Source: a virus
Strand: one strand, 5' to 3'
Virus record (IMG/VR): IMGVR_UViG_3300042545_001591
Span: 1-53,161 of that record
Length of the DNA stretch: 53,161 nt
Part shown: piece after piece, positions 1-53,161 of the stretch
Numbering within the stretch: the first letter of the stretch is position 1
Layout of the letters: each line of letters starts with the position of its first letter
Made by a program: the position numbers and the translations under genes
Notes under the pieces: model-generated
Databases searched by the model: none
The model's input: the letters and a program-made list of their open reading frames with translations, nothing else
What the model was told of the DNA's origin: nothing

Positions 1-1
1 T

Positions 2-376
2 CAATGGGCGCATCAAGTATTAAAGAAAACTTTTGCGGAGAACTTTGCCAGCAATGGCCTCCCTGTTGGTGGCTGGTCTCCTCTTGATGCCGAATACGCC
101 GCATGGAAGGCTAGGGCGCTCCCAGGGAGAACAACGCTCATCCGTAGCGGAGAACTGTTTAAAAGCCTCTCCGAGCTCTCTGACCCCTCTGTGAACGAAA
201 TAAACAAGCTAAGCGCAACATTCGGAACTGGATTAAACTATGCTCCGTTCCACCAGAATGGAACCCCAAACATGCCTAAGCGTCAAATTCTTTTTATTCC
301 ACAATCCTTCATTAGCGAGTTTGCAGAGAAAGTGGCAAACTACATCGTTGAAGGCAATGAAGGGTTGACAGCTTAA
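2..376 (+). CDS. Tail completion / virion morphogenesis protein (gpG/gpS-like), 5' end cut by window
   Basis: Reading in frame from base 2 gives an open C-terminal part of about 124 residues ending at TAA 374-376. It contains WSPLDAEYAAWKARALPG, LIRSGELFKSL, FGTGLNYAPFHQNG and MPKRQILFIP. This layout (W.PL...Y..WK, L.R.G.L..S, GT...YA..HQ, MP.R..L) is that of the phage virion morphogenesis family (Mu gpG / P2 gpS tail completion), which acts at the head-tail junction. An internal ATG-like start near 191 would remove the conserved first half and is not the real start. The stop overlaps the ATG of the next gene (TAATG), so the two are probably translationally coupled. The N-terminus lies outside the window. 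Confidence 0.8.
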   Translation, partial: QWAHQVLKKTFAENFASNGLPVGGWSPLDAEYAAWKARALPGRTTLIRSGELFKSLSELSDPSVNEINKLSATFGTGLNYAPFHQNGTPNMPKRQILFIPQSFISEFAEKVANYIVEGNEGLTA

Positions 377-996
377 TGCCTACAGTTCCTGGATATCCGT
401 TAATGCATGGCGCTCAGTTCGCCAAGCAGTACGTAAATAATTATCTTTCAGAAGACATTCCCGTGAGAATCATTGATTATCGCAACGGATGGAGTGTTGA
501 TGACATTACCCTCCCAACCCCTGAAGGTTTTACAACATACGAGCCGTTCGCTATCGACACGTGGCCCCTTGTTATCACTGTAGTTATTGCTTCTACGGCT
601 TTTAACCGCATTGGTTTTGACGGTCCGGACCCTCTTTACAGAGTTTCATACTCAATGCGAACCTACGTCTGGGTCAAGACGGAAGGCTCCGAAGAGTGCA
701 CAATCATGCGAGACAGGCTCACGACAGTCTTGAGGTCGGCTCTTCTCGACTATCCGTGCCTAAAAGCGTATGACGAGAGAGCATCTTTTAGGGTAGTAAT
801 TGACGAGGGTTCACTTCGTGAAGAGTTTTCTGATTTAACACTGCTTAAAGGCGACAGAATCATGGCTGGAGCATATATTTCCTACAATATGGAGATAGAT
901 GAGGTCGTTTCTCGTAAGCCAATTGGCATTGTGTCAAGCATTGATTTAGAAATAGATGGCGGCGGCAACTCGGCCACGCCGCTTCCGGTTCTGTAA
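376..996 (+). CDS. Putative tail terminator protein
   Basis: A 206-aa protein whose ATG overlaps the stop of the tail completion gene. I see no diagnostic motif. The assignment rests on position: in myoviruses the gene between the gpG/gpS-type protein and the tail sheath usually encodes the tail terminator, which caps the growing sheath and tube. The sequence has alternating beta-type segments (ITVVIASTAFNRIG, YRVSYSMRTYVWVKTEG) followed by a helix-like stretch (MRDRLTTVLRSALL), which fits the small alpha/beta fold of terminators. It could instead be another head-tail completion protein. The gene ends the first translational unit; a 125-base gap follows. Confidence 0.5.
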   Translation: MPTVPGYPLMHGAQFAKQYVNNYLSEDIPVRIIDYRNGWSVDDITLPTPEGFTTYEPFAIDTWPLVITVVIASTAFNRIGFDGPDPLYRVSYSMRTYVWVKTEGSEECTIMRDRLTTVLRSALLDYPCLKAYDERASFRVVIDEGSLREEFSDLTLLKGDRIMAGAYISYNMEIDEVVSRKPIGIVSSIDLEIDGGGNSATPLPVL

Positions 997-1121
997 TTGA
1001 CTATGTCGTATTTTATTTATACAGCATTCTTTTTAACAGTTGCAATAATCAACCTCAAATCATCTGTACAATATAAACCGTTGGCGGCATTGTCACTCAA
1101 CACGAACCACAGGAAGGTCTT
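997..1121 (+). promoter_or_regulatory. Intergenic leader before the sheath gene with candidate promoter
   Basis: This AT-rich non-coding stretch precedes the highly expressed sheath gene. It contains TTGACT at 997-1002 and TATACA at 1018-1023 (15-bp spacer), and a second possible -10 TACAAT at 1067-1072. A Shine-Dalgarno AGGAAGG sits just before the ATG at 1122. A promoter here would fit the need for many sheath and tube copies. Neither box pair is ideal, so the exact promoter is uncertain. Confidence 0.35.
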
Positions 1122-2639
1122 ATGCCAGGCGTAGTTATCTCCACAGCAGTCAGAACAGGCCCATCTTCCGCGACAGTGCGCGAATCTTCGCAGCTTTTTG
1201 TTGTCGGATTAGCGGAACGAGGAGCTTCTGGTGAAGCAATCCTTGTTCAGAGCCTCGCAGAATTTGAACAAATGTTCGGCGGATACGTTTCGTATTCGTA
1301 CCTACACCCAACAGTCGAGACCTTCTTTGAAGAGGGTGGCACTCAGTGCTACATCTCCAGAGTTGTAGGCCCTGACGCAACAGCAGGAACACTTGTTCTT
1401 GAAGATGCCACAGACCCAGTCATGACAGTTGACGCCAATGGCGCAGGTGCATGGAGCGCAGATGTTGAAGTTACTGTTACTCACCCAACAGCAACAACAT
1501 TTACAGTTTCCGTCTCTTACGATGGCGACGTTGTCTACACCACAGGGAACGTTACCTCGGTAGCGCAAGCTGCTGGTCGTATCAACTTGAGCTCAGTTGC
1601 TTCTCGCTACGTAACAGCAACAGCTGTCACCGGTGCAACAACTAGACCAGTGGTTCTAGCCTCAACGCCCCTCTCGGCAGGCGACGATGACCTTCTTGCC
1701 GTAGACGACGACGTTCTAATCGCCGGCCTTGATGTCTTCAACGACTCTCTCGGAACTGGTGCGGTTGCAATCCCAGACGCAGAAACGGCTACTCGCCTTA
1801 CTGTTGGTGGTCCGGTAACTGACTACGACGGCACGCTGAAGGCCACACAGGACGTATCAACCGCCCTTATTGCTCACGCAAACACCAACAACAGAATCGC
1901 CATCTTGCATGGTGGTGTTGCTGACACTCCAGCGTTCGTAATTGCTAAGGGTGACACACTCAAAGCTCTTGACTCTACCGAGCATGCTGCAATGTACTAC
2001 CCATGGGTTTTCGTTCCAACAACCACCGCCGGTGTAAGCAGACTAATCCCGCCAGACGGCTATGTTGCCGCCAAGCGCGCCCTGGCCCATAACCAAGGTG
2101 GAGCACATGTTCCAGCAGCCGGTTTGATTTCTGTAGCAAAGTTTGTTTCAGGAACCGCTCGCGACATCAACAAAACAGATGGTGACGCACTTGATACCGA
2201 CCAGATTAACTCAATCAGAATCATTCAGAACTCTGTGAGAATCTACGGTGCTCGTTCATTGTCGGTTGACACTGAAAACTTCCGCTACATCACGACTCAG
2301 GAAATCATCAACCACATCGTTGTTGCTTCCCAGCGGTCCCTCGAAGACCTTGTCTTCGGTGTAATCGACGGACGCGACACAATCTTCTCGGCAATTACGT
2401 CAAGATTGATTGCAATCCTTGCGCCATTGCGTGAAGAAGGTGCCTTGTTCCAGGCTTTTGATGCCAACGGCAAGAAAGTCGACAATGGATACACAGTCCG
2501 TTGCGATGCCTACCTCAACCCAGTCAGCCAACTAGCAGGCGGTACCGTCAAGGCCAAAGTTGGTGTTCGCACCAGCGGTGTCGGCGACAAAATCGAAGTC
2601 GACATTATCAAGTCGAATCTGACCGCCAGCGTCGTCTAA
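1122..2639 (+). CDS. Tail sheath protein
   Basis: A 505-aa contractile tail sheath monomer. The N-terminus (PGVVISTAVRTGPSSATVR, then FVVGLAERGASGEAILVQS, FEQMFGGYVSYSYLHPTVE, FFEEGGTQCYISRVVG) follows the pattern shared by T4 gp18 and P2 gpFI-type sheaths. The C-terminal third has the typical domain beginning GARSLSVDTENFRYITTQ and ending GVRTSGVGDKIEVDIIKS, which in known sheaths forms the inner layer that contacts the tube. The middle, about residues 110-215, is a Thr/Val-rich beta domain that is probably the surface-exposed insertion. The ATG is preceded by AGGAAGG, and the tube gene follows 14 bases after the stop, as in other myoviruses. Confidence 0.95.
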   Translation: MPGVVISTAVRTGPSSATVRESSQLFVVGLAERGASGEAILVQSLAEFEQMFGGYVSYSYLHPTVETFFEEGGTQCYISRVVGPDATAGTLVLEDATDPVMTVDANGAGAWSADVEVTVTHPTATTFTVSVSYDGDVVYTTGNVTSVAQAAGRINLSSVASRYVTATAVTGATTRPVVLASTPLSAGDDDLLAVDDDVLIAGLDVFNDSLGTGAVAIPDAETATRLTVGGPVTDYDGTLKATQDVSTALIAHANTNNRIAILHGGVADTPAFVIAKGDTLKALDSTEHAAMYYPWVFVPTTTAGVSRLIPPDGYVAAKRALAHNQGGAHVPAAGLISVAKFVSGTARDINKTDGDALDTDQINSIRIIQNSVRIYGARSLSVDTENFRYITTQEIINHIVVASQRSLEDLVFGVIDGRDTIFSAITSRLIAILAPLREEGALFQAFDANGKKVDNGYTVRCDAYLNPVSQLAGGTVKAKVGVRTSGVGDKIEVDIIKSNLTASVV

Positions 2640-2653
2640 AGAAGGATATAAAC

Positions 2654-3133
2654 ATGCCAAAAGTATCTCAGCGCCAAGTACTCGCATCGGTCGTACCGGT
2701 CGAAGCAGCGAAGCACCCGAAGTGGACAGGTTTTTACTTTGCCCAGGTTTCTGGTGGAGAAATTACTGCATCCGTAGAAAAGATTTACGAAGGCGGCAAG
2801 CTCCGTCCTACCGTTCTCTGTGCCCCATCTGAAGTTGGCGACATTACGCTGACCGCTCATTATGACGACGACAGAAACGCAGCAGACGGCCCAACAGGAA
2901 TTGCAGAAAAAATTGCAACACTCCGCCCGTTGGTTGGTCGCGCTTCGTATGACATTACGATTGAGACCTTTGACTGTGACCTCAAGGTTCCAGGCACTGA
3001 CCGCGTGTACTCAAAGGCCCTCTTGGTCGGTATCACAGAGCCAGACGGCGACTCATCTTCGGGTGCTCCTGCGACTTTCTCGCTAACATTTGCCATCTCG
3101 GACGTTGAGTCCGGTGCTGGCGCAGCTGGCTGA
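2654..3133 (+). CDS. Tail tube protein
   Basis: A 159-aa protein directly after the sheath, where the inner tube protein normally lies. The ATG at 2654 follows GAAGGATATAAAC. An open frame extends upstream to 2501 but would overlap the sheath gene by about 140 bases, so that longer start is rejected. The sequence is mostly short beta segments (FYFAQVSGGEITASVEKIYE, DITLTAHYDDD, YDITIETFDCD, FSLTFAISDVES), consistent with the beta-barrel tube fold of P2 FII or T4 gp19, although no single residue is diagnostic. It polymerises into the DNA channel inside the sheath. Confidence 0.8.
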   Translation: MPKVSQRQVLASVVPVEAAKHPKWTGFYFAQVSGGEITASVEKIYEGGKLRPTVLCAPSEVGDITLTAHYDDDRNAADGPTGIAEKIATLRPLVGRASYDITIETFDCDLKVPGTDRVYSKALLVGITEPDGDSSSGAPATFSLTFAISDVESGAGAAG

Positions 3134-3154
3134 TAAATCTTCTCTTCTGAGTTC

Positions 3155-3183
3155 CATCACTGGCATGAGTGATGTGCTAGGTT
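3155..3183 (+). terminator. Hairpin between tube and chaperone genes (possible attenuator)
   Basis: CATCACT (3155-3161) and AGTGATG (3168-3174) are a perfect 7-bp inverted repeat with a 6-base loop, followed by GTTTTCT. It lies where sheath/tube transcription could be partly terminated before the less abundant chaperones. The stem is short and the T-run weak, so partial termination or an RNA-processing role is as likely as full termination. TAGGTT (3178-3183) lies exactly 7 bases before the ATG at 3191, so a leaderless start is also possible. Confidence 0.35.
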
Positions 3184-3190
3184 TTCTGTC

Positions 3191-3730
3191 ATGACAGAAA
3201 ACTCTGAACTCTACACAACATCCACAGAAGATTCTTCTCCTAAGGGCAAGCAGAATAAACCTGCTGTTACCGTAGAAGAAACTCCACTTCAGAAGCTTAC
3301 GAGCATCGTGAAGAAAAAGGTTGAGCGCCAGGTTGTGCTTATTCCTGTTCCAGAACGTCCTGGCGTAAAAATCAAAATCAGTCCAAACATTACCCAGAAT
3401 CAAATGAAGAACTGGCGTAAGCAAGCTGGTGAAGACACCCGTAACGGCATGGACGGAACTCGTTTCGCCTGCTCAGTTATTGGTCATACAACCGTTGGAA
3501 TCTTGTTTGATGACGAAGAAGTATTCGATGATGCCGGTAACGAGCTGTCATTCGCTTCTCCAGTCATTCTTGAAATGACCAACACTACTCGCCCGCTCCC
3601 TGACTGTGTCAAGGAATTCTTTGGAGTTGACCCTCATATCGAGGCTGCCGCTCTTTCAATTCTTGACGCTGCTGGATATTCTGATTCGGTGGACGTTGAG
3701 GACCCTACGAAGGGGTCTTCGACGAACTAG
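3191..3730 (+). CDS. Tail assembly chaperone, short (unshifted) form
   Basis: A 179-aa protein between the tube and tape-measure genes, the standard place for tail assembly chaperones (lambda gpG-type). The N-terminus is polar and Ser/Lys-rich (residues 1-45). A beta-rich core follows (ERQVVLIPVPERPGVKIKIS), then TRFACSVIGHTTVGILFDD and a helical C-terminal part (VKEFFGVDPHIEAAALSILD). The frame ends at TAG 3728-3730, but a -1 shift just before it extends the protein (separate entry). No strong Shine-Dalgarno is seen. The chaperone would coat the tape measure during tail assembly and not stay in the virion. Confidence 0.75.
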   Translation: MTENSELYTTSTEDSSPKGKQNKPAVTVEETPLQKLTSIVKKKVERQVVLIPVPERPGVKIKISPNITQNQMKNWRKQAGEDTRNGMDGTRFACSVIGHTTVGILFDDEEVFDDAGNELSFASPVILEMTNTTRPLPDCVKEFFGVDPHIEAAALSILDAAGYSDSVDVEDPTKGSSTN

Positions 3731-3894
3731 TTGAAGACCCGCTCGTCATCTCGGCAGCAAGATTAGGCGAACTGTTCGGGACAGACCCAGTCAGACTTTT
3801 GGATTCAACAGAAACTGAATGGCTCATAAGGCTTGCTTGTGCTAAAGTAATAAGTAACGACCGCGAAGAGCAGGAACGCAAATCTAGGCAATAA
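3191..3894 (+). CDS. Tail assembly chaperone, -1 frameshift fusion (gpGT-like)
   Basis: After a -1 shift near 3713-3715 translation continues at GTC 3715 for 59 more codons to TAA 3892-3894. The extension starts VFDELVEDPLVISAARLGEL, continues LFGTDPVRLLDSTETEWLIR and ends with a charged tail, so it looks like real protein and closely abuts the tape-measure gene. No start codon fits a stand-alone second gene. Lambda gpG/gpGT and many other phages make a long chaperone in this way from the same position. Final length would be about 234 residues. A sequencing error could also create the split, but the location makes programmed shifting the better explanation. Confidence 0.75.
3708..3716 (+). 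other. Predicted -1 ribosomal slippery site (GGGG run)
   Basis: In the zero frame the codons read ACG AAG GGG TCT. The GGGG at 3712-3715 lets a glycine tRNA on GGG 3713-3715 re-pair with GGG 3712-3714, after which GTC at 3715 is read. The zero-frame stop TAG follows 12 bases later at 3728. This is not a canonical X-XXY-YYZ heptamer because the AAG codon does not re-pair well, so slippage probably relies on a single tRNA. Confidence 0.55.
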
Positions 3895-3913
3895 ACTAGA
3901 TTTCCTTCCTACA

Positions 3914-3954
3914 CTCACGCGATTTTCCCAAAAATCGTCAGATGAGCGTGTGAG
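3914..3954 (+). other. Nested inverted repeat before the tape-measure start
   Basis: CGATTTT (3920-3926) and AAAATCG (3931-3937) form a 7-bp stem with loop CCCA. It is flanked by CTCAC (3914-3918) and GTGAG (3950-3954), which can pair around it. The structure fills most of the 68-base gap between the frameshift stop and the GTG of the tape measure, and its 3' arm overlaps the GAGG that would serve as ribosome site. It may limit translation of the tape measure, of which only a few copies per tail are needed. Confidence 0.4.
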
Positions 3955-3962
3955 GTCTATAC

Positions 3963-6900
3963 GTGGCCAGGGCTGAAGGTACAGTCAATATTGAGGTTAA
4001 GGGTGCCCTACAGGGTGCCCTTGAAGTACGCACCCTAAGCAAGGCTCTCGACAAGCTTGATAACTCAGGCAAGAAGCTAAGTAGCGGCGCTAAAACAATA
4101 CAGACTTACACCCAAAATCTGACGACCGCAGGAGTAAAAACCCGTAAAGTTTTTGACTCCATGGACAAGGGCATAAAGATGATGGGCATGGGCTTAACCA
4201 AGGGCCTCATGCTTGCCCTAAAAGCTACAGTTCTTCAGTTTGGTGTATTTTCCCTCGCCCTAATGGGTGTTCATGCGTTATTCATTGCAGGAAAGTATCT
4301 ACATAAAGCCTATTCATGGGGAATGACTGCAATGGCCGGCGCGGCCGCTAGCGCTGCAGTAGCACTTGGAACAGCCGCTGCTGCTATCCGTGAACAACAA
4401 GCAGCAATGTTCGCGTTCACAAAGGGTGGAGCTGGAGAGTTTATTTCTGGGACAAATCAGGCCAGAAACGCAATGAGAACATTGCAAGCTGATTCACAGT
4501 TGGCAGGACTTGGCGTAGCTGCCTTAAACAAAGCCTACGCATCAATGGCTAAGTCAATGAAGTCTTCGCAGATTGCGCAAAGCGGAGCAATGCTAAAGAA
4601 CCTCATGGACTTTGGTGCTGCAGGGCAAGACCCAGCAGCAGCAGCCGACAAGGTTGGAGCACTTATTGAAGCCCTCAACAACTCCAAGACAAGCATGGCA
4701 AGCGTTAAGCAAGCGGCAAAAGCGCTTGGCCCACAAATGGAACAAGCTCTCAAAAAAGCAAAAGTAACCAGCAAAAAACAGATGAAAGAACTCATCATGT
4801 CTGGCGAGCTTGCTAAAGCTGGTGGAGTCGCTGGACAATTTGAAGCGGTCAACTCAACGCTGATTGGGCAAGCCAAATCTTTCTTTACTCAAATAAAAGG
4901 CGAATTTGCAGACTTTGGTCAACAGTTTCTTGAACCAGCAAAAGTTGCAATGCAAAAAATCTTTAAGATTATTAGAACTGACCTTTTGCGTGTCAGTGGT
5001 TCTTTGGGTGAATTCGGAAAAGGCGCTTTCTTTGACGGACTTGTAAGCGGAGTTGAAAAAATATCAAACTTTTTTGTAAAACTCATGAGAGAATGGTTGC
5101 CAAAGACTGATGGCTTTTTCAAAAACATGTCTGGCGGCTGGGAAAAGTTTGCTAGATGGTTCAGAATTTCAAGAGAACAACTTAGACCGTTTGTTGAAGG
5201 TGCCAAAGCCGTAGAGGGAATCTTTAAGCCGATTCTTTCGGCTTTGAAGTCTGGGTTTCTAGATTCATTCAAAGACTTCAATGAAGGTGCTATTAGCAAT
5301 AAGGAAACGTTTGCCGAAATAGGACAAAGCCTTGGTGGCTTAATTACTGAGCTATTTAAACTTTCAGACATATTCAGTACGGCATTTATGGATGCATTGC
5401 CTTTCCTTAATGATGTTATTAAAGGCATAACCAGTGTCGTCAGTATGATGACTGGTCTTCTTTCCAAGTTCAGTGGGATTCTTGGCGGACCAATGGCTTA
5501 CATGGCTCTACTCATGATGGGCCGCAACATGAAGAACAACAAGGGTGGGTTCCTTGGCAAAGAACGCGCCCCCGTAAACACGATGAACGTTACTGCCACC
5601 AACGTAAACATTGGCGGCAAACCAATACCCGGTGGTCCTGGTGGACCCCCACCCGGCGGCCCTGGTGGACCAAAACCCATACCTACTGGCCCAAGACCAA
5701 TTGGTCCAGGAGGAAAGCCGATACCAATTGGTCCAGGAAGACCACCACTTGCACTGGGCCCTGCCAAGGGCAATATCAACTACGACGTACATGGGAGCCC
5801 TCTATACGGAGGTCGCAGATGGGGCGGAGATTCAAGAACAGGAGAATTCGATGCCCACGGAAGACCTGTTACATGGGGGAAGGATTACCCCAACCCTGAT
5901 GCAAAACTTGTAGGAAGAGCTGGTGGCTGGAGAACAAGAAAAGACGGAAGCAGATACTTCAACAAAGGTATGTGGACAAAAAAAACCCCAGGCACTGGCG
6001 ACGTTGGAATAACGGGTCGAGGTGGCATGCCTTACTCTGGTTCCCCAATGCTCGCCATAGGTGCAGGACCAACCGCAGCAGGAACTGCTGGAGCAACAGA
6101 CGGAGCCATTCAGGCAGCAAGTGGCGCAAATGCTCGCCGGGTATTGTTAATGCAACAGAGATACCAGAACTTAGGACCAGGCGTAGAAAGAGACCAAGCA
6201 GCAGCATGGCTTTCTGGTCGTGGTCACGCATTAACCCCACCGGCCGGTGGCGGTGGAGGAACAAGGTTCTCTTCTGGCGCAACACCCGGACCTAGCGGCG
6301 GCGGTGGTGGAATGCCAGGTCCTGGTGGTCCAGGCACGGCACCTCCAGGAGCTGGTGGACCAGGAACCCAAGGCGCATACAGAAGGAACGGCCTATGGGC
6401 TCGCATGAATGCCGGTGCCGCCCAGCAGGCTCAGGGCAATACTGGACTTGGTAATGACTTGTTCAGAACAAAAATTACTGGTCGTCGATTTGCAACAGCA
6501 GAAACTGATGCAAACGGTGAATACACCGGCCGAGTAATGAATCTAAGTAGAAAAATTGACCCAATCACGGGCAATAGGATTACAACCGGTCAAGGCGCTA
6601 CTTATGACCCACAAACAGGCTTTGTTTCCACAAAAGGCATGAGCGTTGGAAACAAGATTAAGTACTCCGGCATGACTACCCGCTCAATAAGAAACGGTGC
6701 TCTTGGTTCTGCAGTTCTTGGGAATGCCGAAAAAGGTATTGGCGGATTAAATAACAGCATGGGTGCGAAGATGGCTGTTGGTATGGGTATGTCAGCATTG
6801 TCTCAAAAGATGCCAGAAGAAGCACAAGGGGCAATGGCTCTTGGCGGAATGGTTGGTCAATTCAACCCACTGGCGGGTATGGCAGTTGGCCTTGGTGGGG

Positions 6901-9170
6901 CTGCTCTCAAATCAAGAACTGCTGGCGGTGGAGCGATGACTGGTGCTGGGGCTGGTGCAGCAATAGGAACAATGATTGCTCCAGGAATTGGTACTGCCGT
7001 GGGTGCAGCGCTTGGTGCAATAACTGGCGCGCTCGCTGGTTTTGTTGGAGGAATGCGACAAAGGGCAAAAGAAGCAAAAGACGCAATGGGGTCTTTCTTA
7101 AACGGAATAGCAACACGCGAATTTGTTAATGCTCAGGGTGCAATCGTTAGTCAAGAAAAAGCTGCAGCTGCTGGAGAAAATTTATCTGGACGAAGTGGAG
7201 CGCTTGAAGGCGTTGCTGGAAGAACTGCTGAAAAATACCAGAAACTGAGCAACACTCTCAAAGCAAAAAACTTTGGTGGGAAATACAGCACAGAAACAGG
7301 CGAGTCAGCGGTTAGTGGCGCAAAAGGTGGCGCTTTGGCTGGAATGACATTGGGTGCTGGTGCCGGAGCAATCGTAGGAACAGCAATACCAATACCTGCG
7401 ATTGGAACACTCACCGGCGCCCTAATAGGTGGAGCAATTGGTCTTGTCGGCGGAGCTCTTGTGGGTGGTGTTGGTGGCGCAATAAAAGGATGGCTTGGTA
7501 GCGGCAAGCGGAAAAAGCAACAAGCAAAAGATTTTAGCATTCTTGAGGAAATAAATAAAGACCCTGCGTTTAAAGGAATTATTTCCGATACTGACATGAA
7601 ATCTATTAGGAAAGATAAAGGCGCTGCCCTTGAAAAAATGGGCAAAGACCTTCCAGAAAAACTAGCAGCAGCCACAGAGGTAAGTGACCAACAAGCCAAA
7701 CGTATGGAACTGCTTAAAAAAATGAGTGGCAAGTCAGGTGCGGAACTTGAAGTTCTAGCCAAGAAGATGGGCGTCAATCTTTATGATGCGGCAGCAAAGA
7801 CTAGTGACATCGTTGAAAAACTTGGAATGACAATGGTTAAAACGGCTAACGAAATGAAGGACGCAAACATTGACGTGTCCGTTAATTCAATTAATACCGC
7901 TTTTGATGACATCATAAAAAGAGTCAACGCCCCTAAGATTTACAGCGAGAGAGGGCGGCAAGTAGGCGACGTAATTAGGGGTGGAGGAGATGCTGGCTCT
8001 ATTCTCGAGGCATTAAAAGGGTTCCAAGAATCGTCGCTCGGAATGGGCGATAGCCCCATAGATTCCTTCTACGGGCAAATGGAGCAAGTTGGGTCACTTG
8101 CCAACCCAGGAAAACTTTTCCAAAAAGGTGGCGCATGGGATGATATTGACCCAGCCAAATTCTTTACCCCTGAAGTTTCAGCAGCGCTAGCCAAACAAGC
8201 GCAAGAAACCGAAAAAGGATTTACGACAAACGCAACCGGACAAATTTCTGGAATGATGGCCAAATCTGGAATGTATGCAAACGAAAACCAGATGAACGCC
8301 ATGATTGGGAGCATGGACGCCCCAAACAAGGAAAGATTCCTCAGAGACATGGAGTCTGGGGCTTTCAACATAACAGACCCGTTTGCAAACAAAACCGACG
8401 AAGAAGCTAAGAAAATATATAGCGCTAAAGGTTTTGACAGCAAAGAAGCATATATGTCGGCTGAAGTAAACTCCAAGTTTGCTTCTTATGGTGTAAATAA
8501 TCCGAAGCTTGATTTTGCAAGCATCGATAAAGATACCAATGCTGTTGCCGACAAGATGAGTACCGCCTCGGATACTTTTGCTGCTGCTGTTACAACATTC
8601 TCTACCAATATGGGTTCCTACTTTACTGACTCTGCCGGAAAACCTGAGTGGTGGACCAAAGAAGCCATGAAGGAAATCATGAATGGCGACACAAGCACCC
8701 CTCGTGGTGGCTCTATAGGAGATACAACTTCATCAAGACTTAGTCAGACAATGGCTAGACACAATTCTATTAACGGTTCAATTGCTGGCAACAGGTCAAT
8801 AACCTCTTCTTATAGAACCTACGGTCTTGGCTCTCTGAACTCCGACCATGTGACAGGAAGAGCAATAGACCTTGTTGGGCAAAACCTCGGCTCCTATGCT
8901 GTCGCCACTCGTAATGCTGGTGGATTTGCGGAGTTCCACGGAAGCGGAAACGCAAGACACCTTCACGCGGTCCCAGGAGCTGGAGCAATCGGCGACACGC
9001 TTACTCCAGTTTCTAACCAAACAGGTGGGGCAACTAGCGCTACTGTTACGTCCGGAAGTAACTCGTTTACCTTCCATATCAATGGTGGACAGAATAACCC
9101 TGAAGAGATAGCAAACATGGTGATGGCGAAGATACAGAACTCTGAACAGAGAATTAGAGAGAGAATCTAA
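3963..9170 (+). CDS. Tape measure protein with C-terminal M15-type peptidase motif
   Basis: At 1735 aa this is the longest protein here. It sets tail length and is threaded inside the tube. The start is GTG with GAGG seven bases upstream. Residues 1-75 are polar; 79-146 are hydrophobic and Ala-rich. Pro/Gly-rich linkers lie at about 552-597 and 759-802. Two long Gly/Ala-rich hydrophobic segments (about 979-1032 and 1122-1179) are likely membrane-active. Near the C-terminus, SDHVTGRAIDL (His1629, Asp1636) and RHLHAV (His1666, His1668) match the zinc ligands of M15 D,D-carboxypeptidase-like enzymes, suggesting that the tip cuts peptidoglycan during DNA entry. At the usual ~0.15 nm per residue the tail would be roughly 250 nm long (inference). 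Confidence 0.92.
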   Translation: MARAEGTVNIEVKGALQGALEVRTLSKALDKLDNSGKKLSSGAKTIQTYTQNLTTAGVKTRKVFDSMDKGIKMMGMGLTKGLMLALKATVLQFGVFSLALMGVHALFIAGKYLHKAYSWGMTAMAGAAASAAVALGTAAAAIREQQAAMFAFTKGGAGEFISGTNQARNAMRTLQADSQLAGLGVAALNKAYASMAKSMKSSQIAQSGAMLKNLMDFGAAGQDPAAAADKVGALIEALNNSKTSMASVKQAAKALGPQMEQALKKAKVTSKKQMKELIMSGELAKAGGVAGQFEAVNSTLIGQAKSFFTQIKGEFADFGQQFLEPAKVAMQKIFKIIRTDLLRVSGSLGEFGKGAFFDGLVSGVEKISNFFVKLMREWLPKTDGFFKNMSGGWEKFARWFRISREQLRPFVEGAKAVEGIFKPILSALKSGFLDSFKDFNEGAISNKETFAEIGQSLGGLITELFKLSDIFSTAFMDALPFLNDVIKGITSVVSMMTGLLSKFSGILGGPMAYMALLMMGRNMKNNKGGFLGKERAPVNTMNVTATNVNIGGKPIPGGPGGPPPGGPGGPKPIPTGPRPIGPGGKPIPIGPGRPPLALGPAKGNINYDVHGSPLYGGRRWGGDSRTGEFDAHGRPVTWGKDYPNPDAKLVGRAGGWRTRKDGSRYFNKGMWTKKTPGTGDVGITGRGGMPYSGSPMLAIGAGPTAAGTAGATDGAIQAASGANARRVLLMQQRYQNLGPGVERDQAAAWLSGRGHALTPPAGGGGGTRFSSGATPGPSGGGGGMPGPGGPGTAPPGAGGPGTQGAYRRNGLWARMNAGAAQQAQGNTGLGNDLFRTKITGRRFATAETDANGEYTGRVMNLSRKIDPITGNRITTGQGATYDPQTGFVSTKGMSVGNKIKYSGMTTRSIRNGALGSAVLGNAEKGIGGLNNSMGAKMAVGMGMSALSQKMPEEAQGAMALGGMVGQFNPLAGMAVGLGGAALKSRTAGGGAMTGAGAGAAIGTMIAPGIGTAVGAALGAITGALAGFVGGMRQRAKEAKDAMGSFLNGIATREFVNAQGAIVSQEKAAAAGENLSGRSGALEGVAGRTAEKYQKLSNTLKAKNFGGKYSTETGESAVSGAKGGALAGMTLGAGAGAIVGTAIPIPAIGTLTGALIGGAIGLVGGALVGGVGGAIKGWLGSGKRKKQQAKDFSILEEINKDPAFKGIISDTDMKSIRKDKGAALEKMGKDLPEKLAAATEVSDQQAKRMELLKKMSGKSGAELEVLAKKMGVNLYDAAAKTSDIVEKLGMTMVKTANEMKDANIDVSVNSINTAFDDIIKRVNAPKIYSERGRQVGDVIRGGGDAGSILEALKGFQESSLGMGDSPIDSFYGQMEQVGSLANPGKLFQKGGAWDDIDPAKFFTPEVSAALAKQAQETEKGFTTNATGQISGMMAKSGMYANENQMNAMIGSMDAPNKERFLRDMESGAFNITDPFANKTDEEAKKIYSAKGFDSKEAYMSAEVNSKFASYGVNNPKLDFASIDKDTNAVADKMSTASDTFAAAVTTFSTNMGSYFTDSAGKPEWWTKEAMKEIMNGDTSTPRGGSIGDTTSSRLSQTMARHNSINGSIAGNRSITSSYRTYGLGSLNSDHVTGRAIDLVGQNLGSYAVATRNAGGFAEFHGSGNARHLHAVPGAGAIGDTLTPVSNQTGGATSATVTSGSNSFTFHINGGQNNPEEIANMVMAKIQNSEQRIRERI

Positions 9171-10816
9171 TGGCAGTTTTAGCTCAGCCCATTCAGAATA
9201 CTTATTTCTATAAAGAAATTCGCAAAACACAGCCCGGGGTTGGGGTCATTTATCCCGGCTACCCTGTTTACCACTTGTATAAAAACATTCCAGATGGTGC
9301 GCCGTATAGGTTGGACGAAATTGAATACTGGATGCCCCTTCCAGGACTAAACGTATACAAAGAATACACATCCGGCGATGAAAACGTTTTAGCCGAAAGA
9401 ACTAAGTACGAGCCACGACTTGAACTAGGAGTTAAAAAAGGTCGTAGGTATTACTCGGACAGGTTTGATGTTTACACTCATAAGTATTGTGGGACCAAGC
9501 TTTACGTTGCAACTGGAAGAACCCGTCTTTATCCTCTGTCTCCAGATACAAATCCATATTCGTATAGAAATATTCAGATTTGGATTGAGAGTCCAGAGAC
9601 ATACGTAAATACGTATGACAGTTATGGAACGTTAATCGTTCCGTCCTATTGGTATCACCCTTTCAACAACATGTTTTACCCTTTTGGCAACCTGCAGACT
9701 TTTGGAATCACAGACAGTCAGTACCTTATTGACAGCCTGTTCACTAGGGATACGTCTGGCAAGAGCGACGAAGCCTTGATGGCCAATGCTGCAGAATCGA
9801 TAAGAATTGCCCAAATAGACGAACTGATGTCCAAGGGGAGCAGTAGGGAAGAAGCAGTTGCGTTGATTAATGCCAATGCTCAATCTGCCCTAACAACAAG
9901 AGCAGCGCAATCATTGATTACCCCAAACTCAATAACAGCAAGACGCCCAGTAAAAAGTCAAAACATAGCAGTGAACGTCAGAGCATCCTCCCTCAGGGGT
10001 GTTTCGGCAAGTTCGGTATCTATTTCAGCATCACAAAATCCAAAACTTGTTCAGACGACAACTTCGGGACAAGAGCCATTAGTGTACGAGTTCCTTCATA
10101 GACCAAATCAAATTTCATACAGCAACATAGGTTCAGAGTGGTCGCCAATAGACAGGGCGGCAAATAGGCCTATGATTGACTGGAAAGCATACAAGCTTAT
10201 GAATGTCTCCTTTAGTTTCATTGTTGCCGCTGATGGCGCGGGAAGCCTTGATACGGCAATAGATGGCAAGGTAATAACAACAAGCATTGATGCAGAACTT
10301 AAAACTTTGCGTCAAATGGCAACAAGCCCATTCCCTGTTGTTTTTATGGGATTTGACAAACTGTTGGAAGAGCCAGTCAGGTTTCCATTTAATAACGATG
10401 CCGGAAAAGGTTCCTTGTTTGTTATAGCCGACTTTAGCGTTAGCTCTATCTATAGAAGCTCTACTGGGGCAATAAGCCGCGCATCATGCGACATAACGCT
10501 TACCGAGTATCCAAAAGAAATGATAAAGCTAATTGAGTTTCCAAAACTCAAACCAATACCGGAAATACCGCCACCACCGCCAGGCAACAAGGGCATGTGC
10601 GATAGTACCCTTGCAGAGACAACATGGAATAGAAAAACAGTTAGTGAGGACTTGTTAGCAGAAATGGCAAGACTTGGGTTCATAACGTACAACGGAAAAT
10701 GCAGCAGCATAATTCCTTTCAATCAAGATGTGTATCAAAAAATTGTCAATAACCCTAGTCTTATCTACAGAATTGATAAAGCGGGCAACACCGGCATGGG
10801 GGGCCGTTTAACATAA
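9170..10816 (+). CDS. Baseplate/tail protein downstream of tape measure
   Basis: A 548-aa protein whose ATG overlaps the tape-measure stop (TAATG), indicating coupling. Residues 1-170 are rich in Tyr and Pro (YFYKEIRKTQPGVGVIYPGY), resembling no family I can name. Residues about 300-450 (FLHRPNQISYSNIGSEWSPI, later FPVVFMGFD, LFVIADFSVSS, ASCDITLTEYP) look like the beta-rich domain of P2 gpU / LysM-type proteins that link the tape measure to the baseplate hub. A Pro-rich linker (EIPPPPPGNKG) precedes a short C-terminal domain containing two cysteines. The role as inner baseplate or hub connector is inferred from gene order and this weak resemblance. Confidence 0.6.
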   Translation: MAVLAQPIQNTYFYKEIRKTQPGVGVIYPGYPVYHLYKNIPDGAPYRLDEIEYWMPLPGLNVYKEYTSGDENVLAERTKYEPRLELGVKKGRRYYSDRFDVYTHKYCGTKLYVATGRTRLYPLSPDTNPYSYRNIQIWIESPETYVNTYDSYGTLIVPSYWYHPFNNMFYPFGNLQTFGITDSQYLIDSLFTRDTSGKSDEALMANAAESIRIAQIDELMSKGSSREEAVALINANAQSALTTRAAQSLITPNSITARRPVKSQNIAVNVRASSLRGVSASSVSISASQNPKLVQTTTSGQEPLVYEFLHRPNQISYSNIGSEWSPIDRAANRPMIDWKAYKLMNVSFSFIVAADGAGSLDTAIDGKVITTSIDAELKTLRQMATSPFPVVFMGFDKLLEEPVRFPFNNDAGKGSLFVIADFSVSSIYRSSTGAISRASCDITLTEYPKEMIKLIEFPKLKPIPEIPPPPPGNKGMCDSTLAETTWNRKTVSEDLLAEMARLGFITYNGKCSSIIPFNQDVYQKIVNNPSLIYRIDKAGNTGMGGRLT

Positions 10817-10817
10817 A

Positions 10818-12419
10818 ATGGAGGTAGACAACAGAATCCCCATTGAATTATGGAAGCAGATTCCGCGTTCTCTTGAGCGCCAGTACGGCGGCGTTATATT
10901 CTTCATGGACGAAAAAAAAGAAGAGATAGCTGATGTAAGAGAACGTCTTATTAGTGTAAACGTAAGCTACACGATGAACATGGCTAGCGAGCTGTCGTTT
11001 ACGGTTCTTGACGAAGGTCTTAAAATGATTTCCAAGAACTATTTTAATATAGGTCGTGTTGTTGCCTATGTTAGCGAGACATTCGGAACCATAGAAAAAA
11101 CAACACTTCCAGAAACATCACAACGCCAATTACAGCTCTTTGAGATATCCAACGTTGGCGTATCTCAGGGTTCTGGCGAAAACCCCGTAATAACAGTTAC
11201 ATGTTATTCCCGTGCCGTACAGCAAATGAAGAGAGATAGAAAACCTGGAACTATTGGTGGTTCCGGAACCGAGTTTGTAAAAAGGGCCGCAAAAAAATAT
11301 GGACTCAAATTTTGGGGTGAAACCACTTCAAAGTCGCAACACATAAATAAGGCTTCAGCAGGCTCTAAGGCCGAATCTCTTTGGGATGTCATCGGTAGCC
11401 TTGCGAAAGATGCAAAGTTTGTTGTTTACGAAGTGGATGGATATTTAATATTTGCATCTCAAAAATACATTCTCAAAAGATGGGGAACCCATGAAGCGCC
11501 ATTAACTGACGCTCAAAAGAAAAGTAAAGACAAAAGAGTAAAAACTCAAAACAAGTACATACCTCTTACATGGAAAAACAAAAAACTTGACTCTGCAGAC
11601 CTAAGAGAAGACCTTCAGCTTCTCGAAATTCCAAGCATTACAATTACTGAAAATAACCCATGGGATGCTTCCGGTTCGGCACTGATAGATAGATTTAATG
11701 CTGTTCGTCTCAGGCCCGGGATGACAATAAAACTTGGTGGGATGTCCGACTACAACGGCTACTACTTAATAGAATCTGTTTCTTTTTCAGACATATCCCC
11801 AGACCCAGTGAGTATTTCATTTAAAAAGCCTGAACCAGCTAAAGCCACAGACGTTAAGGACCTTCCAATTGGGGCACGTGGCCCTCAGGTAATTGACATA
11901 ACCGACCAAATTGGAATAACGGCCAGAGATAGAACATACGAGGTAACTGAGGCTGGGTCAAAGTTCTTTAGCAAAAGAACTTACAAAGGCATATTCCCAT
12001 TACCGGACGCCGACAATAGAACCAGCCGTTATCCATTAGCCACAACAGGAGTATTCGCACAGGGGAATGTAGACCTCTACGGAAGACCAGTGCTTGTATC
12101 TGGTTCTAACGTAAAGACAACACATTCGATAACTATCTATCCATGGACCGAAGCAGGGGTGAATAATGGTAAACCGTTCTCTCTTCTCCTAACACCAATA
12201 TGGACAGTTGGTGGTGTCCCTGTGGAGTTAAACCAAGCCCAAACTATTGCTAAATATCAATCTGATGGAAAGTTTTTGGCAAAAGCAAGAGGAAAATCTA
12301 AAGTAGAATCTATTTTAAATGCTGGGGTTTACGGGGAGCTAATACACGGTCAACAGCAAGAGATAATGAAAAAAAAATTCCCTAACGGAAAATACGTCAC
12401 CACTGCTGGGAGCGAATAA
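10818..12419 (+). CDS. Baseplate hub protein (gpD/gp27-like)
   Basis: A 533-aa protein starting one base after the previous stop. N-terminal residues 40-130 ([20 protein letters not shown], later [14 protein letters not shown] and [15 protein letters not shown]), then a Lys-rich domain with [20 protein letters not shown], follow the pattern of the phage late control gene D / T4 gp27 hub family, which forms the trimeric ring below the tube and carries the spike. Position before an OB-fold spike gene agrees. The C-terminal 170 residues are beta-rich and may be lineage-specific. The last base of the stop is the A of the next ATG. Confidence 0.75.
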
Positions 12420-14422
12420 TGCTTACTCCTCCACAGCCACAGACAGTACGTAGAGACAATGCCTTCTCTGTTCGCAAAGACCCGGGCGAAATATTTAACT
12501 GTATTGTTACGCGAGTAACTGCGGATGGGCGCGTTCACGTTCACGTTCCTGAACTTGGTAGCGATTTGGGCCCAATTCTTCCTCTTGATACAGACCTAAC
12601 CAAGAAGTACAAAGTAGAAGACACGGTTGTTGGCACTTTCCTGACGTCAGCAATGAGTAGCTTTGTCATCTTTGGATTAAGCAAGTCATCTAATCGTTCT
12701 TCTATCCTTATTTTTGCAACAGAAGCAGAAAGAACCGCATCGCTTGGTACATCTCCAAGTACTGGAATATTCACATACGTGACTGCTACTTCCGCTGTTC
12801 AATACTGGAATGGTTCGGCATGGATGTCGATAGGTGGAGGCGTAAGAGTATCCGACACCGCACCAACGTCTCCAATGCAGGGTGATTTGTGGTTTGAATC
12901 AGACACAAGCCTTACGTTTGTTTACTACGATTCAGCATGGGTCGAGGTTGGACCACAGCCAGCAACTGGCCCCACTGGACCCACTGGACCCTCCGGCGGG
13001 CCAACAGGACCAACTGGCGTAACCGGTGCAACTGGACCGGCAGGAGCAACAGGAGCAACAGGCGCAACGGGCGCAACAGGTCCTGTCGGCCCTACTGGCA
13101 TTACGGGTCCTACCGGTCCTGCAGGTGCAACTGGGGCAACCGGCCCCCAAGGGGACCCAGGATTTAATGGTCTACCTGGGTTGGATGGAGCAACCGGGCC
13201 AACTGGTCCTGCTGGAGACACGGGAGCAACGGGTCCTTCTGGTCCCTCCGGTCCTGCAGTTGTTTCTGTTGGAACAGTAAGCGACGGTGCTACTGGTTCT
13301 GTTGTAAATAGCGGAACAGCTGGGGCTGCGATACTCGACTTTGTGTTGCCTATTGGGGCTACTGGGAATACTGGCCCAGTAGGTGCCACTGGTGCAACGG
13401 GTTCCGGCTACTCGGGCGTAACATCAACAACTCAACACAATATAGCCGTTTCAGGTGTAAAAGCTTTTACACTTAACACCGCCAATAGCGCATTTACCAC
13501 TGGACAAAGAGTTCGTGCTGCTACTCCATTAGCTCCAGCAAACTACGTTGAAGGCATTGTTACTGTAACAAGCACGACCTTAACAATGACAGTAGACACC
13601 ACCGGTGGCGCTGGTATTTACAACTCGTGGGCATTTTCTACTGCAGGAAATGTTGGGGCAACTGGACCTTCTGGAGTCCCAGGTTCAAACGGTGTAACCT
13701 CACTAACGGGCGGTACAGGAGTTTCTGTATCTAGTTCTACAGGTGCAGTAACTGCGAGTATTGGGCAATCAGTTGCCACCACGGCAAATCCAACTTTTGG
13801 AAACATAACCGCATCAGGTTCCGGAGATACGAGTGTCAGAATTAACTCTACCAGTGGTTATGCCATTCAGTATTTTTCAATAAATGGCACCAATAGATGG
13901 CATTATGAAGTCACCCCTTCTTACCAATCGTGGGGGCTTGTTGAAACTGGTATCGCTCAACGAATGACGGTTAACGCTGGTACCGGTAATGCAACTTTTA
14001 CTGGAGCCGTAACAGCTTCTGGTGCGGCATCAATGGGTGCACTCCGTAGTACTGATTTGTCGTATAACAACTCTTCCCAAAATGTGCCTATAAGATTTGA
14101 CCAAATTGGTTACAATATTGGCAGCCACTACAACGCTGCCACTGGATTACTGACCGCCCCCCTTGCTGGCGATTATGCTGTTTCGTGTGGCGTTTACAAT
14201 GCCGCAAACGTAGACGTAAGTCAATTATGGAGCGTACAAAATGGTGCACGAGGACCAAGCATTGCTTTGACCAGTTCCGCAAATGGCAACCTGGCCGGTT
14301 CCGGAGTATTCCGTCTGGCTGCGGGCGACACCCTGGGAATGGCCGCATGGTTTGGTGGCGCTACAGTAACAATTACGTCTAACTACTTCCATACTTTTTT
14401 GAAAATTAGATACATAGGATAG
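12419..14422 (+). CDS. OB-fold baseplate spike fused to collagen stalk and C1q-like head
   Basis: A 667-aa protein. Residues about 20-100 ([36 protein letters not shown]) resemble the OB domain of gpV/gp5-type spikes. Near 157 is [20 protein letters not shown], a module shared with two minus-strand fibres. Residues about 183-280 are collagen-type Gly-X-Y repeats ([33 protein letters not shown]). A beta region follows, and the last ~130 residues ([41 protein letters not shown]) look like a C1q/TNF-type jelly-roll trimer head. The protein is thus a spike or central fibre that could both plug the hub and bind the cell. Prolines lie mostly in the X position, which limits collagen-type 4-hydroxylation. 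Confidence 0.75.
12967..13257 (+). repeat. Collagen-like Gly-X-Y coding repeat
   Basis: Tandem 9-base units, mostly encoding Gly-Pro-Thr, Gly-Ala-Thr and Gly-Pro-Ala/Ser, run through the centre of the spike gene. Codons vary between GGC, GGT, GGA and GGG and between the four Pro codons, so the repeat is kept at protein level rather than being a recent DNA expansion. Confidence 0.85.
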
Positions 14423-14428
14423 GAAATA

Positions 14429-14716
14429 ATGAACACTTTTACAGTAACTCTTACAGACGCAGAACTTAAAGCATTGGCCCATGTTGCCTATGAGCCGCAA
14501 GACTGGATTGATAATGTTGTCCATGAACGCTGCCGTATCGCCATGGAAGAAATATTTGCAGCAGAGGTGGCCCGAATGGTTGCAGACCCGACCACGACCT
14601 CAATCCCTGCCGACCGTGAAGAAGTTGTTCTAGCGGCGGACATCAAGACAGCTAAAGAAATACACGAAGAGAACATGCTCCCCCCCGTCACACAAACACC
14701 AGACCCTATGGGATAA
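14429..14716 (+). CDS. Conserved small phage protein of unknown role
   Basis: A 95-aa acidic, helical protein (FTVTLTDAELKALAHVAYEP, WIDNVVHERCRIAMEEIFAA). The Shine-Dalgarno TAGGAAAT lies just upstream of the ATG, seven bases after the spike gene. Small proteins that begin with a TLTDAELKAL-type segment and contain an EWI/DWI...R motif occur in many phage tail regions, but I know of no proven function. It sits between spike and gp25-like genes, so a baseplate assembly role is possible. Confidence 0.6.
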   Translation: MNTFTVTLTDAELKALAHVAYEPQDWIDNVVHERCRIAMEEIFAAEVARMVADPTTTSIPADREEVVLAADIKTAKEIHEENMLPPVTQTPDPMG

Positions 14717-14722
14717 TTGAAT

Positions 14723-15019
14723 ATGGACACTATTAAATTCCCAATTAAATTTGACACATCTGGCGTCCAGAAGCTCTATGACGGCACTTACGATTTCTAC
14801 TCTCAACTATTGACAGTTGCCTTATTGACCGAGCCTCGAAGCCATCCGTTTACTCCAAGATTTGGAGTTAGCGACCCGACCTTCACAACTATAGATAAAG
14901 GCCTATTTGTTCTCAATGCTTCTCGTTTTGTCCCAGAAGTTGAAATAACATCACTTAACATATCGGAAGACAATGGGACAATAGGTGTTCAGTTTTCTTT
15001 TGTAATAACGGAAGAGTAA
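14723..15019 (+). CDS. Baseplate wedge protein, gp25-like
   Basis: A 98-aa protein from ATG 14723, preferred over the TTG at 14717 because GGGA lies at a normal distance upstream. FDTSGVQKLYDGTYDFYSQL, then LLTEPRSHPFTPRFGVSDPT and a beta C-terminus (EVEITSLNIS, GVQFSFVITEE) match the small gp25/gpW lysozyme-like wedge family in length and layout. The EPR motif typical of gp25 (here TEPRSHP) is visible. The protein joins the wedge to the sheath and starts sheath polymerisation. It directly precedes the J-like gene, the usual pairing. Confidence 0.75.
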   Translation: MDTIKFPIKFDTSGVQKLYDGTYDFYSQLLTVALLTEPRSHPFTPRFGVSDPTFTTIDKGLFVLNASRFVPEVEITSLNISEDNGTIGVQFSFVITEE

Positions 15020-15023
15020 ATCC

Positions 15024-16511
15024 ATGCCAGCAGATTTTTCACAATACGTAGACCTAACTATCTACGACAAAGAGCCAGGCGACATGTACTTGGAAGCCAT
15101 AGAGATGGCTCGCTTAACCCTGCCCGAATTCTCCCTTAGAACAGGAACTGTAGAAGACGCCATATTCCAGGCGATGGCATGGATTGGTTGGGTTAACGCA
15201 ACCTCTGTAAATAGAATCCCGGACAGATTAATGGCCGGAATACTTTCAATGATGGGCGTCACCATTAACTTGTCGTCTTCAGCGCAAATGAACATTACCG
15301 TCACGGCCGACTCCTACGAAGGTGCGACTATCCCGGTCGGAACAGTATTCGGATACACCAGTATTTTTGAAGACGAAGTAATCGAGTATGTATTTATGAC
15401 GGTTGAGGCGCTTGAGATTGCAGCAGATGAATCACCTGCTCCTGGTGACCCTTTCCCGTCAGGGGTCGTTCTTGCTGAATGTATAACCCCAGGAGTTATT
15501 CCGTCAATTACCCCGGCAACTCCGTTAACCCTACTCACCCCGTCGACTTCTATTATTAGTGCAGAATCCAGTTCTGGTGTAAGCACCTCTGGCGCACCTC
15601 TTGCATATTTCCAAAATGGAGTAAATAACGAAACATCGTCTGGTTTCCTATCTAGGGCGGTTTCGTATCTGTCATCTCTTTCGTCAACATTGGTTAAAGC
15701 CAGCCAGGTTGATTCATTCGTTGCCAATACATATTCTGGTTTAGTTGGACGAGTTCGCACATACGACTTGACAGATGGTGACCCAGACACTGGAGACATC
15801 GCAACAAGTAAAACCAAAACAATTACAAACGTTTCCAGAGTTGTATCCCCCAGTCAAATTGCAACAGTAACAATTGGCTCCAATCATCAGTTCCAAGCAG
15901 GAGACAGGGTTGATATTTCTGGATTAACAAATACCACATACAACGGTGTTGGTATTGAATTAACGAGTGTTAGTGCAACAACTATATCTTATGCCAATTC
16001 TGGTTCTATACAGACTTCTACTGCTGACTCTGGAACCGTCACTAAGGGAATTGAGTCAGTTGGAAATATTGCTGTTTTTGTTTACGGAAACGGCGACTTC
16101 GTGGATACGTTGATTCAAATACCGGACATACAAAGCGCAATCATTGACAAAGCACTTCCGGGTCTTATCGTAAACGTGAGCAACTTTGAACTTCTTTCCG
16201 CCACGATTGTTGCGTCGGTTGTTCTTGATTCAAACTACGACCAGGAACCACTGGAGCAAACAGTAGAAAACTCGATTATCGAGTACCTGAGTCCTGGTGT
16301 TTACCCAACTTCGGAAGACGTCCTTAGGGCCAATCAAATCATTGCTTTGATTAGTGCTATCCCAGGCGTTAGATACGTTTCATCATTCGCGCTAACCCCA
16401 GGAACCAGTAACTGGCTTCCTCAGATTGATGAAAACTTAGAACCAGCAAACAAGGGATGGGCTCCAAGAATCACGCCCGGCGATTTAACTATCTCATACA
16501 CGGTGGTATAG
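15024..16511 (+). CDS. Baseplate J-like wedge protein
   Basis: A 495-aa protein of the gpJ/gp6 type. The N-terminus (LEAIEMARLTLPEFSLRTGT, AMAWIGWVNATSVNRIPDRL, LSMMGVTINLSSSAQMNITV) and GATIPVGTVFGY are characteristic of baseplate J. Residues about 265-345 (RVVSPSQIATVTIGSNHQFQ and following) look like an inserted beta domain of the same sort as one in the 914-aa minus-strand protein (HGLSLGNEIAVMGL). The C-terminal part (QTVENSIIEYLSPGVYPTSE, IPGVRYVSSFALTP) again fits gpJ. It forms the wedge ring of the baseplate with the gp25-like and I-like proteins. Confidence 0.85.
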   Translation: MPADFSQYVDLTIYDKEPGDMYLEAIEMARLTLPEFSLRTGTVEDAIFQAMAWIGWVNATSVNRIPDRLMAGILSMMGVTINLSSSAQMNITVTADSYEGATIPVGTVFGYTSIFEDEVIEYVFMTVEALEIAADESPAPGDPFPSGVVLAECITPGVIPSITPATPLTLLTPSTSIISAESSSGVSTSGAPLAYFQNGVNNETSSGFLSRAVSYLSSLSSTLVKASQVDSFVANTYSGLVGRVRTYDLTDGDPDTGDIATSKTKTITNVSRVVSPSQIATVTIGSNHQFQAGDRVDISGLTNTTYNGVGIELTSVSATTISYANSGSIQTSTADSGTVTKGIESVGNIAVFVYGNGDFVDTLIQIPDIQSAIIDKALPGLIVNVSNFELLSATIVASVVLDSNYDQEPLEQTVENSIIEYLSPGVYPTSEDVLRANQIIALISAIPGVRYVSSFALTPGTSNWLPQIDENLEPANKGWAPRITPGDLTISYTVV

Positions 16512-16513
16512 CC

Positions 16514-18484
16514 GTGGCGAAAACTTTTAACAGGCTTTCTCAGTTCAACGGCCTAGAGACAAACGACAGGCTTACCGGTCTTTCTATACCGCTAACAAGC
16601 AATGCTTACCCTGTTGTTCAGTGGTCTATTGACGAAGACGTGTCCTATACAGAAAACCACCTAGTTTTAAAGATTCTTAAAACTTATCTACCAAGCATCG
16701 ACGACCCGATAACCGTCTCGGGTATAGCGTTTGAAGATGTTGCCGGGTACACCCCAATTAGCACCGACCCAAACCCAGTAGCACTAAACAAAAACTACAG
16801 AATTGTAGATATAGATATAGACTCAGACCCTACCCATTACTACCTTCACTGCGAAACCGAACTGGACTGGTCGATGGGTGAAATATTCTCTACCCCCCAC
16901 GGCTCGTATGCGGTATCTGTTTATTTCCTGTATCCCCAGAGATGGGAATGTGACGGTGGAACAATATCTACAGTTGCAGATACTTTTGACGTAAAGTCCA
17001 GATACGCAATAAAAATAAACCCTTCAACATCTGGGCCCGTAACCCTAAGACTAGTTGGCCACAGCCCCATGCTTCTTGAAGACAACGGCAAGGACTTTTC
17101 TTTTAACGGCAAAATTTACTGCACAGAGCAAACTAGTGTTATGTGCAGGCTTGTTTACTCGGAATGGATTGGCGTAGAAGAAGAAGAGCCCGGTTTTGCA
17201 ACTATTTATCCAGGAAGATTTGCCGCGTTTAGAAGCAACGTGGAAATGCTGCCTTTATCCGAAGAAGATACTTATGGTTTTGACGTAATAATTACACTGA
17301 CTAATCATGGTGGACAAGTCGTGTATCTAACTTCTCCGCACTTAATAGAAGACTTTCTTTACTATTCAAACCCATACGTTTATAGCGCTCGCAGTTCTAT
17401 GCCTGACTTTTACTGGGAGATGGACTCAAACCAAACAAACCCATCAGCTCCATTGCATAGGTTTATTGACTGCCTGATGACCGGCGCTAGTGATGTTTAC
17501 GAAGAATACCTGCGCATTTATCACTACGAACCTAGACAACTAGGAATACTTGCAGAGCAGTACGAATCAAACGACACCCACAGTACTTTGGTTAATCCAC
17601 AATATGTTGACTCAAGGTACGCTCCGTGGCTTTCTCAGTTCAACGGCCACAGACTAAAGAAGAATATTAAATACCTGTACAACGGCTTAACGGACACTAC
17701 ATACGCGACAAACCAAGACATGTTTACGTCTACTGGGGCAGTTGAGTCTTATGTTCGGTGGCAGCTTTCCAATGGCTACTACGGTCGAGCAGCAGGGACA
17801 ACCGAAGCAATTAGAGAGGCCGCCAAACAGGTGCTTCACTACACAAAAAACGGAAATAACTCAACCTATTTTGTTTCGATAACCGCCCACTACCAGAGCG
17901 ACCCTTTCAAAATTCTGATTCGCACCCTACTGAATGAGACCTTTGACTGTGAATCAAATGGTGACGAAAGCTACGCATTGCTTGACGCAGTAGAGATGGC
18001 AAAACCTATGGGTTACAAGATTTATCACGAGGCCGTAGCTGTTGTTGAGTTTAGAATCGGCGACGTAATCCCGGGAACAAAAACAGACGGAACCGAGCTC
18101 CCAGGAAACCCAATAGGCAACACCTCGGACGGCATGTACCCACTAGGAAACGTCGTCCCCAATGACGCAACAGGAACCCCTGAATCAGGAATAGTTATTG
18201 CCTCGGTGACCTCAGCGGCGTTCACCATGCTGGCCGGCGATACGTCGGTAACGATTACGCTTACTGGTGGAACGTTTAAAGCTGGCGCAATAGTTGCAGG
18301 CGATTTCACGTTTGCAGGCACGGACGCAACGGCTTTAGCGGCCGGAATATTCACTAGAACTGGTAACACTGTTGTGACAATTACTGGCCTTAGCGGGCTT
18401 GTCGGAACGGACAATACCGTGCTCGTCAAGACTTCTACGCAAGCAACTCAGGCAAGTGCCGTTGTTGGCGCAGGAACTACATAA
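16514..18484 (+). CDS. Baseplate wedge protein, gpI-like with extra N- and C-terminal domains
   Basis: From GTG 16514 (GTG GCG AAA ACT), three bases after the J-like stop, this encodes 656 aa. A longer open frame from 16457 overlaps the J-like gene and is rejected. The first ~300 residues are beta-rich. The middle (PLHRFIDCLMTGASDVYEEY, then VDSRYAPWLSQFNGH, later YYGRAAGTTEAIREAAKQVL) resembles the P2 gpI-type tail protein core that partners gpJ. The last ~90 residues are a Thr/Val-rich Ig-like beta domain (VTITLTGGTFKAGAIVAGDF) that may dock fibres. The fold assignment is by pattern and position. Confidence 0.65.
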   Translation: MAKTFNRLSQFNGLETNDRLTGLSIPLTSNAYPVVQWSIDEDVSYTENHLVLKILKTYLPSIDDPITVSGIAFEDVAGYTPISTDPNPVALNKNYRIVDIDIDSDPTHYYLHCETELDWSMGEIFSTPHGSYAVSVYFLYPQRWECDGGTISTVADTFDVKSRYAIKINPSTSGPVTLRLVGHSPMLLEDNGKDFSFNGKIYCTEQTSVMCRLVYSEWIGVEEEEPGFATIYPGRFAAFRSNVEMLPLSEEDTYGFDVIITLTNHGGQVVYLTSPHLIEDFLYYSNPYVYSARSSMPDFYWEMDSNQTNPSAPLHRFIDCLMTGASDVYEEYLRIYHYEPRQLGILAEQYESNDTHSTLVNPQYVDSRYAPWLSQFNGHRLKKNIKYLYNGLTDTTYATNQDMFTSTGAVESYVRWQLSNGYYGRAAGTTEAIREAAKQVLHYTKNGNNSTYFVSITAHYQSDPFKILIRTLLNETFDCESNGDESYALLDAVEMAKPMGYKIYHEAVAVVEFRIGDVIPGTKTDGTELPGNPIGNTSDGMYPLGNVVPNDATGTPESGIVIASVTSAAFTMLAGDTSVTITLTGGTFKAGAIVAGDFTFAGTDATALAAGIFTRTGNTVVTITGLSGLVGTDNTVLVKTSTQATQASAVVGAGTT

Positions 18485-18503
18485 CAAATCAAATTGCCTT
18501 AGA

Positions 18504-18533
18504 TGGTAAAATTAGAGCAATAACGGAGGAAAA
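18504..18533 (+). promoter_or_regulatory. Extended -10 element and strong ribosome site before fibre genes
   Basis: TGGTAAAAT (18504-18512) fits an extended -10 (TGnTAAAAT) and is followed by GGAGGAAAA just before the ATG at 18534, the strongest Shine-Dalgarno in the tail operon. An identical TGGTAAAAT lies at 52795-52803 before the last plus-strand gene. No good -35 is seen. Confidence 0.35.
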
Positions 18534-19433
18534 ATGGCTGGCGCAGGAATAAAGAAGTTCACGGTGGGGGAAACCCTTTCGGATGCTGAGATTAATACAT
18601 ACCTCATGGACCAGACCGTCCCTGTTTTCGTAAACGCTGCAGCCAGGGACTCGGCTTTTGGTGGGGCAGGAGAACCAACCCTTTCCGAAGGACGTCTTTG
18701 CTACCTACAAAGCACCAAAAAGGTTCAATACTACAACGGCGTTACGTGGAGCGACTCTGGGCAGTTCACCGTTGCTGACGGCGATATTACTACAGACAAG
18801 CTATATGGGGTTGCCGGTTCAGAGGCGGTAACAACAGCAAAGATAAGAAACAGTGCTATCACTACGGACAAGCTAGATGGAACCGCCCTATCCGAAGCCG
18901 TTACTACGGCAAAGATTAGAAATGGTGCTGTCGATTCAAGCAAGCTTGCATCAAACCTGACGCTTACTGGAACAACCGTAATTGCGGCTACAGGAAAAGT
19001 TCAGCAACTTTTGGAAAAAGCTGTTTACTCAGCTACTCCACTTACCACTACACCGACAACGCTCATCAACGTAATAAACGGAGCCGTCTACTATTACTAC
19101 GCCGAATCAGCCCTTGATTTCTCAATAAACATTACCGCCACAACAACCGGAGTTGCAGACCTTAACGCGCTTATGTCGGTTCAGGAAGCGCTGACCATTG
19201 TTGTGTTTACTGCACAAGGTGCTGCTGCAAAAAGACTGACAGCCATAACAGTGGACGGTCTCACTTCCGGCATTCCGGGTACACCGGGCGTACAAGTTGG
19301 GGTTCGTTGGTTTGGTGGAGTTTCCTACCCATCGGGAAATGCAAGCTCTGTTGACGCCTACACAATTACCATTCTCAAAACCGGTACTAACGCTTTCGAA
19401 GTTTTTGCTAGCCAGTCCTCATTTAAGGCATAA
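18534..19433 (+). CDS. Tail fibre / appendage protein
   Basis: A 299-aa protein. The N-terminal half has EGRLCYLQSTKKVQYYNGVT, a short fibre module also typical of structural proteins with the form ...YYNG.W. It then has two near-identical repeats, DGDITTDKLYGVAGSEAVTT and SAITTDKLDGTALSEAVTT each followed by AKIRN, a common beta-helical fibre shaft signature (ITTDKL). The C-terminal ~140 residues form a distinct beta domain. It is probably a fibre anchored on the baseplate by the upstream I-like protein. It is expressed with a strong ribosome site. Confidence 0.65.
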   Translation: MAGAGIKKFTVGETLSDAEINTYLMDQTVPVFVNAAARDSAFGGAGEPTLSEGRLCYLQSTKKVQYYNGVTWSDSGQFTVADGDITTDKLYGVAGSEAVTTAKIRNSAITTDKLDGTALSEAVTTAKIRNGAVDSSKLASNLTLTGTTVIAATGKVQQLLEKAVYSATPLTTTPTTLINVINGAVYYYYAESALDFSINITATTTGVADLNALMSVQEALTIVVFTAQGAAAKRLTAITVDGLTSGIPGTPGVQVGVRWFGGVSYPSGNASSVDAYTITILKTGTNAFEVFASQSSFKA

Positions 19434-19435
19434 CA

Positions 19436-21925
19436 ATGCCTCTTCTTGGAGCTAGAGCTACAGCCTCTAGGGGATATTTTGGTGGAGGGACCAAACCTGG
19501 TGCACCCATAATTACCAGCTCTACGCAGGGTGTTGCTTCGTTATCTATTGCTTTTACTGCTCCAGTTTTTAACGGCGGCCTTTTAATTAGCAAGTATGAA
19601 TACGCTGTTTCGATAAACAACTCCACATGGACTACGTTCGCTACTGCTGTTTCGGGAACTAACCCACCAACATCTCCGGTGACTATTTCTGGTTTAACAA
19701 ACGGGCAGCCGTACTACGTAAAACTTAGAGCAGTCAACGGTCTAGGTTTTGGACCGGATTCAAACGTCTGGAGCACGACCACCACTCCAAGAACAACGCC
19801 CGATGCACCAACACTAACTTCTGTTACTCGTGGTTTTAGAAGACTCACTGCGGCATTTACGGCCCCAGCTTTTAACGGTGGAAGTGCAATAACAGACTAT
19901 GAGTACTCAATAAACGGAGGTACGACATGGGCATCAATGGTGCAGGCAACAACTGCTGATTATCCGATTACTGGTCTCTCCGACTTTACGTCCTACGATG
20001 TGCGTGTGAGAGCCATGAACGTAGCTCCAGGCGGAGGAACGCGCAGCGCCTTAATAAACGCTTACACTGCTGGAATCCCAGGAACCGTAACTGGCGTTAG
20101 TGGAACATCCAACGCTAACGCAGCGTCCGTGGTTTCATGGACTGCGCCAGATGCAAACGGTGACGGGATAGATGACTACACGATTCAGTACTCAACTACT
20201 TCAGACTTTTCTTCTGATATAAATACTTTTGCCCATACGGCATCCGCTGCTACTTCACAATCTATTCCACTCACAAACGGAACGACTTATTATTTTAGAG
20301 TTAAAGCAGTAAACGCAGTTGGTTCATCCCTTGACTGGTCAGCTATTTCGGGAGGTGCAAGACCAGCAATTATTGCAGGAATACCAACTTCGATTACTCA
20401 AAGCTCAGGAAATGGCTCTTACACAATCGGATGGACAGCCCCAACGGGCACTCCGCCATTCTCTTATGTTGTTCAAATAACCACCGCAAACGAGACCGCA
20501 TGGGACACGGCAAAAGAAGTTACCGTAACGTCTCTTAGTAAAACCTTTACTGGCCTGTCTAACGGTTCTTCTTACCGAGCCAGAGTTTATGCTTACAACG
20601 CTGCGGGAGCAACTGCTCCGTATTGGGTTGAAAGCACGGCGCAAACGCCATCCACGGTTCCTGACAACGTCGCAACTCCTACATCGTCTGCAGGAGATAG
20701 ATTCTTTAAAATTGACTGGGTAGCACCAACAGGAACTGGAACTGGTGGCTCACCAATAACAACGTATTGGGCTCAATATTCTACTGACAATGTCAATTGG
20801 GTAGGGACTGTGGATGTTGGAAACGTTCTTACCAAAACATGGACCAGCAATGGTACCACTTTCAAAAATGACGGAACAACTTATTATGGACGTGTTATAG
20901 CATTTAACGTCAGAGGCAATAGCGTTGCATGGTCGGCTGGGTCACCTGGAAGAGCGCCAGCAATGGTTATTCCAACAATGAACTGGGTTGATTCTTCAGC
21001 TACAAAATATTCAGACTGGAGCATGTCCTGGTCTGGAACAACTGGATATACGTACCAAACTCAGAAGTATTACACCTCATGGGCAGACTTCGGGGGCTCA
21101 CAAAGCGGTTCTGGTGCAAAAACAAGCGACTCGTTTACTGTTGGGTATGGGGCGTCTGTTTATGGCAGAGTAAAAGTAACGGACCCTGATGGTGTTGTTG
21201 ATTACACGAACCAAAGGTATGTTACCGCCGGAAGAGCTGCCGGTTCAGATACCGACACATATAGCTGGAATGACTGGGTGTACACAAACGGAACTGCTAC
21301 CGGGAGTGTCATTGCTTCCAATCGGAGCTACGATACTGAGGAACAGTTTAACGGAGAATCCTCCACAAATGTCTATCCCATTTCGTACCCTCACGTTTTT
21401 GATGACAACACCGACGGAACGCTTGGCTCCACCAACGGTAACATAGTCTATGTTTATGCCGTAAGAATAAGAATGACCCGTGCCAACAGTGAGGTATTTG
21501 ACCTCACAGCCAATACTCAAACTAACACAACTGGAAGAAAAGTTTTCTTCTATGGTCCTGGAAGTCTCGGGATGCGCCTCTGGAAACAGACCGATGGTAC
21601 ACCAGTGGGCCAAAGCTGGGGAACCCCAGACCAAACAGTCAACTCCTTCTGGACCGGAACGGCCCAAAAGGAGCACACATGGAATGTCGACAATACCGTT
21701 ACCGGTAACGTACTTGTTAATGGCGTGCGCTGTTTGCGAGCTCCCGGTAATGAATGGTTTATATCCGGGAGCAATGCCGCTGGAACTGTATACTCCACCA
21801 ACTGGGGTACCGTTGTGAGCGGTGCAGCAACAACCGTAGCGCTCACCGTGTATTATTTCCGTGCCACCAGGACATTCACTACATACGCCAATGATTACGG
21901 CGCAACAAATTCAACCTATGGCTGA
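19436..21925 (+). CDS. Multi-FN3 virion adhesin
   Basis: An 829-aa protein beginning two bases after the previous stop. Five consecutive fibronectin type III-like domains of ~90-100 residues can be followed from about residue 20 to 510; each has a W/FTAP strand (IAFTAPVFNGG, AAFTAPAFNGG, VSWTAPDANGDG, IGWTAPTGTPP, IDWVAPTGTGTGG), a Y...YS strand and a GLTNGQPYYVKLRAVNGLG-type end. The last ~310 residues are Trp/Tyr/Thr-rich and unlike FN3. FN3 domains on phage structural proteins bind carbohydrate weakly and are spread by transfer. Its place at the end of the tail operon suggests a surface adhesin. Confidence 0.8.
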   Translation: MPLLGARATASRGYFGGGTKPGAPIITSSTQGVASLSIAFTAPVFNGGLLISKYEYAVSINNSTWTTFATAVSGTNPPTSPVTISGLTNGQPYYVKLRAVNGLGFGPDSNVWSTTTTPRTTPDAPTLTSVTRGFRRLTAAFTAPAFNGGSAITDYEYSINGGTTWASMVQATTADYPITGLSDFTSYDVRVRAMNVAPGGGTRSALINAYTAGIPGTVTGVSGTSNANAASVVSWTAPDANGDGIDDYTIQYSTTSDFSSDINTFAHTASAATSQSIPLTNGTTYYFRVKAVNAVGSSLDWSAISGGARPAIIAGIPTSITQSSGNGSYTIGWTAPTGTPPFSYVVQITTANETAWDTAKEVTVTSLSKTFTGLSNGSSYRARVYAYNAAGATAPYWVESTAQTPSTVPDNVATPTSSAGDRFFKIDWVAPTGTGTGGSPITTYWAQYSTDNVNWVGTVDVGNVLTKTWTSNGTTFKNDGTTYYGRVIAFNVRGNSVAWSAGSPGRAPAMVIPTMNWVDSSATKYSDWSMSWSGTTGYTYQTQKYYTSWADFGGSQSGSGAKTSDSFTVGYGASVYGRVKVTDPDGVVDYTNQRYVTAGRAAGSDTDTYSWNDWVYTNGTATGSVIASNRSYDTEEQFNGESSTNVYPISYPHVFDDNTDGTLGSTNGNIVYVYAVRIRMTRANSEVFDLTANTQTNTTGRKVFFYGPGSLGMRLWKQTDGTPVGQSWGTPDQTVNSFWTGTAQKEHTWNVDNTVTGNVLVNGVRCLRAPGNEWFISGSNAAGTVYSTNWGTVVSGAATTVALTVYYFRATRTFTTYANDYGATNSTYG

Positions 21926-21937
21926 TAATGTTTTGTC

Positions 21938-22156
21938 ATGCGTGAACAAATAGGCAAAAACCAAAAATCTAGTCCTACTGACTTTTTAAAATCAGATACA
22001 GAATTTGCGCCGACTGCACTTCAACGCGAGCGTTACTCAATCTGCAAGGAATGCCCAGAACTTACGAAAGTTACAAAGCAATGCAAGCAATGTGGTTGTT
22101 TTATGAACTTAAAAGTGAAGCTTGGTCATGCAGTCTGCCCACTAGGTAAGTGGTGA
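21938..22156 (+). CDS. Small zinc-ribbon-like protein
   Basis: A 72-aa protein with ERYSICKECPELTKVTKQCK, QCGCFMNLKVKLGHAVCP and LGKW at the end. Cysteines fall as CxxC, then C-xx-C-x-C, then CP, a layout that can bind zinc. Similar small CKECP...CGCFM..K...CPLGKW proteins are common in phages near tail fibres or glycosyltransferases, with unknown function. GATAAT lies 8 bases before the ATG and no Shine-Dalgarno is obvious, so a leaderless start is possible. The 3' end overlaps the convergent glycosyltransferase by 15 bases, leaving no room for a terminator. Confidence 0.7.
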   Translation: MREQIGKNQKSSPTDFLKSDTEFAPTALQRERYSICKECPELTKVTKQCKQCGCFMNLKVKLGHAVCPLGKW

Positions 22157-23212
22157 TTTCAGCTCGTAGAAACCTTTGCCCCACAAAGTCATAAGGCGAG
22201 TGAAGTACTTTTCATAGAGAAGCGCATTTGTTTCCAAGCCGAACCTATCGACCGCATACTCACGAATGGCCTTGCGGTCCAAGCTCGGTGCCGCAACTGC
22301 TGCGTCAATGAATTCCTGCAATGTCCTGCAGCGAAAGCCGTTGACCCCATGAACTACGTTTTCGGGAAAAGCGCCCCAATCGGTTGTGATAACCGGAGTG
22401 CCACAGGCCATCGCCTCAGCCACAACTAAACCAAAAGGCTCGGTGTAAATAGTTGGCACAAATGAGGCAATTGCCCCACCCATGAGCCTTGCTCGCTCTT
22501 CGGTTCCAACCACCCCAACATACTCTCCGTAAGCAGGCGGAGTTCCCTGTCCAGCGACCACCAGACGCTTCCCAAGGGCCTTACAGACGTCTGCGGCTAT
22601 CTGATAGCCCTTTCGCTCTATAAGGCGTCCTATGAACAAATAGTAGTCATCTGGGGTTTCCCTGAATGGGAAGTCATTGATGTCCACATGGCCCGGAATT
22701 ACGTCGTCATAGAACTGCCCGTCTACGTCATGTGGGTTGGTGACCGCTGCTCCGTAGCAGACATGCATCCATGCGTAGGACTCAAAAACCTTGTATTTGG
22801 CAAAGATGCCACCATAGCCAACCTCAAACTCCACGGTCATATTGTTGGGAAAGGCGTCGGCTACTCCCTTGTGTGCCAGCCCGCCAATAACGCAAATAAA
22901 GTCTTTTGGTTGGATTCTTTTACCTATCTCGGCAATGATGTTCTTATTCATATTCTGCCAATGGGGCAAGGAATAGTCAAAAGAGGCGAGAGTGTAGTGG
23001 TTCCCGTTTAAGGACTGAAGACGCTCTTCTTCGGTGATGCACATAACGTGCTCAGTGCAGGGGGCTTCATTAAACTCCCCGCTGTACAAGAAAACTTCAT
23101 GACTCAAAGACGTCATCATTATTGCAAACTTACGGACATTCTCCGTAAACGCACATGACGTAAATTCTTTTGTCGTATTTGTGTGGGGGAGGCTAATTAG
23201 GTGAAATCTCAT
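22142..23212 (-). CDS. GT-B glycosyltransferase (GT4-like)
   Basis: A 356-aa retaining-type glycosyltransferase. The C-terminal half has the nucleotide-sugar domain: YYLFIGRLIERKGYQIA (about 191-207), RLVVAGQG (216-223) and EPFGLVVAEAMACGTPVI, the E-x7-E motif with Glu258 and Glu266. The N-terminal half would be the acceptor domain (FAIMMTSLSHEVFLYSGEFN). It is the last gene of the minus-strand block, 25 bases beyond the GT-A gene. Acceptor and sugar cannot be read from the sequence. Its setting beside oxygenases and adhesins suggests sugar addition to hydroxylated virion protein or to a surface glycan. Confidence 0.85.
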   Translation of the reverse strand: MRFHLISLPHTNTTKEFTSCAFTENVRKFAIMMTSLSHEVFLYSGEFNEAPCTEHVMCITEEERLQSLNGNHYTLASFDYSLPHWQNMNKNIIAEIGKRIQPKDFICVIGGLAHKGVADAFPNNMTVEFEVGYGGIFAKYKVFESYAWMHVCYGAAVTNPHDVDGQFYDDVIPGHVDINDFPFRETPDDYYLFIGRLIERKGYQIAADVCKALGKRLVVAGQGTPPAYGEYVGVVGTEERARLMGGAIASFVPTIYTEPFGLVVAEAMACGTPVITTDWGAFPENVVHGVNGFRCRTLQEFIDAAVAAPSLDRKAIREYAVDRFGLETNALLYEKYFTRLMTLWGKGFYELKSPLT

Positions 23213-23237
23213 TTATGACCTCGATTAAACATTTCTA

Positions 23238-23924
23238 TCACGGCATTAGAACTGATGATTTGAAATGCCCGACTTTAACCGCAGTGTCAACAACCGCATC
23301 AAAACCTGCATCTTTGGCTCTTTTAAACATTGCCGTATCTTCTGAAGTGACTATTCTCTTCATTACCCTTCCGTCGCTCGTTATGGTTTCTTCTTCTGCG
23401 TCGGCAAAATATGGGTTGTGGATGTTCTCGAAGACGCCCTGCTTGAAGCATACAAACCCAAAGCCGGCAGCATCTATGTTTACGTACTTTACGCTGGTGT
23501 TAAAATCTTCCATCTTTGCAAACCTGTAATCAAATATTGAGGCTTCCGAATCGTTGGCTGTTTCTTCCAAAATCTGCTGAGGGCTCTTCTTCACGACAAC
23601 AGACAGGCTTCCGTCGCCCCTAATTACATAAATTCCACTAGTAATCGTGTGTGGAGATTCAATAAGCGAACAAAAATCAGACACAGACCATTCGATGTCG
23701 CTATCTATCCAGAACATGTGGGTGTAGTCAGGGTGCTCAGTGAGGGCGCGAAATGCCAACTTGTCACGCAGTTGACCAACATGGGCTCCGCTTTCGTGAA
23801 GAAAGCTTAGTTCTATATTGTTTTGCGAACAGTATTTAACCGTGTCAAAAAAAGACCTTACATAACATGGGGAAAATTCTCGGGCAGGAGTGACGATAAC
23901 GACATTCCTATTGCTCTGAATCAT
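23238..23924 (-). CDS. GT-A-fold glycosyltransferase
   Basis: A 228-aa protein with a GT-A look: RNVVIVTPAREFSPCYVRSF at the N-terminus, HVGQLRDKLAFRALTEHPDY, then HMFWIDSDIEW with a DxD-type metal site at Asp74/Asp76, an ITSGIYVIRG segment, and a C-terminal SEDTAMFKRAKDAGFDAVVD followed by VKVGH, whose His is a likely metal ligand. The layout resembles glycosyltransferases found in other phage genomes. The ATG lies inside the end of the upstream oxygenase gene (17-base overlap), so the two are coupled. Together with the GT4-like gene it makes a two-enzyme set that copy B of the cassette lacks. Confidence 0.8.
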   Translation of the reverse strand: MIQSNRNVVIVTPAREFSPCYVRSFFDTVKYCSQNNIELSFLHESGAHVGQLRDKLAFRALTEHPDYTHMFWIDSDIEWSVSDFCSLIESPHTITSGIYVIRGDGSLSVVVKKSPQQILEETANDSEASIFDYRFAKMEDFNTSVKYVNIDAAGFGFVCFKQGVFENIHNPYFADAEEETITSDGRVMKRIVTSEDTAMFKRAKDAGFDAVVDTAVKVGHFKSSVLMP

Positions 23925-24693
23925 CTGTCAAATCTTTGCTTTGGGCTTCCGTCCATGTGAACTCGGTTTTTGGTTCCTCAAACACTTCGTGGTTAATAGT
24001 ATTTACTGGCGTGTCGTCAGTATTTTCCTCAAAGTCCAAACTCGTCGTGACAAAACAGCTAATTATCCACTTGTCCGAAGAATAAGGGACCAATCCCATG
24101 TGTGGGTGAGTCCAACTTGTAGGAAACAAAACAATTTTACCGATTTCCGCATCGACAGAACAATCATGAATTCTAAAACTTGTCCCCCCGCCATCGGTAA
24201 CGGTATTTAGGTAGACGACGACAGCTAAAACTCTTGTGTGGTTTTTGCCGTTTTCGTCCGGCCTTGGATAGTCCCATGGTAAACCGTCGACATGCTCTCT
24301 ATAGAAACCGTCATTTTTAAAGTACCTCTGAATTCTTAATCCAGTAATGTCCAGATTCGGGACAGACCAGAATTGTGGAAACATTTGGATGTAATCATTT
24401 ATGCACGACCATATGCGCGCATAGAGGTACTCACTGACTGCCGCATACTGGTGGTAATACTTGGTGGAATCAACCGTGTATATATTTGGGTCCATCAACC
24501 CAGTGTCCATACAGCGTTTAATGCCTGTATTCACGCCACCTATAGTCGGCCCCTGAGTAAAAAAGCCAACGTTTAAAAAATCTTCCAAAAGGTTAGACAC
24601 TAAAGATTCACATCTTTCTGCATCTAGAGCCTCCTTGTATTCGGCTATATATGAATATTTTCCAAGAGGAAAAGATGCTTTGGTTAATCCCAT
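23908..24693 (-). CDS. 2OG-Fe(II) oxygenase, prolyl 4-hydroxylase-like
   Basis: From ATG 24693 (preceded by AAAGGAAC; a TTG at 24729 is rejected) this encodes 261 aa. LRIQRYFKNDGFYREHVDGL holds the HxD pair His134/Asp136. VVVYLNTVTDGGGTSFRI is the conserved strand, and GKIVLFPTSWTHPHMG holds the distal His (most likely His198), with Lys208 (SDKWIISCFV) for the 2-oxoglutarate carboxylate. This is the P4H-type jelly roll. The family hydroxylates peptidyl proline or lysine, or small molecules. It lies between the dUTPase-like gene and the GT-A gene, which would fit hydroxylation followed by glycosylation. Copy B has no counterpart. Confidence 0.88.
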   Translation of the reverse strand: MGLTKASFPLGKYSYIAEYKEALDAERCESLVSNLLEDFLNVGFFTQGPTIGGVNTGIKRCMDTGLMDPNIYTVDSTKYYHQYAAVSEYLYARIWSCINDYIQMFPQFWSVPNLDITGLRIQRYFKNDGFYREHVDGLPWDYPRPDENGKNHTRVLAVVVYLNTVTDGGGTSFRIHDCSVDAEIGKIVLFPTSWTHPHMGLVPYSSDKWIISCFVTTSLDFEENTDDTPVNTINHEVFEEPKTEFTWTEAQSKDLTDDSEQ

Positions 24694-25463
24694 TTGCGTT
24701 GTTCCTTTCTGTATTTGCCCCTGCGCCAACTAGGGAGAAGAGGAATTGGTCCACCAAAACCTCTTTCGTAAATAAGCTTAAATACGTTCTCGTCACCAAC
24801 GTGCATTTTTGAAACATTATCAGAACGTTTAAAAAAAGTCATTTGGGCAATAGGGGTCCCCTGAGGAATGTAGAACTCTTTGTCCGTCAACACGTTTAAA
24901 ATTATATTGACCGTATGGTAATAATCCGTGTTTATTACTCCCGGGATTACGTCAAACTCGGGCCTTGGATTAAGAAGCGAACCAGTCAGAATGCTTGAAT
25001 ATCCTTTTGGCGTCATAAAGCAAAACGGATTCCCAAGCTTTATGTATTGCCCTTCGCCAACAGATGGGTTTCTTCTTTCCGTAAACGGACAGTCCCCTGT
25101 TTGTTTTCTTTCAAAATGCTGTATTGAGCCCATAATTTTTATGTTTTTTCTGTCGACATTAAACTCAGACTGAATGTCAATACCATTGGGATGAGGCCTT
25201 ACTCGTAGGTCGGCCCACAATGGGATGGTCACACCGTTATGCATCAGGTCTTGTCCGCCAGGGCAATACCTATAACCGTCCTCTAGAGGGGTTTTGGTCG
25301 TCCAGTCGTCTTTGGAGAACTTGTTCATGTAGGGCATAATATCTTCATCGCCTAACAACCTATTGTCTTCTGCGGTTATTAATATTTCCCCTGGCTTCAA
25401 CTTGGGTAACTGGTTTACCCTGGATACGCCATCTAGATAAACAACATTTTTAGAAGATTTCAT
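24684..25463 (-). CDS. Cassette protein with dUTPase-like motifs (copy A), function unknown
   Basis: A 259-aa protein from ATG 25463 (a TTG at 25481 is an alternative). It is homologous to 34655-35449: both have KPG...NR near the start, a Cys followed by GVTIP.W (here NGVTIPLWADLRVR), GDCP/GECP, NP..F.T...S and FKR. Residues 174-183 (PGVINTDYYH) and 202-207 (GTPIAQ) look like dUTPase motif 3 (G-I-D-x-D-Y-R-G) and the later G-x-x-IAQ strand. The catalytic Asp is replaced by Asn, so a dUTPase reaction is unlikely. It sits next to a halogenase in both cassettes, so a partner or substrate-binding role is my inference. Its stop overlaps the oxygenase start. Confidence 0.7.
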   Translation of the reverse strand: MKSSKNVVYLDGVSRVNQLPKLKPGEILITAEDNRLLGDEDIMPYMNKFSKDDWTTKTPLEDGYRYCPGGQDLMHNGVTIPLWADLRVRPHPNGIDIQSEFNVDRKNIKIMGSIQHFERKQTGDCPFTERRNPSVGEGQYIKLGNPFCFMTPKGYSSILTGSLLNPRPEFDVIPGVINTDYYHTVNIILNVLTDKEFYIPQGTPIAQMTFFKRSDNVSKMHVGDENVFKLIYERGFGGPIPLLPSWRRGKYRKEQRKWD

Positions 25464-26886
25464 GGTGGTATACGGTTTCAAGGTTCATGTTTGATTGTCT
25501 TATTTCGGAGAGACTAGATGAAGCATAGTGCCGATTCTGATAATAATCAAGAGACCGAGAACATGATTCCTTTGTTATCAAACCCTGCCCTTGCGCCACA
25601 TGCCAGAAGTGCGCTATCTGAAAAAGTTCATATCCACTCTGAGGGACGTCATTGGTGGAAGGGGGCCTTTCTGACCACAACTCTAAGAGCTCGGAAAGCA
25701 AAGGGGACCTTGGGGCACTTGCTGCGTCTTTCCAGAAACTGGTATCCCTTCTGTCCGATATGTAATGCATGCTCACCATGGCTATGAGGTTCTCGTGAAA
25801 ACTTTCCATAATCGAATTGTACTTTCGGGAAAGAGACGTAGAGCCGGGTTTGAAAAATGGAATAAAACTAGATAGCGCCTTAGCCTGCTGAATTGCCGTA
25901 GAAATACTCGTAGCCTCAAGTGGCTCCATAAAAGAACTGCTCAACCCAATGGCAACACAGTTGTTTACCCACTGCTTACTGGTGTACCCAGGATTAAACT
26001 TTATAACTCTTGGCTTATCGAGAACATGACCAGTGACTTGTTCTATCTCTTTTATTGCTTGCTCTTCGTCTAGATGACCAGATGAGAAGACGTAACCATT
26101 CCCACGTCTTTCCTGGGTAGGAATCTCCCACATCCAACCAGACGACATGGCGATAGCCCTGGTGTACTGCCTTATCAGACCGTTCGGGTCAGGTTTTGTC
26201 GGGAAAGGTATAGCCGTATCCGTAAGTAAATATCGTGATGCATCCACCCATTTGGCTTCGTCAAAATTCTTAATTAGGAACTTTGAAAACCCCGAAGCGT
26301 CTATCCAGAAATCAGAATAATATGTTTCTGAATTTGACGCAACCGACTGTATGTACCCGGTTTCATCAATCAAAGAAGAGACTAAGTCATCTATGAAAAT
26401 CTTTATATTTTTCCTGGAACAAATTTTTTGAAGATAATGATTCAGCTTAAATGTGTCAAAATGATATTGATTTGTGTTTCTATGGATATGTTCTGATTTG
26501 ACTACTTTTGTTTCAATAAACCCAGGATGAGTTATTGTGTTGGTGAGCAGCTTGCCTTGCTCATGAATGTATTCATACAGAGGTATGTTTTCATTTTTAA
26601 TAAAATAACCACTAATACTGTGAAAATAATCAGGAGTGTGATTGGTCCATTTCTCAAACCGAATACCAAGTTTGTGCGTAGCGGCAGTTTCCCTGACCAT
26701 CTCATCAATGTCTATTCCTGCTATTTCAACAAAGCTATGCCAATGCTCCGTACTACCTTCGCCAACTCCAATTATGCCAATAGTTTTTGACTCAATAATT
26801 GAAACGTCAAGCAAGGGAAGCTTGCTTTTTAGAACTATCGCCGCAACAAGACCAGCAGTCCCTGCCCCTACAACCATAACCTTCAT
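25450..26886 (-). CDS. Flavin-dependent halogenase (tryptophan halogenase family), copy A
   Basis: A 478-aa enzyme. VVGAGTAG (5-12) is the FAD GxGxxG; GVGEGSTEHW (40-49) is typical; Lys72 in THKLGIRFEKW aligns with the catalytic Lys (PrnA Lys79) that carries the hypohalous intermediate. GWMWEIP (250-256) is the family WxWxIP motif, and SSFMEPLEATSI (318-329) holds the conserved active-site Glu. The enzyme needs reduced FAD, O2 and halide; no flavin reductase is seen here, so the host would supply FADH2. It is slightly shorter than the usual ~510-540 aa. A viral member, VirX1 of a marine cyanophage, has been shown to halogenate small aromatics with preference for iodide. The substrate here is unknown. 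Confidence 0.93.
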   Translation of the reverse strand: MKVMVVGAGTAGLVAAIVLKSKLPLLDVSIIESKTIGIIGVGEGSTEHWHSFVEIAGIDIDEMVRETAATHKLGIRFEKWTNHTPDYFHSISGYFIKNENIPLYEYIHEQGKLLTNTITHPGFIETKVVKSEHIHRNTNQYHFDTFKLNHYLQKICSRKNIKIFIDDLVSSLIDETGYIQSVASNSETYYSDFWIDASGFSKFLIKNFDEAKWVDASRYLLTDTAIPFPTKPDPNGLIRQYTRAIAMSSGWMWEIPTQERRGNGYVFSSGHLDEEQAIKEIEQVTGHVLDKPRVIKFNPGYTSKQWVNNCVAIGLSSSFMEPLEATSISTAIQQAKALSSFIPFFKPGSTSLSRKYNSIMESFHENLIAMVSMHYISDRRDTSFWKDAASAPRSPLLSELLELWSERPPSTNDVPQSGYELFQIAHFWHVAQGQGLITKESCSRSLDYYQNRHYASSSLSEIRQSNMNLETVYHHEIF

Positions 26887-26889
26887 GAG

Positions 26890-27516
26890 CTACCTAAGCC
26901 ATGTTACGAAGGCATACTTGATGCCAAAATTGTTTTCCTCTACGGGGTGAGCTGTATGTCTATACAAATAGTTTGACGGAAACAAAACCATAGAACCAGC
27001 AGAGGGAGAAACCTTTATGCCGAAATAATCAAACTCCAATTCGCCTCCGTTGAAGTCGTCATTAAACCACCCGACACAGCTAAGAATGCGACCATTTTCC
27101 GAGCCGTAATCACAATGAGAACTGTATTCTCCACCGCTTGGGTATTTTAATACTCTGTATCCTTCGTCGGTAGACAGCTCAAGGCTGTACTTATCACGAT
27201 AATGATAAACCGCTGCGTCTATGTTCTTGAATATTTTTTTCCAGAGTACTGCTGCCGGTTTCATTCTTGGAATATTTTCTATTTTGTTAGCTTGCAGGGG
27301 GTTCAACTCCATTTGTACAGACATTCTGTACGATGAAATTTTACCGTTGTCAGTTTCTGAATTTTCCCACATCAAGTATGGCCAGTCTTCTTTTGACTCA
27401 GATTCAATAAGTTCTATGATGTTTTCAGGTGAAAATATGTTTTTGTACATAATTACGCCAGGGGCCAACTCTACTATTTCTGAGCTTTCTATAATTTCGT
27501 TAACAGACATCATCAT
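26890..27516 (-). CDS. 2OG-Fe(II) oxygenase of the cassette, copy A
   Basis: A 208-aa protein. KYPSGGEYSSHCDYG gives the HxD pair His134/Asp136; GGELEF (158-162 region) is the strand typical of this family; SMVLFPSNYLYRHTAHPVEE gives the distal His190, and Lys200 follows for 2-oxoglutarate. It therefore has a complete iron site. Copy B (36963-37544) has the same motifs and length class, and both sit directly upstream of a halogenase. Three ATGs in a row mark the start; it overlaps the upstream 147-aa gene by 17 bases. The substrate is unknown; peptidyl hydroxylation of the co-encoded adhesin is a hypothesis. Confidence 0.87.
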   Translation of the reverse strand: MMMSVNEIIESSEIVELAPGVIMYKNIFSPENIIELIESESKEDWPYLMWENSETDNGKISSYRMSVQMELNPLQANKIENIPRMKPAAVLWKKIFKNIDAAVYHYRDKYSLELSTDEGYRVLKYPSGGEYSSHCDYGSENGRILSCVGWFNDDFNGGELEFDYFGIKVSPSAGSMVLFPSNYLYRHTAHPVEENNFGIKYAFVTWLR

Positions 27517-27943
27517 TTACCGTAAAATCAAAAGTGTGAATAATCTTATCTTTATACCAAACGCAAATAGCACAATCTCCCGGCGCACCAAAATTAAGCC
27601 CAAAATGAATAGAATGCCTATTTATTTTTTTTACATCTAGAAATCTGTGCCCATTTGGCTCTCCCACAATGTAGAGAAAAAGACTAATTTTTACATCATC
27701 ATCAAATACGAGAAATTCGTTTTTGTAATCAATCCGAATTAATTGATTTACCTTGACAGGAGAATGAGAAAACTTTATTGAATGCTCTGTTGGGATAGAA
27801 ATCGGACGAGGGGTGTCTCTGTCAAAAATCAAATCTTTGGTTCTCTCGTTGTCGCCGATAAGTATGGGGGCGACGTGGAGTCTAGATAATTCCTCTGCTG
27901 TGGGAAGCATTTCTTCTGTTGGACAAAAAATTACTGTATCCAT
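27500..27943 (-). CDS. Unknown cassette protein (copy A, ~147 aa)
   Basis: From ATG 27943 (a TTG at 27955 is possible) this encodes 147 aa. I do not recognise a family. The N-terminus is short and polar (MDTVIFCPTEEMLPTAEELS); the rest alternates beta-type segments (QLIRIDYKNEFLVFDDDVKI, LFLYIVGEPNGHRFLD, IHFGLNFGAPGDCAICVWY, KIIHTFDFTVND). It holds the same slot as the 138-aa protein of copy B (37541-37957), which has a similar beta-rich look and SLRF/SIHF-like and WKY/WYK-like segments, but identity is too low for me to claim homology. It could be a small jelly-roll or chaperone for the neighbouring oxygenase. Confidence 0.6.
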   Translation of the reverse strand: MDTVIFCPTEEMLPTAEELSRLHVAPILIGDNERTKDLIFDRDTPRPISIPTEHSIKFSHSPVKVNQLIRIDYKNEFLVFDDDVKISLFLYIVGEPNGHRFLDVKKINRHSIHFGLNFGAPGDCAICVWYKDKIIHTFDFTVNDDVC

Positions 27944-27969
27944 AAATAGACACAATAGCAGTTAATTCT

Positions 27970-28218
27970 TTATTCCGCCTGAAGTCGAGCAAGGCTGGCC
28001 CGTGTAGTCTTTATTCCTACAACCAACATTCGGAAATGAGTTGAATACATATAAGACTCGCCGTCTTCAGGAACTTCAAAAGTATCCATGTCTACGGTGA
28101 GAGGGTCTATCCCTGACTGTATGCAAGTTGTGAAAAAATTAGAGTACGCGGTCTCTAGCGCTTTGGTAAGGAGATTTACTGTTTCTTCTGTCGTTATTTC
28201 GTCTCTTAGTTCTGGCAT
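27970..28218 (-). CDS. Unknown small helical cassette protein (copy A)
   Basis: An 82-aa protein with a good ribosome site (GAGGAAAA) before its ATG. It is largely helical (TVNLLTKALETAYSNFFTTC, TRASLARLQAE) with GIDPLTVDMDTFEVPEDGES in the middle. The 75-aa protein of copy B (37954-38181) has the same pattern: helix, NVDPETFDEEVGF, helix ending in L...KVKITEL. Both follow a long Gly-rich adhesin, so an adhesin-specific assembly factor is possible (inference). Confidence 0.6.
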   Translation of the reverse strand: MPELRDEITTEETVNLLTKALETAYSNFFTTCIQSGIDPLTVDMDTFEVPEDGESYMYSTHFRMLVVGIKTTRASLARLQAE

Positions 28219-28227
28219 TTTTCCTCT

Positions 28228-30357
28228 TTAAGCGTTAATTATTATTTTTGTACTAGAAGACAAGGATTGAGTAAGCCCCCATGAATCAGTAACAACAATT
28301 ATACCGCCTTCTAGGCCGGTAGAACCAGCGTTACCCATGGTCCCCGCTAGACCATTGGTGCCAGCATTGGGTGCTCCATTGGTTCCGGGGTTCCCAGGGT
28401 TGCCTGCACCACCAACCGTTCCTGCGTTACCGGCAGCTCCAGGATTTCCTGCTGCGCCTCCGTGTCCAGTTCCGTTATTCCCATGATTACCTGCTACGCC
28501 GGCGTTGCCGGCAGTTCCATGGTTCCCTGCTGTTCCTGCTGCGCCGTTATGCCCATGACCATTTGTACCAGAATTACCGGCTGCGCCACCATAACTGGTC
28601 GCAACAGCATTCTGCCCGTAGTGGGTGTTATGGTTATGCCCTGCACCGTGTCCGTTGAATTCATTATGTCCTAAACCTATGAAAAAGTGGTTGACGTTTG
28701 CTGGGTTTGCGCCACGAGGCCATGTTCTGTTTGCGGGTGCACCAGTATAGTGAAAAGCATGTTCGGTCGAGTTTCTCCATGAATGTCTAGGAAAATGTGC
28801 ACTGTTTGATTCGTTAGCAGGGCGACCACCGGAACCACCAAATGTTCTCATATGACTATAACCTGAGACATGGAACGCATGGGCGTTGGAAGCAGCATTG
28901 GGGTTTCCTGCCTGCGAGACATACTGGTAATAAGTGTCATTTACTCCCGCATTGCCAGCTGCACCTGCAGTGGCCCCAGTTCCGTTAGCGGCCCCCGTTC
29001 CTGCTGTTCCATTTGTTCCTGCGTTGGCTACTCCAGGGTTTGCTCCGCCTGCGGTGGCACCGCTTCCGCCGTGGCCTCCAGTTCCTACGTTTCCGGGGTT
29101 TCCTGCATTGCCTGGGACGAGAGTTCCCACAACTCCGGCCCCACCGGACGTAGCACCAGTCCCTGCAATCCCAGGATTACCTGACGCACCTGCAGTTCCA
29201 TGAGAACCAACCCCGCCAGGTTGTCCAACATTAACAACAGAGCCAGAGCCAGAAATATATTTAGCCACAATCAAAACAACGGGTCCTCCTCTTCCTCCCG
29301 TGCCACTTACTCCAGGGTTTCCTGCGTTGCCTGCGGCTCCAACAGTTCCAGCGTTGCCCGCTAAACCTGCCGCACCAAAATGTCCTGCGTTGGGCGCACC
29401 ACTGTTTCCTGGGTTACCTGCATTGCCTGCGTTTCCTGCCGTACCGGCATTTCCTGCTGCACCCGCGTGTCCAGTTCCGCCATGTCCTGTTCCGTTGGTT
29501 CCTGGATTGCCATGGTTTCCTGCAGTGCCTGCGTTCCCTGCTGCACCATTGTTGCCGTGGTTTCCGGCGTGCCCATAACCATAAAGACCATAAGAATTGT
29601 GTGTGTTGCCGTGGTTCGAACCAGACGGAATGTGTATTCCACCAGCAGTAGCTCCCGTTCCTGCCGCTCCTGGGTTGGCCCCACCAGCACCTCCTGCGGT
29701 AGCTCCACTTCCTCCGTGCCCACCAGTACCGTTACTGCCACCTGTTCCTGGGTTTCCTGCATTTGCTACTCCAGCTCCTCCAGCACCACCAAGGTTTGCT
29801 CCAGTTCCAGCAATTCCAGGATTGCCTCCCGTGCCAGGATTTCCTGCAACCCCTGGAACTAGGGTTCCTGGATTTCCTAGCGTGCCACTGGTTGCACCAC
29901 TTCCATCTGCACCCTTGTCGCCACCAGAAAGCACACGAATCGAACCAGCATTATCTACAAAATAACCACGAATTGATTTTTCCAAATCATTCAGTGTTGC
30001 CAGGTCGATTGGATTAGCTGAAGTCTGACTCAAGCTGTAAGTAACAATAGAAGCAGCCCCACCAGCCACTGTTCCTGACGGGATTAAGGACGTATGCGAA
30101 AGAGTGGCTCCGATGGTTCCGTTGTTGGTTAAGGTCCCTTTAACAAAGACTCGAAAGCCGTTTGTGATTACAGTGCAACCGCTGTTGACCGTTAGGTTTT
30201 CGTAGTACATGTCTCTGGACAAAACAGTTGGAGTTCCAGTGTTTGAAACAATTACAGTTCCGTCTGTCCCTTGTCCATACACAGAGTCGTTTCCAAGTCT
30301 CTGTGTGTACTCTTTAGATTCCGTACCAGGTCTAAACCTGACAACTCCAATTCCCAT
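28228..30357 (-). CDS. Long glycine-rich adhesin (cassette copy A)
   Basis: A 709-aa protein. The N-terminal ~110 residues (RLGNDSVYGQGTDGTVIVSN, DMYYENLTVNSGCTVITNGF, RVFVKGTLTNNGTIG) form a beta domain shared with three other proteins here. From about 145 to 690 the chain is mostly Gly-X-Y-like repeats rich in Asn, Thr, Ala and Pro (GNPGTGGNPGIAG, GNAGTAGNAGNAGNPG), interrupted at about 365-375 by GGPVVLIVAKYISG and at about 470-585 by a Tyr/Trp/His-rich insert (YYQYVSQAG, HFPRHSWRNSTEHAFHY). Such chains may fold as polyglycine-II bundles, as in the S16 gp38 adhesin, or as collagen. GNPG units place Pro before Gly, the site class of collagen prolyl hydroxylases. It is a likely receptor binder. 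Confidence 0.8.
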   Translation of the reverse strand: MGIGVVRFRPGTESKEYTQRLGNDSVYGQGTDGTVIVSNTGTPTVLSRDMYYENLTVNSGCTVITNGFRVFVKGTLTNNGTIGATLSHTSLIPSGTVAGGAASIVTYSLSQTSANPIDLATLNDLEKSIRGYFVDNAGSIRVLSGGDKGADGSGATSGTLGNPGTLVPGVAGNPGTGGNPGIAGTGANLGGAGGAGVANAGNPGTGGSNGTGGHGGSGATAGGAGGANPGAAGTGATAGGIHIPSGSNHGNTHNSYGLYGYGHAGNHGNNGAAGNAGTAGNHGNPGTNGTGHGGTGHAGAAGNAGTAGNAGNAGNPGNSGAPNAGHFGAAGLAGNAGTVGAAGNAGNPGVSGTGGRGGPVVLIVAKYISGSGSVVNVGQPGGVGSHGTAGASGNPGIAGTGATSGGAGVVGTLVPGNAGNPGNVGTGGHGGSGATAGGANPGVANAGTNGTAGTGAANGTGATAGAAGNAGVNDTYYQYVSQAGNPNAASNAHAFHVSGYSHMRTFGGSGGRPANESNSAHFPRHSWRNSTEHAFHYTGAPANRTWPRGANPANVNHFFIGLGHNEFNGHGAGHNHNTHYGQNAVATSYGGAAGNSGTNGHGHNGAAGTAGNHGTAGNAGVAGNHGNNGTGHGGAAGNPGAAGNAGTVGGAGNPGNPGTNGAPNAGTNGLAGTMGNAGSTGLEGGIIVVTDSWGLTQSLSSSTKIIINA
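28330..29905 (-). repeat. Glycine-rich triplet repeat region of adhesin A
   Basis: Degenerate 9-base units encode Gly-Asn-Ala/Pro, Gly-Thr-Ala and Gly-His-Gly through most of the gene. The reverse strand reads as Pro/Ala/Val-rich frames that are artefacts. The unit sequence varies in third codon positions, but short exact repeats occur, so length change by recombination is likely. Confidence 0.8.
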
Positions 30358-30359
30358 TG

Positions 30360-31094
30360 TTATACCAACTGCATGTAGTTATAAGTACCAGTATTCGCTC
30401 CGGTTACATCTGTAGAGACATTGCTCGGCAAGGAAGAACCGCTAGAAATAACAAGAATTACTCCGCCGCCGCCAGGAGAGGTTGCTGGTGCCGCAATTTT
30501 AGCATTCACGGATACTGCTGTAGAAACAATGTAGCGAGCAGCGATTATTACTACTCCTCCGCCTGCCTGCCCTGTTCCGCCTGCTCCACCGCGAAGAAAA
30601 GTTGGTCCACCAGACGCTGTAATCGAATATCCGCGAATTGCTTGAATTGGCTGTTTGTAGTACTCAACCCCACCCATGGCGGCAGTTGGTGGCGTAGCGG
30701 TGTAAGTAGCCAAAGCGTTCCCGCCGAGACTATGGGTTACTGAAGTAGCAGCGGCTCCGCCTTGCTCTATGGAGCCTGCAGTCGAAAACCCAGTCGTGTA
30801 ACCGATTACTGAAGCCTCGCCAAGACTTAGCTGTCCCTTTACCAATATCCTGTAACCAGCCGGGTCTAGACGAATAGACGTATCGATAGATAATGAATCA
30901 AGAAACAAGTCTCTGGTCATTGTAAAAACAGAAGAAGAATAAGTTAACCCAAGAGAAGCAGAGTACGTTCCTCCACTCCCAGACGTTGTTGACAGAACTG
31001 CAGCACCATCGGCCCCTGTTCCGTAAATGGAATCAGGAGCGTCAATGAAAGCCGAGAAGGCCGTCAACACTGGATATCTTGATACTCCGGCCAT
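30360..31094 (-). CDS. Virion beta protein with Gly-rich end (copy A, paralogue of 39802-40509)
   Basis: A 244-aa protein with close similarity over its whole length to the 235-aa protein of copy B: MAGV.RYP at the start, D.IYGTGADGAAVL, TRDLFLDSLSIDTSIRLDP, GYRILVKGQLSLG, SLGG, the shared ASGGPTFLRGGAGGTGQAGG / VIIAARYI segment, and the identical end YMQLV. The N-terminal domain also matches that of the long adhesin encoded next to it, so the two genes look like an internal duplication with and without the long Gly-rich region. It probably forms a short companion fibre or a platform for the long one. Confidence 0.7.
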   Translation of the reverse strand: MAGVSRYPVLTAFSAFIDAPDSIYGTGADGAAVLSTTSGSGGTYSASLGLTYSSSVFTMTRDLFLDSLSIDTSIRLDPAGYRILVKGQLSLGEASVIGYTTGFSTAGSIEQGGAAATSVTHSLGGNALATYTATPPTAAMGGVEYYKQPIQAIRGYSITASGGPTFLRGGAGGTGQAGGGVVIIAARYIVSTAVSVNAKIAAPATSPGGGGVILVISSGSSLPSNVSTDVTGANTGTYNYMQLV

Positions 31095-31096
31095 GA

Positions 31097-31432
31097 CTAA
31101 AGGGTGTAGCCGTTTACCGTTACCGTAATAGCGGCATTCTCACTGACAAAATAAATAATGTCGTCTAGGGCTAGAGAAGTGTTCGTGTTGTAAGTAATCG
31201 TCTCTTTAGGGGAAACGCTCATTTGTGACAAGATTCTTTGCGCAGCAACATCGCTGGATACGGTATTAGCGGCGACACCTACTGTTATCCAGTATGCGGT
31301 ACTTGCGCTTGTGTTGCAGATGATTATCTGCTTTACTACTCCGGCAGCCGTGGCTGTATAGGCACCTGTAGCCCCAGAACTAAAAGTTGTAACGGTGGCC
31401 TTGGGACCGAACCGATAAGGAACTACTGACAT
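31097..31432 (-). CDS. Small beta-sandwich virion protein (copy A)
   Basis: A 111-aa protein (TGAYTATAAGVVKQIIICNT, AYWITVGVAA, MSVSPKETITYNTNTSLALD, AAITVTVNGYTL). The pattern T...vkqIiicNt...t....g, then ...e.it.n....l, then vtvnG is shared with the 124-aa protein of copy B and the 101-aa protein at 43887-44192. This type of small beta protein is common in phage structural regions and may decorate fibres or virion surfaces; a function is not proven. Confidence 0.65.
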   Translation of the reverse strand: MSVVPYRFGPKATVTTFSSGATGAYTATAAGVVKQIIICNTSASTAYWITVGVAANTVSSDVAAQRILSQMSVSPKETITYNTNTSLALDDIIYFVSENAAITVTVNGYTL

Positions 31433-31672
31433 TTAGATGACCTCCATGAGAAATATTACTTCAGTATCGTCTGCACGCACGTTAGTCGGGCCACTTGCTC
31501 CGGGGACTCCAGACGAACCTACAGGACCAGTTGGGCCTGAAGGACCTTCAGGGCCCTGGGTCCCACCAATCCCAACATTGAGTGCCCACTTGCCGTCCGT
31601 GTACGACCAGGTTTTGCCGTCAACTGTAAAGTTGTCACCGGGAGCAGGGGAGTTGGGAAAATCGATAGCCAT
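31433..31672 (-). CDS. Short DFPNSP-tag fibre protein with collagen segment (copy A)
   Basis: A 79-aa protein from ATG 31672. A longer frame to 31738 is rejected because [15 protein letters not shown] matches the start of the 338-aa fibre and a TATAAT box lies 7 bases before this ATG. The N-terminal tag (DFPNSPAPG, then GKTWSYTDGKWAL) is followed by a collagen piece (GTQGPEGPSGPTGPVGSSG) and a short tail ending in MEVI. The 85-aa protein of copy B has the same tag and an end in MEVF, but no collagen segment. The tag is probably a docking domain. Confidence 0.7.
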   Translation of the reverse strand: MAIDFPNSPAPGDNFTVDGKTWSYTDGKWALNVGIGGTQGPEGPSGPTGPVGSSGVPGASGPTNVRADDTEVIFLMEVI

Positions 31673-31679
31673 GCCTGCA

Positions 31680-31700
31680 ATTATACCCTGAACTGATTGA
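31680..31700 (-). promoter_or_regulatory. Candidate leaderless promoter, copy 1 (TATAAT, 7 nt before ATG)
   Basis: On the minus strand the box TATAAT (complement of 31680-31685) lies exactly 7 bases before the ATG at 31672, so transcription would start at about the ATG. CAATCAGTTC followed by AGGG lies directly upstream of the box. The same block occurs before the 338-aa fibre gene. No Shine-Dalgarno is present in the 7 bases. Confidence 0.6.
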
Positions 31701-31763
31701 GGGGAACCATAAGAAACAAGGTGGCAATATAATGCCAATTGAAGAAATCAAAAACTATGGTCG

Positions 31764-32030
31764 TTACGCTTCCAACGCTGCTTTAGCAGCTAGGTATGCT
31801 GCTCTCTGCTCATTTTGGTCATACACGGGAGCGTCATAAGCATCTCCGTTGTCCTTTATTGCTTGAATGGTTTCTTCAGCCCATTGTTCAGCGTCTTCTT
31901 TTGTCCACGGCATCCAGTTGTGAGGGAAGTTAAATTGACTTATTGTGCGAGAAAAAGAAGAACCATTAATTTCCCCAGTCCATGTAATGGTTGCTTCATT
32001 TTTGTCGTTTACTTCATATGTGTATTCCAT
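31764..32030 (-). CDS. Small fibre-associated protein, unknown
   Basis: An 88-aa protein with ribosome site GGGAGAT before the ATG. Residues 1-35 are a beta hairpin region (YTYEVNDKNEATITWTGEIN), followed by FNFPHNWMPWTKEDAEQWAE and a helix ending AAYLAAKAALEA. Small proteins with a W.PW...DA..WA motif are found next to fibre genes in phages, where a chaperone or fibre-assembly role is often assumed. It follows the 338-aa fibre with a 9-base gap. Confidence 0.55.
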   Translation of the reverse strand: MEYTYEVNDKNEATITWTGEINGSSFSRTISQFNFPHNWMPWTKEDAEQWAEETIQAIKDNGDAYDAPVYDQNEQRAAYLAAKAALEA

Positions 32031-32039
32031 AATATCTCC

Positions 32040-33056
32040 CTAGACAACATACTCAATAATGACAGCGCCATTTGAACCCATGTTCGCAAGGGTGGTGCCT
32101 GTGTACCCATTAGCCATGCCCACGGTAAACGAGTAGACAGTTGACGGAACGGTAGTTACTTGAAAAACTTCCGTTACTCCATCCTGCCCACGACTCGCTT
32201 CTATTCTTCCCGAAACCCTAGTATAAACAAGGTCACCACTATCCTGCTCTCTAGTCTCCACAGCAACAGCAGTTGCGACACCACCAATTCCTCCAGAGCC
32301 AGGGTATCTATTTTCTGCGTCAAAATTGGATGTATTGTTACTTGAACTGCCACTAAGTTTAGTTCCGTAAATAATATCACCAGTAATAGTCTCGGTTTTA
32401 ATCGGTCCCTGTTTGCCCCCAAGAGCGGTATATGTAGTCCCACCAGCAACAAAGGTTGTTGAGCCACCATCTTCGTAGCCCATCATGGAAGTCGCGGATA
32501 CAGTAGCGTAGTTGGTTACTGTAAGTGTGGCAAATCCTTGCCCACCGCCTGCACCAATAAGTGTCAGTTTTATTTGCGTGACACCAGCAGGACAAGTCCA
32601 TGTTCCGCTACCGTTTGTTGTGTACTTTGTAACATAGATTTTGGGGTCCACAGCACTGACTCCTGGGACTCCGCTAACCCCAGGCACGCCACTAACCCCT
32701 TGCGGACCAGTTGCACCGGTCGGTCCTCCCGCAGGACCCGTGGCTCCCGTTAAGCCAGTCGGACCAGTCGGACCTGTCAGACCAGTGGGCCCAGCTATTC
32801 CTGTTGGTCCAGTAATTCCTGTTGGTCCAGCAATTCCTGTTGGCCCTGTTGCCCCAGTCAAACCTGTTGGTCCAGTTGCACCAGTAGGCCCAGTGGGACC
32901 CCCTGCAGGCCCTGTTGCTCCTGTTGGACCTGTCGGGCCAACAACGCCCATAGTGCTTACAAAAAGAGCCCATTTTCCGTCAGTGAATGTCCACGTTTTA
33001 TTGTTTGTCGTAAACGATGCGCCCGGCGCAGGTGAGTTGGGGAAATCGATAGCCAT
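32040..33056 (-). CDS. Collagen-stalk fibre with glycine-rich tip
   Basis: A 338-aa fibre. Residues 1-31 are the DFPNSP docking tag ([15 protein letters not shown], then [10 protein letters not shown]). Residues about 38-140 are Gly-X-Y collagen repeats ([26 protein letters not shown]). The C-terminal ~190 residues form a beta/Gly-rich head ([37 protein letters not shown]) ending [11 protein letters not shown], a type often seen at phage fibre tips. A TATAAT box lies 7 bases before the ATG. GVPG units put Pro in the Y position, so this is another candidate for prolyl hydroxylation by the nearby oxygenases (inference). Confidence 0.8.
32640..32945 (-). repeat. Collagen-like Gly-X-Y coding repeat
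   Basis: About 34 Gly-X-Y triplets in the 338-aa fibre, mainly GPT, GAT, GLT, GIA and GVS/GVP. The gvs/gvp block at the downstream end also occurs in the 1180-aa fibre, suggesting exchange of collagen blocks between fibres. Confidence 0.8.
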
Positions 33057-33063
33057 AGGGCTA

Positions 33064-33084
33064 ATTATACCCCGAACTGATTGT
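33064..33084 (-). promoter_or_regulatory. Candidate leaderless promoter, copy 2 (TATAAT, 7 nt before ATG)
   Basis: TATAAT (complement of 33064-33069) lies 7 bases before ATG 33056, preceded by CAATCAGTTC and GGGG. Apart from one base this block is identical to that at 31680-31700, while the 7 bases between box and ATG differ between the two sites, so the box, its distance and the upstream block are what is conserved. Confidence 0.6.
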
Positions 33085-33089
33085 GAGGC

Positions 33090-33374
33090 TTAAAACCACC
33101 AGAAGTGTTTAAGAATTGAAAGGCTAGCCAAAATCACCCACATAACATTGAAAAGGATAATCGTGGGGAGCGTCTTTTCGGTAGATGACCAAATTAGGGC
33201 GATACTCGAAGCGATGGCAAATATATAAACCCACCACCACTGGTACCCAAGAAGCAGGCCGGGAAAGATGATGGCGATTTTGGTAGCAAAGCCCCAAGCT
33301 TCTACGACGTTTGGTCTAGTCCAGTATCCCTTGTGGGACATTGTCTTTGTTGCCTGTATTACCTTTTTCAGCAT
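33090..33374 (-). CDS. Small integral membrane protein
   Basis: A 94-aa protein with GAGGAAAA before its ATG. After a basic N-terminus (MLKKVIQATKTMSHKGYWTR) there are about three hydrophobic segments: GFATKIAIIFPGLLLGY, WWWVYIFAIASSIALIW and TIILFNVMWVILASLSIL. It overlaps the end of the upstream 71-aa gene by 59 bases. Small multi-TM proteins near fibre genes may be holins or superinfection factors, but nothing here decides this. Confidence 0.6.
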   Translation of the reverse strand: MLKKVIQATKTMSHKGYWTRPNVVEAWGFATKIAIIFPGLLLGYQWWWVYIFAIASSIALIWSSTEKTLPTIILFNVMWVILASLSILKHFWWF

Positions 33375-33531
33375 TTTTCCTCGCTTTATATTCCAGTGTC
33401 AACAGGTGAAAAATTGTTAATATTGCACCGCCGGAAAAGTGTAACTTCCACCCTAACTTTTTCCAACCCTCTTCCGTATTGGGGAAGACTAAGTTATCTG
33501 TTTGATAACGGTAATCGCCAAACTTGGACAT
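33316..33531 (-). CDS. Small protein of unknown function
   Basis: A 71-aa protein (MSKFGDYRYQTDNLVFPNTE, then a hydrophobic stretch FSGGAILTIFHLLTLEYKAR and a polar Asn/Gly-rich end). The single moderately hydrophobic segment may be a membrane helix, which would fit the overlapping downstream membrane protein. No known family is recognised. The 59-base overlap in a different frame is unusual for this tightly but normally packed genome, so one of the two starts or genes could be wrong. Confidence 0.5.
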   Translation of the reverse strand: MSKFGDYRYQTDNLVFPNTEEGWKKLGWKLHFSGGAILTIFHLLTLEYKARKNAEKGNTGNKDNVPQGILD

Positions 33532-33532
33532 T

Positions 33533-34651
33533 TTAGTTATAGGTCATATAAGAAAGAAGTGCTTTTTTTGCTGCTATTTCCTCGGCACCTGTTGGGCGCA
33601 CTGTTGGAATAAGTAAGTTTTCGGACTTCTCAATAAACTCAAAAATTTCTTCTGCCGTCGTATTGCTGCTGTCTATCTTAAAATCCAAACAAGTTTTATA
33701 TATAACGCCTTCTATTTTAGAATTCTCTACCGCTAAAACGTTTGAATCAATGGTTATATCCTGTGGGTAATTTGCAACGAGGGAATTCAGGGAAATATAG
33801 CGCAGTTTTTTTCTAAGCCAGTCAAGAAATAGTGGGCTTATGTCTATCTGTTCAATAAAGTCTTGCCTCGGGTTATCTGTTTCTAGGAGGTATCTGTAAA
33901 CCGGCATGTTTTCTTGATACTCGTTAATCTCGTCAATAACTTCTGGGGGCATTTTTATCGCCTCAAGATAACTCTTTGCATCAAGCGCTATTTCATCCGT
34001 AACGTTAAAAGGTTCTTCGGCCAAAGAAGCCCACTCGATTACTAGTTTCATGCAGCCCATAAAAGTCTTTGACATGCCAACCACGGCAGGCCAGTCTCTA
34101 TAGGAAGTTCCGATATCGGAAACCCGCATGTAGCTGACAGTAGATGTTCCAGCAACACTCAGCAAGCTTGCAACCCGTTTAATTGTGTTGTTGTTTATTT
34201 TATTTAGGTCAGCTATGAATGGTTTTATCCCATCTCCCACCGGATACGCCATCGCCATGAATAAATGTGTTTCGCACCTGTTCTTGTAGTCCCAATACGC
34301 ATTGACAAATTTTGACTCTACTTGCTGCTTCATTGACACTGAATTATAGAAAGAAAACGTATCACTTTCAAGATGACTGGACATAAATGCATATTCATAA
34401 AAATGCTCGTAAGGCATCCACTGGACGATTGATTCGCCCTCTTCGTTAACGAGAACATAATTGTAGTCAGTCTTTCCCAGGTCGAAATTACGAAAAGCAA
34501 TTATCTGGTAGTTATCTGCAATAAAGATGTCATATTCCGTATATTCAACATCTCCGTTTGGGTGTCTTATGTAAAGTTTGAAGTCGTCCAAGGATTCATG
34601 AACGTAGTAGCAACCATAAAGAGATGGGTCTATTTGAGACGTGTTATTCAC
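33533..34651 (-). CDS. Unknown 372-aa protein between the two cassettes
   Basis: The GTG start follows AAGGAAGT. The N-terminal ~110 residues are Tyr- and acid-rich beta-type sequence (YGCYYVHESLDDFKLYIRHP, YDIFIADNYQIIAFRNFD); the rest looks helical, with RCETHLFMAMAYPVGDG and NNNTIKRVASLLSVAGTSTV. I recognise no family and no catalytic motif. It has no counterpart in copy A, where the oxygenase and glycosyltransferase genes occupy the equivalent downstream position, so it may be the accessory gene of copy B (inference). It starts three bases beyond the dUTPase-like stop. Confidence 0.6.
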   Translation of the reverse strand: MNNTSQIDPSLYGCYYVHESLDDFKLYIRHPNGDVEYTEYDIFIADNYQIIAFRNFDLGKTDYNYVLVNEEGESIVQWMPYEHFYEYAFMSSHLESDTFSFYNSVSMKQQVESKFVNAYWDYKNRCETHLFMAMAYPVGDGIKPFIADLNKINNNTIKRVASLLSVAGTSTVSYMRVSDIGTSYRDWPAVVGMSKTFMGCMKLVIEWASLAEEPFNVTDEIALDAKSYLEAIKMPPEVIDEINEYQENMPVYRYLLETDNPRQDFIEQIDISPLFLDWLRKKLRYISLNSLVANYPQDITIDSNVLAVENSKIEGVIYKTCLDFKIDSSNTTAEEIFEFIEKSENLLIPTVRPTGAEEIAAKKALLSYMTYN

Positions 34652-34654
34652 TTT

Positions 34655-35449
34655 TTACTTCCTTTTGAGTATTTTTTTAATTATACCTTTTTGTTCAGAC
34701 TGCTTATCTAAAGCATTATCAACAATTACCCTATTGCGACGATAAGGACCAGCAGTCCCATCGCTTGGGGCAACGTGCCCTGTCCCAAACCCTGTTGTAG
34801 CAACGTATTTAAAGTAAGACTCGTCGTTGAAGATTATTTCCCCAAAGTCGGAGTTGCGCTTAAACGGAACTACCTGACACATCGGTGTTCCGTATTTTAT
34901 GGAAAACGGCCTATCACCAATAGGGTTAATAACCATGTTTGCTAAGTGGTAGAAATCCGTATGAACGATTGACGGAACGAGCGTGTAGTCCTCGTTTGGT
35001 TCCCAGTACGGTGGGAGAATCATCGACGACCAGCCTGGGGCTGTTTCAAAGCGCCACGGATTAATTATCTTTGGGTATTGGCCCGTTGCTACTTTTCTGA
35101 CAGCAGTCATTGGGCATTCACCGGTGGAGTGAGCAGAAAATCCTGATATTGAATTTATCCCAGCTTGTGGTGCAAAATCGTCCCCCGCCGTTTCCCATGT
35201 CTCGCCATTTGGGTCTAGACGGAATCTAAAATTTGTCCACATAGGAATAGTGACGCCAGCAGTAAGAAAATCTATTGTTCCAGCGCATTTGCGAATGGAG
35301 CCCTGATGCTTACCAATTTTCTTAAACCACATAGGAGGATTCTGTACTGTGTTAACAAATGGAGGCATCTCCATCAATCTGTTATCCATCGGTGTGAATC
35401 TTATTTGTCCAGGTTTTACTGGCGGCATCTTGGTCATTATTGGTTCCAT
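34655..35449 (-). CDS. Cassette protein with dUTPase-like motifs (copy B), function unknown
   Basis: A 264-aa homologue of 24684-25463. Shared blocks are VKPGQIRFTPMDNRL, CAGTIDFLTAGVTIPMW, GECPMT, INPWRFETAPGWSSM, and VPSIVHTDFYHLANMVINP. The last aligns with dUTPase motif 3 but has His where the catalytic Asp should be; YGTPMCQVVPFKR aligns with the later G..IAQ strand. Loss of that Asp in both copies, in different ways, argues for a binding or scaffold role. The ATG overlaps the halogenase end by 13 bases; an internal ATG at 35434 is an alternative start. The constant halogenase neighbour is the main clue to its job. Confidence 0.7.
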   Translation of the reverse strand: MEPIMTKMPPVKPGQIRFTPMDNRLMEMPPFVNTVQNPPMWFKKIGKHQGSIRKCAGTIDFLTAGVTIPMWTNFRFRLDPNGETWETAGDDFAPQAGINSISGFSAHSTGECPMTAVRKVATGQYPKIINPWRFETAPGWSSMILPPYWEPNEDYTLVPSIVHTDFYHLANMVINPIGDRPFSIKYGTPMCQVVPFKRNSDFGEIIFNDESYFKYVATTGFGTGHVAPSDGTAGPYRRNRVIVDNALDKQSEQKGIIKKILKRK

Positions 35450-36945
35450 TCTTTGTCAATCAACACAATTTCCCGCAAAGCAGTAGCGTGGTCGACTTGT
35501 TCGCCACTATTCCGATTTGCTTTGTATTCTGCAATTTTTTTCTCAACGCTTTGCCGTATCCCAAGCCTATTGAGGGCAGTGGTGGCCGCATCTGGATTGA
35601 TGGCGTTTTGACCTTGAGCAACATGCCACAAGTGTGCCGACAAAAACATCTCGCCGTTTAATGCACTAAAATCAAATCTGGTTGGTGGACGCTCCGCCCA
35701 TAACTCAATCATCTCCTGCAATTCTTCATTGAGTGGCGTTACTGACATTTCCCGCCAAAATGGAGTGTCCTGCCTATCCGAATAATAATGGAGACGAACC
35801 ATCGTAAGAATATTGCGCATCATTATTTTCATGCTGGCGTTAAAGTGTTTCTGAGATGCTGTGTGCCCAGGTTGATACGAAGCAAGATAGGGGACAATTT
35901 GTTTTACTTGCTGAATTGTTGAACCTATGCTAGAGGCCTCTAATGGCTCCACAAAAGAAGAAGCCAGCCCGATTGCACAACAGTTCTTTACCCATGTGTT
36001 CTTTAGATAGCCCGCGTCAAAATTAATAACACGATGGGCTTCAATCTTGTAGCCGGACATCTCTTCGGCTTCACGTACCGCTTCTTCTTCGGTTATAAAT
36101 TTAGACGAAAATACGTATCCGTTTCCACGCCGTTCTTGAGTGGGGAGTTCCCAGAGCCACCCGGAAGAGGCAGCACGAGCACGTGTGTAGGGACGAATTC
36201 TTCCGTTGGGGTCAGATTCCGTAGGAAACGCAATTGCCGTATCGCACAAAAGATGGTCACTGAAAGAAGACCAATCATCTGCCCCAAGTTTTTTCATCAA
36301 TATTCTGCTAAAGCCACTAGCGTCAAACCAAAAGTCTGACGCAATGGTTTCATTTGATTTGGTTACTACGGATAGTATATTTCCGTTTTCGCTATCAAGA
36401 TTAATAGAATCTACTTCTGCCTCAATAAACTCAATCTGTCTCTTGAACGCCAGAGTAATTAGATAATTATTTAGCTTATGCGTATCAAAATGGTATTGAT
36501 TTGTAGACCGGTGCATTCCCGCTTTGCTGATTTTGTCTTTTACCAATGCAACGTTCGTAATCTGTGGGGTCAAAAGCTTCCCCTCTTCCAGATATTGCAT
36601 ATAAGTTGCGTGTGCTCCAAAAGCATAAATATCATCTACGTCACCTACGCTATGAAAATAGTCAGGATTTTTTGTTGTCCAGTTTTCAAATCTAATTCCG
36701 TACTTATGCGTACCAGCTGTCTCGACAAGCATTTCTTCAATAGGGATGTCACATAGGTCAGCAAACTGACGCCAGTGTTCCGTGCTTCCCTCACCTACAC
36801 CAATAATCCCAATTTTTGAAGACGAGATAACTTTTATCCCAGCTATGGGAAAGGCTTTGCGCAAAATTAAAGAAGCAAGCAGTCCTGCTGTTCCAGACCC
36901 GACGATGGTAATAATAAATGGTTTTTTTTCTTGTTTGTAATCCAT
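35437..36945 (-). CDS. Flavin-dependent halogenase (tryptophan halogenase family), copy B
   Basis: A 502-aa enzyme homologous to copy A. IVGSGTAG (14-21) binds FAD; GVGEGSTEHW (49-58) and THKYGIRFENW (79-89) match copy A with catalytic Lys81. The WxWxIP motif appears as GWLWELP (262-268), with Leu for Ile. CAIGLASSFVEPLEASSI holds the active-site Glu. All key residues are therefore kept in both copies. The N-terminus is longer by nine residues. Identity between copies is clearly partial, so the duplication is not recent, or the copies came in separately. Substrate may differ between copies, matching the different adhesins. Confidence 0.93.
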   Translation of the reverse strand: MDYKQEKKPFIITIVGSGTAGLLASLILRKAFPIAGIKVISSSKIGIIGVGEGSTEHWRQFADLCDIPIEEMLVETAGTHKYGIRFENWTTKNPDYFHSVGDVDDIYAFGAHATYMQYLEEGKLLTPQITNVALVKDKISKAGMHRSTNQYHFDTHKLNNYLITLAFKRQIEFIEAEVDSINLDSENGNILSVVTKSNETIASDFWFDASGFSRILMKKLGADDWSSFSDHLLCDTAIAFPTESDPNGRIRPYTRARAASSGWLWELPTQERRGNGYVFSSKFITEEEAVREAEEMSGYKIEAHRVINFDAGYLKNTWVKNCCAIGLASSFVEPLEASSIGSTIQQVKQIVPYLASYQPGHTASQKHFNASMKIMMRNILTMVRLHYYSDRQDTPFWREMSVTPLNEELQEMIELWAERPPTRFDFSALNGEMFLSAHLWHVAQGQNAINPDAATTALNRLGIRQSVEKKIAEYKANRNSGEQVDHATALREIVLIDKEWNQ

Positions 36946-36962
36946 AACTGAATCTTACTCTA

Positions 36963-37544
36963 CTAGCAAAACCATGTCACTAGAGAGTGCTTAACGCCTT
37001 CAAGGACGGGATGGGCAACATGCAAGTAGGGGAAATTTGAAGGAAACATAAGAACCGAACCTGTTTTCAGCTTGACGGTCACATCAAAGGTGGGAAACTC
37101 TAATTCTCCGCCACTTTCGGCTTCCCCAAGGGATGCGACAATACTAAAAACACGCCTATTGTCTCTCCAGTGGTCATAGTGAGCACGATATTCTCCTCCT
37201 TGGTAGTATTTGAGGATTGCAAATTCTTCAGGGATGGCGTCCTCTATCATGAATTCTTGACGGTAATCTTCGGCGACCGCCATGCAGGGTAAAAAAATGT
37301 TTTTTTGGTAGAAATCAGATAATTCAGTTTTTTCATACGGAGGGAGCAAAGACGTAAGAACACAATTAATAGAAGTTCTAGTATCGGTCGTTGACCCTGC
37401 TCCGGTTTTACCGTAGTCCCATTCGAGGCCGGACCACTCGTTCGCAGTTTCTTCTTCTACTTTAGCTAAGAACTCAATCGCTACTGATTCAGGGAACACG
37501 TCTTCATACAGGGATACGCACGGTGCTATTTTTGTATTTTTCAT
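36963..37544 (-). CDS. 2OG-Fe(II) oxygenase of the cassette, copy B
   Basis: A 193-aa protein. LKYYQGGEYRAHYDHWRDNR contains His122/Asp124; SGGELEFPTFDV is the family strand; SVLMFPSNFPYLHVAHPV contains distal His178, and Lys185 (EGVKHSLVTW) follows for 2-oxoglutarate. The C-terminal half aligns well with copy A; the N-terminal half is divergent, which may reflect a different substrate. Its ATG overlaps the upstream stop as ATGA, so it is coupled to the 138-aa protein. The halogenase follows after 17 bases. Confidence 0.87.
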   Translation of the reverse strand: MKNTKIAPCVSLYEDVFPESVAIEFLAKVEEETANEWSGLEWDYGKTGAGSTTDTRTSINCVLTSLLPPYEKTELSDFYQKNIFLPCMAVAEDYRQEFMIEDAIPEEFAILKYYQGGEYRAHYDHWRDNRRVFSIVASLGEAESGGELEFPTFDVTVKLKTGSVLMFPSNFPYLHVAHPVLEGVKHSLVTWFC

Positions 37545-37957
37545 ATAACCCTAAATTCCCCAGAACAATAGTCTTCTGTTTCAGAAACAGTAATTTTATA
37601 CTTCCAATTTCCCAGACTAACGTATCTTGAACGAAAACGCAAGCTATGAACCTGACGAACGGAAGGTTTTGTAATTACCGTTTCCCCGGTTTCTGAAGTA
37701 GCAATCAATCGAGCATCGCGTCCAAAAAAAACAAATTCGTCTGTCAGGTCAATGCAGAAAACGTATCCAGACTCAACGGTAGGCGGTATTTCTACCACTT
37801 TTTTGTATGGGACACTAACGATGCAAATATCTGTGTATTTGTTGTCTTCCCCAACCTGTATGGACAGCATTGTTTTTTTTGCCAACTCTATGGCCTTTAA
37901 GGGGATTTCATTGTTTTCTAAAAGTAGGGCTACTGGTACATGAATAAACCTTTTCAC
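37541..37957 (-). CDS. Unknown cassette protein (copy B, 138 aa)
   Basis: The GTG start overlaps the upstream stop (GTGA). The sequence starts KRFIHVPVALLLENNEIPLK, followed by beta-type segments (GYVFCIDLTDEFVFFGRDAR, HSLRFRSRYVSLGNWKYKIT). No family is recognised. It occupies the same slot as the 147-aa protein of copy A between the ~80-aa protein and the oxygenase. Tight coupling on both sides suggests that it works with the oxygenase, perhaps as substrate adaptor (inference). Confidence 0.6.
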   Translation of the reverse strand: MKRFIHVPVALLLENNEIPLKAIELAKKTMLSIQVGEDNKYTDICIVSVPYKKVVEIPPTVESGYVFCIDLTDEFVFFGRDARLIATSETGETVITKPSVRQVHSLRFRSRYVSLGNWKYKITVSETEDYCSGEFRVI

Positions 37958-38181
37958 GACAGTTCGGTAATTTTTACTTTTACCCGATTGAGAGCATTAA
38001 CTAACTCTTGGATACGAATGTACTCACCAGTGAAATTTGTTCCAGTAAAGCCAACTTCTTCATCAAAAGTTTCTGGGTCAACATTCAAACGAACAAGAAG
38101 CGTATACAGCTCTTTTTCTATTCCGGATTTTGAACTTTGACAAAGTTCAATTTTTTCTGCTTGCGTTAAGTTGAATTCCAT
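37954..38181 (-). CDS. Unknown small helical cassette protein (copy B)
   Basis: A 75-aa protein (FNLTQAEKIELCQSSKSGIE, LYTLLVRLNVDPETFDEEVG, IQELVNALNRVKVKITELS). Two helices flank a DPETF segment that resembles GIDPLTVDMDTF in the 82-aa protein of copy A. GGAGAAATC lies before its ATG. It directly follows the His-rich adhesin gene, so an assembly factor for that adhesin is plausible but not shown. Confidence 0.6.
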   Translation of the reverse strand: MEFNLTQAEKIELCQSSKSGIEKELYTLLVRLNVDPETFDEEVGFTGTNFTGEYIRIQELVNALNRVKVKITELS

Positions 38182-38189
38182 GATTTCTC

Positions 38190-39800
38190 CTACGAATTAA
38201 TTAATACGTACGCTGCACCCGCGGAGGCAACATAGTTGTCTGAGTCGACCGTTAGTCCTGCGCGAGTATCGTAAGTGATTGTGTTTGCTATTGAGTCCGT
38301 GACGATAAGGATAGCACCGCCGCCACCGGCCCCACCACGTTTTCCATTTGGACCAGCAATCGCTGGCCCTCCTGCTCCTCCTGCCCCTCCTGCTCCGCCT
38401 GGATATACTGTTGGCGCAACATGTGTTGAAACGCTATTGGGGTGATGAGAATGTCTTGCGGTAGTCCCTGAGGGTCCTGCATAAAAAACGGCCCCAACGC
38501 CAACTCCGTTATTGTGATGAGGGTGGTTATTGCCAAAGTGAATATGGTTGTCACTCCCTCCGGCATTACCTATCCAATCCATGTGGTGATTATGACCCGT
38601 GGTCGCGCCGTGTGAATGGCCACCATGGCTGTTTGGTTTTTGATGATAGTGAGGAAATGGATAATGATGAGTTATCTGAAAATAAGCGTGCCACCAGTGC
38701 GGTTCCCAGTGGTGTGCTCCACCGTGGGGTCCATCGTTGTGGGGGGAATGGTGATGGCCATTGTGGTGGTGATGAGGGGTCGCGTGGTGATGCGGGGTTC
38801 CTCTATGAAAGTGGTGAGGGGTCGAGTGGGCACCATGAGCCCCATGCTTGGCGTCGGTAAGGGCATGAACATGCTCTTGAACGTTTTCGTGTTGCTGGAC
38901 GTGCTGCCGAACGCCATGCTTATGCATGTTTGAGTGATTAGTGTAATAGTGATGATGGTCAGGGTTATGGGTTGCGGGATGCGCAACGTTAACGTTCGGA
39001 TTGGGGTGTGAGTAAGCAGGGGCGGGTGTTCCCGTACCACCCGCAGTACCCGCAGTACCTGCGCCACCCGCCGTTCCTGCGACACCCGACATTCCCAGTG
39101 AAATTATTTTCCCTGTTCCTACAACCGTTTTAGCTACTACACAAACAACTGCTCCACCTGCTCCGCCAATTCCACTGACTCCGGAAGTTCCAGGCGTCCC
39201 AGCATTTCCAGTTCCACCAGTCCCCCCTCTGCCTCCGACTGCACCAACAGTGTGTGCGTTTGGAGCGTACGAACCAGCCGCTCCTGCTGTGCCTGGACTT
39301 CCTGGAGACGGTGCGGCTCCTGCGGTTGGAGCACCAGCAGTACCTCCAACTCCTCCACCTATGTTTTGAAAACCTGACGGGGTTGGAACTAAGCCACCAG
39401 CCATCGCATCGATTGACTTAAATAAATACAGCGGGAGCGGATTGCCGCCTGGGTTTGTTCCGCCTCCGCCCACTCCACCAGCGTTGTAGGTAATAGGAAC
39501 GGTGTTTGTTCCCACAGTAGTTTTAGTTGTTACTGCGGTCGGCTCTCCAACTACACCTGCAGTAACAGAACCGGAACCAATATAGCCATTTAGCGTTAGT
39601 GTGTTTTTAACAAAAACTCTGTAGCCGTTTGTCTTTAACAAAACTCCCGAGTTTACAGTGAGGTTGTTGTAGTACATATCGCTCGTTATGGAAGTATCTG
39701 ACGAAACAGTAACGTTTCCATCAGTACCCTGACCATAGATGTCGTCGTTACCTAGTCTTTGCGAAAAGCTTTGAGTCCTAAACTTCTCTATGCCAGCCAT
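38190..39800 (-). CDS. Histidine- and glycine-rich adhesin (cassette copy B)
   Basis: A 536-aa protein. The N-terminal ~75 residues (RLGNDDIYGQGTDGNVTVSS, DMYYNNLTVNSGVLLKTNGY, RVFVKNTLTLNGYIG) match copy A. A Gly-rich region follows to about 260. Residues about 265-431 carry about 50 His (HHHYYTNHSNMHKHG, TPHHHATPHHHHNGHHHSPH, HHWEPHWWHAYF), then a Gly-rich C-terminus with GGGAILIVTDS as in copy A. Many HxH pairs could bind iron, zinc or nickel, as known for the HxH irons of the T4 gp37 tip. Three Trp in the His-rich region and one near 408 are candidate halogenase targets (inference). It has no signal peptide. Confidence 0.8.
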   Translation of the reverse strand: MAGIEKFRTQSFSQRLGNDDIYGQGTDGNVTVSSDTSITSDMYYNNLTVNSGVLLKTNGYRVFVKNTLTLNGYIGSGSVTAGVVGEPTAVTTKTTVGTNTVPITYNAGGVGGGGTNPGGNPLPLYLFKSIDAMAGGLVPTPSGFQNIGGGVGGTAGAPTAGAAPSPGSPGTAGAAGSYAPNAHTVGAVGGRGGTGGTGNAGTPGTSGVSGIGGAGGAVVCVVAKTVVGTGKIISLGMSGVAGTAGGAGTAGTAGGTGTPAPAYSHPNPNVNVAHPATHNPDHHHYYTNHSNMHKHGVRQHVQQHENVQEHVHALTDAKHGAHGAHSTPHHFHRGTPHHHATPHHHHNGHHHSPHNDGPHGGAHHWEPHWWHAYFQITHHYPFPHYHQKPNSHGGHSHGATTGHNHHMDWIGNAGGSDNHIHFGNNHPHHNNGVGVGAVFYAGPSGTTARHSHHPNSVSTHVAPTVYPGGAGGAGGAGGPAIAGPNGKRGGAGGGGAILIVTDSIANTITYDTRAGLTVDSDNYVASAGAAYVLINS

Positions 39801-39801
39801 T

Positions 39802-40509
39802 TTAAACCAACTGCATGTAATTTACAGTGCCAGGATTCTGTCCAGTTACATCTGTTGTGACGTTTGCAGGAAGACCGGCTGCCGACGAAACCACAAGGAC
39901 AACTCCCCCGCCAGCAGGGGCAGTTGCTTTTGCTGAAATCTCGGCCGTGCCGCTTAGTGGACCCGAGATATACCTTGCGGCGACTATTACTATTCCGCCA
40001 CCTTTTTGTCCAGCGCCACCGGCTCCACCACGAAGATATGTTGGGCCACCCGAAGCAGTAAGAGAATATCCTAGAACCGCATTTCTTGGTTGCTGGAAAT
40101 ACTTAGCTCCTCCCAAGGAGTCTAATGGGGCAGTTGCCGTATAGCCAGTTGCTGAACCACCAAGAGAATGAGCAACAGCCAAGGAAGCTACCTGTCCCTG
40201 GAGTATTGAGCCACTGTCCGAATACCCAGTTATGTATCCAATACGGGAAGATGTTCCTAGTGTGAGTATGTTTTTGACAAACAAACGATATCCGTTTGGT
40301 TTTAAATGAATGTTGTCATTAATCGTTAGGTTGAACAGATACAAGTCCGCAACCATGGAATAAACGTTTGATGCCGGAATCATCCCCAAAACAGTGGATG
40401 AGCCATTAAGGGTCGCTGAACCATCAGCCCCAGAACCGTAAACAGAATCGGCAGCATCAATGAATTGCCCAAAAGCATTCAAGGCTGGATAGCGGGCCAC
40501 GCCAGCCAT
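39802..40509 (-). CDS. Virion beta protein with Gly-rich end (copy B, paralogue of 30360-31094)
   Basis: A 235-aa protein closely similar to the copy A protein: MAGVARYPALNAFGQFIDAA, DSVYGSGADGSATLNG, DLYLFNLTINDNIHLKPNGY, ASGGPTYLRGGAGGAGQKGG, IVIVAARYISG and the end NYMQLV. This is the best-conserved pair of the two cassettes, which fits a structural base that must dock to the same virion site. It ends one base before the His-rich adhesin, whose N-terminal domain is a divergent copy of its own. Confidence 0.7.
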   Translation of the reverse strand: MAGVARYPALNAFGQFIDAADSVYGSGADGSATLNGSSTVLGMIPASNVYSMVADLYLFNLTINDNIHLKPNGYRLFVKNILTLGTSSRIGYITGYSDSGSILQGQVASLAVAHSLGGSATGYTATAPLDSLGGAKYFQQPRNAVLGYSLTASGGPTYLRGGAGGAGQKGGGIVIVAARYISGPLSGTAEISAKATAPAGGGVVLVVSSAAGLPANVTTDVTGQNPGTVNYMQLV

Positions 40510-40883
40510 TATGTCTCTTCTATGCCGACGATTGTGATGTTTACCGAAGTGGCAACACTGGCAAACGCAGTCAGCTGGTCACTGTTTGTAGCATTTGCTG
40601 TCGAACCGTTATTGTTTAAAACCAACGAACAATTGAAAGCCATCGTCTCATTTGCTGCAATTGCAACAGAACTAAGAATGTCATGCGTTGCTACTTCTGC
40701 TACACCTAGCGGTTTGAGTCGCACGGTAACGGTCTTTGCTGCGGACGTAGTATTAGTGAGAATGATTTGCTTTACGACGGTCGTTGTGTCGAGCGGAACT
40801 GTGTAGTAGACAACAGACGTTGCCGACAGTTGCTGTGGCGACGGAGCCCCACTAACATAAAGACGTTTTTGAACTATGGCCAT
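40509..40883 (-). CDS. Small beta-sandwich virion protein (copy B)
   Basis: A 124-aa protein (YYTVPLDTTTVVKQIILTNT, KTVTVRLKPLG, IAANETMAFNCSLVLNNNGS, SVNITIVGIEET). It shares VVKQIIL/VVKQIII and the later ETMAFN/ETITYN elements with the 111-aa protein of copy A. Its start overlaps the stop of the previous gene and its stop abuts the next, so the first four genes of the cassette are one coupled unit. Confidence 0.65.
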   Translation of the reverse strand: MAIVQKRLYVSGAPSPQQLSATSVVYYTVPLDTTTVVKQIILTNTTSAAKTVTVRLKPLGVAEVATHDILSSVAIAANETMAFNCSLVLNNNGSTANATNSDQLTAFASVATSVNITIVGIEET

Positions 40884-41140
40884 TAGAAAACCTCCATGGA
40901 TAAGCGGATGTAGTTATCCCTAACAAGAGAGCTAGGTACATACTGACTTCCGTCATAAGCAACTACCTGGTCAACCGCGGCACCGGCAGTATCTATTTGA
41001 GCAAGGGTAATAGAACCGTTAACCACGGCTGTTGGAATAGTTATAACCGTCCATGCGTATCCGGTATATTTCCACGTTTTACCAGAGTCTGTAAAAGTGT
41101 CTCCCGTAGTGGGCGAGTTGGGAAAGTCAATAAGAGGCAT
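40883..41140 (-). CDS. Short DFPNSP-tag protein (copy B)
   Basis: From ATG 41140, three bases past the stop of the 914-aa gene, this encodes 85 aa; a longer frame to 41164 is rejected because IDFPNSPTTGDTF then aligns with the starts of the other tag proteins. After the tag (GKTWKYTGYAW) comes a fibre-like segment VNGSITLAQIDTAGAAVDQV, then YDGSQYVPSS and an end SMEVF. It lacks the collagen piece of copy A. It is probably the docking subunit of the cassette. Confidence 0.65.
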   Translation of the reverse strand: MPLIDFPNSPTTGDTFTDSGKTWKYTGYAWTVITIPTAVVNGSITLAQIDTAGAAVDQVVAYDGSQYVPSSLVRDNYIRLSMEVF

Positions 41141-41142
41141 GA

Positions 41143-43887
41143 TTAAGCCTGCGCTTCCGTCCAAGAAAGACGACTAAATACGGTGGCCGACAAACTTCCC
41201 AAGTTGGTTACCGAGATTATCAACACGTCAGGACCATCCGGATAAATGCCGCTCGATGTGTCAGAACCACCTCCGCCAAGAACGCAGTTTCCCAAGTCTC
41301 GTACCGGGTTTAGGTCGATTGAGTTTGCTCCCGTGCTAACGAAAAACCCACCCGTTACCTCACCGCCAGTAACGGTTGCTCCAGATGTAAAGTTGGCTAC
41401 CTGAGCAAGACTTGATGTTGACACAGAAGGCTTAGTCCAGGTTCTTGTCTGGCTTGGCGTTCCATTCAATGTTGCAGTTACTAGCAGGTTGGCGTTACTA
41501 GTAGTTGTTGTTAAGTCAAGAGCACGCAAAATTAACTGCATTCTATTTATCAACTCACGGCTACCAAAAACACCTGAGGTTCCGTTGTCCACCGACGGGG
41601 ACACTCTAATTGCAAGAATTGCGTTAGTTGCTCCTGCGGCTACGGACACACCAGTTGACTGGCCATAGGTAAAAACCAAAGACTTATCATCGTCGAATCT
41701 GCCGTCCATGATGATTGATGTACCCCAGTGGGAGATGGATGGGGCATATGTAGGATAAGCAAGCTCTACGTTGACAGGGTTGGTTGATGAATAGTTAAAC
41801 GTAACTGGAGCACCGGCCATGGGAATGGCTGCAACAGTAGGACTTGATGCCGTTACTGCTTGGCTTAGCTCGATTGTTGTCGAGTTAGTAATTTTGGAGA
41901 TAAACGTTCCTTCGGGAATGTTTAGACCAGAAAGACGCTGACCAACTTGTAAGTTTGCAATCGACGCCACGGTACACACGTTACTTCCAGTTGAAACAGT
42001 CAGAGCAAGGCTGGGGTTTCCGGTTTGTGCACGGGTAATCCCAGTAAATGTCGTTTCTGTTTTTCCTGTGTAGTTGATAAATTCCCAACCATACAGGTTG
42101 TTCGACACCACTAATGTTCCAGCAGACGGGAAACCGTTAGTACTCGTAACATAAAGCGTTGTTGCTGACGAAGAAAATGTTTGAGTTATTTCCGTATCAG
42201 GCGGCTGAGTCATTGATTCGTATCGTCCAGGCAAGTTTCCTGAGCGCATAAACGATTCACTGTTGGTGTTGTTGTTCAACATTTTGTGACAATACGTTAC
42301 GTTTCCATCTGCGGCACGAAGCCCCCATCTGACAGAACCTGCTCCATACCATGAATAGTCAATGTAAAACATTTGCATTTTACTTAAATCAAGATTGTAT
42401 CCGCTAGGGCCTGTGCCGTCGAATTTATCTACGTTCCAATTTGCTTGGGCAATTTTCGTATCTATGGTTTTAGATACGATAACCATGTCAGCAGTTGCAC
42501 CTCTATATGCGGGGTTGATTGTCATGTTGGTGTCGCTGGATATGTCCATAACTCTGTATGACTGACCGCGCAAAACAATATAGTCACCTGTTTTTAACTG
42601 TTTAGCAAACCTTGTGGGAAAAGATGCATCGGTTTGGTTTATGTCGCAACTTCCGTTAGTCGCACTAACTTTTCCGGATATCTGAAAAGTTGACGAGCGC
42701 CTTACAGCCCATAGTGTCACTCCGTCGAACTCAAAGAACATTCCGTTTTGTTGGTCAAAAATACCAATTCTGTTTACGCAGCCGTACCACGTGGAAACCG
42801 TAATGTAATACTGCCCGGAAGCCGTTGAAGCACTTGGAACACTTAGTGCTATGTAGGTCAAGGTGTTGTAACCAGTAACCGTATAAACAGTAAATGTTCC
42901 GTTGTATGCGGTTTCGTTAGCGTCGTGAACGAAAATAGTAGAGCCGGGCTGAAGGTTGTGTTTTTCTTTTGTTTGTACAGTTACTGTTGTTCCGACTGAA
43001 GTTAGTGAATCCAACTGAAGGTCGGGTTTCAGCAACGTTCCTGAACTCATCTGCACACCCTTACCGGACTGGTATCGGAAGTAACGACGTGTTTGACGAA
43101 TTGCTGATTCGAAGTTTGATGTTCCGTTGGATGAGAAAATTACACCACCATCAAACGGCCTGTGCAAGAACTGAGCCTGCGGCCGTGTGAAAACTTTTCC
43201 AACCGAGAAACCAATTGTGCCTGTTGGAGCTGTAATAACGTTGTATCTAAACGTCACCGCATCTACGATTCCCGTAACGGCAAAAGAACCGTTAGGTGCG
43301 TTGGTTGACGCAGTCAGACCCATTACGGCTATTTCGTTTCCGAGTGACAGTCCGTGAGGAACCGTAGTCACGACAAGAATCGTTGTCCCGGAATAAGTAA
43401 CGCTAGATGGGGCGGCACCTATTTGGGCACCGGTATATATTGCCCCAGTAGAGAAGATTGTTTTGTTGGCATCAAAGATGTTGATGACAGTGCTCGTGTT
43501 AACCGCTTTTGCGGTATACGTGAATGAAGTAGAACCGTTCGATGTTTCCACAAGGTAGTTTCCGTTGGCGATAGCAAGAAAGGTGTCCTGAACAGACACT
43601 GCAGTATTGACTGCAGGCGCTCCACTTGAGCAAGTTACGGTTACTGTTCGTGAACCAGTTGGCTGACTGACTGCTGTTACCGTAGTAATAGGAACCTGGG
43701 TGTTATAAACAAATGGACGGTTGTTGGTTAAACCAAGGTTTTCCCATTTTGAGATTTGTGTACCGTACTCAAAGTCAGTGTCGATAAGTGCCTGAGGCTG
43801 AGATACACGAAACCTGTTAACTGGGTCAACAAGAACAGGCGTTCCATTGACAATTGTGTCACTAGGCGGAAACTGAGATACACCCAT
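41143..43887 (-). CDS. Large virion structural protein (tail/baseplate fibre base)
   Basis: A 914-aa protein. N-terminal NGTPVLVDPVNRFRVSQPQA, DFEYGTQISKWE and LTNNRPFVYN, then beta-rich domains with HGLSLGNEIAVMGLT and KHNLQPGSTIFVHDANETAY, and a core with RPQAQFLHRPFDGGVIFSSN, SAIRQTRRYFRYQSGKGVQM and WYGAGSVRWGLRAADGNVTY. I recall this core from structural proteins of T4-like phages of aquatic bacteria, where it is virion-associated. It may anchor the fibres of this block to the baseplate. Its ATG overlaps the stop of the 101-aa gene, and the copy B cassette starts three bases after its own stop. Confidence 0.7.
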   Translation of the reverse strand: MGVSQFPPSDTIVNGTPVLVDPVNRFRVSQPQALIDTDFEYGTQISKWENLGLTNNRPFVYNTQVPITTVTAVSQPTGSRTVTVTCSSGAPAVNTAVSVQDTFLAIANGNYLVETSNGSTSFTYTAKAVNTSTVINIFDANKTIFSTGAIYTGAQIGAAPSSVTYSGTTILVVTTVPHGLSLGNEIAVMGLTASTNAPNGSFAVTGIVDAVTFRYNVITAPTGTIGFSVGKVFTRPQAQFLHRPFDGGVIFSSNGTSNFESAIRQTRRYFRYQSGKGVQMSSGTLLKPDLQLDSLTSVGTTVTVQTKEKHNLQPGSTIFVHDANETAYNGTFTVYTVTGYNTLTYIALSVPSASTASGQYYITVSTWYGCVNRIGIFDQQNGMFFEFDGVTLWAVRRSSTFQISGKVSATNGSCDINQTDASFPTRFAKQLKTGDYIVLRGQSYRVMDISSDTNMTINPAYRGATADMVIVSKTIDTKIAQANWNVDKFDGTGPSGYNLDLSKMQMFYIDYSWYGAGSVRWGLRAADGNVTYCHKMLNNNTNSESFMRSGNLPGRYESMTQPPDTEITQTFSSSATTLYVTSTNGFPSAGTLVVSNNLYGWEFINYTGKTETTFTGITRAQTGNPSLALTVSTGSNVCTVASIANLQVGQRLSGLNIPEGTFISKITNSTTIELSQAVTASSPTVAAIPMAGAPVTFNYSSTNPVNVELAYPTYAPSISHWGTSIIMDGRFDDDKSLVFTYGQSTGVSVAAGATNAILAIRVSPSVDNGTSGVFGSRELINRMQLILRALDLTTTTSNANLLVTATLNGTPSQTRTWTKPSVSTSSLAQVANFTSGATVTGGEVTGGFFVSTGANSIDLNPVRDLGNCVLGGGGSDTSSGIYPDGPDVLIISVTNLGSLSATVFSRLSWTEAQA

Positions 43888-44192
43888 TACGCTATTTCCA
43901 TTCCACTTATATGAAAGTTTACTGCGACGGAAGAAGCTCCGCCCTTAATTGTTTCGCCGGCTTCAATGACCTGCTTGACGTCAAAAACAGCCATGGAGTT
44001 ACCTGCAATTACGATGTTTGGAGACATGACGATGTTGTTCAAAGTCAGGGTGTAGGTAGCCGGAGCACCCGCCGTATTGGCGATGACGATGCTGGTTACA
44101 ACTGCCGTCGTGCTAGCGGGGGCAGTATATAGAACCGTAGAAAGCGTGGTCGATGCCACTCCACGAAAAAGAGGTTTTGCGGTGTTAGCCAT
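43887..44192 (-). CDS. Small beta-sandwich virion protein (third member)
   Basis: A 101-aa protein (STVLYTAPASTTAVVTSIVI, ANTAGAPATYTLTLNN, VFDVKQVIEAGETIKGG, SVAVNFHISGMEIA). The pattern YTAP..T..VVTSI.IANT and a C-terminal I.G.E resemble the 111- and 124-aa cassette proteins, so three paralogues lie within 13 kb. GAAAGAC precedes the ATG. It is probably a structural partner of the 914-aa protein with which it overlaps. Confidence 0.65.
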   Translation of the reverse strand: MANTAKPLFRGVASTTLSTVLYTAPASTTAVVTSIVIANTAGAPATYTLTLNNIVMSPNIVIAGNSMAVFDVKQVIEAGETIKGGASSVAVNFHISGMEIA

Positions 44193-44210
44193 TATTGTCT
44201 TTCATAATTA

Positions 44211-45980
44211 CTAGAATGCTCCCATTATAACCGCTATGGCGGCATTGTTGCTTACCGAGTCGGCGCTTACCCACTTGAGACCCGTTGCCTGTGATGAATC
44301 GGACTGCAAAACATACCCATTCTGAATTGTTGATAAAGCAGCAACGGCACCGCTGCCTATTCCGACAACAATATCACCCTTAACAGCAAGGGGGAGCGAC
44401 CCTGCAAGCGTTGCCGCACCCACTTGAACCCACGCACCGCCGTAATAAACAGACAATGTCTGACTGGTTGAGTTGTACCACGCTTGACCATTGGCAGGGT
44501 TTGGTGGAGCACTGCTTCCAGTCACCACGCCGATTCCCGAAGTTCCTATTTCAATCCAGAAACTGTCGTATCTAACGAAAGTCAAACCACTGTCAGACTC
44601 AAACCACAAGTCCCCCTCATATGGGTCCGCAGGAGGCGTAGTGGACACGGTCATCAGCGCCGAGCCAATTCTGTAGTAGTAGGTACCGTCGTTGGTGTAC
44701 TCCCAGAGGTCTAGGGTTTCATTCCATCGAAGTCTTACGTCGGCGCTTGAACCGCGGTTAATCTCAATTTCACCCGTAGAAGTAGGGGCCCCTGTCACGT
44801 TTGCGTTAAGGGTGATTTTGTTGTTGGCTACGTCAAGTGTTGCCGTGGTTTGGTTGACAGTGCTACCGGTTACGGTCAGGTTTCCCCCGACCGTAACGTT
44901 GTTGAAAATTACGTTGTCGTTAGGAGAGACTGCTTGCCCAATGCTTATGGTTGGGCTAGCCGTTTCACCAGTGTTGTTGATAATCGTTACGCCGGTTCCC
45001 TCAGTTAAAGAGGCTACGTAATCTCCTGTTGTATCTGTTCCGAGGTTGATGACATCGTTAACCCAGGCTGTTCCATCCCACTTTAAGTAGTCTCCAGATG
45101 AAGGAGTAGGAACGGTCGTATCTGACAAGTTGTCTAAAGTTGCATTAAGCGCAACCTCGGCCGATGAACCCTCACCAGGCGTATGAGTGACCGTTATTCC
45201 TGTTCCTTGCGTAACGCCAGAAACATAGTTGCCTGTGGTCTGTGTTCCCAGTGCTACAGAATCGTTGGCGATTAACGTAGCAATAGATACGTTGCCGCTG
45301 AGGTCTGTATTGACCGTTCCGGTAACACTGCCTGTGAGGGCTATTGTTCTTGTGTAGAAAAGCGCTGAAGCAGTATCGGCGTTACCAATTAATGCTCCAC
45401 GGAAGTTGGTTGCCTGAATATCTCCCGCAGCTCCCGATATAACGTTTGCCGTATTTACTGCCTGAGGGATAAAGGTGAAATATCCTGTCGAGTCGTCAAA
45501 CCCAAAAAATCCTGTTTTAGCTGCTGCTCCAGTGTGCCAACGAAACTCAACACCTCTGTCTTTATTGTCATCGGAAACAAGGGTTGCCATGCCGCCGATG
45601 GTGATGATTTTGTCAGCAGTGAAGTCTGGGTCATTAACCCAACCGGTTCCGTTCCATTTAAGAATGTCACCGGTGGCGATGTTTGTTACGACTACGTCTT
45701 TGAGAGCTTCGAGGTTTGTCTCAGAGTATTGAGCCATCACAAACGCAGTTGTGGCTACCTGTGTGGAGTTGGTATTTACGGCCGCTGTAGGGGCCGTAGG
45801 GGTGCCTGAGATGCCTTGGGGCATGGTAACGGCCCCACTGCTGTGAATCGTGAATAAAGCGGAACCATCGTGGTCTTTAACTTCAAACAGGGATACGTCA
45901 GAACCTTGTACTTTTTGAACAACTATTGACTGGTCGTCAATGTTGAATACCGGAGCGGTGTCAAACCTTTTACGAGCCAT
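44211..45980 (-). CDS. Tail fibre protein with modular repeats
   Basis: A 589-aa fibre with AGGAG before its ATG. Near the start is VSLFEVKDHDGSALFTIHSS, then the TPTAPTAAVNTNSTQVATTA tail-fibre segment. Modules include LEALKDVVVTNIATGDILKW followed by NGTGWVND, LDNLSDTTVPTPSSGDYLKW, and [20 protein letters not shown] near residue 450, which matches modules in the spike and the 1180-aa fibre. QAWYNSTSQTLSVYYGGAWV follows. The C-terminus (GYVLQSDSSQATGLKWVSAD) is a typical fibre end. It has no collagen tract, unlike its two module-sharing relatives. Confidence 0.75.
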   Translation of the reverse strand: MARKRFDTAPVFNIDDQSIVVQKVQGSDVSLFEVKDHDGSALFTIHSSGAVTMPQGISGTPTAPTAAVNTNSTQVATTAFVMAQYSETNLEALKDVVVTNIATGDILKWNGTGWVNDPDFTADKIITIGGMATLVSDDNKDRGVEFRWHTGAAAKTGFFGFDDSTGYFTFIPQAVNTANVISGAAGDIQATNFRGALIGNADTASALFYTRTIALTGSVTGTVNTDLSGNVSIATLIANDSVALGTQTTGNYVSGVTQGTGITVTHTPGEGSSAEVALNATLDNLSDTTVPTPSSGDYLKWDGTAWVNDVINLGTDTTGDYVASLTEGTGVTIINNTGETASPTISIGQAVSPNDNVIFNNVTVGGNLTVTGSTVNQTTATLDVANNKITLNANVTGAPTSTGEIEINRGSSADVRLRWNETLDLWEYTNDGTYYYRIGSALMTVSTTPPADPYEGDLWFESDSGLTFVRYDSFWIEIGTSGIGVVTGSSAPPNPANGQAWYNSTSQTLSVYYGGAWVQVGAATLAGSLPLAVKGDIVVGIGSGAVAALSTIQNGYVLQSDSSQATGLKWVSADSVSNNAAIAVIMGAF

Positions 45981-46031
45981 TATGTTCTCCTAGTTGGCTT
46001 TCTAGCCAGATTGCGTATTCTTTGTAAGCCA

Positions 46032-46889
46032 TCAGAACGTAACCGTTCCTGTTCCTGCTGTAAAACTATAAACTTTATAACCTGCTGGAGTGGTTTTTGT
46101 GTAAGTTAAACCGGCACTGACAGAAGTCAAGTCAGCATAGGAGTTTGGGTAAGAAATAATAACAACCCCGCTACCACCAGCGCCACCTCCAGCAGTTTGA
46201 AAACCTGTATGTGGGTTTGATTCGCCACCTCCACCTCCACCGCCGCCAAGGTTGGTCCCTCCGGCTGTAGGCATATCTGAGTAAGCGGTACCATTGCCCC
46301 CACCACCTGTACCGCCAAAGCCAAAAGTTGTATAACCGCCTGCACCGCCACCGCCAGCGTAAGTAATAGATGTTCCTGTAATGGAACTTGCAAGTCCGTT
46401 ACCACCATTAAGAACTGAACCAGCAGCGCCTGCGCCACCGCCTCCACCACCACGGTTATTATGAATTCCTATTGCGCCGCTATTGCCTTGACCCACTGTT
46501 CCAGCCCCAGCATTTTGCTGAGAAGGCTGGTTGGTTCCACCTCCACCTCCGCCTCCTGAACCACCGCCTGTTGCAACATCGTTTTGACCACCGCTACTAC
46601 CGCCGCCGATAGAAGTAATGGAACTGAAAACAGAATTTTGACCAGCACCGGAAGCAGAATAACCACCAGCAGGCCATGAGCCCCCACCGATACCACCAGC
46701 ACCGACAGTTACGGTAATTGGAACACCTGTGCTAACACTAAATCCTGTTGCGGTGCGGTATCCGCCTCCGCCTCCGCCTCCGCCTGCACCGCCAGATGCT
46801 CCTCCTCCTCCCGCTACAACAAGATATTCGACAGTAGATGGAGGAATTCTTTTCATGACTCCGATTAGTCCAGAGATAACGCCAGCCAT
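46032..46889 (-). CDS. Glycine-rich adhesin
   Basis: A 285-aa protein. After a short N-terminus (VISGLIGVMKRIPPSTVEYL) comes VVAGGGGASGGAGGGGGGGG, with long poly-Gly runs broken by GFSVSTGVPITVTVGAGGIG, FSSITSIGGGSSGG and SITGTSITYAGGGGAGG, and an end VVIISYPNSYADLTSVSAGL followed by YKVYSFTAGTGTVTF. This VEYLVVAGGG...G..VIISYP layout is common in phage and bacterial surface proteins and may fold as polyglycine-II helices. It overlaps the 1180-aa fibre stop (TAATG) and may sit at its tip. Confidence 0.75.
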   Translation of the reverse strand: MAGVISGLIGVMKRIPPSTVEYLVVAGGGGASGGAGGGGGGGGYRTATGFSVSTGVPITVTVGAGGIGGGSWPAGGYSASGAGQNSVFSSITSIGGGSSGGQNDVATGGGSGGGGGGGTNQPSQQNAGAGTVGQGNSGAIGIHNNRGGGGGGAGAAGSVLNGGNGLASSITGTSITYAGGGGAGGYTTFGFGGTGGGGNGTAYSDMPTAGGTNLGGGGGGGGESNPHTGFQTAGGGAGGSGVVIISYPNSYADLTSVSAGLTYTKTTPAGYKVYSFTAGTGTVTF

Positions 46890-49800
46890 TAGGTCAACCC
46901 ATTTCCGCTAATCATCCATGATGTTGAGGTTATTTTTACAGCAGTTGCCATTCCAAAAGGAGCAAGAGTTCTAGAGCCAGTCGTTCCTGGGCCAGCAAGA
47001 TACAGGTCGTCCGATGTGATTGCGATAGTTACCGTTGCACCCGTGCCAGCAATAAATACAATAGTTGCGCCAATAGGCATAGCAACTGTTGCGTTGGCAG
47101 GGATAGTTACCGTACGGGTTGCAGTTGAGTAAATGTGTGTCCCAGCGTCGGCAGCAACGACCCCGTAAGCGCCTGTAGTAGTAGTGTTTTGTGGTAATCC
47201 CATATAACCAAAACCGCTAGTGCCAGTTGAAGTTGTTCCAGCGGCAGGACTGCCGGTAACCGTTCCGGTAAATATTGGGCTCGCTAAGTTGGCTTTTAAG
47301 TTATCTGCAGTTGTTACAAAAGCCGTTGTAGCAATGGCGGTTGTACTATCCGCAGCAGTCTGTGTGGTGGCGATTGTTCCGGTAGGGAGAGTCGGGGTGC
47401 CCGTAAAGGTCGGCGAGTCGGCCTTTGCCATAACATACCAAGCTCCACCATGGGCATAGTACATAAGACCCGTTGCGTTGACGTGGGCAACCATTCCGTG
47501 CCTAGTGCTAGCTATTGGCAGGTCCCCAAAGACGTCATAGACGTTCCATGCCAAATCAGCACTTGCTACTGTCCCAGAAGGGAGAACAACCGTGCCTGTA
47601 AAAGTTGGAGAGGCCAGTGGCGCTTTGGCGTCAATTTGTGTTTGGATTGAAGAAGTAACGCCATTTAGGTAGCCAATTTCGGTATCAGAAACATCAGCAA
47701 CTCTTGCTTGAATCGTTGTCGTATCAACCGAAAGCACATTAGATACAAGATTGATTCCGCTGCCGTTAGTAAGCGTTTGTGCAGCATTAAAAACAGTGTA
47801 AGTAATGTTGTCGGTTCCAATAACAATTGGATTCGTTGGACTGTTATTTATAAAACCATACCCAGCATTGGTATTTCCACCCATAACAAAGCAGAAGTCT
47901 CCAGGAGCCAATTCTCCAGATGGGTTATTATCAGTATCTGTTGCTCTTGTGACTACCCAAGGGGCGCTTACGCTACCGACTGCCGTAATGGTGTAAATAC
48001 CATTTTGTTTTGAATCAGTTTGCGACTTAACAAGGATTCTGCTTCCAACAACTACCGAGGCTCCATCAATAGTACCAATTGAACCATTTGTTGCTTTTGT
48101 TAGAGTTGCACCAACGCCAGCAGTTCCGTTGTTGTATGTTCCAGCGAGGTTACCACTTGTTGCAGCAACCACTGATGCATGGAAATGGACACCAGAAGCA
48201 ATGTTATCAACATACTGTTTTGTTGCTGCTTGCAATGCCGATGCCGGGTCTGCGGCAAGTGTTACTGAACCAGTAAATGTTGGAGAAGCGAGTGGGGCTT
48301 TTGCTGCTAATAGTGTCGAGTCGTTTACCCAAGCGGTTCCGTTCCACTTCAGGATGTCGTCACTAGCAGCAGACGTAATTGTTACATCCGTAAGGTCGTC
48401 AATTGCTCCAACACTGGATGAAACTCCGTTTATCCATGCACTACCGCTCCATTTAACTACATCGTCTACTTGTACGTCTGACATCGTGACGTTTGTTAAA
48501 ACGTTTAGGGATGGAACCGTTACGTTCTCTCCGAGAGTTGATGAGTAGATTACTATACGCACTGAGTCTGCAGCAGGGATAACGCTGAAGTTAACTGTTA
48601 CCGAGCTTGTTGTCGTGGCTTCCCATTGAACTTCGATTACTTCGTACGGACTAGCAACATTGCGCGCCACAACAATAACGTCCCTAGTTGATAACGTGTG
48701 ATTTATTACAAAAGTAGTATTGGTTCCATCGCCGATAGTTCCTACATGAGTTGAGCCCAACGCTCCGTTTGGAGGACCAGAAGGGCCTACTACTCCAGAA
48801 ACGCCAGAAGGTCCTGTCGGTCCTGTCGGTCCTGTTGCACCAGAGATACCAATAAAAGAAATAGTTACTGGGTTAAGTAAACCTGAACCAGTTTCAAAGT
48901 CTGAAGTTAAATCAAACCCAGAATCTTGAGTTAAGTTCGCAATTGTGCCTCGAATGTAATTGCTTGAGTTAATTGAAATTTTTACATAATCGCCATTAGC
49001 AAATGCTCCAGTATTGGAACACGTAATCATGTACGTAAATCCAAGACCAGAAATCGAATCGCCGCTGGCATTTCCGGTAATTCCTGCGTATCCACGACCC
49101 GTTGCACCAGTTGGTCCAGTTGGACCCGTAGGACCAACTATCGATGAAGGCGTTCCAGATACACCCGACACTCCAGATACACCAGAAACTCCGCTAACAC
49201 CACTTACGCCTTGAGGGCCGGTTGGTCCAGTTGGGCCTACAGGTCCAATACCACCAGTTTCAACCCATTGAATATTGTCAGTACCGATTTTGATGGCGTT
49301 GTTTGCGGCAGTACCTGTAACGGTTTGAATATATGTTCTGCCTGCTTTATCGCCTGCTTCAACAAGACAGAAGTCTCCGTTTTCAACTTCGCCAGCAAGG
49401 CTGTTATCAAAGTCGGTTGCGCGAGTAAACCTGTGCTTTGAACCACCGGAGCCAAGACTTGTTACGGTATAAATACCATTTTCAATCGGATTAGTTCTCC
49501 CCGAAAAAAGAACACGGTCACCAACAACAATTGTTGCTCCGCCTGCTGTAGAAATAGCACCATTGGCATCTGCTTCAATGTAGGCACCAACACCGTAGCC
49601 TTCACTTGCATCTGCAGTTCCAGCAAAGTAAGTACTTGCGCCTTGCGTGTCAACAACCGTAGTTACAGTGGCGTGAGCATTTTGTGCTCCAGGAACACCA
49701 CTTACACCCGAAACACCGCTGACTCCCGAAACACCTTGTGGACCAGAAGGACCGGTCGGACCAGAAGGACCAGCTACGGACGAAGGTGTTCCGCTTACGC

Positions 49801-50431
49801 CGGAAACGCCAGAAACACCACTTACGCCAGATACGCCTTGTGGACCAGAAGGACCAGAAGGACCAGACGGACCCGAAGGACCAAGAGGCTGTGGTCCAAC
49901 TTCAACCCAATGAGAGTCGTAGTAAATAAAAGTTTTACCAGTATCGGACTCAAACCAAATCTGACCAGAAACAGGAGTGCTCGGAGCGGTGTCGGAGATT
50001 GTTGCTCCACCTGCAGCGTTGGCGTTCACCCAAGCAGTGCCGTTCCATTGCAAAACCTGATTAGTTGTAATGCTTGTTATTGTTACGTCGGTTAAGTCAT
50101 CAATGGATGCGACAGTCGATGCAGTGCCTGGAACAAACTTGGTTCCGTTAAATTTGAGAACCTGGTCACCGCTTGCGCCAGTCGTGTCTACTTCTATTCC
50201 GTCAATGAAAAGGGCGGGGACCTTAAAGGTGTCGTCTGTTTTTAAAACGTTTGCTTCGTCGCGATACAGGTTTACATCGCCGGCAGTTTCTCCATCACCC
50301 CAAACAAGACGTCCGCCACCTTGAATTTGAAGTCTTGCGAAAGTATCTTGGTCTACAAAAATTGTCAACCCATCAGAGCCAGCAGACGACAGCTGCTTAA
50401 TAGCAATAGGGGTTATAAATTTTTGAGCCAT
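46889..50431 (-). CDS. Long collagen-containing tail fibre
   Basis: At 1180 aa this is the longest fibre. The N-terminus MAQKFITPIAIKQLSSAGSD matches the 434-aa fibre start. IDDLTDVTITSITTNQVLQW (about 110) recurs near 670. QIWFESDTGKTFIYYDSHWV (about 153) is the module shared with the spike and the 589-aa fibre. Three collagen-like blocks lie at about 180-247, 393-447 and 527-550 ([23 protein letters not shown]). Two copies of a domain with GDRVLFSGRTNPIENGIYTV / GSRILVKSQTDSKQNGIYTI lie near 285-380 and 750-870. TPTLPTGTIATTQTAADSTT leads to a beta C-terminus. GTPSS, GVPG and GPS blocks could be hydroxylated or glycosylated. Confidence 0.85.
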   Translation of the reverse strand: MAQKFITPIAIKQLSSAGSDGLTIFVDQDTFARLQIQGGGRLVWGDGETAGDVNLYRDEANVLKTDDTFKVPALFIDGIEVDTTGASGDQVLKFNGTKFVPGTASTVASIDDLTDVTITSITTNQVLQWNGTAWVNANAAGGATISDTAPSTPVSGQIWFESDTGKTFIYYDSHWVEVGPQPLGPSGPSGPSGPSGPQGVSGVSGVSGVSGVSGTPSSVAGPSGPTGPSGPQGVSGVSGVSGVSGVPGAQNAHATVTTVVDTQGASTYFAGTADASEGYGVGAYIEADANGAISTAGGATIVVGDRVLFSGRTNPIENGIYTVTSLGSGGSKHRFTRATDFDNSLAGEVENGDFCLVEAGDKAGRTYIQTVTGTAANNAIKIGTDNIQWVETGGIGPVGPTGPTGPQGVSGVSGVSGVSGVSGVSGTPSSIVGPTGPTGPTGATGRGYAGITGNASGDSISGLGFTYMITCSNTGAFANGDYVKISINSSNYIRGTIANLTQDSGFDLTSDFETGSGLLNPVTISFIGISGATGPTGPTGPSGVSGVVGPSGPPNGALGSTHVGTIGDGTNTTFVINHTLSTRDVIVVARNVASPYEVIEVQWEATTTSSVTVNFSVIPAADSVRIVIYSSTLGENVTVPSLNVLTNVTMSDVQVDDVVKWSGSAWINGVSSSVGAIDDLTDVTITSAASDDILKWNGTAWVNDSTLLAAKAPLASPTFTGSVTLAADPASALQAATKQYVDNIASGVHFHASVVAATSGNLAGTYNNGTAGVGATLTKATNGSIGTIDGASVVVGSRILVKSQTDSKQNGIYTITAVGSVSAPWVVTRATDTDNNPSGELAPGDFCFVMGGNTNAGYGFINNSPTNPIVIGTDNITYTVFNAAQTLTNGSGINLVSNVLSVDTTTIQARVADVSDTEIGYLNGVTSSIQTQIDAKAPLASPTFTGTVVLPSGTVASADLAWNVYDVFGDLPIASTRHGMVAHVNATGLMYYAHGGAWYVMAKADSPTFTGTPTLPTGTIATTQTAADSTTAIATTAFVTTADNLKANLASPIFTGTVTGSPAAGTTSTGTSGFGYMGLPQNTTTTGAYGVVAADAGTHIYSTATRTVTIPANATVAMPIGATIVFIAGTGATVTIAITSDDLYLAGPGTTGSRTLAPFGMATAVKITSTSWMISGNGLT

Positions 50432-50474
50432 GACCTCAGTCGTTTCTCTTGTTAATGCCCCTCAGGGCTAAGCG

Positions 50475-50663
50475 TTAAGCTTTCTTGCCGAAAGCTGTAT
50501 CTTTTGGATTCAGATAACGAAGGATAACAGGTAGTGCTGCTGCCCAGAGAGCGTTAGCAGTAAGTTTTAAATCGTTAGTTGCTACATATGTTGCGACTGC
50601 TGCACCAAGGACGCTTCTTGCGTACGATGCTGCCATTGCTTTTTGTTCTGCTGTAATTTTCAT
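50475..50663 (-). CDS. Putative holin-like small membrane protein
   Basis: A 62-aa protein. ARSVLGAAVATYVATNDLKL and NALWAAALPVILRYLNP are one or two hydrophobic segments, followed by KDTAFGKKA. Small phage proteins with this alanine-rich layout and an LRYLNPKDTAFG end recur in aquatic phage genomes, and some are annotated as holins; this is from memory and unproven. It lies alone between two fibre genes. No endolysin was seen nearby. Low hydrophobicity of the middle leaves other membrane roles open. Confidence 0.55.
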   Translation of the reverse strand: MKITAEQKAMAASYARSVLGAAVATYVATNDLKLTANALWAAALPVILRYLNPKDTAFGKKA

Positions 50664-50669
50664 GGTTTC

Positions 50670-51974
50670 CTATCCGGTGACTATGATTTTGTAATCACCT
50701 AGAGCAATTGTTCCTTGCAGTACAACCGTGACGGAGTCATTGGTTCCACGGTTTATGTCACCATAAACGGTATTTCCGGTAGATACTTCATAGATTTGAA
50801 CAATAACATCCTGGGTATCAAAGCTGTGAGTCACAACGGTTGTTGAAACCGAGGAGACGCTAGCAGCACAGCCCTGGGAAGCAACACGAGCAAGCTTCGA
50901 GACACCTGTTGTAACCGTGGTAGCGCTTGTCTTTATACCAAGAGCAGTACGAGCATCTGCGGCAGTTGAGGAACCAGTACCACCGTGCAGTACGGCAACG
51001 TCCGTCGCCTCCCAAGTTCCCGCTGCAATTATTCCGAGGGTTGTAATCGATGTTTGACCAACATAGGTTGACGCAATATCTACCGCGTCCCCCGTAATTG
51101 CGGTTCTGTCATTAACTACGTTGACATTGATTGTGTTGCCGTTTTGAGAAATACCGTCACCGGCAGTAAACGAACCAGCACCAGAGAACTGTGTCCATAC
51201 GATTGCCGTTGAACCGATAGTGATTGTTCCGTTTGTGGAAACAACGAATCCCTTATCTGAGTGGGTAGAACCTTCCTCAACAAAAGCGAACGTTCCGGCT
51301 TTTAGTTCTCCGGTATCAACGGTTCCGTTAGCGTCAGACGAACGAGATGCTGCGCCTGCTTCTGCTGCAACCACGACATAAATACCGTTCTCTGTTGCTG
51401 TGCTTTGGTCTTTTACAAGAACGCGGTCACCAGCAACAAGGGTTACTCCGTCAATCGTGTCCCCGGCCTCAAGGTCGGTGGCAATGTTAATTGGAGCTGT
51501 TGTAGCAAGTCTTACGGACTGCTTAACATCAAGACCTTGGCGAGCAGCGTCTACATAACCCTTGGTGGCAGCATGGTTAGCGTCAGTTGGGGTTGCAACT
51601 TTTATATTTGACTGAGCGTCTCTTTTAACCAACTTAGAAGCAGTTGCTTCGTCGGTTGCGTCGGTGAGCATTTGCCACATTGCTGCTGGAATCAGACCAG
51701 CACTGTTGGTATCGGCTACCTTTAGGGTGAGCGTTACAATGCCGTTTTCGTCGGATACCTCAAGAGCTTCAGCAATTCCTACACCGCCACCAGAGGTAAT
51801 AGAATGGACTGACTTCTTCCATGCACCATTCGCATACACCCGAACTATATTTAGCTGGGTGTCATAGTACATCCGGCCTTCAAAGCCAGTTGGGGCTGTA
51901 GCTAGCTTCTCAAGGGAGCTATTAAGCAGCTGATTGCCATTTAGGTCAATATTTGTTAGAAATTTTTGTGCCAT
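50670..51974 (-). CDS. Tail fibre protein (434 aa)
   Basis: Begins MAQKFLTNIDLNGNQLLNSS, then LEKLATAPTGFEGRMYYDTQ and NIVRVYANGAWKK, a module frequent in fibres of aquatic phages. VKVATPTDANHAATKGYVDA is a fibre shaft signature. The middle has GDRVLVKDQSTATENGIYVV, the same domain that is duplicated in the 1180-aa fibre, and IDIASTYVGQTSITTLGIIA-like shaft repeats follow. The last ~85 residues (VVTHSFDTQDVIVQIYEVST, ALGDYKIIVTG) form a tip domain related to the 105-aa protein just upstream. Ribosome site: AGAGGAAAA. Confidence 0.75.
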   Translation of the reverse strand: MAQKFLTNIDLNGNQLLNSSLEKLATAPTGFEGRMYYDTQLNIVRVYANGAWKKSVHSITSGGGVGIAEALEVSDENGIVTLTLKVADTNSAGLIPAAMWQMLTDATDEATASKLVKRDAQSNIKVATPTDANHAATKGYVDAARQGLDVKQSVRLATTAPINIATDLEAGDTIDGVTLVAGDRVLVKDQSTATENGIYVVVAAEAGAASRSSDANGTVDTGELKAGTFAFVEEGSTHSDKGFVVSTNGTITIGSTAIVWTQFSGAGSFTAGDGISQNGNTINVNVVNDRTAITGDAVDIASTYVGQTSITTLGIIAAGTWEATDVAVLHGGTGSSTAADARTALGIKTSATTVTTGVSKLARVASQGCAASVSSVSTTVVTHSFDTQDVIVQIYEVSTGNTVYGDINRGTNDSVTVVLQGTIALGDYKIIVTG

Positions 51975-51986
51975 TTTTCCTCTACC

Positions 51987-52304
51987 TTACGTGAGATATG
52001 CTTTCCCAGAGAACGCCGCAGAGAACGTCACCGTAACCTGAGTATTACTATTGTATTGTACCTCACCAAATACATGCGTATCTGCAGAGTCAACAATGGT
52101 TACGGACGGCTTGCCCCCCAAAGTATGGGTTATTACCCAAGTTGTTGAAGCGACCTCTTGGTTGAATATGTACCTTCTGGTGTTTGCTGAGCTTCCACCA
52201 ATTCCTCCGCCTCGAACTACTACTTGGTTTGGCGAATCCTGATTGACTAAAACCTGGTTTGGCGTATCCTGATTAATTAAAACCTGGTTTGGGACATTAC
52301 TCAT
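51987..52304 (-). CDS. Small fibre/tip protein with N-terminal 10-aa repeats
   Basis: A 105-aa protein whose ATG overlaps the previous stop (ATGA). Residues 4-29 are three near-copies of PNQVL(I/V)NQD. After a Gly-rich hinge (VRGGGIGGSSANTR) comes a tip domain, TTWVITHTLGGKPSVTIVDS and FGEVQYNSNTQVTVTFSAAF, of the W.I.H.LG..P...I form common in phage structural proteins. The repeats probably form an attachment or coiled stalk. A domain of the same type ends the 434-aa fibre. Confidence 0.65.
   Translation of the reverse strand: MSNVPNQVLINQDTPNQVLVNQDSPNQVVVRGGGIGGSSANTRRYIFNQEVASTTWVITHTLGGKPSVTIVDSADTHVFGEVQYNSNTQVTVTFSAAFSGKAYLT
52222..52293 (-). repeat. 30-bp tandem repeat (10-aa units)
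   Basis: Units start at 52222, 52252 and 52282, beginning ACYTGGTTTGG on the plus strand; two full copies plus a partial third. They encode the PNQVLxNQDx repeats of the 105-aa protein. High DNA identity suggests recent expansion. Confidence 0.75.
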
Positions 52305-52663
52305 CTAGTCACTTCCTCGGACACTGTAAATGTTCCTTGTATAACCCTAGACACCACGCCCTCAAAACTTTCTATTTCTAGGTCGTAAACACCACTAGAC
52401 AAATCGGAAGTAACTTCTGGTTCCATAAGTAGAATAATTCTTCCTTCTACTTCAACTATTTCTATGCGACCATTTGCCGTACTCAGTTCAACGATTACCG
52501 TAGAACTAGTGACTGTTCTTCTTACCTGCATTCTCGCAGTAAAACCCTCAAGGTCGTATTTGTGGAAAATGGTTGGGTCGGTAGGGTCAGGGTACTGAAG
52601 GTCGATAATTCTAGTGAAGGTCGCACCTTGCTGACAAAATATATTGTAGACGCCTGCAATCAT
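52301..52663 (-). CDS. Virion/baseplate protein, BppU N-terminal-like (putative)
   Basis: A 120-aa protein from ATG 52663, chosen because AGGAG lies 8 bases upstream; a TTG at 52669 is rejected. The pattern QQGATFTRIIDLQYPDPTDP, YDLEGFTARMQVRRTVTSST, IEIVEVEGRIILLMEPEVTS and SGVYDLEIESFEGVVSRVIQ with end VTR is a beta-sandwich shared by many phage structural proteins and similar to the domain that docks receptor-binding BppU. It is the first gene of the minus-strand block, so the block's main promoter should lie in 52664-52846. Confidence 0.6.
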   Translation of the reverse strand: MIAGVYNIFCQQGATFTRIIDLQYPDPTDPTIFHKYDLEGFTARMQVRRTVTSSTVIVELSTANGRIEIVEVEGRIILLMEPEVTSDLSSGVYDLEIESFEGVVSRVIQGTFTVSEEVTR

Positions 52664-52846
52664 GGCCAACTCCTAGAGATTCTCCAGTATTTATTGTAGT
52701 TGAGAGAAAACTCTGAAATAGCAAGTAAATAATGGTCTTGACGCAAAACTAGCACAAACAATTCAAAGTCCGTGATTTTTGTTGTTTGTCAAAATGGTAA
52801 AATTGTTTTGTCTTTGGGGCAACGACTATCGCATTTGGGGAAATAG
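52664..52846. promoter_or_regulatory. Divergent intergenic region between fibre block and exported-protein gene
   Basis: A 183-base AT-rich, non-coding region and the longest gap in the window. On the plus strand it has TGGTAAAAT at 52795-52803 (extended -10), identical to 18504-18512. For the minus strand TACAAT (complement of 52694-52699) is a possible -10. It also contains two of the three TTTGGGG repeats. It most likely holds both promoters and an operator. Confidence 0.45.
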
Positions 52847-52862
52847 GTGTCATTTTTGGGGA
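52813..52862 (+). repeat. TTTGGGG direct repeats at exact 21-bp spacing
   Basis: TTTGGGGC at 52813, TTTGGGGA at 52834 and TTTGGGGA at 52855 start exactly 21 bases apart, two turns of B-DNA, so all lie on one helix face. They straddle the start of the downstream gene. The array could bind a regulator; the third copy may be in coding sequence and the second also serves as ribosome site. Confidence 0.55.
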
Positions 52863-53161
52863 ACACTAGAATAAAAATTAGAAAATCGGCTTGGATAAAC
52901 ATGCCGGTGATTCTTCTATCTTTATTCACTTCTGTTTTTAGTGTTGGAGCTTCTGCGTCAACAGTTATTACGAATGGCGGATTCGACGGTTCTGACGGCT
53001 GGACGATAGTTCAGAATGGCGGAAGCGGGATGGTATTCAATGGAGCCCTTAGGTTTTCTTATGCAACGGGAGAAGTCAGTCAGTCTTTCACAGTAAGCCC
53101 AAACGAAACTGTAGAAATCTCGTTTACTGTTGACAACTCAACCACCAATAGTGTTGGTCAG
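52847..53161 (+). CDS. Exported protein with carbohydrate-binding-like domain, 3' end cut
   Basis: The frame opens at GTG 52847 after an in-frame TAG, with GGGGAAATA upstream; ATG 52901 is a later alternative. From GTG the first ~19 residues hold four basic residues (SFLGNTRIKIRKSAWIN), then a hydrophobic core (PVILLSLFTSVFSVG) and ASAS, a classic signal peptide. The mature part starts VITNGGFDGSDGWTIVQNGG, the NGGFE..GWT type of start seen in carbohydrate-binding jelly rolls. The basic region favours the GTG start. A signal peptide is unusual for a virion protein, so this may be secreted by the infected cell or be a host-derived gene. The frame is open to the window end. Confidence 0.65.
   Translation, partial: MSFLGNTRIKIRKSAWINMPVILLSLFTSVFSVGASASTVITNGGFDGSDGWTIVQNGGSGMVFNGALRFSYATGEVSQSFTVSPNETVEISFTVDNSTTNSVGQ

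Follow-up and report, generated by a model that had tools for sequence, protein, structure and literature searches.

On which molecule does the halogenase of a tailed phage act? This question is raised by a gene at positions 25450–26886 of the window, that is, the whole stretch of 53,161 nucleotides analysed here, which is an IMG/VR virus record (IMGVR_UViG_3300042545_001591). The halogenase family, and phage halogenases as such, are already known, and for the role of the viral enzymes reviews have offered guesses that involve antibiotics, secondary metabolites or changes to the metabolites of the host (PMC2984593, PMC7824862, PMC10452541). We examined the gene product, its neighbours and the corresponding loci of other viruses, and found the halogenase gene to be one of several in a cassette linked to the gene of a Gly-rich fibre protein, which may be the substrate of the enzyme.

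The halogenase and its predicted structure

The region 25450–26886 is a single complete open frame of 478 codons, which starts with ATG and lies on the minus strand (the first-pass annotation of this DNA gave no strand); the plus strand of the same region contains stops throughout. Its product, HAL_A (478 aa), matched PF04820 (Trp_halogenase) at E = 9.1e-99 in the Pfam profile search and phrog_2928 at 4.9e-97 in the PHROG profile search. When the PDB sequences were searched, 30 distinct halogenase sequences matched, the best being BrvH (1.2e-54), and VirX1 was found at 1.3e-32. The motifs named in the first-pass annotation were all located: the FAD motif GxGxxG is GAGTAG (residues 7–12), the catalytic Lys is K72, the WxWxIP motif is WMWEIP (251–256), and the EPLE segment spans E321 to E324. 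Among 33 diverse viral homologues that were aligned, G7, G9, G12, K72, W251, E254, P256, E321, P322, L323 and E324 are invariant, and W253 and I255 are nearly so.

Structure prediction, which had been suggested as a check, gave the same picture. The AlphaFold2 model of HAL_A (pLDDT 93.0, pTM 0.92) had halogenases exclusively as its top Foldseek matches, with TM-scores on the query of 0.82–0.90; PyrH, BrvH, PrnA, 2PYX and RebH are among them. A plain monooxygenase fold lacking the Lys and the Glu is thus not what HAL_A shows, as K72 and EPLE are kept in a halogenase fold. By family, predicted fold and catalytic residues, HAL_A is a real and complete flavin-dependent halogenase, and it looks active. 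PrnA, RebH, PyrH and Thal share the fold, the FAD motif, the catalytic Lys and the EPLE glutamate with it; these enzymes, however, take free Trp and are encoded in natural-product clusters, whereas the window is without natural-product genes. The closest solved relatives by sequence are BrvH and the Shewanella protein 2PYX, which are cellular enzymes. In the alignment with AbeH, the position of the Phe that follows the conserved His is occupied by Ile91 in HAL_A; we take this to be the Trp-sandwich position of the Trp halogenases.

The flavin reductase family PF01613 was found neither in the window nor in 14 large related virus records by a profile search that was positive in 13 of 14 control genomes, in agreement with the earlier observation that no flavin reductase is seen. 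The view that phage halogenases are rare was not upheld: viral relatives were found in 66 cultured-phage records and 136 IMG/VR stretches.

Two units of one module in the window

Self-comparison of the window revealed that the halogenase gene is part of a module present twice, with both copies on the minus strand. The order common to the two units, A and B, is a Gly-rich adhesin, an Ig-like protein (SM), a prolyl-4-hydroxylase-like oxygenase (OG), the halogenase (HAL) and a dUTPase-fold protein (DUT), and most adjoining genes overlap or almost touch. The first-pass annotation, sound on the enzyme family, the motifs and the missing flavin reductase, had overlooked this two-copy cassette with its oxygenase and dUTPase-fold protein, as well as the comparable locus of VirX1.

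Unit A begins with a tail-collar-like small protein (31433–31738; phrog_3449, 4e-11), which is similar to the small protein of unit B at 40883–41164, and with a small structural-type protein (31097–31432; 40% identity over 60 aa to its counterpart at 40509–40883, which occurs in 37 loci). These are followed by a short paralogue of the adhesin N-terminus (30360–31094), 57% identical to that of unit B (39802–40509), and by adhesin A (28228–30357), a Gly-rich fibre protein of 709 aa with an Asn/His-containing variable block, whose N-terminal domain is common to adhesin B and 28 viral homologues. An 82-aa protein with homologues in 7 loci (27970–28218) separates adhesin A from SM_A (27500–27955; likely ATG at 27943). 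OG_A (26890–27516), HAL_A and DUT_A (24684–25481; likely ATG at 25466) complete the unit.

After its two small proteins and the short paralogue, unit B continues with adhesin B (38190–39800), a Gly/His-rich fibre protein of 536 aa recognized by composition and alignment; SM_B (37541–37957), aligned as the partner of SM_A; OG_B (36963–37544; PF13640, 3.2e-11), 33% identical to OG_A; HAL_B (35437–36945); and DUT_B (34655–35449; phrog_7084, 2.9e-25), 34% identical to DUT_A. The next gene (33533–34651), also on the minus strand, has no Pfam match and was found in 31 loci. HAL_B (502 aa; Pfam, 1e-100) is 47% identical to HAL_A and carries K81, WLWELP at 263 and EPLE at 333. In the tree, the two halogenases fall into two different supported subclades, so the pair is either old or acquired from two lineages; on the same ground, we rejected the idea that this phage duplicated its cassette recently. 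A 100-kb sister IMG/VR record contains both halogenases in the arrangement seen in the window.

Other genes of the window deserve mention. Downstream of DUT_A, the region 22142–24729 encodes a third 2OG-Fe(II) oxygenase on the minus strand (23908–24729; PF13640, 1.6e-9), which overlaps the end of DUT_A and has homologues near the cassette in 24 loci, together with a protein weakly matching a glycosyltransferase-like PHROG family and a glycosyltransferase of group 1; these are possibly further surface-modifying enzymes. Between the two cassettes lies a collagen-like GPTG-repeat protein (32040–33056), a possible additional hydroxylase substrate. A phrog_2295 protein is encoded at 46032–46889, where no halogenase adjoins it; the same family also matches Gly-rich proteins beside the halogenases of two loci of our survey, L005 and L024.

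Proteins encoded next to the halogenase

OG_A matched PF13640 at 1.6e-13, and the iron triad HxD...H and the 2OG-binding Lys could be read in its sequence (HCD, HTAHP and K). Its best PDB match was the Bacillus P4H (2.3e-4), and EGLN1 matched weakly. OG_A thus appears closest to the bacterial prolyl 4-hydroxylases, i.e., enzymes acting on peptidyl proline.

The model of SM_A (AlphaFold2 pLDDT 89) consists of a small beta-alpha-beta element and an Ig-like sandwich. Foldseek returned IPT/TIG, DBB and filamin-like domains at TM-scores of about 0.37–0.49; these generic Ig-like matches to the model assign no function to SM_A. Homology of SM to the small protein that precedes the cyanophage halogenases, including those of the VirX1 locus, was ruled out (hhalign 0.1%).

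DUT_A matched the Pfam dUTPase family at 1.1e-6 and phrog_7084 at 1.8e-23. Its motif III reads VINTDYYH, and alignment to dUTPases indicated that the catalytic Asp is replaced by Asn; this position is His in DUT_B and in the consensus of the dUTPase-fold family. Members of the family also occur beside ribonucleotide reductase in S-RIM4 and HRTV-5. In the latter, a haloarchaeal Halorubrum tailed virus (L175), the dUTPase-fold gene lies three genes from a Gly-rich protein matching the adhesin N-terminal model, and no halogenase was seen in the 12.6 kb in view.

Linkage between halogenase and adhesin genes

The association was surveyed from both ends. With HAL_A as the seed, the IMG/VR scan yielded 136 relatives, the best 80 of which formed 34 clusters at 80% identity. 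Within these clusters, an adhesin homologue occurs at most 9 kb from the halogenase in 30, a 2OG oxygenase in 31, a dUTPase-fold gene in 31 and SM in 27. Three others (L005, L024 and L033) have another Gly-rich protein instead, which is of the PF21722 type in L024, in the order Gly-rich protein, diverged 2OG-like oxygenase and halogenase; the oxygenases of L005 and L024 match PF13640 below the curated cut-off. For the last cluster, the contig is too short (1.1 kb upstream).

The opposite scan was seeded with the adhesin N-terminal domain alone, and its best 80 matches were taken. Counted were the 67 adhesins that either had sufficient flanking sequence or showed a halogenase, five short contigs without a halogenase being set aside. 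A halogenase was found within 9 kb of 66 of them, an oxygenase near 66 and a dUTPase-fold gene near 64, although these counts, like those of the first scan, come from the best 80 matches and are therefore not population frequencies. The sole exception, L104, begins at a contig end. Halogenases and long adhesins are present at 1:1 in 15 large records, with two of each in the window and in the 100-kb sister record. The linkage is also kept where the cassette is inverted (L123, L124, L127 and L128) and where it is placed before the adhesin (L070, L099 and L171). These observations show that the linkage is near-obligate in the phage group of the window.

A cellular origin of the cassette was considered and rejected. 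The scan of GTDB with the halogenase alignment gave five MAG contigs only, and at least three of them carry the phage-type cassette and thus look like viral contigs binned into MAGs. As a host clue, the photosynthesis family PF00124 (psbA/psbD) was sought by profile search in the 14 large related records and was found in none.

In the variant cassette of L024 (8568–9628), the halogenase is directly followed by an Asp/Asn beta-hydroxylase (PF05118) and a protein that, judged by eye, is sulfotransferase-like. L090, a marine MAG contig, has two tandem halogenases arranged much as at the VirX1 locus, and no Gly-rich protein was seen up to 9 kb from them.

Architecture of the adhesin

Besides Gly-rich blocks, the adhesins have an N-terminal domain that is conserved and a middle block, which may contain up to 43 His per 100 residues. 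Gly and His each make up 17% of the residues when 71 distinct middle blocks are considered. His is present in all 71 (2 to 102 residues each), Tyr is missing from one, and Trp is missing from 25. In adhesin B, 54 His were counted in the 250-aa variable block, using the identical protein of the sister record (L093). Between adhesins whose halogenases are at least 80% identical, the mean identity is 77% in the middle block, as against 91% in the N-terminus and 88% in the C-terminus. An aromatic-x-Gly-Gly sequence closing the variable block is frequent but not invariant.

This layout resembles that of the polyglycine tip adhesins (gp38 of the T2/S16 type), in which Gly-rich conserved blocks flank a faster-changing segment and which are likewise encoded in the tail-fibre region; S16 gp38 is reportedly a known adhesin of this architecture. 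The present proteins differ in their extremely His-rich middle and in having no detectable sequence match to solved gp38; a profile search of the adhesin against the solved structures gave no convincing match, gp38 included. The adhesin label is thus a putative one, based on composition, position and architecture. The middle block resembles what would be expected of a host-range tip, and a part in receptor binding is suggested on that ground. As Trp is absent from 25 of the 71 variable domains, it is not a general target there, and Trp as the universal target was ruled out; His or Tyr are the candidate target residues. A Gly/His-rich protein is also known from the halogenated, cross-linked jaws of Nereis (Nvjp-1; PMC13120676), which serves as an analogy only: it is an animal protein, and no sequence relation to the adhesin is claimed.

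Cyanophage and pelagiphage loci

The tested phage enzyme VirX1 of cyanophage Syn10 (PDB 6QGM) belongs to the same enzyme family as HAL_A, and its locus is comparable to those of the window: Gly-rich tail adhesins are followed by halogenases (two in tandem in Syn10), after which come a dUTPase-fold gene belonging to the DUT family (hhalign 99.3%) and numerous genes of the 2OG-oxygenase type. The differences are that VirX1 is about 26% identical to HAL_A and of a different halogenase clade, and that the adhesin family is another one. The tree places the 33 aligned viral halogenases in one supported clade and VirX1 in a separate supported clade.

In Syn9, Syn10, P-TIM40, S-CREM1, S-WAM1, S-SZBM1, Sf-FR1 and P-RSM6, one or two halogenases are immediately preceded by a small gene and by one to three genes for Gly-rich adhesins. 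In Syn9, Syn10, P-TIM40, S-CREM1 and Sf-FR1, the dUTPase-fold gene comes next, and 2OG-oxygenase-type genes then follow. The halogenase of S-SRM01 is flanked on one side by a fibre gene and on the other by one annotated as a gp37-gp38 adhesin tip. The halogenase is not adjacent to an adhesin in P-SSM2, S-H38, HTVC008M, S-RIM44, S-PM2, Syn1, S-MbCM6, S-H35, S-SSM7 and S-SCSM2R. The association with adhesins therefore recurs in more than one halogenase lineage, yet it is not universal, and these roughly ten cyanophage and pelagiphage enzymes located elsewhere mean that a role on adhesins may not be universal either.

Two points of annotation arose here. In S-PM2 (L173, about 9.9–11.4 kb), the halogenase is divided between two open frames (75 and 410 aa), is given no CDS in RefSeq and looks broken. 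The family phrog_274 is named DNA endonuclease V, yet it matches a 2OG-oxygenase-like protein (weak PF13640) beside the halogenase in L024 (6434–7051), in Syn9 and in other cyanophage halogenase loci; in the fibre loci of cyanophages, several genes annotated as "DNA endonuclease V" may in fact encode oxygenases.

Discussion

The enzyme family, the catalytic residues, the gene order, the near-obligate linkage and the 1:1 copy number are observed features of these loci. Taking them together, we consider it somewhat probable that the hydroxylase and the halogenase modify the neighbouring Gly/His-rich tail adhesin post-translationally. The first-pass annotation had proposed to assay peptides of adhesin A as substrates, and this idea gains support as a genetic link, the two genes being neighbours almost without exception in the phage group. 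The adhesin would then be the substrate. The order of the steps, the residue targeted, the halogen used and the advantage gained may be pictured as follows. The host would supply FADH2, halide, O2 and 2-oxoglutarate. The 2OG-Fe(II) oxygenase would most likely hydroxylate Pro, Asn or His side chains of the adhesin, and the halogenase would most likely add Cl or Br to His or Tyr (or Trp where present) in the hypervariable tip. The Ig-like SM and the dUTPase-fold DUT might be accessory helpers of the two enzymes. The modification could alter how the tip binds its receptor or metals, or how stable it is.

Some flavin-dependent halogenases are known to take ribosomal peptides as substrates (MibH, SrpI and ChlH; PMC12615548, PMC12518702). 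MibH acts after proline hydroxylation, and VhaA requires prior beta-hydroxylation (PMC12615548); the pairing of a halogenase with an oxygenase fits this order of steps. The substrates of MibH, SrpI and ChlH are short RiPP precursors with Trp targets, and a leader is needed by SrpI, not by MibH; in contrast, the candidate substrate here is a virion adhesin of 350–1070 aa. The conserved neighbours of the halogenase, covered down to open reading frames of about 50 aa, are the large adhesins and the small SM, and no RiPP-like precursor was found among them.

The halogenase might instead be an auxiliary metabolic gene whose product halogenates free tryptophan, an indole or some other small metabolite of the host to give a signal or an antimicrobial, its proximity to the adhesin reflecting a variable host-interaction island. 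Halogenases of known substrate mostly take free Trp or indoles, and in vitro VirX1 acts on many small aromatic compounds (PMC8407142). The literature has proposed either antibiotic protection or the formation of a halogenated secondary metabolite (PMC2984593, PMC7824862), and several cyanophage halogenases have no adhesin linkage. An island of this kind, however, leaves unexplained why the halogenase is paired 1:1, and almost obligatorily, with a single adhesin family, and why the pairing survives inversion and the exchange of the Gly-rich protein for another. The closest solved relatives, BrvH and 2PYX, are moreover not classical free-Trp enzymes, and the phmmer alignment of HAL_A to PrnA stops at PrnA residue 447, before the C-terminal part. 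We therefore regard action on a small molecule as unlikely. That the linkage is inherited hitch-hiking, an ancestral operon of genes with unrelated tasks, would suit the single supported clade of the 33 aligned halogenases; the pairing nevertheless outlasts inversion, reordering and replacement of the Gly-rich protein, and it is seen again in further halogenase lineages, namely the VirX1 clade and that of S-SRM01, which makes this explanation very improbable.

Hydroxylation of aromatic adhesin side chains in vivo, with no halogenation, is another conceivable activity of the HAL protein. Bromide and iodide are scarce in fresh water, which would favour such a peptidyl monooxygenase. In the profile search, HAL_A also weakly matched LodB, QhpG and GoxB, which are flavoproteins that modify proteins, and QhpG is reported to dihydroxylate peptidyl Trp (PMC7876137). 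These matches, however, cover mostly the nucleotide-binding part, and the halogenase-specific Lys, WxWxIP and EPLE are kept and nearly invariant; we judge this activity to be quite improbable.

Modification of the adhesin is accordingly the reading we prefer. In the literature searched (most subscription journals lie outside it), we found no published link between adhesins and phage halogenases, no mention of its near-obligate character and no extension to VirX1. The linkage names a concrete candidate for the native substrate of viral halogenases, which is testable by mass spectrometry of virions. If the reading is true, protein halogenases and hydroxylases suited to Gly/His-rich polymers could be drawn from these cassettes. 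More broadly, there is a real but slightly less than even chance that aquatic tailed phages use dedicated hydroxylase-halogenase cassettes to halogenate the adhesins with which they bind receptors, probably in part at His residues of His-rich hypervariable tips, and thereby present a host-recognition surface with non-standard halogenated residues. In that case, the native substrate of VirX1 and of the other viral halogenases linked to adhesins would be named as well. Phages would then vary receptor binding by chemistry besides mutation.

Follow-up and report, generated by a model that had tools for sequence, protein, structure and literature searches.

Neither the flavin-dependent halogenase family considered here nor its presence in viruses is new, a described viral member being VirX1 of Syn10 (PDB 6QGM), and variants of the WxWxIP motif of these enzymes are on record (PMC8407142). 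Cyanophages have long been known to carry halogenases, one survey counting them in 20 of 153 genomes (PMC10452541), and a 2010 review lists prnA twice in a cyanomyovirus (PMC2984593). At the Syn10 locus, tandem halogenases are followed by a relative of phrog_7084 downstream of structural genes, an order that resembles the one described below. In S-RIM44, too, a phrog_7084 relative comes after the tandem halogenases, which have a large structural gene on one side and the neck genes on the other; the Sf-CH11 halogenase occupies the corresponding place, among 2OG-Fe(II) oxygenase (2OG) genes. Here we analyzed a window of 53,161 nucleotides, the whole stretch of IMG/VR virus record IMGVR_UViG_3300042545_001591, in which two halogenases, A and B, each sit in an operon with a putative tail adhesin.

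Halogenase B (35437..36945, minus strand; 502 aa) is encoded by an ORF with an ATG start and no internal stops. Residues 12–449 match PF04820 (Trp_halogenase) at 1e-100 with 338 bits, against a curated cut-off of 21, and the protein matches PHROG 2928 (“tryptophan halogenase”) at 3e-102. In a 29-sequence family alignment the GxGxxG FAD-binding Rossmann motif is intact (GSGTAG, residues 16–21), and Lys81 and Glu336, aligned to RebH and corresponding to PrnA K79 and E346, are invariant across all 29 sequences; the initial annotation had likewise read the catalytic Lys and Glu as kept. It had also correctly recorded a Leu in the WxWxIP motif, which reads WLWELP (residues 263–268) with both Trp and the Pro retained and Ile replaced by Leu at position 267. 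This position is Ile in the other rows of the alignment. Of 152 viral halogenase sequences, 140 have Ile here, Leu is confined to copies from this phage itself, and others have Val or Ser; the Syn10 halogenase has WVWNVP. We found no support for treating the Leu as informative: it is a conservative I-to-L singleton, and we rejected it as a functional marker. The region of the Fx.Px.Sx.G tunnel motif reads FVEPLEASSIG, with the F, the P and the later S and G present; the residue after EPLE is Ala, not Ser, and Ala is usual at this point in the viral group and in some bacterial enzymes. The N-terminus does carry a lead of about nine residues (MDYKQEKKPF) ahead of the Rossmann strand, as had been remarked, but this feature is not unique, the 69% identical relative L241 aligning from residue 1.

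The predicted model of halogenase B (pLDDT 90.5) has a full-length tryptophan-halogenase fold and aligns with PyrH at Z 43.7 over 478 residues with an rmsd of 2.2 Å. Profile alignment stops at the C-terminal substrate lid for RebH, PrnA, PyrH, Thal and SttH and continues in BrvH, Xcc4156 and the L11 enzyme, while structural alignment spans the lid. Halogenase B is an intact member of the known PF04820 family and could add halogens.

The two halogenases lie in parallel minus-strand blocks, cassettes A and B, with a common gene order. In cassette B, a 264-aa phrog_7084 protein with a dUTPase fold (34655..35449) has a start that overlaps the halogenase stop by 13 bases, and a 2OG oxygenase (PF13640; 36963..37544) adjoins the halogenase on the other side. 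There follow two small proteins of no known family, u1 (138 aa; 37541..37957) and u2 (75 aa; 37954..38181), the Gly/His-rich putative tail adhesin B (536 aa, 55 of them His; 38190..39800), and a short Gly-rich protein upstream of it (39802..40509) that has its N-terminal domain in common with adhesin B. Cassette A comprises a phrog_7084 protein (24684..25481; PF00692 dUTPase, 1e-6), halogenase A (25450..26886; 478 aa; PF04820, 9e-99), a 2OG oxygenase (26890..27516), u1 (27500..27955), u2 (27970..28218), a Gly-rich putative tail adhesin (28228..30357; 709 aa) and the upstream short Gly-rich protein (30360..31094), all on the minus strand. Identity between A and B is 57% for the short Gly-rich proteins, 33% for the 2OG oxygenases, 47% for the halogenases (over 478 columns) and 34% for the phrog_7084 proteins; the adhesins are 57% identical over 81 N-terminal residues, and the correspondence of u1 and u2 comes from profile matching. 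Beside cassette B lies a gene (33533..34651, minus strand) for a 372-aa protein without a known family; it turns up next to the cassettes of many phages, in several different positions, but cassette A has no counterpart. Further along the window, 41143-43887 encodes a virion structural protein of 914 aa (phrog_5838, 2e-272), for which the closely related contigs G024 and G029 gave no match.

The Gly-rich proteins are assigned an adhesin role from context, namely their Gly-rich composition, their place inside the structural region and, for copy A, tail-fibre PHROG matches; adhesin B has no Pfam family, and comparison of the adhesin N-terminal domain with solved structures gave no convincing relative. 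Full-length adhesin relatives are also His-rich, and the short Gly-rich paralogue has few His. The adhesins contain many His and Tyr and few Trp, from one upward in the full-length proteins. A search of the adhesins for a conserved Trp or other single target residue found none, which counts against the adhesin as a substrate.

To evaluate the linkage, loci were fetched by their halogenase and scanned with profiles built from the cassette genes, and those counted had at least 44% identity to A or B and enough flank, copies at 90% identity or above having been removed. Among the 54 complete, non-redundant relatives that resulted, the adhesin is present in 51, a 2OG oxygenase in 51 and a phrog_7084 protein in 52. 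In the reverse direction, 78 loci were newly scanned from the nearest 80 of 427 relatives of the adhesin N-terminal domain; these loci are not all independent, in that several come from near-identical contigs. A halogenase is found in 59 of these 78 and in all 59 that are informative; the other 19 lie on contigs that end no more than 1.6 kb after the long adhesin, and are therefore no counter-examples. The linkage is kept where the enzyme block is inverted (L272, L340) or relocated upstream of the adhesin (L072, L293, L309). It is thus reciprocal, near-obligate and resistant to rearrangement. Three halogenases without the adhesin, in L035 and L285 (full flank) and L007 (a short contig), still follow genes for tail-fibre or Gly_rich_2 proteins, in most cases with a 2OG-type gene alongside. 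In the T4-like cyanophages Syn10, S-RIM44 and Sf-CH11, halogenases accompanied by 2OG oxygenases or phrog_7084 are situated between tail-fibre and neck genes; like the three exceptions, these loci favour a link to host-binding structures. Distant viral halogenases mostly lack the adhesin (present in 3 of 15, with a 2OG gene in 11 of 15), a further point against the adhesin as substrate.

We propose that halogenase B is one enzyme of a cassette for the maturation of a tail adhesin, and that each halogenase modifies its partner adhesin, a reading to which we give an even chance of being right. From a single operon, a Gly/His-rich host-binding adhesin would be made along with three other proteins: a halogenase, a dUTPase-fold protein and a 2OG-Fe(II) oxygenase. 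As virions assemble, the oxygenase would hydroxylate exposed side chains of the partner adhesin, and the halogenase, using reduced FAD supplied by the host, would halogenate exposed adhesin side chains, the likely sites being aromatic Tyr, Trp or His. The host is presumed to provide the reduced flavin because Pfam recognised no flavin reductase among the cassette proteins. Such modification may tune or protect host binding, with the phrog_7084 protein as an accessory scaffold. What is observed is the gene content, the intact catalytic residues, the predicted fold, the linkage, the island and the phylogeny. That the adhesin is the substrate is inferred from linkage; which residue and halide would be involved, what phrog_7084 would do and how binding would change belong equally to the proposal.

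The near-obligate linkage also bears on other readings. The halogenase could be an auxiliary metabolic gene that acts on a free small molecule (tryptophan, indole or some metabolite of the host), perhaps to protect against antibiotics, and lies beside the adhesin by late-gene clustering, which we consider distinctly unlikely. Most characterised enzymes of the tryptophan-halogenase fold do act on small molecules, and in P-SSM2, S-SCSM2R and HTVC008M the halogenase is not beside recognised fibre genes, an observation that counts both for a metabolic role and against the adhesin as substrate. In vitro, VirX1 also acts on numerous small aromatic compounds (PMC8407142), and antibiotic protection has been proposed, as speculation, for the cyanophage prnA (PMC2984593). 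A role on free metabolites nevertheless fits less well with a reciprocal tie to one adhesin type that survives inversions and relocation, with the one-to-one multiplication of halogenases and adhesins, and with a profile alignment that ends before the substrate lid in free-Trp halogenases and continues in Xcc4156, BrvH and the L11 enzyme.

A surface role directed at some other target, whether the host receptor, host glycans or collagen-like fibres, would have the same cassette modify a different surface or virion component. Collagen-like proteins and glycosyltransferase genes do flank cassettes, and prolyl-hydroxylase-type 2OG oxygenases would suit collagen-like repeats. We nevertheless think this unlikely, as a glycosyltransferase of the family is near the cassette at only some loci, whereas the adhesin is the constant partner. 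Very unlikely, in our judgment, is the absence of any functional tie, with adhesin and enzymes travelling as one recombination module and the enzymes as passengers. Recombination is often concentrated at phage adhesin loci, and cassette A lies on a discrete island, both of which fit such a module; passengers, however, should often be lost or replaced, whereas halogenase, 2OG oxygenase and phrog_7084 occur in about 95% of deeply diverged loci, and the catalytic residues are kept in them.

On the maturation reading, the phage would have two cassettes because the second adhesin came with its own matched enzymes, B being resident and A being carried on an island. The initial annotation had suggested that the two copies could match different adhesins, which we find a good reading in that each halogenase sits with its own adhesin. 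It had also held that near-identical copies would mark a recent neutral duplication and had proposed a phylogeny of both. The copies are not such a duplication: identity is 47%, and sisterhood of A and B is rejected by the AU test for the halogenase (p=0.0035), phrog_7084 (p=0.0004) and the 2OG oxygenase (p=0.04). For the adhesin N-terminal domain alone it is not rejected (AU p=0.18). The difference between the two copies is ancient. The cassette halogenases form two clades, which differ in a loop near the substrate site in the 29-sequence alignment; B falls within clade II (99/97), and the careful tree places A with clade I (97/96), whereas a quick tree that had fewer outgroups left its position unresolved. 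The label “divergent”, initially given to B, fits A better, the best relative of B being 69% identical and that of A, outside its own phage, 50%. The tree also hinted at a recombination breakpoint separating the short Gly-rich gene from the adhesin, but the AU test did not support it (p=0.24). A recent bacterial origin of the halogenase is also unsupported, with cellular relatives at 27–36% identity. Two close “bacterial” matches, in an Actinomycetota MAG (L112) and a Gammaproteobacteria MAG (L113), both hold the phage cassette; they are probably phage contigs within MAGs, and at most a weak hint of the host.

The nearest contigs by tail sheath, G024 and G029 (87–88%), each carry one B-type cassette, with halogenases 65% and 60% identical, respectively, and no A cassette. 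An island of about 8.5 kb (23213..31763, ends approximate) contains all of cassette A and is missing from both; it is delimited by G029, where a glycosyltransferase gene is directly followed by the counterpart of the window gene at 31764. The island also carries an extra 2OG-Fe(II) oxygenase (23908..24729, minus strand) and a glycosyltransferase-like phrog_1574 gene (23238-23924). Gain of A is likelier than its loss from both relatives. We read B as resident and ordinary and A as divergent and probably acquired, the opposite of the initial labelling.

Two halogenases in one phage, initially described as unexpected, have precedents in the tandem pairs of Syn10 and S-RIM44, in contigs with three to five copies and in the doubled prnA (PMC2984593), although most of the 89 viral contigs scanned have one. 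A second phage with two complete cassettes is G322 (L397 and L398, contig 3300021376_000077), whose halogenases are 52% identical. Each has its own adhesin pair, and the cassettes are on opposite strands, one with its enzyme block inverted relative to the adhesin. In G030 there is a second halogenase match that is distant and shorter. Distant viral halogenases occur in sets of two to five, mostly in tandem; L310, L311 and L318 have three to five halogenase genes, mostly tandem, with no Gly-rich adhesin of the cassette type nearby. In many gammaproteobacterial genomes (L121-L189), a pair of PF04820 genes recurs in a conserved layout, with the two about 3.4 kb apart.

The phrog_7084 protein is identified as a dUTPase-fold protein because the model of copy B (pLDDT 87) matches dUTPases in Foldseek (E 6e-5, probability 1.00, target TM 0.70), copy A matches PF00692, and its profile resembles in part that of DUF6065 (PF19541). 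This similarity extends over 71 columns (probability 80%, E 1.5e-5), and one intermediate bacterial sequence matches both families; the alignment is partial, however, and Pfam does not place phrog_7084 B in DUF6065. No halogenase was matched in the short DUF6065 loci that were sampled, and DUF6065 was absent from 15 halogenase-bearing genomes. Other phrog_7084 relatives are found at 7001-7507 of L207 and 8001-8603 of L206, in haloarchaeal tailed viruses and in cyanophage S-RIM4. Those of S-RIM4 and the haloarchaeal viruses are near ribonucleotide reductase, with no halogenase beside them, and the occurrence of phrog_7084 without halogenase also counts against the adhesin-substrate reading.

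The adhesin cassette and its doubling are not described in the limited set of literature searched. We know of no flavin-dependent halogenase that acts on folded virion proteins, which weighs against the proposal, nor, to our knowledge, has a virion protein halogenated by a viral enzyme been described before, so that such a case, if true, would be the first. What phage halogenases act on may thus be a protein of the phage itself, the one that binds the host. The fuller statement, that phages halogenate and hydroxylate their own receptor-binding adhesin by means of a dedicated, matched halogenase, and that two such pairs are possible in one phage, we hold tentatively, at a little under an even chance. 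If true, it would give viral halogenases a natural substrate, phages a new route to altering host binding, and a source of protein-acting halogenases. Since the linkage is reciprocal, resists rearrangement and is multiplied with the adhesin, the question of the target becomes directly testable on the adhesin.

Among known systems, VirX1 shares with halogenase B its nature as a viral flavin-dependent halogenase, but the halogenase of its source locus in Syn10 is only 26% identical to B, and EPLES(N/T)G stands where B has EPLEASS; VirX1 is also a poorer structural match than PyrH (Z 36.4 vs 43.7). No adhesin-u2-u1 block of the cassette type was found at the Syn10 locus. In another quick tree, the Syn10 and S-RIM44 halogenases form a separate, fully supported clade, so that B does not belong to a VirX1-like cluster; it groups with the adhesin-cassette halogenases, with P-SSM2 and S-SCSM2R as the next relatives. 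PyrH, RebH, PrnA, BrvH and Xcc4156 share with B the full fold, the catalytic Lys and Glu, the GxGxxG motif and a motif near WxWxIP, at 24–29% identity; halogenase B lies in a phage adhesin operon and not in a natural-product cluster. The lanthipeptide tryptophan 5-halogenase MibH (5UAO) differs from B in its ribosomal peptide antibiotic substrate and in its lack of an adhesin or phage context, and is 25% identical; it has the same fold (Z 38.9) and provides a precedent for the halogenation of a Trp inside a peptide.

Follow-up and report, generated by a model that had tools for sequence, protein, structure and literature searches.

In this study, we found that P0001, a probable tail-tip adhesin of an uncultured phage, carries an extremely histidine-rich insert that is retained among its relatives, and that its gene is linked to genes for two enzymes, a flavin-dependent halogenase and an oxygenase of the 2OG-Fe(II) type. 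The window, that is, the whole stretch of DNA analysed, is an entire IMG/VR record of 53,161 bases and is probably a fragment. The adhesin and its upstream neighbour, all on the minus strand, are as follows.

38190..39800, minus strand: P0001, glycine-rich adhesin-like protein with a histidine-rich insert, 536 aa; an ORF whose full-length homologues in viral contigs number 57 distinct, 43 of them non-redundant
39021..39800, minus strand: residues 1-260, an N-terminal beta scaffold with glycine-rich motifs; AlphaFold2 (AF2) pLDDT mostly >80, invariant Gly columns
38397..39020, minus strand: histidine-rich insert, residues 261-468, placed by alignment boundaries; 54 His in 208 residues, pLDDT mostly 30-60
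38190..38396, minus strand: residues 469-536, a glycine-rich C-terminal segment with the closing beta strands; AF2 pLDDT 80-95
39802..40509, minus strand: upstream protein, 235 aa, whose N-terminal domain matches that of the adhesin at 36.7% identity over 109 aa; lacks the histidine-rich insert; conserved upstream

Composition and conservation of the histidine-rich insert

A sequence-only reading of this DNA had claimed about 50 histidines in about 165 residues at 38505-39005, which corresponds to residues 266-432 of the minus-strand ORF, and the count held: there are 49 His in these 167 residues and 50 in the best 165-residue window. Against the 1.38% His averaged over the window's remaining 38 plausible genes, the binomial log10 p for this excess is about -49, and the next most histidine-rich gene, a paralogue at 28228-30357, reaches only 18 His per 165 residues. 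The stretch contains one HHHH and five HHH runs, and the insert as delimited by alignment extends beyond it. The same reading also saw many HxH pairs, beyond ordinary composition. The pairs are present (14), but their excess is not, as 13.7 are expected when the same residues are shuffled (z 0.1); the HxH pairs thus follow from composition.

Scans of viral contigs yielded 22 relatives and then 334, of which 80 were fetched; these gave the 57 distinct full-length proteins, 43 of them below 90% identity. Among these 43, which were chosen as long proteins dense in His and Gly, the insert is always kept, and the proteins hold 17-67 His each. Relatives of the N-terminal domain with little histidine also exist (L024, L025, L026, L179 and L183). 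Across 48 aligned homologues, histidine makes up 25.7% of the insert versus 0.7% of the scaffold, and within the insert the His-consensus columns are 69% conserved versus 51% for other columns. Near-fixed motifs such as HHPHNDGPHGG and GGHDGH mark the main subfamily; in distant subfamilies the sequence of the insert differs while its histidine-richness stays. Cysteine, often as CC, is added in 9 of the 48 inserts, and no Trp is strictly conserved in the insert among the aligned homologues. A scan of viral contigs with the insert alone gave no match outside this adhesin family. The bacterial genome matches listed, from a query that was not insert-specific, included no homologue of the insert and shared only the N-terminal beta stretch.

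The insert contains short repeats, for example TPHHHATPHHHH, and its length varies widely among relatives (about 60-245 residues), as might be expected if it had arisen by low-complexity drift and had no function. This explanation is extremely improbable, given that histidine is present in every full-length relative compared and that the His columns are more conserved than the others. In addition, CAT and CAC differ at 49.1% of aligned His pairs, compared with 49.4% expected for random codons, in proteins that are 30-70% identical. Such complete randomisation of the codons while the residue is kept indicates that selection acts on the protein, and drift as a full explanation is refuted. A second alternative is that the insert acts as a pH switch, in which protonation of histidine would alter the charge and trigger receptor binding or release. 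Its extreme histidine content and the scarcity of acidic and basic residues would suit such a switch; however, the invariant single His columns and the accompanying Cys point to site-specific ligands rather than bulk charge, and we consider it unlikely.

Two other sequence features were seen in this survey. A TSDMYYNNL-type N-terminal beta stretch also occurs in MAG contigs of Acidobacteria, Eremiobacterota, Chloroflexi and Micrarchaeota (L156-L159). A tail-collar-like protein upstream of the adhesin in L009/L010 (660-1625) has repeated HSHS-type motifs, with 20 His in 321 aa.

Predicted structure and comparison with known phage fibres

P0001 matched no Pfam or NCBIfam family, and its N-terminus alone gave a weak match to a PHROG of unknown function. 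Neither a cultured-phage homologue (tblastn queried with P0001 whole or with its N-terminus) nor a solved-structure homologue (phmmer against PDB, to E 10) was found. In the AlphaFold2 model, made with 48 sequences, the beta and glycine-rich scaffold is confident (pLDDT mostly >80) and most of the insert is unfolded (30-60), with 162 of the 536 residues at pLDDT <50; another homologue, lying closer to the consensus of the family, gave the same picture of a confident scaffold and an unfolded insert. Two glycine-rich excursions (residues 147-217 and 235-495) are predicted, at sequence level, to sit between confident beta strands, and the insert interrupts the second. Foldseek matched no PDB chain to this 536-residue model, 162 residues of which lie below pLDDT 50. 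In the viral library it returned collagen-like and uncharacterised glycine-rich proteins, with uninformative query TM-scores of 0.14-0.25 for E up to 0.001.

This layout resembles that of S16 gp38, in which excursions from a beta-helix pack into a polyglycine sandwich whose ends bear variable loops proposed to bind the receptor (PMC6851490). As in S16-type gp38 (PDB 6F45), the P0001 model appears to have two glycine-rich excursions between strands of a beta scaffold. It differs in that gp38 has short loops whereas the P0001 insert is about 60-245 residues long among relatives and one-quarter His, in that phmmer (E 10) and Foldseek matched P0001 to nothing in PDB, and in that the gp37-cap helices were not identified. 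Given the Foldseek result, the resemblance to gp38 is a likeness of layout and not an established membership. By its sequence, P0001 appears to belong among the glycine-rich phage adhesins, with an insert carried by no isolate, PDB entry or named family searched. It is probably a tail-tip adhesin, and would be located at the tip of the fibre.

The sequence-only reading had compared the insert with the HxH iron sites of T4 gp37. Sites of this kind occur in T4 gp37 and in pyocin fibres and have been proposed in R22Y (PMC6116203; PMC11705849), and P0001 is likewise a histidine-bearing, probable phage fibre protein in which metal is likely. On this analogy, the 14 HxH motifs would form an iron column in a trimeric shaft, serving mechanical stability or mimicry of a siderophore-receptor ligand (Trojan Horse). 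The analogy is not supported, because HxH is not enriched in P0001 and because the glycine-rich scaffold looks like a gp38-type tip rather than an intertwined trimeric HxH shaft.

The nearest relatives of the tail sheath also speak against this analogy. The closest relatives of the sheath (1122-2639) are myophages of Gordonia and Arthrobacter, at about 37%, and the nearest relatives of sheath and terminase together are Gordonia/Arthrobacter phages and methanogen phages (37-44%). The hosts of actinophages are not known to have TonB-type outer-membrane receptors. With actinophages among the sheath and terminase relatives, an outer-membrane siderophore receptor would not fit such hosts, and mimicry of this kind would be doubtful should the host be Gram-positive. 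Altogether we regard an HxH iron column as very unlikely. A structural gene of the fibre cluster is nearest to cyanophages (about 45%), and with a sheath nearest to actinophages the genome is a mosaic. No photosystem gene (psbA) was found in 15 records, many of them fragments; a search for T4 gp23 was silent, as was its control.

What remains of the earlier reading is a conserved metal-ligand-rich surface, which is supported on the probable adhesin by the conservation of His, the Cys in 9 of 48 inserts and the lack of a predicted apo fold, while the T4 gp37-type iron column is not. That the insert stays unfolded when predicted without a ligand would fit metal-dependent folding, and also disorder. 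With hardly any hydrophobic core and roughly one residue in four a histidine, the insert most likely depends on divalent metal to fold, and we infer that it probably does bind metal. The best explanation as a whole, to which we give slightly less than an even chance, is a gp38-like tip adhesin with a metal-folded histidine loop that is modified by enzymes. P0001 would be a tail-fibre tip adhesin of the S16 gp38-class build, a beta-helix with projecting glycine-rich excursions. The insert would take the place of the short variable loops that end the second excursion and form the host-facing surface, folding around numerous divalent ions (Zn, Fe or Ni) in each chain.

The oxygenase-halogenase cassette

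Directly downstream of the adhesin gene lie five genes.

37954..38181, minus strand: s75, small conserved cassette gene, 75 aa; same position in most relatives, without family match
37541..37957, minus strand: p138, conserved cassette gene, 138 aa; recognised by synteny, without Pfam, PHROG or NCBIfam match
36963..37544, minus strand: 2OG-Fe(II) oxygenase (PF13640, Pfam E 3e-11) with HxD..H intact; in 15/15 records
35437..36945, minus strand: flavin-dependent Trp-type halogenase (PF04820, Pfam E 1e-100, with PDB match), relative of RebH, PrnA and VirX1; in 15/15 records
34655..35449, minus strand: conserved gene of 264 aa closing the cassette; recognised by synteny, with a paralogue at 24684-25481 (34% identity)

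This cassette had no place in the sequence-only reading, and we rate it as more telling than the histidine content.

Both enzymes match the profiles and motifs of their families. The halogenase matches the PF04820 profile with 338 bits (cut-off 21) and aligns to RebH. Its catalytic Lys81 and Glu333/336 are near-invariant among 38 homologues, all of which carry GxGxxG and 35 of which carry WxWx[ILVM]P. The HxD..H motif of the oxygenase is intact in 49 of 49 homologues.

The order adhesin, s75, p138, oxygenase, halogenase, 264-aa gene was found in nearly all relatives with enough downstream sequence. All relatives with at least 1 kb downstream have the oxygenase, except L104, and all with at least 2.5 kb have the halogenase; L016 and L067, with about 2 kb downstream, show no halogenase within that stretch, and the record holding L016 does have one. 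Both enzymes were present in all 15 records tested, with exactly one halogenase in 13 and two in the window and its near-identical record. As the window has two cassettes, this amounts to one halogenase per adhesin. L178 and L184 have the enzymes on the opposite side of the adhesin, showing that the adjacency survives rearrangement. As for the histidine-poor relatives, L024, L025 and L026 have no halogenase anywhere in their records; the locus of L183 shows none, and that of L179 shows an oxygenase match but no halogenase.

The second cassette of the window, from 28228 to 24684, is diverged (33-47% identity) and complete apart from s75.

28228..30357, minus strand: second Gly/His-rich adhesin-like paralogue, 709 aa, 4.4% His; 44% identity in the N-terminal part
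27500..27955, minus strand: p138 counterpart, 151 aa; best match of the p138-position genes in L017/L018/L021/L023
26890..27516, minus strand: 2OG-Fe(II) oxygenase, PF13640 E 1.6e-13; 33% to 36963-37544
25450..26886, minus strand: halogenase, PF04820 E 9e-99; 47% to 35437-36945
24684..25481, minus strand: counterpart of the 264-aa gene, 265 aa, with a weak dUTPase-like match; 34% to 34655-35449

The paralogue at 34655-35449 gave no dUTPase match. The region 22142-30357 comprises the second cassette and, after it, one more 2OG oxygenase, a gene of 228 aa and a GT4 glycosyltransferase.

Halogenases beside glycine-rich genes in cultured phages

A comparable arrangement exists in cultured phages. 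The window halogenase is of the same PF04820 family as VirX1 (PDB 6QGM), RebH and PrnA, and scores nearer to RebH/PrnA than to VirX1. Cyanophage Syn10 encodes VirX1 itself, as CPUG_00131 matches PDB 6QGM over all 530 residues. At this locus (L112, HQ634191 105128-124573), VirX1 and a second halogenase lie one gene behind glycine-rich ORFs. These are the only three such ORFs in about 167 kb covered of the 177-kb genome, and two of the glycine-rich proteins near VirX1 have histidine-bearing loops. On the opposite side of the Syn10 halogenases is a run of oxygenases: PF13759/PF13640 is matched three times above cut-off and several times more weakly, and JmjC_2 (PF08007), a family that includes protein His and Arg hydroxylases, once. 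In the reservoir isolate S-SRM01, as in the window, a halogenase lies in a fibre locus beside a glycine-rich adhesin, here flanked by tail-fibre genes on one side and an annotated adhesin tip (L167, 9482-10570) on the other. The S-SRM01 loop, CWGGGECGRRQVCNWWGNCWWEASQW in a glycine-rich scaffold, differs from that of P0001 in being rich in Trp and Cys and in lacking a histidine-rich stretch. Sf-CH11 has prolyl-hydroxylase-like, 2OG and halogenase genes between two glycine-rich proteins. No glycine-rich adhesin adjoins the halogenase of P-SSM2.

Cyanophage halogenases and 2OG oxygenases have been read as metabolic genes (PMC10452541; PMC2984593), and a 2021 review lists no native pathway for VirX1 and describes its large open active site (PMC8407142). 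It could be that the insert is a conserved metal-binding adhesin loop and that the two enzyme genes are auxiliary metabolic ones whose products act on small metabolites of the host, adjacent by chance or through shared late expression. The published reading and the P-SSM2 locus favour this, but it has to account for one halogenase per adhesin over 15 records, a whole cassette duplicated in the window, an adjacency kept in L178/L184 despite the changed order, and its recurrence in Syn10 and S-SRM01; we think it rather unlikely. The linkage could also be the inherited neighbourhood of one phage lineage, given that the structural genes around it are common to the relatives. Duplication of the cassette, its rearrangement and the examples from cultured phages make a merely inherited neighbourhood less likely.

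In the best explanation given above, the cassette oxygenase and halogenase would hydroxylate and halogenate residues of the adhesin, or of a fibre partner, before virion release, and modification of one or the other by these enzymes is a serious possibility, though short of an even one. A more specific proposal, which we advance tentatively, is that aquatic phages possess a virion-maturation cassette, whose 2OG oxygenase and flavin halogenase would act on the glycine-rich tail adhesin of the phage itself, adding hydroxyl groups and halogen. The histidine loop would then be a metal-loaded surface for host contact and the native substrate of VirX1 such an adhesin of Syn10.

In the open-access literature searched, we found no report of a halogenated phage receptor-binding protein or of a linkage between adhesin and halogenase/oxygenase genes, subscription journals lying mostly outside the search. 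The linkage is the part of this work likely to surprise specialists. Phage halogenases and 2OG oxygenases are currently classed as auxiliary metabolic genes. If these enzymes do act on tail adhesins, the question of their substrates would become testable on a cultured phage, and the product would be a halogenated phage receptor-binding protein. A metal-loaded adhesin that is one-quarter histidine would, if true, represent an extreme case in the debate on metals in phage tails.
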